The translations under genes and the position numbers were made by a program. Shown piece by piece: positions 1 through 24,617 of a DNA stretch of 24,617 nucleotides. The stretch lies in IMG/VR virus record IMGVR_UViG_3300035670_001192, positions 1-24,617 of that record; one strand, given 5' to 3'. The notes under the pieces are model-generated. The model had not been told where the DNA came from. It was given only the letters and a program-made list of their open reading frames with translations, and ran no database searches. Position 1 is the first letter of the stretch, and every line of letters begins with the position of its first letter. This DNA is from a virus.

Positions 1-1153
1 CTGTTAATTGGTCAGATTTTGGTGAATGATATAAATTTCTATATCCTCTTTCAATTACAGCATCTAATGTTGCCCAACCAATTGAAGCATTTTCAACTAC
101 TAACATTGCATTATTATACTCAGAAGCTAAACCTACTAAGAAATAACCATATTCTTTAGGAGGTAATTGTCCTCTATATTCCGCAACTTGTGTATTAGTA
201 GCAATATCAATAACATGACAAGCAGAAGAGTCTTTACCATCACCTCTAGCTACGTCAGCTAATATCATATATTCTCTTGTATAATCAGCTGGTTCCCAAA
301 TCCATAAATTTTGGTCTACTCCTCTACGTTCTACAGGATCTTTAATAGTTGTTTCTTTTATAAATTCAATCCACTCAGGATAAAATACAACATCTCCTGA
401 GGTACTAAAGTCACAATCACATTCTTGGGCTGCTAATCTAGGATCACCTAACAATTCATCTTGACGTTTTCTCCAATTTTCATCTCGCTCAGGGTGAACA
501 TACCAAGGCAATTTAATTGGTAAAAAGTCATTTTCTTGGTTTTCAGCTGACACCCATGTTTTATGGAACCAGTTACCAGTACCATAAGGAGTAGACAATA
601 CAATCGCGCCACCACCAGTTGCTAATGTTTGTTGAGCAGAAGCCCAAATCTCACCAATTTGTTCAATGAATGCTGCCTCATCGACAATTAGCAAAGATAC
701 TGCTTCTGATCGACCTGCATCACTACTTGCTGAAGTGGCTTTAATTTGAGATCCATTACTTAGTCGTAATGATAATTTGTTATTTTCTTCGGCTGTTATT
801 TTTAACCATGAAGGTAAATTATCAAACATAAACTTAACTTTCGTAACCATGTTACGAGCAGTTTCTTGTTTAGTTGCAATACAAAGTACGTTTTTGTCTT
901 TATGGAATAACATTAACCATAAAGAATAACCCGCGGCTAGTGTAGAAATACCTAACTGACGAGATTTTAATATAATTGAGTAAGGATTATCTCTTAATAA
1001 ATGGAGTACTTTTTCTTGGAAAGGATATAAATTGAATATTACTCGACCACGTTGAGGGTGTTGAATATTACAATATTTTTTCATAAAGTGAGCCGGATCT
1101 TGGGCACACTTCAAGTATTCTTCTCTGATTATTTGTTTTAAATCTTGGCTCAT
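1..1153 (-). CDS. terL: Terminase large subunit, T4 gp17-like (3' end cut by window edge)
   Basis: ATP-driven DNA packaging motor and headful nuclease, docking on the portal of the prohead. The 384 visible residues start at the ATG at 1153. An ATPase domain comes first: Walker A-like SRQLGIST at residues 64-71 (the degenerate form usual in large terminases), Walker B LLIVDEA at 154-160, and coupling motif STPYGTGN at 187-194. The RNase H-like nuclease begins with D300 in LADVARG and continues with E354 in VVEN. The third catalytic acid should lie beyond position 1, so roughly a quarter or more of the protein is missing. It is the last gene seen in its transcription unit, 10 bases after the spanin-like pair. 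Its start resembles the leaders of the cargo genes (DLKQIIREEYL), a warning that such short motifs can arise by chance. The assignment is secure. Confidence 0.97.
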   Translation of the reverse strand, partial: MSQDLKQIIREEYLKCAQDPAHFMKKYCNIQHPQRGRVIFNLYPFQEKVLHLLRDNPYSIILKSRQLGISTLAAGYSLWLMLFHKDKNVLCIATKQETARNMVTKVKFMFDNLPSWLKITAEENNKLSLRLSNGSQIKATSASSDAGRSEAVSLLIVDEAAFIEQIGEIWASAQQTLATGGGAIVLSTPYGTGNWFHKTWVSAENQENDFLPIKLPWYVHPERDENWRKRQDELLGDPRLAAQECDCDFSTSGDVVFYPEWIEFIKETTIKDPVERRGVDQNLWIWEPADYTREYMILADVARGDGKDSSACHVIDIATNTQVAEYRGQLPPKEYGYFLVGLASEYNNAMLVVENASIGWATLDAVIERGYRNLYHSPKSDQLT

Positions 1154-1163
1154 AAAACTAGGT

Positions 1164-1571
1164 TTATAGTGCTAAAGCTAAAATTAAAGCAATAGTACTA
1201 AATATAACAGAGGCATAAGCACCTCTTATTTTACTTTCTAAATCGGTAATTTTTTTATCTTTTTCTTCAATAATACCGTCTTTAGCTTTAACAACTCCTT
1301 TGTAGTCTTCAACTTTTTTATCTAATTCTACACGAGTAGAATCACAAACATTAATAATACTATCTTGTCTTAAGATAATAGTATCCATATGTTTAATAGA
1401 GTCACGAGTAAGGCTTAATTCTAATTTAAGATTATCTCTATCAGCTTTAACTAAAAGAGCATTTCTTAATGCTTTAACAGGAACGATTACTGAATCATTC
1501 GAAAGCTTTTGAGAACTCGCTGATGACATCATCATCAGACATATCATGAAGGCGATTACGTTCTTTATCAT
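1164..1571 (-). CDS. Signal-peptide/coiled-coil/C-terminal TM protein, candidate spanin partner
   Basis: Not recognised by sequence; proposed from topology. Starting at the ATG at 1571 gives 135 residues: a hydrophobic N-terminal signal (MIKNVIAFMICLMMMSS), a charged, predicted coiled-coil middle with repeated DxL/DSI spacing, and a last hydrophobic segment (VIFSTIALILALAL) at the extreme C-terminus. A longer start at 1604 would put ten charged residues before the signal, so I prefer 1571. The first 77 bases lie out of frame inside the end of the preceding gene, the arrangement typical of Rz/Rz1 spanin pairs. A true outer-membrane spanin needs a lipobox; the only Cys in the signal (in FMIC) does not fit one. 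A unimolecular spanin-like or other lysis protein is an alternative. Confidence 0.5.
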   Translation of the reverse strand: MIKNVIAFMICLMMMSSASSQKLSNDSVIVPVKALRNALLVKADRDNLKLELSLTRDSIKHMDTIILRQDSIINVCDSTRVELDKKVEDYKGVVKAKDGIIEEKDKKITDLESKIRGAYASVIFSTIALILALAL

Positions 1572-1836
1572 ATTTTTTTCTATATTGTTCAGCTTTTTTA
1601 GCAAGTTCTGCTAATTTAGCTTTATCGGAAATGAGTAATGAATCTAAAATTCCTCTTGTTGAGTCTAAAGAGGCAATTTTTACATCTTTTTTTTCAATTT
1701 CAAGGACTAAAGAATCAACTGTTTTTTTATATTGTTCTTCTTTAATTGAAGAGTAACCTTGTTTATAAAGAAATAACTGGTAGATAATTAAACCTACCAG
1801 TCCTATTGCAACTATTGTCAATAATGTTTTTTTCAT
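1495..1836 (-). CDS. Inner-membrane coiled-coil protein, candidate i-spanin (Rz-like)
   Basis: This 113-residue protein has a short cytoplasmic start (MKK), one membrane segment (about residues 4-23) and then a long, highly charged region rich in Lys, Glu, Asp and Ser that should form a periplasmic coiled coil. This is the architecture of Rz-type inner-membrane spanins, which fuse inner and outer membranes at lysis. It starts one base after the stop of the previous gene, overlaps the next gene by 77 bases out of frame, and sits directly before terL. The family cannot be named from sequence, because spanins are defined by topology and position. No holin or endolysin gene is visible nearby, which lowers certainty. 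Confidence 0.55.
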   Translation of the reverse strand: MKKTLLTIVAIGLVGLIIYQLFLYKQGYSSIKEEQYKKTVDSLVLEIEKKDVKIASLDSTRGILDSLLISDKAKLAELAKKAEQYRKKYDKERNRLHDMSDDDVISEFSKAFE

Positions 1837-1837
1837 A

Positions 1838-2311
1838 TTATCCTACTAAACCGCCTGTATTAATTTCAACGTCTCTTTCTTTAAACGCTTTAACTAATTC
1901 AGGTTTTTTAATAAACTGTTTTAAAGCAGCCATTTTTTTATCTTTGGCTTCTCCTTTTTCCATATCTTTGATCTTTTTAACTAAAGTTTTTAATTTGTCT
2001 TTAAAATCTTCAAATTGATCATTTGATACTTTAAATTTAGAAGGAGCACCTTTTACTTTTTCTTTATCTAATTCAGCTTTAGTAGGTTCCCTATCTTCAT
2101 CTTCAGATTCAGCTACGCCTACTGGTTGTTTAGTTTTTTTAGCTTGATCTAAAGCAGCTTTAACTGTAGAAGGGCTTGTTTTTTCAGTTTTCGCTATAGA
2201 AGAAATATCAGAAGTTTCAGTATCAGGACCAACCATTGTTATTTCATCTACTCCAGATAAAAGTTCGTAAATATAATCTTTAATTTCTTTTTTTAACTCA
2301 GAAGATTTCAT
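1838..2311 (-). CDS. Hypothetical charged protein
   Basis: Not recognised. The 157 residues begin with a short amphipathic helix (MKSSELKKEIKDYIYELL) resembling the leaders of genes between 5.5 and 17.6 kb, but without the following [LIV]-x-E-[AGS] site. The middle (about 25-90) is acidic, polar and probably disordered. The C-terminal part (about 90-145) is Lys-rich and helical (KDKLKTLVKKIKDMEKGEAKDKKMAALKQF split over two helices), and the end is Gly-rich (TGGLVG). The start lies four bases after the shared intergenic 8-mer. A virion-internal or scaffold-like role is possible but unproven. Confidence 0.7.
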   Translation of the reverse strand: MKSSELKKEIKDYIYELLSGVDEITMVGPDTETSDISSIAKTEKTSPSTVKAALDQAKKTKQPVGVAESEDEDREPTKAELDKEKVKGAPSKFKVSNDQFEDFKDKLKTLVKKIKDMEKGEAKDKKMAALKQFIKKPELVKAFKERDVEINTGGLVG

Positions 2312-2315
2312 GATT

Positions 2316-2323
2316 ATAAATAT
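2316..2323 (-). promoter_or_regulatory. Shared intergenic 8-mer
   Basis: ATATTTAT on the coding strand, four bases before the ATG at 2311 and overlapping the upstream TAA. The 17-base junction TAATATTTATAATCATG is identical to that at 6846-6862. Confidence 0.5.
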
Positions 2324-2853
2324 TATCCAAAAATTGTCTCTTTAATTTTTGCTATACGTTCTTCAGTTGTGCCTGATATTTCAGTATAGTTTTTAATTTT
2401 ATGATGGCTTCTATAAAGTAATATTTTAATAGTAAAATCAATTAATTCTCTATAACTTAAATCAGTTTCACGAACTCCATTATCCTCCATTTCTATACCA
2501 TTAGGAGATATATAGAATATATAGTCATATTCTTCTAGTAATTTATAAGCAGCATCACAAAACGCTTCAGCATCATAATATTCAATTGATTTAGCTGCTT
2601 TAGTAAACGCCATAACATCAATTACAGTTCTATCTGTAATAATGTTTTCATTCATTAACTCAGCACAACGTTCAGCTAAAAATACAAATTGACCTTTTAA
2701 TGTTGAATCAGTATTCAATGGAATACCTAAATCACGTAAATATTTTGAACGTTCAGTTGCAAAATTATAATCTGCAAATTCAGGTAATTCCTTTAATGCA
2801 TTTACTAATGTAGTTTTACCTACACTCATTGTTCCACACAATCCTATTTTCAT
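2323..2853 (-). CDS. P-loop kinase/ATPase, AAA_28 (NadR-like) type
   Basis: A 176-residue P-loop NTPase opening directly with the nucleotide-binding loop: MKIGLCGTMSVGKTTL, Walker A GTMSVGKT at residues 7-14. The later segments ATERSKYLRDLG and IITDRTVIDVMAF fit the AAA_28 family, which contains the ribosylnicotinamide kinase domain of NadR and other small nucleoside kinases. Substrate cannot be read from the sequence. The frame stays open to an upstream ATG at 2991, but that would run through the preceding gene and add 46 unrelated residues. The start at 2853, one base after the preceding stop, puts the P-loop at the N-terminus as the family requires. Possible role: nucleotide or NAD salvage during infection. 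Confidence 0.85.
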   Translation of the reverse strand: MKIGLCGTMSVGKTTLVNALKELPEFADYNFATERSKYLRDLGIPLNTDSTLKGQFVFLAERCAELMNENIITDRTVIDVMAFTKAAKSIEYYDAEAFCDAAYKLLEEYDYIFYISPNGIEMEDNGVRETDLSYRELIDFTIKILLYRSHHKIKNYTEISGTTEERIAKIKETIFG

Positions 2854-2854
2854 A

Positions 2855-3109
2855 TTAGTTTCTATTTTGACCTGCTTGACCCATTGCTGTCTTATACCAA
2901 GGCAAACCTTCACGATTACGTCTTGCTTCTTTCCAACCATCTTCTGTATATTTGATTCCATGAATATGATATTCACGTTTACGATTATCACCTTCAGGAA
3001 TCAATGCTGGTCCTTCCCAATTATGTAATTTACCTTCCCAAACATAAGCAATAGTACCATCTGCTTTAGTTAGTTTTTTACTTGGTTGAAATTTATTTTT
3101 ATCACTCAT
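2855..3109 (-). CDS. Small MORN-like conserved phage protein
   Basis: An 84-residue protein of unknown function. Residues about 20-62 have the pattern of short MORN-like or WG-like phage proteins (VWEGKLHNWEGPALIPEG followed by EYHIHGIKYTEDGWKEARR): a beta-strand, a GKLH turn, a GPA turn, then a second strand with an HG turn. Proteins with such repeats are common in phages of aquatic bacteria, but no biochemical role is established to my knowledge. It ends two bases before the P-loop kinase start, so the two are likely co-translated. The tail GQAGQNRN is low in structure. Confidence 0.7.
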   Translation of the reverse strand: MSDKNKFQPSKKLTKADGTIAYVWEGKLHNWEGPALIPEGDNRKREYHIHGIKYTEDGWKEARRNREGLPWYKTAMGQAGQNRN

Positions 3110-3148
3110 AATATTAATATAACATTTTTATCTTTAAAAGCCAAACAT

Positions 3149-4510
3149 TTACCAGTTAACTATATCTCCATGTAAATTATCCCAAGGACAATCTTGTTTA
3201 ACTAATTTAGAAACAGCTAAAATACCTTGTGCTCCTGAAACTGTAATACCACGTGCTGATAAAGCATCTCCTACAAAATGAACATCTGGATATTCAACTA
3301 ATGCTAAGTCACTTGGATAAACTAATGGTTCAGGTGACAAATATTTTACTTCAGGAATATAAATACCCCAATCATCACCTAATGTTGGAAATACTTTTTT
3401 CATATCCTCAATAAAATCTTCAATATATTGGAAATAACCTTCCATAGCTGGTTTTACAATACCATCTAAAATCTTTGAACTAATTTGTGTTGTAGTTACC
3501 ATGTTATTTTCAGATGTTTGAGACGGAATACGAGATGGACTATAATACAAACCAGTATCATTTAATTGTAATTTAGAAACTACTTCACGTGACCATTCAA
3601 ACGGATTTTTAATACCATTGATTTCCATCAAAATACCAAAATTAGTCATTCCGTTTAGATACTTAGGATCTTTTTTAGCATGACCATTGTAACTATGATC
3701 TCCATATGTTTCTTCTACAGCAACATAAGCGGCATTATTATTAGTACAAAACGAACGTAATGAAACACCATTATCAAATTTTCTATACAACTTAAAGTCA
3801 TATGAAATATCAATTAGTTTTTGAAAGTGATGTTGGGGTGCTTCAAATCTAACTCCAATTTGTACTGATTTAGGTTCTGTTTCTAATTGGTATTCATCTT
3901 GAACACTTTGAGCAAAGTCAATACCTGATTTACCTACACCAAAAATAAGTTGGTCGTATTCTAAAGCATATTGTCCTTCTTTTCCATTAACAGTGCGATA
4001 TACTAAATGAGATTCAAAATCAACTTTGAATACTTTTTCTTTCCAAACAAAATTAACACCTTTAGATACTAAATAATCATACCAATTTTTACCAATTTCA
4101 TGTAGATAATCAGTACCAACATGCCATACTGGAAATAAACGTAATCCAAAATATGGTTTAATAAAATCAGGCTCAGCTACTGGATTTGAACATTGTACTT
4201 CTTCAGGTTTAGGATGAAAACGTTTGAAATTATTAATAACTTCATCCATCAACTTCATTGCTTTCTTTTCACCTGTGTATTTAGACAATTGACCTCCAAT
4301 TGCTGTATGGTAAGTCAATTTACCATCTGACCAACCTCCAGCACCTAAAAAACCTGTCATTACTTCTTCAGGTTTCCTATTGTAAGGATCATTACCCATA
4401 TCAATAATAGTAATGTTTTTGCCTGGATAACCATTGTCAACTAATTTGGTAGCAGCATTGACACCTGCTACACCTGCTCCTACAATTACAATTTTCTTAT
4501 TCATGTTCAT
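3149..4510 (-). CDS. FAD-dependent dehydrogenase, COG2509-like
   Basis: A 453-residue flavoprotein. The N-terminal Rossmann fold has KIVIVGAGVAGVNAA with GAGVAG at residues 11-16. FLGAGGWSDGKL at 54-65 is a close variant of the GGAGxxSDGKL signature of COG2509, a family of uncharacterised FAD-dependent dehydrogenases. Other family-like stretches are IGVRFEAP, the FCTNN segment and NGHAKKDP, and the C-terminal flavin-binding motif VHFVGDALSARGITVSGAQG at about 410-429. Length fits the family. Start is at 4510 or at the second Met two codons on. It is the first gene after the 4548-4574 terminator, so it probably has its own promoter, which I could not identify. Substrate is unknown; an auxiliary metabolic gene is the natural reading. 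Confidence 0.88.
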   Translation of the reverse strand: MNMNKKIVIVGAGVAGVNAATKLVDNGYPGKNITIIDMGNDPYNRKPEEVMTGFLGAGGWSDGKLTYHTAIGGQLSKYTGEKKAMKLMDEVINNFKRFHPKPEEVQCSNPVAEPDFIKPYFGLRLFPVWHVGTDYLHEIGKNWYDYLVSKGVNFVWKEKVFKVDFESHLVYRTVNGKEGQYALEYDQLIFGVGKSGIDFAQSVQDEYQLETEPKSVQIGVRFEAPQHHFQKLIDISYDFKLYRKFDNGVSLRSFCTNNNAAYVAVEETYGDHSYNGHAKKDPKYLNGMTNFGILMEINGIKNPFEWSREVVSKLQLNDTGLYYSPSRIPSQTSENNMVTTTQISSKILDGIVKPAMEGYFQYIEDFIEDMKKVFPTLGDDWGIYIPEVKYLSPEPLVYPSDLALVEYPDVHFVGDALSARGITVSGAQGILAVSKLVKQDCPWDNLHGDIVNW

Positions 4511-4547
4511 TTATTAATATATCATACTTTACATTAAAGGCCAAATT

Positions 4548-4574
4548 AAAAATGGCACCTTTTTAGGGGTGCCA
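4548..4574 (-). terminator. Rho-independent terminator
   Basis: On the minus strand a perfect 7-bp stem TGGCACC/GGTGCCA (arms 4568-4574 and 4553-4559) with an 8-base loop is followed by five T. It lies about 40 bases after the stop of the cupin-like gene and before the FAD dehydrogenase, closing the long unit that begins at 17634. The gap 4511-4616 holds nothing else I can support. Confidence 0.85.
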
Positions 4575-4616
4575 CAGCTACCATATATTAAACTCTTACG
4601 AGCGACTGGCTATGAA

Positions 4617-4886
4617 TCAGTCTATATTTATTTTTATTTTAAGTTTTCCCTCGCCTTTTATAACTCGGTGCCACTCATGTCTTAATATACATATTGACAT
4701 TTGAGGTTCCAAATCCCAAGGTAATTCATTTTCAAATTGAAGTTTCCAACCTTGGCCTGGATCTAGTATTTCAACTACTCTGTCCTCATTATCCCTATGC
4801 CACATTAATTCTATAGGGTCAATGTTTTCATCAAATTCCCTAATAATATATTTGTTTGTTTTTTCTATGTCTTTATACGGTTTCAT
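4617..4886 (-). CDS. Small cupin-like conserved phage protein
   Basis: An 89-residue protein matching the pattern of a short cupin-like family common in T4-like phages: a strand pair around IIREFDENIDPIELMWHRDNEDRVVEIL, then a Gly turn (DPGQGWKLQFENELPW), then LRHEWHRVIKGEGKLKIKI. Conserved His residues (in WHRD and EWHRV) and acids are placed as metal ligands would be in a single cupin barrel, but binding is inferred. Function unknown. The start overlaps the end of the upstream gene by 14 bases. It is the last gene before the terminator at 4548-4574. Confidence 0.75.
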   Translation of the reverse strand: MKPYKDIEKTNKYIIREFDENIDPIELMWHRDNEDRVVEILDPGQGWKLQFENELPWDLEPQMSICILRHEWHRVIKGEGKLKIKINID

Positions 4887-5490
4887 TCATTTCATAATAA
4901 AATGAATCTCCATCTTCAGTTATCCATCTATCAGATTGGTTTTCAACTGAGGATAATTCAGTGTCTACTTTAAATTGTTTTAAATCTTGTGGGAGAGATT
5001 TAGTTACCCAATTTGAATCTTTCCAAAATATTCTATTGTTTGGCATACATAATAAATATCCTTCATCTGATTCAAATATATGACCACATTTATAATCTGT
5101 TGGTTCATCACTATATGGATTATTATACCAATCTACTGTAAACATATAGGTTCCCCAAACTTTACTTCCATCTCTTAAAACAACTTGTGCTCTATGGTAA
5201 GCTAAAAAGTTATATTCTATTATAGAAACATTTTCACTAAAACAATCCCATAATTGTTTGAAATTAAATGGTATATCATTTGTTGGAATTTTTGTATATA
5301 TTTCAGAAAGTGGAACTCTAGAACGAACCATTCCTGTGTCTGTCATAACATGAAATGTTAATATAACTCCAGCACATGATTGGATACCAAAAACATATAC
5401 ATTATAAAACTCATCTGAATCTTTAGGGTTTTTAGTAAAATATGATTTACGAACTAGGGCTTTAAAACTTGGAATATTTTCATTTAACAT
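4873..5490 (-). CDS. Conserved phage protein of unknown function
   Basis: A 205-residue protein resembling a conserved unknown of T4-like phages of aquatic hosts. Recognisable stretches are VFGIQSCAGVILTFHVMTD (about 33-51), FKQLWDCFSENVSIIEYNFL (about 77-96), a SKVWGTYMFTVDWYNN stretch (about 109-124), and the segment CGHIF then MPNNRIFWKD. It looks like a soluble, mostly beta protein without membrane segments or catalytic signatures I can name. It shares a 1-base TAATG junction with the upstream gene (stop at 5492-5490, start at 5490), so translation is probably coupled. I do not assign a role. Confidence 0.75.
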   Translation of the reverse strand: MLNENIPSFKALVRKSYFTKNPKDSDEFYNVYVFGIQSCAGVILTFHVMTDTGMVRSRVPLSEIYTKIPTNDIPFNFKQLWDCFSENVSIIEYNFLAYHRAQVVLRDGSKVWGTYMFTVDWYNNPYSDEPTDYKCGHIFESDEGYLLCMPNNRIFWKDSNWVTKSLPQDLKQFKVDTELSSVENQSDRWITEDGDSFYYEMNETV

Positions 5491-5810
5491 TATTTTTCTC
5501 TTATTAATAATTCACCTAACACCTCTAAACGTCCAACTTCACGTTGGAATTCAATTGGTGTCATATTTAATGATATCTTCTTTAATGTTTGTTCAAATTC
5601 TTTTTTAGCTGATTCTTTATCAAATTTACCTTCAGTAGCTTTTTTATAATAAGGAGCTTTAACTTTAAAATGATGCCAAGTTAAGAGTGCTAAACCACCT
5701 TTTTCTTCAGCATTTGAAGCTATTTTTGCAGCACCTTCACCACGTTTTTTAGCAAACTCCTCAAAGGTTTCTTTATTTGCTTCTAATAGTAATTTTATAA
5801 ATTTTATCAT
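5490..5810 (-). CDS. Conserved small phage protein with capsid-targeting-like leader
   Basis: The ATG at 5810 gives 106 residues and makes a classic ATGA overlap with the upstream stop, so it is preferred over the ATG at 5825. The protein begins MIKFIKLLLEANKETF, a short hydrophobic/basic helix ending in L-L-E|A, the form of T4 capsid-targeting peptides cut by the gp21 protease. The body contains KKRGEGAAKIASNAEEKGG and LTWHHFKVKAPYYKKA, recalling a family seen in T4-like cyanophages that often reads TYHHFKVKLPYY. It is basic and helical, and its function is unknown. A virion-internal protein is an inference from the leader and neighbours. Confidence 0.75.
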   Translation of the reverse strand: MIKFIKLLLEANKETFEEFAKKRGEGAAKIASNAEEKGGLALLTWHHFKVKAPYYKKATEGKFDKESAKKEFEQTLKKISLNMTPIEFQREVGRLEVLGELLIREK

Positions 5811-6196
5811 TTTGTTTTTCCCCAAGTTTTACCTTTACCTTTTGCTTTACATCCTGCAGGAGTTGGTCTACAAGCAGGATATTTAGAACGTTTTTCACCT
5901 TCTTTTCTACCACAAGCTTTATATCCTCCTTTTCCATCAGGTGCATTACAATCTACCCAACCACCTTCTTTACCTTTAGGACCAGAACGTTTAAACCACT
6001 TATGAAGACTTTCGTCTTCATTTAATTCTTCTTCTTTAATGTCTTTCCAAATTTTACCTTGGCGACATCTAACTACAGCACCTGACTTGTAAGCTGAAGG
6101 TTTATCAAATTTACGGTCAGCAATACGAAGACATCTGTCTCGTTTTTTCTTTTCTTCTTCAAGAATAGATTTTAATATGTCTTGTAGTTTTATCAT
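5807..6196 (-). CDS. Cys-rich basic two-module phage protein (DUF5872-like)
   Basis: The ATG at 6196, one base after the upstream stop, gives 129 residues; the frame also reaches an ATG at 6229 inside the upstream gene, which I reject. Residues 1-14 are a leader (MIKLQDILKSILEE). Module one (about 18-52) holds DRCLRIADRKFDKPSAYKSG and VRCR with C22 and C44, a form frequent in marine T4-like phages. Module two (about 63-129) runs from LHKWFKRSGP through GGWVDCN, YKACGRKEG, YPACRPTPAGC to GKTWGK, with C83, C95, C109 and C116 placed to bind a metal; it recalls DUF5872. The protein is very basic, so DNA binding inside the head is plausible but not shown. Confidence 0.75.
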   Translation of the reverse strand: MIKLQDILKSILEEEKKKRDRCLRIADRKFDKPSAYKSGAVVRCRQGKIWKDIKEEELNEDESLHKWFKRSGPKGKEGGWVDCNAPDGKGGYKACGRKEGEKRSKYPACRPTPAGCKAKGKGKTWGKTK

Positions 6197-6197
6197 T

Positions 6198-6848
6198 TTA
6201 CCAGTATCCGCTAAAGTTTTTACTTCCACCTAATGACTTCCAATATCTTCCAATACGGCAAGACCAATAAGATGCTTTTGTTCTGTCTTTTTTCTGTGGG
6301 CAATTATGTCTTTTACTAAAAGCTTGTCTAGCTTTAGGGTTATTTACTTTACTAGATAAACCACCTGAATCACCAAATGATACTTTTTTAACTTTGCCTT
6401 TATCCATAACGTAAACATAGAACTTCTTACCAGAAGCACCACCACGTTTTGGTTTACCAATTTCTACTTTTTTACCTTGGTATTCAGCTTCATTTACCTT
6501 ACCTTCTTCAAGTATAGGCATATCTAAAGGTACCATTTGACCTTCAAATATTCCGTATTCACCTAATTTAGTTTCAGTAATAATTTCTTTATCAATACCA
6601 GACACATCTAAAATGTCACGAGAATATAAAGATCTTGCTTCTTTCCATAAATCTAAAAATGCTTTAGAACCATAACGGAATGTATTCTCAGATAACGGTA
6701 ATTTACTGTCTATATGGTACTGTAAATGTTCAGTCATCAAGGTACGCGACTCTAAATTTTCGTTTAATATAGGCGCTTTAGTTGGTTTTGTTGCTGTGCA
6801 ACAATCTTTACCTTCTAATGCCTCTCTAATTAACTGCTTTAAATTCAT
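6198..6848 (-). CDS. Leader-bearing virion-internal candidate with C-terminal SFGDSGG/RHNC domain
   Basis: A 216-residue protein. The leader MNLKQLIREALEG ends in an I-R-E|A site. Further possible gp21-type sites follow at LNE|N (28-31), LEE|G (113-116) and VNE|A (118-121), the last just before the C-terminal domain. That domain (about 122-216) has the pattern KKVSFGDSGGLSSKVNNP, ARQAFSKRHNC, DRTKASYWSCRIGRYWK, a basic Cys/His module very common as an unknown in T4-like phages of aquatic bacteria. The four Cys/His positions suggest metal binding. The middle (about 30-110) is unrecognised. The start lies four bases after the shared intergenic 8-mer, in a 17-base junction identical to that before the gene at 2311. 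Confidence 0.78.
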   Translation of the reverse strand: MNLKQLIREALEGKDCCTATKPTKAPILNENLESRTLMTEHLQYHIDSKLPLSENTFRYGSKAFLDLWKEARSLYSRDILDVSGIDKEIITETKLGEYGIFEGQMVPLDMPILEEGKVNEAEYQGKKVEIGKPKRGGASGKKFYVYVMDKGKVKKVSFGDSGGLSSKVNNPKARQAFSKRHNCPQKKDRTKASYWSCRIGRYWKSLGGSKNFSGYW

Positions 6849-6852
6849 GATT

Positions 6853-6860
6853 ATAAATAT
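6853..6860 (-). promoter_or_regulatory. Shared intergenic 8-mer
   Basis: ATATTTAT on the coding strand, four bases before the ATG at 6848, overlapping the upstream TAA. Confidence 0.5.
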
Positions 6861-8092
6861 TATTTAGTTTTACTAACCCTTAAAGATAAAGGTAACAATT
6901 TTCCTGAAGTGTTTCTAACTGAAACTTGATATTGTGAAGGACCAAATATAGGACTATTAGTATCTATTTTCATAGTTAATTGTTTTGTATTAGGTCCTGG
7001 GTATTTGATTTCTGTTTTAGTTATTTCACCAATAGCATTTGTAGCGTCTTCAGCTGTAAGTAAAGGTATAACTTTTACTTCACCTGGTTTGGTTTCTCTA
7101 ACATAGTAGTAACCAAAACCTAAAGATGAAGCTAGTAATTTTTTAAATTTTTCAGTGTCAATTTCAGCTTTAGACCAACTATCTTCTGTACCTTCTTTAG
7201 TCACATATTGGTTTAATCCATCTGCTAATTTTTGAGAGTCAATATTAAAAATATCAAATAATAAAGCTATTGATGGGTTAGAATTTTTCTTACTTTCATC
7301 ATAAATAACTTTACCATCTTTCTCATAAATAAAAGGAACATTAGGACCACTATAAACACCACTACCTGCTACATTCTTTAAAGAAATATAATATTCTTTA
7401 CCACCATAAGTTATTGTTATATCTGATATAGTTTTACCTATGTTTTGAGGACCATCTAAACTTAAACTTCGTTTAGTATCAGTAGCTCCAACAAAATCAA
7501 TATTTTTAGCTTCAAGTTTAGTATTATCTATACCTAAAGTATTATATAAAGTTTTTAAATCATTAGGTAAATCATCATTTGGTTTGCCTACATTTGCTTT
7601 AGCCTTAGCTTCAAACTCTTTTTCATATTGTTCACCTTTATTGCCTCCTCCACTTACAATGATTCTAACTAAACCAAATTGGTCAGTATCCATTTCATAC
7701 ATTGTAAATTTACCTGAAGGATTGGGTCCTTGTTTTGGACCATAGGTAGTAACATTTTCTGCACCTAGTAAATCTTTAAAAAGTTGAGTCATTTTTTCAG
7801 GCTCTATTTTATTAGGATTACCTAATCGGTTTTTATCACTTTGTGCTTTAAAACCTAATTCAGGGTCAGCTTTACTTAAAACATATTCAACTGCTTTTTT
7901 AGTATTAGCGTTAATTTCTCTATCTGTCACTTCTAATAACAATGTTTCTTTTAATATTCCAAAACTAAACTCAGGAACATGTTTTTTAATTAATGATTCT
8001 AACAAAAAAACATCCTGCTCATTATTCATGTCAGGATATCCTTTTGGAAATTTATAACTATATTTTTTAAAAAATTTATCTAATATATTCAT
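6860..8092 (-). CDS. PD-(D/E)XK-like putative nuclease
   Basis: A 410-residue protein whose central part has the layout of a PD-(D/E)XK nuclease. There is a Glu-bearing helix KGEQYEKEFEAK (about 152-163), then SDITITYGGKEYYISLKN (223-240) with D224 and the terminal S-x-K (S237, K239) in place of the usual E-x-K, then a Gly-rich loop. This resembles nuclease-like proteins found in T4-like cyanophages. Residues 47-60 include LKETLLLEV, which could be a cleavage site ending a pro-region. The C-terminal third is unrecognised. Catalysis is uncertain because the middle acid is replaced. It is coupled to the upstream gene by a TAATG junction. Confidence 0.6.
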   Translation of the reverse strand: MNILDKFFKKYSYKFPKGYPDMNNEQDVFLLESLIKKHVPEFSFGILKETLLLEVTDREINANTKKAVEYVLSKADPELGFKAQSDKNRLGNPNKIEPEKMTQLFKDLLGAENVTTYGPKQGPNPSGKFTMYEMDTDQFGLVRIIVSGGGNKGEQYEKEFEAKAKANVGKPNDDLPNDLKTLYNTLGIDNTKLEAKNIDFVGATDTKRSLSLDGPQNIGKTISDITITYGGKEYYISLKNVAGSGVYSGPNVPFIYEKDGKVIYDESKKNSNPSIALLFDIFNIDSQKLADGLNQYVTKEGTEDSWSKAEIDTEKFKKLLASSLGFGYYYVRETKPGEVKVIPLLTAEDATNAIGEITKTEIKYPGPNTKQLTMKIDTNSPIFGPSQYQVSVRNTSGKLLPLSLRVSKTK

Positions 8093-8553
8093 TAGGCGGT
8101 TTCTTCAGGTGTTTCTTCGGCTGGTGTTTCTTCAGGTGTTTCACCAGGTGTTTCCTCTCCTCCTGGTTTTTCTTCTGTTACTCCATAAGATAAAACACGA
8201 GCGATAGCTTCTGTAGCTGATTCTTCTTCACTTAAATTTAATAGGTAATATTTTTTACCTTCAATTTGAGCAACCCAGCTTCTAGGAGAGTAAGTTAACA
8301 TAAAAGGTTCACCATTACCAAGTACAATACGGAAAGTAGTTGGTTTAGGAGCAACCCATTGAATATCTGTTATAAAGATTTCATATTGATCTGTTAACAA
8401 ATCAACAATTACTTGTTTTAAAGTTGGAAATTTTTGTAAGACTGGAAATTTAGGAGCATCTAAAGATACTGTATCCTGAGCCTGAAGAGTATCAGGTTTG
8501 TATACTTGTTTTACAAGTACCTTAATTTTTTCCTTTAATTCGTCTCTAGTCAT
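8092..8553 (-). CDS. Conserved phage protein with Pro/Glu/Thr-rich tail
   Basis: A 153-residue protein, function unknown. Residues 1-19 form a basic helix (MTRDELKEKIKVLVKQVY) like the neighbouring leaders but lacking a clear cleavage site. Residues about 45-125 form a compact alpha/beta domain (VIVDLLTDQYEIFITDIQW, then FRIVLGNGEPFMLTY). From residue about 126 the chain becomes an acidic P-E-T repeat tail. TAATG junctions on both sides tie it to its neighbours, so it is likely made in step with them. A structural or scaffold-core role is possible. Confidence 0.7.
   Translation of the reverse strand: MTRDELKEKIKVLVKQVYKPDTLQAQDTVSLDAPKFPVLQKFPTLKQVIVDLLTDQYEIFITDIQWVAPKPTTFRIVLGNGEPFMLTYSPRSWVAQIEGKKYYLLNLSEEESATEAIARVLSYGVTEEKPGGEETPGETPEETPAEETPEETA
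8101..8160. repeat. Short imperfect tandem repeat coding the P-E-T tail
   Basis: On the plus strand the unit GGTGTTTC recurs four times within about 60 bases, separated by short TTC/CAG spacers. It encodes GETPEETPAEETPEET on the minus strand. Such repeats change length easily by slippage. Confidence 0.8.
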
Positions 8554-9722
8554 TATTTCTTTTGTTTAGCAGTTGGACCTTTTCCTCCACCTTTTGCTTT
8601 ATAAGCTGCTATTGCACCAGCAATAGCACCAGCTGCTTTAGCTGATTTGCCTTGTCCTTGAATTTTTTTCTTCAAGGTTTCATATGATTCTTCCATTTTA
8701 CCTCCAGGAATTTTTTTAGCCCAATATCCTTTTGGTAAACCTTCTTCTAAATAAGGATCAGCAATTTTTTTAGCCGCATCTAAGTTACCTTTATTTAAAG
8801 CTGTTCTAGCTTGTTTAAGGTTACTTTGATCTGAGGTATCTTTATTAGCTTTGGCTTTAAGTGCTTTAGCAATTTTAGCGGCTAATGTTTCTTCAGCACT
8901 AATTTCAGCTTCCATCATTGGAGCTTCAGGTTCACCCATATGAGGCTCTTCACCTGTAGCAGCGTCTACAGCCGCGTCAATAGCTGGTTCTTTAATTTCA
9001 AAATCAAGGTAATGTTTAGCTGAAACCATGTTATTCATAGCTGTGGTAATTTTGGATTGCCACCAAGCCGGAAAATCAATTTCACCTCCCATTTCTTCAA
9101 ATTCTTCTAACATTCCATAAAGTTCCATAGCGTATTTTCCAATACGATATAATTCGCCTTTAATCATATGTGGTTCATTATCTTCATGACCTAAGTCAAT
9201 ATCTTCTTTTTTAAGTGATTTAGGTGTAGTAGCAGCCTTCATAGAAGCAAATACTTTTTTAGCTAACTCAGCATATTCATCAGCTGTAGGAGCAGGTTTT
9301 TCATTTTCTTTTAACTTAACACCTCTGCCTTTTAAAACATCAGCATAAGTTACTTTACCATCACCTGTTAAATCAGGAAAACTTTCACCCATTTCAGACT
9401 TATAATCATTATATTTTTCAATAAGTTGATCAATAGCTTCTTCTCTAGATATGCCTAATTGTGTCATCATATCTTGAATGTCTTCTTCTGAAGGTTGGTA
9501 AGATTCTTCTTGCATTAGAGTTTTTCTAACGAGTTCTTTTAATTTTTCTTTGTTCATTGATTCGGCTTGTTTTTTAGCTATGTTGGTAGCTCGTCCATAC
9601 ATAACTGCTTCCGCATCCTTACCATAGCGTTTAACTAAGGCTTTTTTTTCTTTTTTAAGATTTTTGAGAATTTCTTCTCTTTTTTCTAGTTCTGCTTTGG
9701 TAAGGCTACGTTCGTTAAGCAT
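8553..9722 (-). CDS. Modular internal/scaffold-like protein with EF-hand-like loop
   Basis: A 389-residue multi-module protein. Residues 1-54 carry LTKAELEKREEI and RATNIAKKQAE, a helical module frequent in cyanophage proteins. Residues 56-70 form a leader-like helix (MNKEKLKELVRKTLM). DLTGDGKVTYAD (117-128) has the spacing of a dockerin/EF-hand calcium loop. Residues about 178-250 (EPHMIKGELYRIGKYAMELYGML, FPAWWQSKI, SAKHYLDFE) form a helical module well known in T4-like phages. The end (about 330-389) contains GYWAKKIPGGKM, SYETLKKKIQ and a GxGKGPTAKQKK tail. Possible L/M-x-E cleavage sites lie between modules (LKE|N, MEE|S). It begins with a TAA stop/ATG gap of five bases after the histone-like gene. 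No enzyme motif is seen; structural core protein or polyprotein are the main options. Confidence 0.75.
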   Translation of the reverse strand: MLNERSLTKAELEKREEILKNLKKEKKALVKRYGKDAEAVMYGRATNIAKKQAESMNKEKLKELVRKTLMQEESYQPSEEDIQDMMTQLGISREEAIDQLIEKYNDYKSEMGESFPDLTGDGKVTYADVLKGRGVKLKENEKPAPTADEYAELAKKVFASMKAATTPKSLKKEDIDLGHEDNEPHMIKGELYRIGKYAMELYGMLEEFEEMGGEIDFPAWWQSKITTAMNNMVSAKHYLDFEIKEPAIDAAVDAATGEEPHMGEPEAPMMEAEISAEETLAAKIAKALKAKANKDTSDQSNLKQARTALNKGNLDAAKKIADPYLEEGLPKGYWAKKIPGGKMEESYETLKKKIQGQGKSAKAAGAIAGAIAAYKAKGGGKGPTAKQKK

Positions 9723-9727
9723 AATTA

Positions 9728-9898
9728 TTATTTTTTATCTTCTTCAATAGAAGCTTTACGGTATTCGGTAACCAATTTCTTGATTTCACCTAATGCCTTA
9801 CGGGCACGACCATGAGCTGCTTTTGTAGTTTTAGCATGTTCTGCTTTAAACTCTTCAAATAATAACTCGATTTTTTCTGCTAATTCTTGTGTGTTCAT
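9728..9898 (-). CDS. Histone H1-like Hc1-family nucleoid protein (56 aa)
   Basis: A short gene of 57 codons. The protein begins MNTQELAEKIELLFEEFKAE, then has a GRARKALGEIKKLVTEYRK segment (residues 30-48) and ends ASIEEDKK. This agrees with the Hc1 family of small histone H1-like proteins found in Bacteroidota and Chlamydiae, where a helix with E/F/A residues is followed by an xAxGxRARKALxEIxKLxxExRK helix. The Lys/Arg-rich second helix should bind DNA. It sits between two large modular proteins, six bases after the gene ending at 9905. The host link supports a Bacteroidota phage. It could condense phage DNA, remodel the host nucleoid or be packaged; the sequence does not say which. Confidence 0.85.
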   Translation of the reverse strand: MNTQELAEKIELLFEEFKAEHAKTTKAAHGRARKALGEIKKLVTEYRKASIEEDKK

Positions 9899-9904
9899 AT
9901 ACTT

Positions 9905-11341
9905 TTATTTTATAATTTTCTTTAACATTGGGAACATTGATTCATTTAAATCTTCTTTAACAACATGTTGTTTAGTAAAGAAAGTTAATGAGTTACCAAT
10001 TTGAGTAGCTAATTTTTCATCACCTAAAGCTTTAGCTGCTTCTAAAGCGGCTTCTAAGTTGTCTTGAACTGATTTTTTATCACCAGTTAAGTCAGCGTCT
10101 GCGTTTTGAGTAACATCAATTTTACCTGGACCTTGAGGTTCTTCTGTAGAAAATTCATCTGTTACTTCAATTTCTTCATCTGCTACTTCTTCGTCTTTAG
10201 CTTCTTCTAAGCCTTTTTCAGCTTCAATTTTCTTATTTACCCAGTCTGAAAATTCTTCTCTGGTTGTTAATGTTTTGATTTGATCTAAAGAGTTTTTAGC
10301 ATCCTCAAATCCAAATCTTTCTTTAGCATAACTATAAGCTTGTTTTTGAAGAGGAGTTAAACCATCAGCTGTATTTGAGCTTGCAAATTTTCTTTTTACT
10401 TGTCTAAATATGTTGTCTAAATCAGAATCTTTTAAATCTCTTCCATAAGCATAATAGTCATAAACATCTTGAGGAGTATTAAGTTGTTTAATATCATCTA
10501 AAAATTCTTGTGCTCTATCTTCACCACTAATTTCTATTTCATATTGGTAAACGTAGTCTTGAAGAGGTGTTAAACCTTCAACTTCATCTAACATTTCTTC
10601 AATTTCTGCTAAGAAATCATATCCTGAGGTTTCATCAGTTACATCTAGGTTCATTTCTGCTAACACCATCTCTTTGATCTTAGCCTTAAATTCTGACATT
10701 TTCATTTTTTTCTTTTCTATTTCTTCGCCTTTTTTAACTCCAGCGCCATAAACTTCTTCTTCGCCTTTGTCTTTAGCTGTTACATCTTTAGAACCTTTAT
10801 CAGCTCTTTTAAACTCATCATAACCTTCACCAATATAATCTTCCATATCATCTGTAGTAGCATAAATTGGGTTTCCAGGAATAGCTACATTGTGGATATT
10901 ACCGTTTTGAATAAGATAGCTTCCACCAGCATATGGTTCACCATCTAAGTCTAAGTCAAAAGAATACTCATCTACTGAGTTCATAGTAACTTCAAAGTCT
11001 CTACCTTCTTTTTTAGACATATATTTAGCAAAGTTTTTAGCTACTTTAAAAGTATAACTATTATATGCTTCTTCAATTGTACCTTCACTTAAATCCATCA
11101 TATCTTTGATGTCTGAAATGTAGTCTTCAACTTCTTTAGCTGATTCCATCCCAGTAAATCTATCCCAAGCGTTTGGATCCATGTCTTCAATTTCTGCTTC
11201 TATTTTTGAAGCCATTTCTTTACCATATTTTTGCTCTAGATACTCAGGAGCATAAAATTGACCCTGAAATCCTTCATTTAATGTACTAAAAAATGTAGCC
11301 TTGTTTTCAGCTATCATCTTTTTTAAGTCAAATTTTTTCAT
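9905..11341 (-). CDS. Modular polyprotein-like internal protein with duplicated GLTPLQ domain
   Basis: A 478-residue acidic protein. The leader is MKKFDLKKMIAE. A beta domain follows at about 94-160 (KVAKNFAKYMSKKEG, DLDLDGEPYAGGSYLI, GNIHNVAI), a module seen in T4-like phages. A second leader-like helix lies inside (MSEFKAKIKEMVLAEM, 215-230). Then come two copies of a domain of about 44 residues starting GLTPLQ (256-300 and 327-370), and a C-terminal module (about 410-462) with LTGDKKSVQDNLEAALEAAK and QIGNSLTFFTKQHV. Sites fitting [LIVM]-x-E|[AGSN] lie at 10-13, 21-24, 84-87, 89-92, 378-381 and 465-468. The end MFPMLKKIIK is basic. The start lies 11 bases after the shared intergenic 8-mer. 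Confidence 0.75.
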   Translation of the reverse strand: MKKFDLKKMIAENKATFFSTLNEGFQGQFYAPEYLEQKYGKEMASKIEAEIEDMDPNAWDRFTGMESAKEVEDYISDIKDMMDLSEGTIEEAYNSYTFKVAKNFAKYMSKKEGRDFEVTMNSVDEYSFDLDLDGEPYAGGSYLIQNGNIHNVAIPGNPIYATTDDMEDYIGEGYDEFKRADKGSKDVTAKDKGEEEVYGAGVKKGEEIEKKKMKMSEFKAKIKEMVLAEMNLDVTDETSGYDFLAEIEEMLDEVEGLTPLQDYVYQYEIEISGEDRAQEFLDDIKQLNTPQDVYDYYAYGRDLKDSDLDNIFRQVKRKFASSNTADGLTPLQKQAYSYAKERFGFEDAKNSLDQIKTLTTREEFSDWVNKKIEAEKGLEEAKDEEVADEEIEVTDEFSTEEPQGPGKIDVTQNADADLTGDKKSVQDNLEAALEAAKALGDEKLATQIGNSLTFFTKQHVVKEDLNESMFPMLKKIIK

Positions 11342-11352
11342 AATATATGTTA

Positions 11353-11360
11353 ATAAATAT
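11353..11360 (-). promoter_or_regulatory. Shared intergenic 8-mer
   Basis: ATATTTAT on the coding strand, 11 bases before the ATG at 11341. Confidence 0.45.
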
Positions 11361-11361
11361 G

Positions 11362-12723
11362 TTATTTTTTTAATTTAGTGAGAATTGCTTCAGCTAATTC
11401 TTTTTCTCTACGTTTCATATAATCTGTTTTACCTGAAGGTTTTGGGTTATATGATTTAGCTGGTTTATCTTTTTTACTAACAGCGTAATCGTCTTGGGCT
11501 TTTCTACGCTTCATATAGTCAGTAGCTTCATCTAAATCTCCATCAACATTATAGTCTAAAACTTCAATATCTTGATTTTTAAAATCATAATATAAGTCAT
11601 AAATATCCTCAGGAGTGTTAGCGGCGTAAACATTAGATCCATGCATTTTAATATTTGATCTTCTATATTTATCATCAAACATATCCATTGCTATACGAGC
11701 ATCACGAAGTGAAATTTCAATAAAATAAGGTTCATCTAAATCACTACCTACACCTTCGTTTACTTTGTTATATAAATCCTCATCAGCATTCCATTTCCAA
11801 TCGTTTGCTTTAAAAGATTTTAATTTTTTAGCTTTTTGATATTCAGCTGATGATAATTTAGATGCTTTTAAATTAACTGCTTCTTTAACAGCTTTGTTTA
11901 TCTTAATAACATCTTTTACATTAACAAAATCTCCATTTTCTAATTCGTAAGTTGAAAAAGGATCATTTTCATCTACATCTACCTTTACTATTTTAGATTC
12001 TATTTTTTTATTATTTTTATCTTTATAGATTACAATATCTCCTTTTGAACCTTTTGCTTCATTTAATCCTTCTTCAATTTCTTCAGCAGCACCTACAATC
12101 TCATTATAGTCATCCATAGATAAGATGTCTTTTTCTTTGTTTAAAGAAATTGCTTTTTCAGTTACATCATGCAAATCAACATCAGCAGAAGCATCTTCTC
12201 TTGAATATTCTAACATACGAATAAACAAAGGAATATCCATTGTAATTGTATCAACTACATCTTCTTCTTCAGCTTCATTTAATCCTCTTTTAGCTAATTC
12301 AATTTTAACTAATTTTTGCTGGAATGCTAAAGGGGTATTAGAGATGCCTTTATTACCTTCGGCCCATTTCAATAATGTTTCATTAGGTAATTTTTTAATT
12401 TGAGCAGCAAATTCTTGTGGTGTCCAATCTTCACCTGCCCATCCTATTTTACGACCTAATTTAGTTAAGGGAGATGCTTCACTCATTGATGATTTAACAG
12501 CACTTCCTAAGTTAAATAAATAAACAATCTCATCAAATGTATCATACCAATCATCTGATTTGCCAATTGGTTTATAAATAGCTTTAAATGGTTTAAATTT
12601 ATTACCTGACATTTCATATTTAGCGCCTAAATCATCTAATTGCTTTTTAGCTGTGTCAATAGCTGTTTCTTCCTCATTTAAAGGTTTAGAGAAAAATTCT
12701 TTTATTTTTTGAATATCTTTCAT
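11362..12723 (-). CDS. Polyprotein-like protein with repeated L-N-E-A sites between small modules
   Basis: A 453-residue protein built of small modules. Sites fitting the T4 gp21 prohead protease pattern occur at LNE|E (15-18), MSE|A (80-83), LNE|A (148-151), LNE|A (220-223), VKE|A (279-282), VNE|G (321-324), LDE|A (397-400) and LAE|A (443-446). Between them are recognisable phage modules: a helical piece with TPQEFAAQIKKLP and LVKIELAKRG; ITMDIPLFIRMLEYSRED with DLHDVTEKA (about 160-191); an SH3-like basic strand set (KGDIVIYKDKNNKK to DVIKI); and FIEISLRDARIAMDMFDD to NIKMHGSNVYAANTPEDIYD (334-376). The peptide TDYMKRR occurs twice near the C-terminus (401 and 433). The spacing suggests processing into peptides of roughly 50-75 residues, which is inference. 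Confidence 0.75.
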   Translation of the reverse strand: MKDIQKIKEFFSKPLNEEETAIDTAKKQLDDLGAKYEMSGNKFKPFKAIYKPIGKSDDWYDTFDEIVYLFNLGSAVKSSMSEASPLTKLGRKIGWAGEDWTPQEFAAQIKKLPNETLLKWAEGNKGISNTPLAFQQKLVKIELAKRGLNEAEEEDVVDTITMDIPLFIRMLEYSREDASADVDLHDVTEKAISLNKEKDILSMDDYNEIVGAAEEIEEGLNEAKGSKGDIVIYKDKNNKKIESKIVKVDVDENDPFSTYELENGDFVNVKDVIKINKAVKEAVNLKASKLSSAEYQKAKKLKSFKANDWKWNADEDLYNKVNEGVGSDLDEPYFIEISLRDARIAMDMFDDKYRRSNIKMHGSNVYAANTPEDIYDLYYDFKNQDIEVLDYNVDGDLDEATDYMKRRKAQDDYAVSKKDKPAKSYNPKPSGKTDYMKRREKELAEAILTKLKK

Positions 12724-12735
12724 GTGTAATATATA

Positions 12736-12743
12736 ATAAATAT
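12736..12743 (-). promoter_or_regulatory. Shared intergenic 8-mer
   Basis: ATATTTAT on the coding strand, 12 bases before the ATG at 12723, overlapping the upstream TAA. Confidence 0.45.
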
Positions 12744-13315
12744 TATTCTTTCTTTTGTTTCTTTAAATACTCTAAAGCTTCCTCTTTGTATTTAAGTAAT
12801 TGAGACTTACCATTACCATCCCACTTTTCAATATCACCTGCTTCTGTAATGAATTGTTCTTTAGTATTAATCAATTCGTCAAACCAAACTTCAAAATCTT
12901 TAATAGTACCTTCTAAATGTTGGTTAATAACATCTTTTTCAAATGTTTCTAATTTACCCTCTTTACGTAATTTATGTTCAAAATCAACCTGACAATTAAA
13001 GCAATGACCATACATTATAAACCATTTTTTATCTAAGTGTGGTTTAGTAGTTTTAGAACATTTAGGACAAAATAAAGGTAATACAATACCTTCTTTTGCC
13101 TTATCAAGTTTTGTAATGTTTTGTTTTAAACCATTTTTAATAGTCCAAGTACGCCCATCTTCTTCCCAAACATCACCTTCATTATGGAATTCTTTTGCTT
13201 TTTGATAACCAGTTCCCATAGTAGTTTTGTCTCCATACTTGCCTTGAACCAAGTTACGAAGACGTTCTACGTCTCTATGTTTGAACTCTTTCTTTAAAAC
13301 CGAATCTTTACTCAT
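12743..13315 (-). CDS. Zinc-ribbon conserved phage protein
   Basis: A 190-residue protein resembling a conserved unknown of T4-like phages. The N-terminal part has HRDVERLRNLVQGKYGDKT (13-31) and GDVWEEDGRTWTIKNGLKQ (47-65). A zinc ribbon follows with C83-P-K-C86 and C105-F-N-C108. The C-terminal half is helical and charged, containing FITEAGDIEKWDG. It lacks the leader seen on many neighbours. Coupling is by a TAATG junction to the upstream gene, and the gene ends in the shared intergenic 8-mer. A role as DNA- or protein-binding adaptor is plausible; no catalytic residues are seen. Confidence 0.78.
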   Translation of the reverse strand: MSKDSVLKKEFKHRDVERLRNLVQGKYGDKTTMGTGYQKAKEFHNEGDVWEEDGRTWTIKNGLKQNITKLDKAKEGIVLPLFCPKCSKTTKPHLDKKWFIMYGHCFNCQVDFEHKLRKEGKLETFEKDVINQHLEGTIKDFEVWFDELINTKEQFITEAGDIEKWDGNGKSQLLKYKEEALEYLKKQKKE

Positions 13316-14100
13316 TATTTTTTAAATTCTTTTTTGATAATTTCTTTTAATTGTGATTTTGTAATTTTACCTTTTTTAAGTAATTCATATAAATCAAAGT
13401 CTGAATATGATGTAGCACCTGGAGTGGCTCCTGGTCTTGTTGCCATATCTCTAGTTTGTCTTGGTTTAGAATCTAAAGTAGAAGATGGTTTTTCAGGAGC
13501 TACAGTTAATGGAGATGAATCATAATCAGCATAATCAATTTCTACATTAAATTTGTTAGCATAATTATCAAATTCATCACTTGACATGAAATCAGAAACC
13601 TCATCTTCATCCATAAAAGCACCTGATTTTTGTAAGTCATTAACAAATCTTTCAAATTTAGAACCTGGTTTGTAATCCATAGGGAAAGATTTACCTTTGT
13701 ATTTAAAAAATACAGTAGCTATTCTTTTGTCTAAGGCTTCTTTTAAAGCTACTTTTTTATCTTTACTGTAGCTTTTTAATTTACCTTTACCTTTCATTTG
13801 GTTAGAGATTTTACCAGAAACAGCTGCTTCACCTTCTCCACCTATTTCTATTTTCATTTCCCCTTTTTCTTTCATAGGGATAAATTTAATAGTTGAAAAT
13901 TTATCATTAGCATTGTCTATTGCTTTAATAACATCAATGTCTTTTTCAATGATTGCTTTAGTATCAGGATCTTGGAATTTACGTTTTTCTTTAGTAAATT
14001 CTGTTTTATAATCATTAGTTTCTTTAAACCATGTCATAATATTATCCATGATTGTTTTCAAATCCTCTTCTGAGTTTGCTACTATTCTTTTAAAGGCCAT
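13315..14100 (-). CDS. Hypothetical protein with SHOCT-like C-terminus
   Basis: Not recognised as a whole. The 261 residues begin with an alpha/beta domain (about 1-155) that includes KFSTIKFIPMKEKGEMKIEIGGEG, here split by eye into a strand pair, and KYKGKSFPMDYKPGSKFERF. Residues about 195-230 are a Pro/Ser/Thr/Arg-rich linker. The last 26 residues (DLYELLKKGKITKSQLKEII) resemble the short SHOCT-type helix pair that often mediates oligomer contacts. It overlaps the HAD gene by 11 bases upstream and the zinc-ribbon gene by one base downstream, so it is an integral part of this operon. Confidence 0.7.
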   Translation of the reverse strand: MAFKRIVANSEEDLKTIMDNIMTWFKETNDYKTEFTKEKRKFQDPDTKAIIEKDIDVIKAIDNANDKFSTIKFIPMKEKGEMKIEIGGEGEAAVSGKISNQMKGKGKLKSYSKDKKVALKEALDKRIATVFFKYKGKSFPMDYKPGSKFERFVNDLQKSGAFMDEDEVSDFMSSDEFDNYANKFNVEIDYADYDSSPLTVAPEKPSSTLDSKPRQTRDMATRPGATPGATSYSDFDLYELLKKGKITKSQLKEIIKKEFKK

Positions 14101-14632
14101 ATGCTTGTAGTTGTTTAATTGTGTCTTGTGTGTTTGTATGTAAAATTCCTATGCCGCCTTGACTTCTCCATTGTTCAATGTTATCAGGGCGGTCATCGAT
14201 AAGTATTTTATCTCTACCTGAATAATTTTGTTTTTTAGAAGCAGATGCTAAGATTAATTTAGTTCCTGGGATATTGTTTTTAACCCATAATCTTTTTCCT
14301 AAACGAGACTCATTTTCTCTTGAAGGAGCGGATAATAAAGTCGGTTGTTTATCTTTAATATAATCCCATAACTCTTTACCATCAGGCATCCAAGGCATTC
14401 CTACCCAAAATTTAACACCTGTTTCTTTATCAATAAAATTCCAAAACTTATCAATACCATATTTAGCTTGATATTGAGACGCTGTTAAATGTTCAGGGTT
14501 TAATGATTTAAAACGACTATCAAAGTTAGTTAATACACCATCCATATCACAGTAAATTTTATACTGTTGTTCTGGTTCAACTTCTGCTTCTTTAAGTTGT
14601 TTATAAACGTCTGTTAATTTTAACTTATACAT
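14090..14632 (-). CDS. HAD-family 5'(3')-deoxyribonucleotidase-like phosphatase with leader
   Basis: A 180-residue HAD hydrolase of the NT5C-like kind. Residues 1-15 form a leader (MYKLKLTDVYKQLKE|A) absent from ordinary family members. Then come the HAD motifs: YCDMDGVLTNFD with D29 and D31 (motif I), LLSAPS at 99-104 (motif II), K133 or K134 in LASASKKQNY (motif III), and ILIDDRPDN at 143-151 (motif IV). The expected activity is removal of a phosphate from a (deoxy)nucleotide. It overlaps the nucleotidylyltransferase fusion by 8 bases. The leader suggests the enzyme is packaged in the head; that is inference. Confidence 0.85.
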   Translation of the reverse strand: MYKLKLTDVYKQLKEAEVEPEQQYKIYCDMDGVLTNFDSRFKSLNPEHLTASQYQAKYGIDKFWNFIDKETGVKFWVGMPWMPDGKELWDYIKDKQPTLLSAPSRENESRLGKRLWVKNNIPGTKLILASASKKQNYSGRDKILIDDRPDNIEQWRSQGGIGILHTNTQDTIKQLQAYGL

Positions 14633-16484
14633 TTTTTATATTATCCTCCCAATTACGTAACATCATATTTCCTTTTTCATATGCTTCTCTTTCAATTTCA
14701 GGCAAATCACCATCCTTATTTGTATTTTGAGTTGTTATATTATTTAATCTACCTTCTAAATTTTGCATATGATGAATCATCTCATGTGAAAATGAACGCA
14801 AAACATCTTTTGGGTGTCTGTTCATAGTGTAAAGAGTGATTGACTTTTCATTAGGATCATAATAAGCCGTTTTACCCAAAAGATTGGATGCGTTTTCTTT
14901 ATCATCCTTTATAACCTTTATTTTAGGCAATGGTTGAATTTTTATTCCATTGTCTATCATATACTTAGATAAAGATAACATCCCATCTTGGAGATTCCAA
15001 TCTTTTTCAAATGTTTCTTTAACAAATGTTTCAGCTAATTCATTTAGTCCAAATACATCATTTTCTTTTACAGGAGCAAAACCTGAACCATAAGGTAAGG
15101 CTGTACCTGCTTGTGGGTCAGATGCTTCTTTCATTTTACGTAAACGTTCTGTTTTCTTTTTAGACATTTCTTTACGTTTTTCAATATAATCTAAAGCACG
15201 TTTTAGTCTTGATTTAACTTCAGGATCTTTAGCTCTACCATAAGCAGCTCTTACTCGTTGATGAATTACATTTATAATTTGAGATTGACGAGCGTGAGAT
15301 TTAGCTTTAAATGATTTTTTATTTAAAGTATCAACTATATCTTCTTTAGTTTTAAAAGATATACCTACTGTATCTTTAGGATCTTCATCTGTGTATAATC
15401 TGCGACCTGATCCTTTAGGTTTTTTACCTGTTCCTACTTTAGGATCTTCTTCATTAATTGGATTAGGTAAAATAGCTGTTACAAAATCTCCTGATTGTTT
15501 AAATGTTACTCCAGGTATAGCTTTAGAAATAAATGCTCTATATAATTGATCTCTTTGAGTACCAAAATATTCTTCACTTGATTTTTTAGAAGGAGAATAA
15601 ATAATAGCTTTAGCTTTAAATTTTTTAAGATATTTTTTAATTATATCTACTATAGTAGCCATTACTCTATACATTTCACCTTTATTAACTACTATTTTAG
15701 CTGATGAACCTTCAGCACCTTTAGGTTTAGCTGAAAATTCAATTTCTAAAGCAGGAAGAGATTCTATTTGTCCTGCAGGAAAGAAAACGGTTGATTTAAT
15801 ATCTACATCATATTGAGTTTCACTATCTGTTACAAAACGAGTGTAAACATAGTAACCTTCTTGATCAATTTCTTCCCATTTATAGGGTTTAAGACTTGCT
15901 TCACCTACTTCTGTTATTTTTTCTTCTTTAACTACTGGAGAAATAATATTCCATACTTGTTCTTTCTCTTTAATGTCTGGAATAAATTGGAAAAATTGTT
16001 CTTTATTGTTGTCTTTGACTGCTTGTCTTGTTTTAGTACCACTTACTCCACCAGATGATGTAATTACTTTAACTTCAAGGTTTGGGTACTTAGATATAGA
16101 TTTTGTTCTACTAGCTATATCTTCTAAATCACTATCTTCACCTTCTCTAGCTCCTAACACCCAATATACTTTAGTATCAGGATTGTCTTTAGCATAATTT
16201 AAAACAGATTTAACAGGGGCAACAGAAGGTTCAACACTAACTTTATCTGAAAGGTAGGGTTTATAGATTTCCCATATTTTAATAGACTCATCTTGAGTAA
16301 TACCATCTCTAACTCCTCCACCAACAAATATTTTTAACTCATCTATGTTGGGTAATTCTTCTAATGTTTGTTTTGCAACATTAAAGTGACCTTTGGTTGG
16401 GGGTTTAAAACCCCCACCATAAATGGCTACTGTTTTTTTAGTATCTAACAGTTCCTCAATAAGGAATTTAGTTAGTTCATTCAT
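14625..16484 (-). CDS. Multidomain polyprotein: nucleotidylyltransferase, phage modules and C-terminal HExxH metallopeptidase
   Basis: A 619-residue fusion. Residues 1-12 form a leader (MNELTKFLIEEL). Residues 18-180 are a nucleotidylyltransferase: GGGFKPPTKGH (23-33) is the (H/T)xGH signature, with VSGTKTRQAV (147-156) as the second motif. Residues about 195-340 form a phage module (GEASLKPYKWEEID, VVNKGEMYRVMATIVDIIKKYLKKF). Residues about 364-450 form another (DEDPKDTVGISFKTKEDIVDTL, KSHARQSQIINVIHQRVR), common in cyanophages. Residues about 490-619 carry HEMIH at 567-571 with EIEREAYEKG near 597-606 supplying a possible third ligand, so a zincin-like metallopeptidase. Candidate gp21-type sites lie between the parts (VGE|A, INE|E, MKE|A, VKE|N). 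Coupled by TAATG upstream. Confidence 0.85.
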   Translation of the reverse strand: MNELTKFLIEELLDTKKTVAIYGGGFKPPTKGHFNVAKQTLEELPNIDELKIFVGGGVRDGITQDESIKIWEIYKPYLSDKVSVEPSVAPVKSVLNYAKDNPDTKVYWVLGAREGEDSDLEDIASRTKSISKYPNLEVKVITSSGGVSGTKTRQAVKDNNKEQFFQFIPDIKEKEQVWNIISPVVKEEKITEVGEASLKPYKWEEIDQEGYYVYTRFVTDSETQYDVDIKSTVFFPAGQIESLPALEIEFSAKPKGAEGSSAKIVVNKGEMYRVMATIVDIIKKYLKKFKAKAIIYSPSKKSSEEYFGTQRDQLYRAFISKAIPGVTFKQSGDFVTAILPNPINEEDPKVGTGKKPKGSGRRLYTDEDPKDTVGISFKTKEDIVDTLNKKSFKAKSHARQSQIINVIHQRVRAAYGRAKDPEVKSRLKRALDYIEKRKEMSKKKTERLRKMKEASDPQAGTALPYGSGFAPVKENDVFGLNELAETFVKETFEKDWNLQDGMLSLSKYMIDNGIKIQPLPKIKVIKDDKENASNLLGKTAYYDPNEKSITLYTMNRHPKDVLRSFSHEMIHHMQNLEGRLNNITTQNTNKDGDLPEIEREAYEKGNMMLRNWEDNIKNV

Positions 16485-16876
16485 TATTTCAATTTCATTA
16501 TTTTTTCTTTTGCTACTTTTTTCTTTTCCTCAATGTCTGTTTTAGCTGAGCGAAAAGCTTCCATAGCATCTTCCATTTCTTTAAGAGAAGTTTCATATTG
16601 TTTAATAGCCTCAGCAGCGGCTCTACGAGCATCAGATTTTTGCTTATAGATACCTAATACATTTTCTTCTTTCAAACCACCTCTAACTTGGTTAGCAAAA
16701 TATAAAACAGTAGATTCAAATACTAAATCTTCAATTTTATCTTCTTTTGATGTAGGTTTTTCAGTTACAAAGAATTTACCAATTTCATCTACCATTGGTG
16801 ATTTTTCTTCTTTAACAGGCTCAAGATAGTTTTTTTCTGTTTCTTCTATCTCATTTAATAAGTCTAATAATTTCAT
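16484..16876 (-). CDS. Small helical protein with capsid-targeting-like leader
   Basis: Unrecognised, 130 residues. It begins MKLLDLLNEIEETEKN, a leader with an L-N-E|I site, followed by an acidic stretch with VKEEKSPMVDEIGKFFV. The rest is helical: VLYFANQVRGG, then a long coiled-coil-like region (QKSDARRAAAEAIKQYETSL to MEAFRSAKTDIEEKKKVAKE). There are no Cys and no catalytic signature. It overlaps the kinase start region by 4 bases and the polyprotein by one base, so all three are translated as a block. Confidence 0.72.
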   Translation of the reverse strand: MKLLDLLNEIEETEKNYLEPVKEEKSPMVDEIGKFFVTEKPTSKEDKIEDLVFESTVLYFANQVRGGLKEENVLGIYKQKSDARRAAAEAIKQYETSLKEMEDAMEAFRSAKTDIEEKKKVAKEKIMKLK

Positions 16877-17634
16877 TTGTTTATAAAGTTAGTGATTTTT
16901 TGTTGGGCTGATTCTAAAGTATCAAACTCTGGTTGTGTGTTAAGAGTTTGTTTTATATCTGAATATATTTGTTGTGTTTCTTTTTTAGATTTCTCTATTT
17001 CCTCAGGTGATTTTTCTTTACCTACCTGTCCTAAAGGTTTAATATATGTTTTAAAAATATACTCTTCATCAAAATTTTGGTTTGTGTCTTTAGGATCATT
17101 ATTTAACAATACAAAGTCACTACCAAAAGCTTGTCTATATACGTCTATATTTTTATTTACATCACGCCAAGAACGTAATACGATACTTGGTAATAATGAT
17201 CTGTCTCGTTGTTTATTACGTTCTAAAGACGTTATAGGCGAGACATAAGTCATTAACATGAATGTATCGTAACCTAGATCTTCTAATTGTTGTTTTTTCT
17301 TTAATAAAGTTTTAGAAGAACCTCCTACACTATCAATTAATAAATTTTTAGCATTTTTTAAAGCATCTTGATACTTAACATCTGTTGCTTTTCTTGCTTG
17401 ACCCATTAACTCACCTGCCTTTTTAAGTTCATCAGGTGACATTTTAGCTAACTTCATTCCAATACCAGAGGCCTTTAATAAGGCCTCATAAGTATCATCT
17501 ACATTAATAGTAGTAAAGTCTGAAGGTATTAATTTAGAGGAGATATAAGACTTCCCTGATCCAGCTGGACCTGCCATAAAAATGGCTTTAGGCTTTCCTT
17601 GTATTTCTTTTAATAAAGAGACCAGTCCAATCAT
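16873..17634 (-). CDS. Zeta-toxin-like P-loop kinase with leader
   Basis: A 253-residue P-loop kinase. Leader MIGLVSLLKE|I, then KAIFMAGPAGSGKSYISSKL with Walker A GPAGSGKS at 22-29. FTTINVDDTYE supplies an Asp pair after the first beta-alpha unit, LLIDSVGGSS resembles the second strand motif, and RNKQRDRSLLPSIVLRSW supplies lid arginines. This layout is typical of the zeta-toxin/AAA_33 group of small-molecule or UDP-sugar kinases found in many phages. The C-terminus (about 205-253) is a Lys/Glu/Gln-rich helical tail. It is the first gene after the 17660-17683 terminator and so likely starts the cargo operon; the shared 8-mer lies 14 bases before its ATG. Substrate unknown. Confidence 0.82.
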   Translation of the reverse strand: MIGLVSLLKEIQGKPKAIFMAGPAGSGKSYISSKLIPSDFTTINVDDTYEALLKASGIGMKLAKMSPDELKKAGELMGQARKATDVKYQDALKNAKNLLIDSVGGSSKTLLKKKQQLEDLGYDTFMLMTYVSPITSLERNKQRDRSLLPSIVLRSWRDVNKNIDVYRQAFGSDFVLLNNDPKDTNQNFDEEYIFKTYIKPLGQVGKEKSPEEIEKSKKETQQIYSDIKQTLNTQPEFDTLESAQQKITNFINK

Positions 17635-17648
17635 GGAAATATTTTGTC

Positions 17649-17656
17649 ATAAATAT
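17649..17656 (-). promoter_or_regulatory. Shared intergenic 8-mer
   Basis: ATATTTAT on the coding strand, 14 bases before the ATG at 17634 and just after the terminator at 17660-17683, where a new promoter would be expected. This placement is the best argument for a promoter role. Confidence 0.55.
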
Positions 17657-17659
17657 AAT

Positions 17660-17683
17660 AAAAAAGGCTTGGATAACCAAGCC
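17660..17683 (-). terminator. Rho-independent terminator
   Basis: A perfect 7-bp stem GGCTTGG/CCAAGCC (arms 17677-17683 and 17666-17672) with a four-base loop is followed on the minus strand by six T. The other strand has a weaker T-rich run, so some bidirectional use is possible. It separates the replication-type genes from the kinase gene that opens the next unit. Confidence 0.92.
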
Positions 17684-17707
17684 CTTTCTTTTAATATTTT
17701 TATTTAA

Positions 17708-17971
17708 TTAGATAAGATCAAGAGCTTTTAAAGCTACTGAGAATTTATTTGGGCTAATTTGGGCACGTTGTTTTTCAGTATCTATAGACATAATTTCAGC
17801 TTCTTGACCTACTTCGAAACCATGGGCTTCTTTATCGTATCTAGTTATATTTTTATTAAGTCTAACTTTGTCTCCTACTTTAAATTCCTCATTTAATACT
17901 TCCATCATTTTCTTAGCTTGACCTTCCGTGATGATACCTGCTAATTGATTCATTCTGATAATGTCTTTCAT
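17708..17971 (-). CDS. Small KOW/SH3-like protein
   Basis: Start at the ATG at 17971 gives 87 residues: MKDIIRMNQLAGIITEGQAK, then a helix ending VLNEEF, then FKVGDKVRLNKNI and FEVGQEAEIMSI, which look like the strands of a small SH3/KOW-type barrel. The N-terminal NQLAGIITEGQ stretch recurs in many phage and flavobacterial short proteins. The ATG at 17989 is possible, but it falls inside the shared intergenic 8-mer and adds a low-complexity VNNNK stretch, so I prefer 17971. ITE|G and LNE|E are candidate protease sites. It is the last gene before the 17660-17683 terminator. Function unknown. Confidence 0.7.
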   Translation of the reverse strand: MKDIIRMNQLAGIITEGQAKKMMEVLNEEFKVGDKVRLNKNITRYDKEAHGFEVGQEAEIMSIDTEKQRAQISPNKFSVALKALDLI

Positions 17972-17987
17972 TTTATTATTATTTACC

Positions 17988-17995
17988 ATAAATAT
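17988..17995 (-). promoter_or_regulatory. Shared intergenic 8-mer
   Basis: ATATTTAT on the coding strand, 16 bases before the preferred ATG at 17971. Confidence 0.45.
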
Positions 17996-18006
17996 ATAAA
18001 AGAAAA

Positions 18007-18780
18007 CTAAGATTCCAAATTTCTTTTTACTGTGGTCTTGAATTCAGTAAAGATTGGAGCGTGAGTAGGATTTTCTAAATCAAATAAACGTTTTACTGTC
18101 TTAAAGATATCAATGTTTTCCTCTTGTGTTCTAGTAGATAAAACCATTTCCCATCCTTTACCTTGCATTTTTTCTTTATTGGATTTACGTTTAGATGATT
18201 TTAACCAAAGGATACCATAATTGTCTACTTTTTTACCATAACATTCCTCATAACACTTACCGTAAACAGCAGTCTGTAATTCATAAGTAGGTTGAATATG
18301 ATTAGATGTTTTAAAGTCAATTAACCAAAGTTTATCTTCAATTTCAACAATCAAATCACAAGTTCCTGCTACTTTTAATTCATCTGAAAATAAATGAACT
18401 TCAGCCTCAATTAGTTTTGGATTATAGGTTTCCCAAAAGTCTACAAAACGTAAAAACATTTGCCACACATCAGGACTATATTGAGGATTACCATATTGGT
18501 TCATAAAATTCATTTCTTTACCTTCAAGGTATTCTTCAATCATTTCATGAACTTGGGTTCCTTCCTCACCTGCTTTTTTAACAATATGTTCAGCAGAGTA
18601 ACCTACTTTTTTAAGCCAATCCTCAAAAAATTTACCTTTAGGATAATAACCTAAAACATAAGTAATTGATGGGTAGTATTCTCCATTTCGTCTATAATAA
18701 CGAGAGTCTGGTAATGTTATTTGTTTAGCATCATCTGATACTTCTAAAATTCTATTGTAAGATTTTTTTATTTTGCTCAT
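18007..18780 (-). CDS. PD-(D/E)XK exonuclease, RecB/Cas4-like
   Basis: A 257-residue nuclease with the full RecB-type motif set: H78 in GTQVHEMIEEYL, E125/E127 in LIEAEVHLF, D142 in AGTCDLI, D155 and K157 in LIDFKTS, and the QxxxY motif Q169-Y173 in LQTAVYGKCY. This is the PD-(D/E)XK exonuclease fold used in phage recombination and end processing. It starts through a TAATG junction with the HNH gene. Before that insertion it would have followed the primase directly, so a replication/recombination role fits. No iron-sulfur Cys cluster is evident, which argues against a true Cas4. Confidence 0.88.
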   Translation of the reverse strand: MSKIKKSYNRILEVSDDAKQITLPDSRYYRRNGEYYPSITYVLGYYPKGKFFEDWLKKVGYSAEHIVKKAGEEGTQVHEMIEEYLEGKEMNFMNQYGNPQYSPDVWQMFLRFVDFWETYNPKLIEAEVHLFSDELKVAGTCDLIVEIEDKLWLIDFKTSNHIQPTYELQTAVYGKCYEECYGKKVDNYGILWLKSSKRKSNKEKMQGKGWEMVLSTRTQEENIDIFKTVKRLFDLENPTHAPIFTEFKTTVKRNLES

Positions 18781-19424
18781 TATTTTTTTGCTTTATTTCT
18801 GTTTCCGGTTGTATTTTCATACCCATATTGTTTAGCTATTTCTGTAGTTTTAAATAAAGGTTGCATATTAGTATAATGGAAACACTTATGTTGTTCTTCT
18901 ATTTTTGTTAGATCAAAACTAGAGCATGGTTTTATATGATCTATTTCCCATATTTCTCCATGATTTTCCCAATCCATTTCATATAAAAATTGTTGTTCTA
19001 GATATAATTTAAATTCTTTAATAGAACAACCTATTAAATTTATAACAGATGTTTCTTTTTTATTTTTCTTTAGAAGATCATGAAATCTACTTCTAAGAAT
19101 ATTTTTTAGTTTATATTGAATATTTTCTTTATATTTTTGTTTATTATATTCATTTATTTTATTTTTATTTTTTTCTCTCCACTCTTTACCATAAGTAGAT
19201 ATTTTATTTTTATTGTTTTCTATCCATTTTTTATTATAATTAGATACCTTTTCTTTATTATCTTTAATATATTTTTTCTGGTATTCTATTTTATTTTCTT
19301 TACAAGATATATATTTTTCTTTATTACATTCTTTACATATATTAAAGTATCCATCTTTATGTTTTATACTTTTGTAAAAACTATTATATTCTTTACTTTT
19401 TTTACATTTTATACATTCTTTCAT
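18780..19424 (-). CDS. HNH endonuclease, free-standing homing type
   Basis: A 214-residue nuclease. The N-terminus has a zinc-finger-like C4-C7/C30-C33 pair (ECIKCKKS, ICKEC). Residues 35-101 are a Lys/Asn/Glu-rich linker of tandem 15-residue repeats. The C-terminal domain has NLIGCSIKEFKLYLEQQF, EIWEIDHIKPCSSF with D162/H163, and HYTNMQPL with N186, the HNH active site. The gene is even more AT-rich than its neighbours and is wedged between primase and exonuclease, typical of a selfish homing endonuclease gene. It ends in a TAATG junction that starts the exonuclease. The shared 8-mer lies six bases before its ATG, so it may have acquired phage expression signals. Confidence 0.9.
   Translation of the reverse strand: MKECIKCKKSKEYNSFYKSIKHKDGYFNICKECNKEKYISCKENKIEYQKKYIKDNKEKVSNYNKKWIENNKNKISTYGKEWREKNKNKINEYNKQKYKENIQYKLKNILRSRFHDLLKKNKKETSVINLIGCSIKEFKLYLEQQFLYEMDWENHGEIWEIDHIKPCSSFDLTKIEEQHKCFHYTNMQPLFKTTEIAKQYGYENTTGNRNKAKK
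19122..19322 (-). repeat. Tandem 15-residue (45-bp) repeats in the HNH linker
   Basis: Four units and a partial one: KEKYISCKENKIEYQ, KKYIKDNKEKVSNYN, KKWIENNKNKISTYG, KEWREKNKNKINEYN, then KQKYKEN. Aromatic, Asn-Lys and Tyr positions recur every 15 residues. Such repeats in nuclease linkers probably contact DNA as a series of short helices. Confidence 0.85.
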
Positions 19425-19430
19425 TCGGTT

Positions 19431-19438
19431 ATAAATAT
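19431..19438 (-). promoter_or_regulatory. Shared intergenic 8-mer
   Basis: ATATTTAT on the coding strand, six bases before the ATG of the HNH gene at 19424. Confidence 0.45.
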
Positions 19439-19445
19439 ATAAAAA

Positions 19446-20378
19446 TTATTTCAAGAATAGTTTTTTCTCAAGTAAACCTGAGAGTGTTAAGGGTAATGTG
19501 TCTGAAATTGTTTCTATAAAGATTTTAAAGCCCATTTCACTTGGGTCTTTATCTTGCATGTCTACAAGATATACTTCTTTGCCTTCATTCATTAATTGTT
19601 CACAAAAAGATAAAGCTTGTTTTTGGGCATCTTTATCTAAAGCTATATATATTTTATCAACAGAAGACATTACTATCTTCTTCATTAAGTTTGCTTGAAT
19701 GTTTTTACCTAAAAGCGGAATAACATTTCGTTTAATAGTAATAGCGTCAAATGGTCCTTCACACAATATAAACGGTATATCCCAATTTATAAATAACTCA
19801 AACGGTATGATATCACGAGATACAGATGGGTTTCTATATTTTACTTTTGAATCTTTTTCAAATGAACGACCTGTAAAGTAATTTAGTTTTCCATCTGCAT
19901 CATATGAAGGAATAATAACCATATTTTTATATGGTCCTGATTCACAATAACCAATATTGTATTTTAAAATATCTTCCTCACTAACATTTCTGGATTTGAT
20001 ATAATTTAAAGCATGTCTACCAATAATGTCTGATTTCTGAATATTAATTAAGGGTTTAAATTCTTTAGGTAAAGATAATGTTTCAACTTCTTCTTGCTTA
20101 TTATAAACAATAAATGACTTAACAATGGCTTTTAATTCAGCCATTTTTTCAGGTGGTGCTTTTACTGCTTTAAATAATTGTTGAATTTTTTTACCTTTTT
20201 TATCACAAGCCCAACAATGCCATTTTTCATAATGAGATGAACCTTCATCAAAATTAATTTCTAATTTAGGTTTAGCGTGATTACAAAAAGGACAATGGTG
20301 AGACTGGTTACCTCTAGAGGTAGACTTACCTGTACCTAATACAGAATTCACTAACGCAATCAGGGCTTGATTTAGCAT
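19446..20378 (-). CDS. DNA primase, T4 gp61-like
   Basis: A 310-residue DnaG-type primase that makes RNA primers for lagging-strand synthesis with the phage helicase. The N-terminal zinc finger has C29-P-F-C32 and C55-W-A-C58. The central domain includes ALNYIKSRNVSEEDILKYNIGY. The TOPRIM fold carries CEGPFDAI (206-213), ALDKDAQKQ (246-254) and DKDPSEMG (276-283), all acidic metal ligands present. Length is close to T4 gp61 (about 340 residues). Downstream come the HNH and exonuclease genes. The start at 20378 has no competing ATG that would keep the Zn finger complete. Confidence 0.93.
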   Translation of the reverse strand: MLNQALIALVNSVLGTGKSTSRGNQSHHCPFCNHAKPKLEINFDEGSSHYEKWHCWACDKKGKKIQQLFKAVKAPPEKMAELKAIVKSFIVYNKQEEVETLSLPKEFKPLINIQKSDIIGRHALNYIKSRNVSEEDILKYNIGYCESGPYKNMVIIPSYDADGKLNYFTGRSFEKDSKVKYRNPSVSRDIIPFELFINWDIPFILCEGPFDAITIKRNVIPLLGKNIQANLMKKIVMSSVDKIYIALDKDAQKQALSFCEQLMNEGKEVYLVDMQDKDPSEMGFKIFIETISDTLPLTLSGLLEKKLFLK

Positions 20379-20415
20379 TAATGTAATGTAATAAAAAAGG
20401 TTTAAATAAACAAAT

Positions 20416-20856
20416 TTAGTTAAAGTCCTTAGTAAAGAATTTACCTAAAATATTATCATTAAAGTATCCTTCAGGGTGTTCTAATACACCTAACTGAAAT
20501 AAGTACTTACATTCATAGTAAGTAAGAAGTTTTTTATTAGGAACCAATTGTAGAATTTCACGGATAAATTCCTCTTGTTTACCTCCTTTTATGAGCTCCA
20601 TAATTGGTTTAGCAGAACCATAATAGGTTTTCCAGTCCGATTCTTTTACTACCACCTTAGTGGCTGACTTCCTGCCTGGACCTGTTTGTTCTGCTAGTTC
20701 CTTTTTTGTTAGTTTTTTCTTTATATTGTGAAATAATGATTTCTTACCAATATAAGATTTACCTGTTGGTTTATGAGTTACTATGTAAATAAAACCAAAT
20801 GTATCTTGAGGCATATCCTCAATTGAATTTATAACTTTTTTGTTGTATAACCACAT
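20416..20856 (-). CDS. GIY-YIG-like nuclease, possibly degenerate
   Basis: A 146-residue protein recalling small GIY-YIG-like proteins of T4-like phages. GFIYIVTHKPTGKSYIGKKS (21-40) gives the F-I-Y and Y-I-G strands, followed by ESDWKTYYGSAKPI (72-85), EEFIREILQL and YYECKYLFQLGVL with E115 as the likely catalytic Glu and YFNDN with N133/N135. The Arg normally found soon after YIG is not clear (K38/K39 are nearby), so activity is uncertain. It starts two bases before the end of the structural gene block and precedes the primase. Confidence 0.75.
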   Translation of the reverse strand: MWLYNKKVINSIEDMPQDTFGFIYIVTHKPTGKSYIGKKSLFHNIKKKLTKKELAEQTGPGRKSATKVVVKESDWKTYYGSAKPIMELIKGGKQEEFIREILQLVPNKKLLTYYECKYLFQLGVLEHPEGYFNDNILGKFFTKDFN

Positions 20857-20857
20857 A

Positions 20858-21775
20858 TTATCTATCTATGTTTATAAGTATTGTAGTATCTGTTGTAGGT
20901 GATAAAGGTAATGGTTGAGATAATTTTCCTACTGCTAGCAATTGTTGAGCTTCATTATATAAACCAACTGTTGTTACATAAGGCTGAAATAAAGAACTAG
21001 TAGCAAAAGAATAAAGAGTATCATTGTTTGACCCTGAAAGTAATGTTGGGTTTAAACTAAAATTAAATTCATTTTCTCTAGCTGTACATTTATATTGGGT
21101 TTCATAAATTGTAACTGATGATGAAAATGAACAAGTTACATTAGAACTAGTTACAAAGTTGTTTATAACTAAAGTTTGATCAGTTATAATAGCTAAACCA
21201 TGAGGATAAAAAATATTACCACAAATTTCTCCTGAAGAAGAAAGTATTAAATTACCTTCCCCATCATCATAAATTGAACCACTATCAGCAATCCAATTAA
21301 AAGAATTAGGTTGAATATAATTACCAAATAAACCTACAGGTACAGAAAGTACTCCTACATAAGAATTTGACTCTGTTGGAAAGGAGTGCTCAAATATTAA
21401 AGTTGTTTGAGGATAATTCCAATATCTACCCGCAGATGAAGTAGGACCTACTAAAACATCTCCAGCTGTATTAGCACCAGGTACTAAACTAGCTGTAAAA
21501 GTAGGTGAACCTAAACTAGCGGTAGAATTTAAATAGTTTGAGTAATATAATTCTTTAACTGAACTATAAACTAATCTTTGATATTGGGTAGATATTTGAC
21601 CTGTGGTAGGGTCAGTTAAAGGATTAAATAAAGAACTAGTAGCTAAACCTAAAAATCTATCAATTCCTACATTAGAACCAGTTAAAGCAGCCGCCCCTTG
21701 AAAATTAAACGATTTGTTTAATTCAAGCGGAGTAACTACTATATCCGATGCTAAAAATTGTTTGTAGGTACCCAT
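20858..21775 (-). CDS. Virion structural protein with paralogous C-terminal domain
   Basis: A 305-residue protein rich in Ser, Thr, Asn and Gly with no enzyme motif. It begins MGTYKQFLASDIVVTPLELN and is predicted beta-rich. The last 75 or so residues, from ENEFNFSLNPTLLSG through VTTVGLYNEAQQLLAVGKLS, match the end of the next protein in transcription order (21781-22827). The same end is recognisable in putative structural proteins of marine and freshwater T4-like phages. A tail, baseplate or fibre-associated role is likely. The gap to the upstream gene is five bases, so co-translation is expected. Confidence 0.8.
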   Translation of the reverse strand: MGTYKQFLASDIVVTPLELNKSFNFQGAAALTGSNVGIDRFLGLATSSLFNPLTDPTTGQISTQYQRLVYSSVKELYYSNYLNSTASLGSPTFTASLVPGANTAGDVLVGPTSSAGRYWNYPQTTLIFEHSFPTESNSYVGVLSVPVGLFGNYIQPNSFNWIADSGSIYDDGEGNLILSSSGEICGNIFYPHGLAIITDQTLVINNFVTSSNVTCSFSSSVTIYETQYKCTARENEFNFSLNPTLLSGSNNDTLYSFATSSLFQPYVTTVGLYNEAQQLLAVGKLSQPLPLSPTTDTTILINIDR

Positions 21776-21780
21776 TCATT

Positions 21781-22827
21781 TTAGAAATCAAGTTTTACTC
21801 TAACTAATGCTTCTTTTGTAAAGTCTTTTAATAATGGTCTTGAAAGTTTAGCTACAGCTAATAACTCATTAGTATCATTATATAATCCAATTGTAGTGAT
21901 ATACGTTTGAGGATTATTAATAAATTGACTATATAATACTTCACCAGTTGAACCTGAGATAAAACTTGGATTTTCTGAATAGTTAAATTCTGAACTTCTA
22001 GGTCTTACAAACACATAGTCTGAAGTAATAGTTTCTTGGGAGTTAATTGTAAAAGTAGAAGCTGTAGAACCAGAAATTGCTTTATATAAAGAAACTAAAG
22101 GACTAACACTAGGGGCTGCTGAAGCAGTAGCTGAACCACTCCAACGGAAATCAATACCTCCACTAGCAGCTGAACAAGAAATAGCTAAAGGATTAATTAA
22201 TATTGTTCCAATATCAGGTAATAACCAACCATAAGAACCAGAAGTAGATGAGTAACCTTCTGCTGTTGTGGCTGATCCTGAGAATCTAACACCAGCTGAA
22301 CCTGAAATTAATTGAAATACTCTCATTCCTCCTCCTGTATATTGTACAGAAGAAACATAAGCGCTATTATCAGTTAAAGATATAACTCCACCTGAACCTG
22401 AAAGTTTTAATGTTAATGAACCTAAGAAAATAGATTCTTTATAGCAAGTTCTTTCTAAAGGTAAAGCATAAAATTCTGAAGATGTGATTGCTCCAAAAGC
22501 AAAATTAGTATTTTCATCTCCAATTACTAAATCTTGATATTGACCCCAAATTGTTGATGAAGGAGACTTACCATTAACTGCTGAATTATATACTAAACTA
22601 CCACTACCAAAAGAATTACCATAGGCAATAGCAAATTGAACAGCAGATCCAGATATTGCTGAAGAAGTATTATATACATTTAAGTAATAATCTCCTGAAC
22701 TACCATTTTCTTGAGTTGAAGAGGTAAAAAAGGTAGATAAGGTTGGGTTACCAGTTGTCCAAGCAGTAGCCGAAATAGCATCGGAACTAACTACGAAATC
22801 ATCGGCTGTTAATCTTACAAAAGACAT
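21781..22827 (-). CDS. Virion structural protein with paralogous C-terminal domain
   Basis: A 348-residue beta-rich protein dominated by Ser, Gly, Ala and Thr. Start: MSFVRLTADDFVVSSDAISA. Central part: repeated SGS and SSA stretches, characteristic of phage surface or tail proteins. The C-terminus (SSEFNYSENPSFISG, then ITTIGLYNDTNELLAVAKLSRPL) is homologous to the end of the 20858-21775 protein. No catalytic motif, signal peptide or membrane segment. Position in a run of four structural genes supports a virion role; which component cannot be said. Confidence 0.8.
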   Translation of the reverse strand: MSFVRLTADDFVVSSDAISATAWTTGNPTLSTFFTSSTQENGSSGDYYLNVYNTSSAISGSAVQFAIAYGNSFGSGSLVYNSAVNGKSPSSTIWGQYQDLVIGDENTNFAFGAITSSEFYALPLERTCYKESIFLGSLTLKLSGSGGVISLTDNSAYVSSVQYTGGGMRVFQLISGSAGVRFSGSATTAEGYSSTSGSYGWLLPDIGTILINPLAISCSAASGGIDFRWSGSATASAAPSVSPLVSLYKAISGSTASTFTINSQETITSDYVFVRPRSSEFNYSENPSFISGSTGEVLYSQFINNPQTYITTIGLYNDTNELLAVAKLSRPLLKDFTKEALVRVKLDF

Positions 22828-22837
22828 ATTTTATATT

Positions 22838-23500
22838 TTATTGAACTTTAGTTACAGTTACAGGAATTGTTAAACGAGCACCACTATCTCTACCTTCTAC
22901 AGTCAATGTAGCTTGTAATTGATTATTTGATCCAAATAAAGTATTAATAGTAGTAGCAGTTATATTAATTGTAGTACCAACTACTGTTCTAGATACTGAG
23001 GTACCTAAAGTAGTAGTTTGGTTAGCTAAGTTAAGAGCTTGAACATCAGGAGTATTAATACCAACACCTTGGAAAGTACTAAACAATCTGATATCTGAAA
23101 TAGTAGCTGTGTAACCACTAGTTTCATAAGTATTACCTCCTAAATAGTTTAATGTTTGAGGAGTAATTGCTAATGAAGCACCTTGTTTAATTACAATAGC
23201 ATTATACCCCAAATCAAGAATAGGCATTTTTGCTGTTCCACGAGGTAAAGTTACTAATTTGTATTTCATGGTTTGAGTAGCTTGAGGAAAGGCCTCTAAT
23301 AAAGGCATGTTCTCAATAGCTTGTCCATAATAAGCAGAACCTGATGGGTGGTTTGGATTGTATAAAGTATAATCAATTTCATCATCTGCTAAAGCAAATT
23401 GAGTGATTCGAAATTGACCATCTTGTTGAGCTAGTAATTGACGCCCAACATCTGTCAAAATAGCGTCTACAGTTACTACGGTATTATTTAAATATCCCAT
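22838..23500 (-). CDS. Virion structural protein
   Basis: A 220-residue protein. The N-terminal half (MGYLNNTVVTVDAILTDVGR, then FRITQFALADDEIDYTLYNP and HPSGSAYYGQAIENMPLLEA) resembles a conserved structural protein of aquatic T4-like phages; the pattern ILTDxGRQLL...FxLADDEIDY is shared with tail-associated proteins. The C-terminal half (about 140-220) is a beta-sandwich-like domain rich in Thr and Val. The shared intergenic 8-mer lies 14 bases before the ATG. Exact place in the virion is unknown. Confidence 0.78.
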   Translation of the reverse strand: MGYLNNTVVTVDAILTDVGRQLLAQQDGQFRITQFALADDEIDYTLYNPNHPSGSAYYGQAIENMPLLEAFPQATQTMKYKLVTLPRGTAKMPILDLGYNAIVIKQGASLAITPQTLNYLGGNTYETSGYTATISDIRLFSTFQGVGINTPDVQALNLANQTTTLGTSVSRTVVGTTINITATTINTLFGSNNQLQATLTVEGRDSGARLTIPVTVTKVQ

Positions 23501-23514
23501 TTGTTTATTTTATT

Positions 23515-23522
23515 ATAAATAT
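23515..23522 (-). promoter_or_regulatory. Shared intergenic 8-mer
   Basis: ATATTTAT on the coding strand, 14 bases before the ATG at 23500 of a structural gene. Confidence 0.45.
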
Positions 23523-23523
23523 A

Positions 23524-24617
23524 TTAAATTAAGTTTTTCTGTGCTAAGTCTTGTATAATATTATCAAAATTTGACTGGATAGTTTGGGATACATATCTAG
23601 GTGATAAGAATCCTGTTCCTCCAGCAGCGTTAACTATTGATGATGTTGAGTTTATAATTACTAAACTTGGATTAGGTACATATCTTCTAATTAAGAAGTA
23701 ATTTGGAGGGTAAGAGCCACTATAAGGTTTATCTAAAGTGACAAATAATTCTGTAGAATTACCAGCATTATAACTATGAGATACATCAGTGATTCTCCAT
23801 ATTAAAGCCTCAGAACCTGATACTCTAAATTCATCATTTGGATTAATAGTAAATGTTAAAGGATTACTAAAACCAGTTCCAGCTATAGGTACTTGAGAAT
23901 AACTAGCACTTTCAAATCCAAAAACATAAGGAGGATTACCATTATCATAAACATCAGCTAATGATTTAGGACCAACAATAGTTAAATTTGTTGATGAAGT
24001 TAATACTGAAGGAGATAATGCTCCTGTTGTCCAAAAATTAGTAACACTAGAGGTAACAACTCCATTACTAAAACTAATAGTTGGTATATAATTGTTACCT
24101 AAAGATCCACTATCTGTATAAACTATAGGCCAAGCTTCAACACCTGGTTTGATAACTCTATATAAAGTAGATCCACCAGCACTACCAGCAGTATTATATA
24201 AAGTTAATGAGGCAGAAGTATTTTCTCCAAAGGAATCAATCAAATTATAGTAATAAGAAGAAGAAACATCACTAGGATTAATAACATTTCCTAATTCATC
24301 TACCATAAATTTAACATGGACATTATATCCATTTTTTATTTCAGGATTAGCACCACCAACCCAATCAAAATAAACAAAGTATGAACCTAATTGTTCAACA
24401 TTTGGTATTTGACCAATAGCACTACCAGTAATAGGAAGTTGATTAAATCCTGGAGTTGTTGATCTTGATCCTTTATATCTAGGATTAATAATTCTAGCTG
24501 TTGTGTAATAAGAGTCAGGAACAGTAGCTGGTGTAGCTGTTTGTTCTAAAACAGCCTGTTCATTAACCGCTATAATTTGATTTGTTGTAAAATCTACATC
24601 ATAAAATAAAGTACTAG
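23524..24617 (-). CDS. Virion structural protein (5' end cut by window edge)
   Basis: The reading frame stays open from the stop at 23524 to the window edge, at least 363 residues. An ATG at 24306 is internal: upstream codons read on in phage-like sequence (TTNQIIAVNEQAVLE, then DSYYTTARIINPRYKGSRS and YFVYFDWVGGANPEIKNGYN) with no stop. The protein is rich in Ser, Thr, Asn, Gly and Tyr, beta-rich, without enzyme motifs. The stretch SYYTTARIINPRYKGSR is familiar from structural proteins of T4-like phages of aquatic bacteria. C-terminus ends QSNFDNIIQDLAQKNLI. True start lies beyond 24617. Confidence 0.85.
   Translation of the reverse strand, partial: STLFYDVDFTTNQIIAVNEQAVLEQTATPATVPDSYYTTARIINPRYKGSRSTTPGFNQLPITGSAIGQIPNVEQLGSYFVYFDWVGGANPEIKNGYNVHVKFMVDELGNVINPSDVSSSYYYNLIDSFGENTSASLTLYNTAGSAGGSTLYRVIKPGVEAWPIVYTDSGSLGNNYIPTISFSNGVVTSSVTNFWTTGALSPSVLTSSTNLTIVGPKSLADVYDNGNPPYVFGFESASYSQVPIAGTGFSNPLTFTINPNDEFRVSGSEALIWRITDVSHSYNAGNSTELFVTLDKPYSGSYPPNYFLIRRYVPNPSLVIINSTSSIVNAAGGTGFLSPRYVSQTIQSNFDNIIQDLAQKNLI

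Follow-up and report, generated by a model that had tools for sequence, protein, structure and literature searches.

The window analysed here is a 24.6-kb stretch (24,617 nucleotides) of the IMG/VR virus record IMGVR_UViG_3300035670_001192. It contains a gene for a modular protein, P0001, which can be divided into a short leader and seven modules, M1 to M7, and which lies among genes that share some of its features (Table 1; a slash marks the bond after a putative cut site). P0001 has no Pfam or PHROGs family match, and a PDB sequence search gave nothing convincing. The first-pass annotation had described its parts as recognisable modules; the databases recognise none of them, and it is comparison with relatives that makes them visible.

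Table 1. Genes, leader and modules of the P0001 region, with the evidence for each
Feature	Position	Strand	Evidence or remark
Large terminase gene, C-terminally truncated	1..1144	minus	T4-like head cluster starts at the left edge of the window
Small genes with leader-like N-termini: LLE/A (5490-5825), IRE/A (6198-6848)	5490..6848	minus	N-terminal-site census
Genes 8092-8553 and 8553-9722	8092..9722	minus	Cores fused in 841-aa protein of phage immuto_2-6A
Second polyprotein-like gene, 478 aa, leader ...FFSTLNE/G	9905..11341	minus	5 strict sites, 0.97 expected
Modular polyprotein gene (P0001), 453 aa	11362..12723	minus	ORF and translation, site excess, relatives
Module M7, residues 400-445, basic, end LAE/A	11389..11526	minus	Followed by 8-residue tail AILTKLKK
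Module M6, residues 324-399, end LDE/A	11527..11754	minus	Recurs in L020, L024, L032, L079
Module M5, residues 282-323, end VNE/G	11755..11880	minus	Recombined in L010, L070, L083
Module M4, residues 223-281, end VKE/A	11881..12057	minus	SH3/Tudor-like small barrel; pLDDT about 74
Module M3, residues 151-222, end IEE/G LNE/A (two sites)	12058..12273	minus	Predicted three-helix mini-domain
Module M2, residues 83-150, end LNE/A	12274..12477	minus	Moved as a unit in L004, L005
Module M1, residues 18-82, end MSE/A	12478..12672	minus	13 full-length copies; pLDDT about 80
N-terminal leader MKDIQKIKEFFSKPLNE/, residues 1-17	12673..12723	minus	Capsid-targeting-sequence-like; site after E17
Neighbouring enzyme genes	14090..17989	minus	Leader-like N-termini in 14090-14632 (KQLKE/A) and 17708-17989 (IITE/G)

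P0001 is rich in sites of the type cut by a prohead protease. The gp21 protease of T4 cuts after L/I-x-E (PMC9026906), and nine matches to [LIVM]xE/[AGE] were found in P0001 (P1 Glu at 17, 82, 150, 218, 222, 281, 323, 399 and 445), compared with 1.96 expected from residue shuffling; none of 5000 shuffles reached nine. The strict T4-type motif, [LI]xE/[AG], occurs five times where 0.71 are expected (P 0.0002). As a control, the scan recovers the sites of T4 IPI (19), IPII (10), IPIII (10) and gp23 (65). Tail/baseplate-like proteins encoded in the same window (20858-24306) have a single site in 1133 aa altogether. The first-pass annotation had listed eight of the nine positions correctly, as P3 residues, and overlooked only IEE/G at 218; the two exact LNEA sequences it reported are present at residues 148-151 and 220-223. 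Acceptance of M or V at P3 and of E at P1' goes beyond the T4 motif, which counts against the mechanism proposed below.

Relatives of P0001 share its leader and differ in what follows. Seven were retrieved from IMG/VR by sequence search, and a degenerate DNA pattern encoding the leader sequence EFFSKPL.E gave 78 loci, where 49 distinct ORFs carry it, a few of them chance matches. These 49 ORFs have 198 sites after the leader, compared with 89 expected. With unrelated chance matches to the pattern left out (for example, L047 and L064), 41 non-redundant family proteins were kept. All members of the family have the leader, the module directly behind it varies, and the reshuffled modules of the 41 relatives are 40 to 100 aa long. 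The order is leader-M2-M1 in L004 and leader-M2-new-M3 in L005, with M2 directly behind the leader in both, while in L001 M2 is replaced by two other modules, and L006 and L007 consist of the leader and M3 only. Copies of M1 have five types of left neighbour and 11 types of right neighbour, M3 has at least 572 relatives in viral contigs, and M7 is found at 74 to 78% identity in L026, L055 and L077. Some members of the family have few sites, a further point against the mechanism.

Module breakpoints, defined as the internal ends of local alignments between family proteins, fall at the sites. Among 124 sharp ends (segments with ≥ 80% identity), 66% lie within five residues of a site, compared with 15% of random positions, the ends being noisy and the relatives not independent; the comparison of breakpoints with sites that the first-pass annotation had suggested thus gave a clear positive answer. 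C-terminal ends of homology peak 0 to 1 residue past the bond and N-terminal ends 3 to 5 residues before it, approximately at the start of the motif. The decoy motifs [LIVM]xK and [LIVM]xD do not rise above background at breakpoints; shuffles and decoys together rule out a chance origin of the P0001 sites. In P0001 itself, eight of the nine sites have a breakpoint within six residues in at least one relative (six and nine relatives at the two ends of M1, one only at site 399), and site 445 has none in any relative compared. From a total of 202 sites, 151 are at the leader or a breakpoint, and the other 51 compare with 49.9 in shuffled interiors; therefore, the excess of sites is at the junctions. 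This comparison also shows no general depletion of sites inside the modules of the 41 family proteins.

Modules are not confined to one gene. Residues 255-321 of the 478-aa product encoded next to P0001 recur as a module within the EFFSKPL protein of L063, and a segment of the 13315-14100 product recurs in L022, L050 and L085. Together with the fusion of the 8092-9722 cores in the 841-aa protein of immuto_2-6A, these shared segments indicate that modules cross gene borders. The 841-aa protein also contains modules of the leader family and is barely enriched in sites (6 compared with 4.5 expected). In addition, the orthologue of 16484-16876 in the related contig G009 has a leader-like N-terminus. 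Sites of the form LxE/[AG] near the N-terminus cluster in the head and island segments of G009 (10 of 36 genes compared with 12 of 173 others, P 0.001) and of a second contig, G008 (12 of 38 compared with 9 of 121, P 0.0004), in gene bins drawn after the table was seen.

The island from primase to terminase is syntenic with that of G009 and of the cultured Flavobacterium phage vB_FspM_immuto_2-6A (immuto_2-6A), and the capsid proteins of immuto_2-6A and G008 share 53% identity; because of this, the T4-like phage of the window probably has a host in the Bacteroidota. The gene at 18780-19424 is HNH-endonuclease-like, lies between exonuclease and primase in the stretch of lowest GC content (23%) and is probably a mobile gene of homing type, as it is absent at the same place in G009 and immuto_2-6A. 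The gene at 14625-16484 encodes a 619-aa protein with a NadR/NMNAT-like nucleotidyltransferase and a C-terminal HExxH (SHEMIHHMQ) metallopeptidase-like domain, an architecture like that of polyvalent proteins; its counterpart in immuto_2-6A has 907 aa. Many family polyproteins end in a Cys-containing module (ELCPAGKAYIKRR...SAYLSGRAVKVCKG) that is similar to the SAYxSGxxVxxC core of a DUF5872 protein encoded at 5807-6229. A 104-kb contig assigned to a Nitrosarchaeum MAG (L267, JAHFUM010000005.1) also encodes M3 and looks like misbinned phage DNA.

Related genomes link the modular gene to a T4-type head cluster. The window itself encodes neither an S77 nor an S78 (HK97-type) protease and holds only the adjoining terminase, which matches residues 5-385 of the G009 TerL at 88% identity (tblastn). 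The gene order of G009 past the terminase is that of T4 (portal, gp68-like core, S77 protease, gp22-like scaffold and Gp23 capsid), with the protease about 4 kb beyond TerL, and by synteny an S77 protease is expected next to the terminase of the window. Among nine related contigs, five encode an S77 (T4 gp21-type) protease and five Gp23; a further 10 of 13 long module-bearing contigs encode S77, giving 15 of 22 long related contigs in total. In the first five, some 18 kb separate the modular gene from the protease, and Gp23 is present in five of five examined. The places of core genes in the portal-protease-capsid operon are occupied by other genes.

Head proteins of these relatives (capsid, core, scaffold and protease) share the motif of P0001. 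In four head clusters the capsid protein has exactly one site, ...TGLLE/GL at about residue 36 counted from the MSxxQ start. The core protein has three or four sites, three of them at matching positions, and scaffold proteins of the relatives have 8 to 15. Several observations concern other head clusters. The gp22-like scaffold of immuto_2-6A (L130:30627-31868) has a stretch of about 60 residues (GFEQWLDSVSAQMDKFG...) duplicated in tandem, with a hydrophobic-x-E/G site before each copy. In the 735-kb huge phage LR756501 (L107), the region 61904-67728, just upstream of the protease and capsid genes, contains several genes of 340 to 360 aa with leader-like N-termini (FLFE/A, FVNE/A) and an ORF ending in M3 behind LNE/S. 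The 268.7-kb contig G010 (IMGVR_UViG_3300032296_003307) has two S77 and two Gp23 genes, at 31 kb and 233 kb, and represents either one phage with two head clusters or two joined phages.

The first-pass annotation had read P0001 as a prohead-processed polyprotein, and the sites, their position and the company of the gene support that reading at the level of sequence. P0001 is likely to be a precursor like the internal proteins of T4, with one leader, which would be taken up into the prohead and cut by S77 into delivered mini-domain cargo. The main rival is that the chain, although cut by the prohead protease, is a disposable core or scaffold protein like gp22, gp67 and gp68, whose pieces mostly leave the head. 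This is how T4 core proteins behave, being cut into multiple fragments that mostly exit (PMC9026906), and the number of sites in the relatives' scaffold proteins is in keeping with it. However, the head operon already has separate genes for a gp22-like scaffold and a gp68-like core protein. Moreover, modules are swapped intact, and for at least one of them independent folding is predicted, which would not be expected of a disposable scaffold. The conserved cores of two module types have 1 and 0 sites where 22.7 and 5.8 are expected, a weak argument as the sequences are related. A core or scaffold role is thus unlikely.

Structure prediction places the sites outside folded parts. The model of full-length P0001, built from the full-length alignment A3, is poor (pLDDT 49, pTM 0.21), with M1 and M4 reasonably confident, and all junctions except 445 are in segments with pLDDT < 50. 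Burial of the sites in continuous domains, which the first-pass annotation had named as evidence against processing, is therefore not what the model predicts. Modelled alone, M3 is a compact three-helix mini-domain (core pLDDT > 90, C-terminal end < 60) with disordered ends and has no significant PDB match; Foldseek matched M4 weakly to Tudor domains (E 0.02, TMt 0.63).

Unrelated sequences converge on the motif at module borders. Among 82 distinct ORFs with M3, 53 have dissimilar upstream sequence (< 35% identity), and hydrophobic-x-E is found at the exact junction offset (-13 or -12) in 36 of these 53 contexts and within -13 to -9 in 43, compared with one to three at each of the offsets upstream. 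In all 12 contexts of the VPSNIKEFA module, which is absent from the window, L-x-E stands immediately ahead of the module, and in 11 of them a second L-x-E lies five residues before the first. M6 is preceded by hydrophobic-x-E in each of the four family members in which it recurs. The trend extends to most of the other module types tested, each with few contexts, and not to the PEGGPIA segment.

These data bear on a second alternative, that the chain stays intact and hydrophobic-x-Glu serves only as a favoured linker between modules or as the C-cap that closes each module's last helix. Flexible junctions in the prediction would suit a linker, as would P1' residues outside A/G at some sites and the enrichment at breakpoints of [LIVM]xE with any P1'. 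Nevertheless, the motif is the documented one of T4 gp21 and also forms the single propeptide site in the capsid protein of the same phages, unrelated upstream modules converge on it, the leader ends in it too, and [LIVM]xK and [LIVM]xD are not enriched. An intact chain is accordingly a still poorer candidate than a core protein.

Site composition indicates the level at which selection acts. At the 202 sites P3 is L (92), I (49), M (32) or V (29), P2 is mostly N, K, E or D, and P1' is A (113), G (45) or E (44). Site codons are near the overall usage of the genes, except that Leu at P3 is shifted from CTT to TTA; ordinary codons and varying P3, P2 and P1' therefore argue for selection on the protein rather than on a DNA repeat. 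Modules do recombine at junctions, but it is highly improbable that the shared letters are a DNA-level recombination hotspot with the protein motif as a by-product, since the site codons rule out such a source and the shared stretch would be just 9 to 12 nt, and variable.

Precursor processing may proceed as follows. The leader would take the chain into the prohead core, and during head maturation the S77 (gp21-type) protease would cut after hydrophobic-x-Glu, removing the leader and freeing about seven mini-domains of 40 to 76 residues. These would be kept in the head and be small enough to exit along with the DNA by way of portal and tail; mature T4 IPI (76 aa) is said to fold small enough for a portal of about 30 Å. 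Because every junction would be a cut site, phages could exchange, gain or lose modules with no harm to the products, and each phage would have its own assortment. In the host, the injected modules may act in early takeover or anti-defence. From motif, position and convergence, cutting of P0001 at its junctions is very probable, whereas retention of the pieces as delivered cargo is favoured only slightly. More tentatively, with the balance close to even, the gene may serve as a library of recombining cassettes for peptides of host takeover or anti-defence, in which exchangeable mini-protein arrays on one leader are released as separate injected factors.

If this is correct, prohead proteases not only trim capsid proteins and remove leaders but also free entire sets of small proteins from a common precursor. 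A single precursor would fix the stoichiometry of the cargo and make its content modular, and aquatic T4-like phages would deliver hundreds of unannotated mini-proteins at the first moment of infection, which the motif offers a way to find. It also suggests a simple design rule by which a T4-type head could be loaded with several proteins: leader, cut site and mini-domain. In the literature covered, which takes in full text from few subscription journals or preprints, no modular precursor released by a prohead protease was found.

Several known systems resemble P0001 in part. Polyvalent proteins of phages and conjugative elements are also multi-domain, have shuffled domains and are thought to enter the host with the DNA; however, they contain known enzyme domains and their proposed processing is by a built-in metallopeptidase (PMC5512222). 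The P0001 family has instead modules of 40 to 100 aa, no known domain and prohead-protease sites, and no enzyme domain was above cut-off in seven relatives tested, just as no Pfam or PHROGs domain was found in P0001. Inner-body and ejection proteins of phiKZ and SPN3US are likewise carried in the head, and a protease related to gp21 processes them at a short Glu-terminated motif, but that motif is A/S-x-E, and 13 of 14 mapped cuts in SPN3US remove or trim an N-terminal propeptide, leaving one body and no series of modules (PMC10052503, PMC5694885).

T4 itself provides the closest parallels. Like P0001, gp22, gp67 and gp68 have several L/I-x-E sites per chain and are cut by gp21 into multiple fragments, but they are scaffold and not exchangeable folded modules, and relatives of P0001 encode gp22-like and gp68-like proteins separately. 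IPI, IPII and IPIII have N-terminal leaders of 10 to 19 residues ending in hydrophobic-x-E/A (PMC9026906), and P0001 has such a leader, of 17 residues, with E at P1' (MKDIQKIKEFFSKPLNE/E) where many relatives have A or G. A change of the P1 Glu to Asp is reported to block the processing of T4 IPIII (PMC9026906). Small, fast-evolving bodies and a T4-type head operon with a gp21-type protease are further points of likeness, and processed IPI (76 aa) and IPII (90 aa) are near in size to the modules of P0001 (40 to 76 residues). No sequence similarity was found between T4 internal-protein bodies and modules of the P0001 family. T4 internal proteins have one site and one body, whereas P0001 has nine sites and seven modules and its family up to about ten modules per leader, reshuffled between phages; the single-module leader proteins of L006 and L007 connect the family to the classic internal proteins. 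P0001 resembles a T4 internal protein in arrangement and probably in what becomes of it, yet departs from it by its multi-module body.
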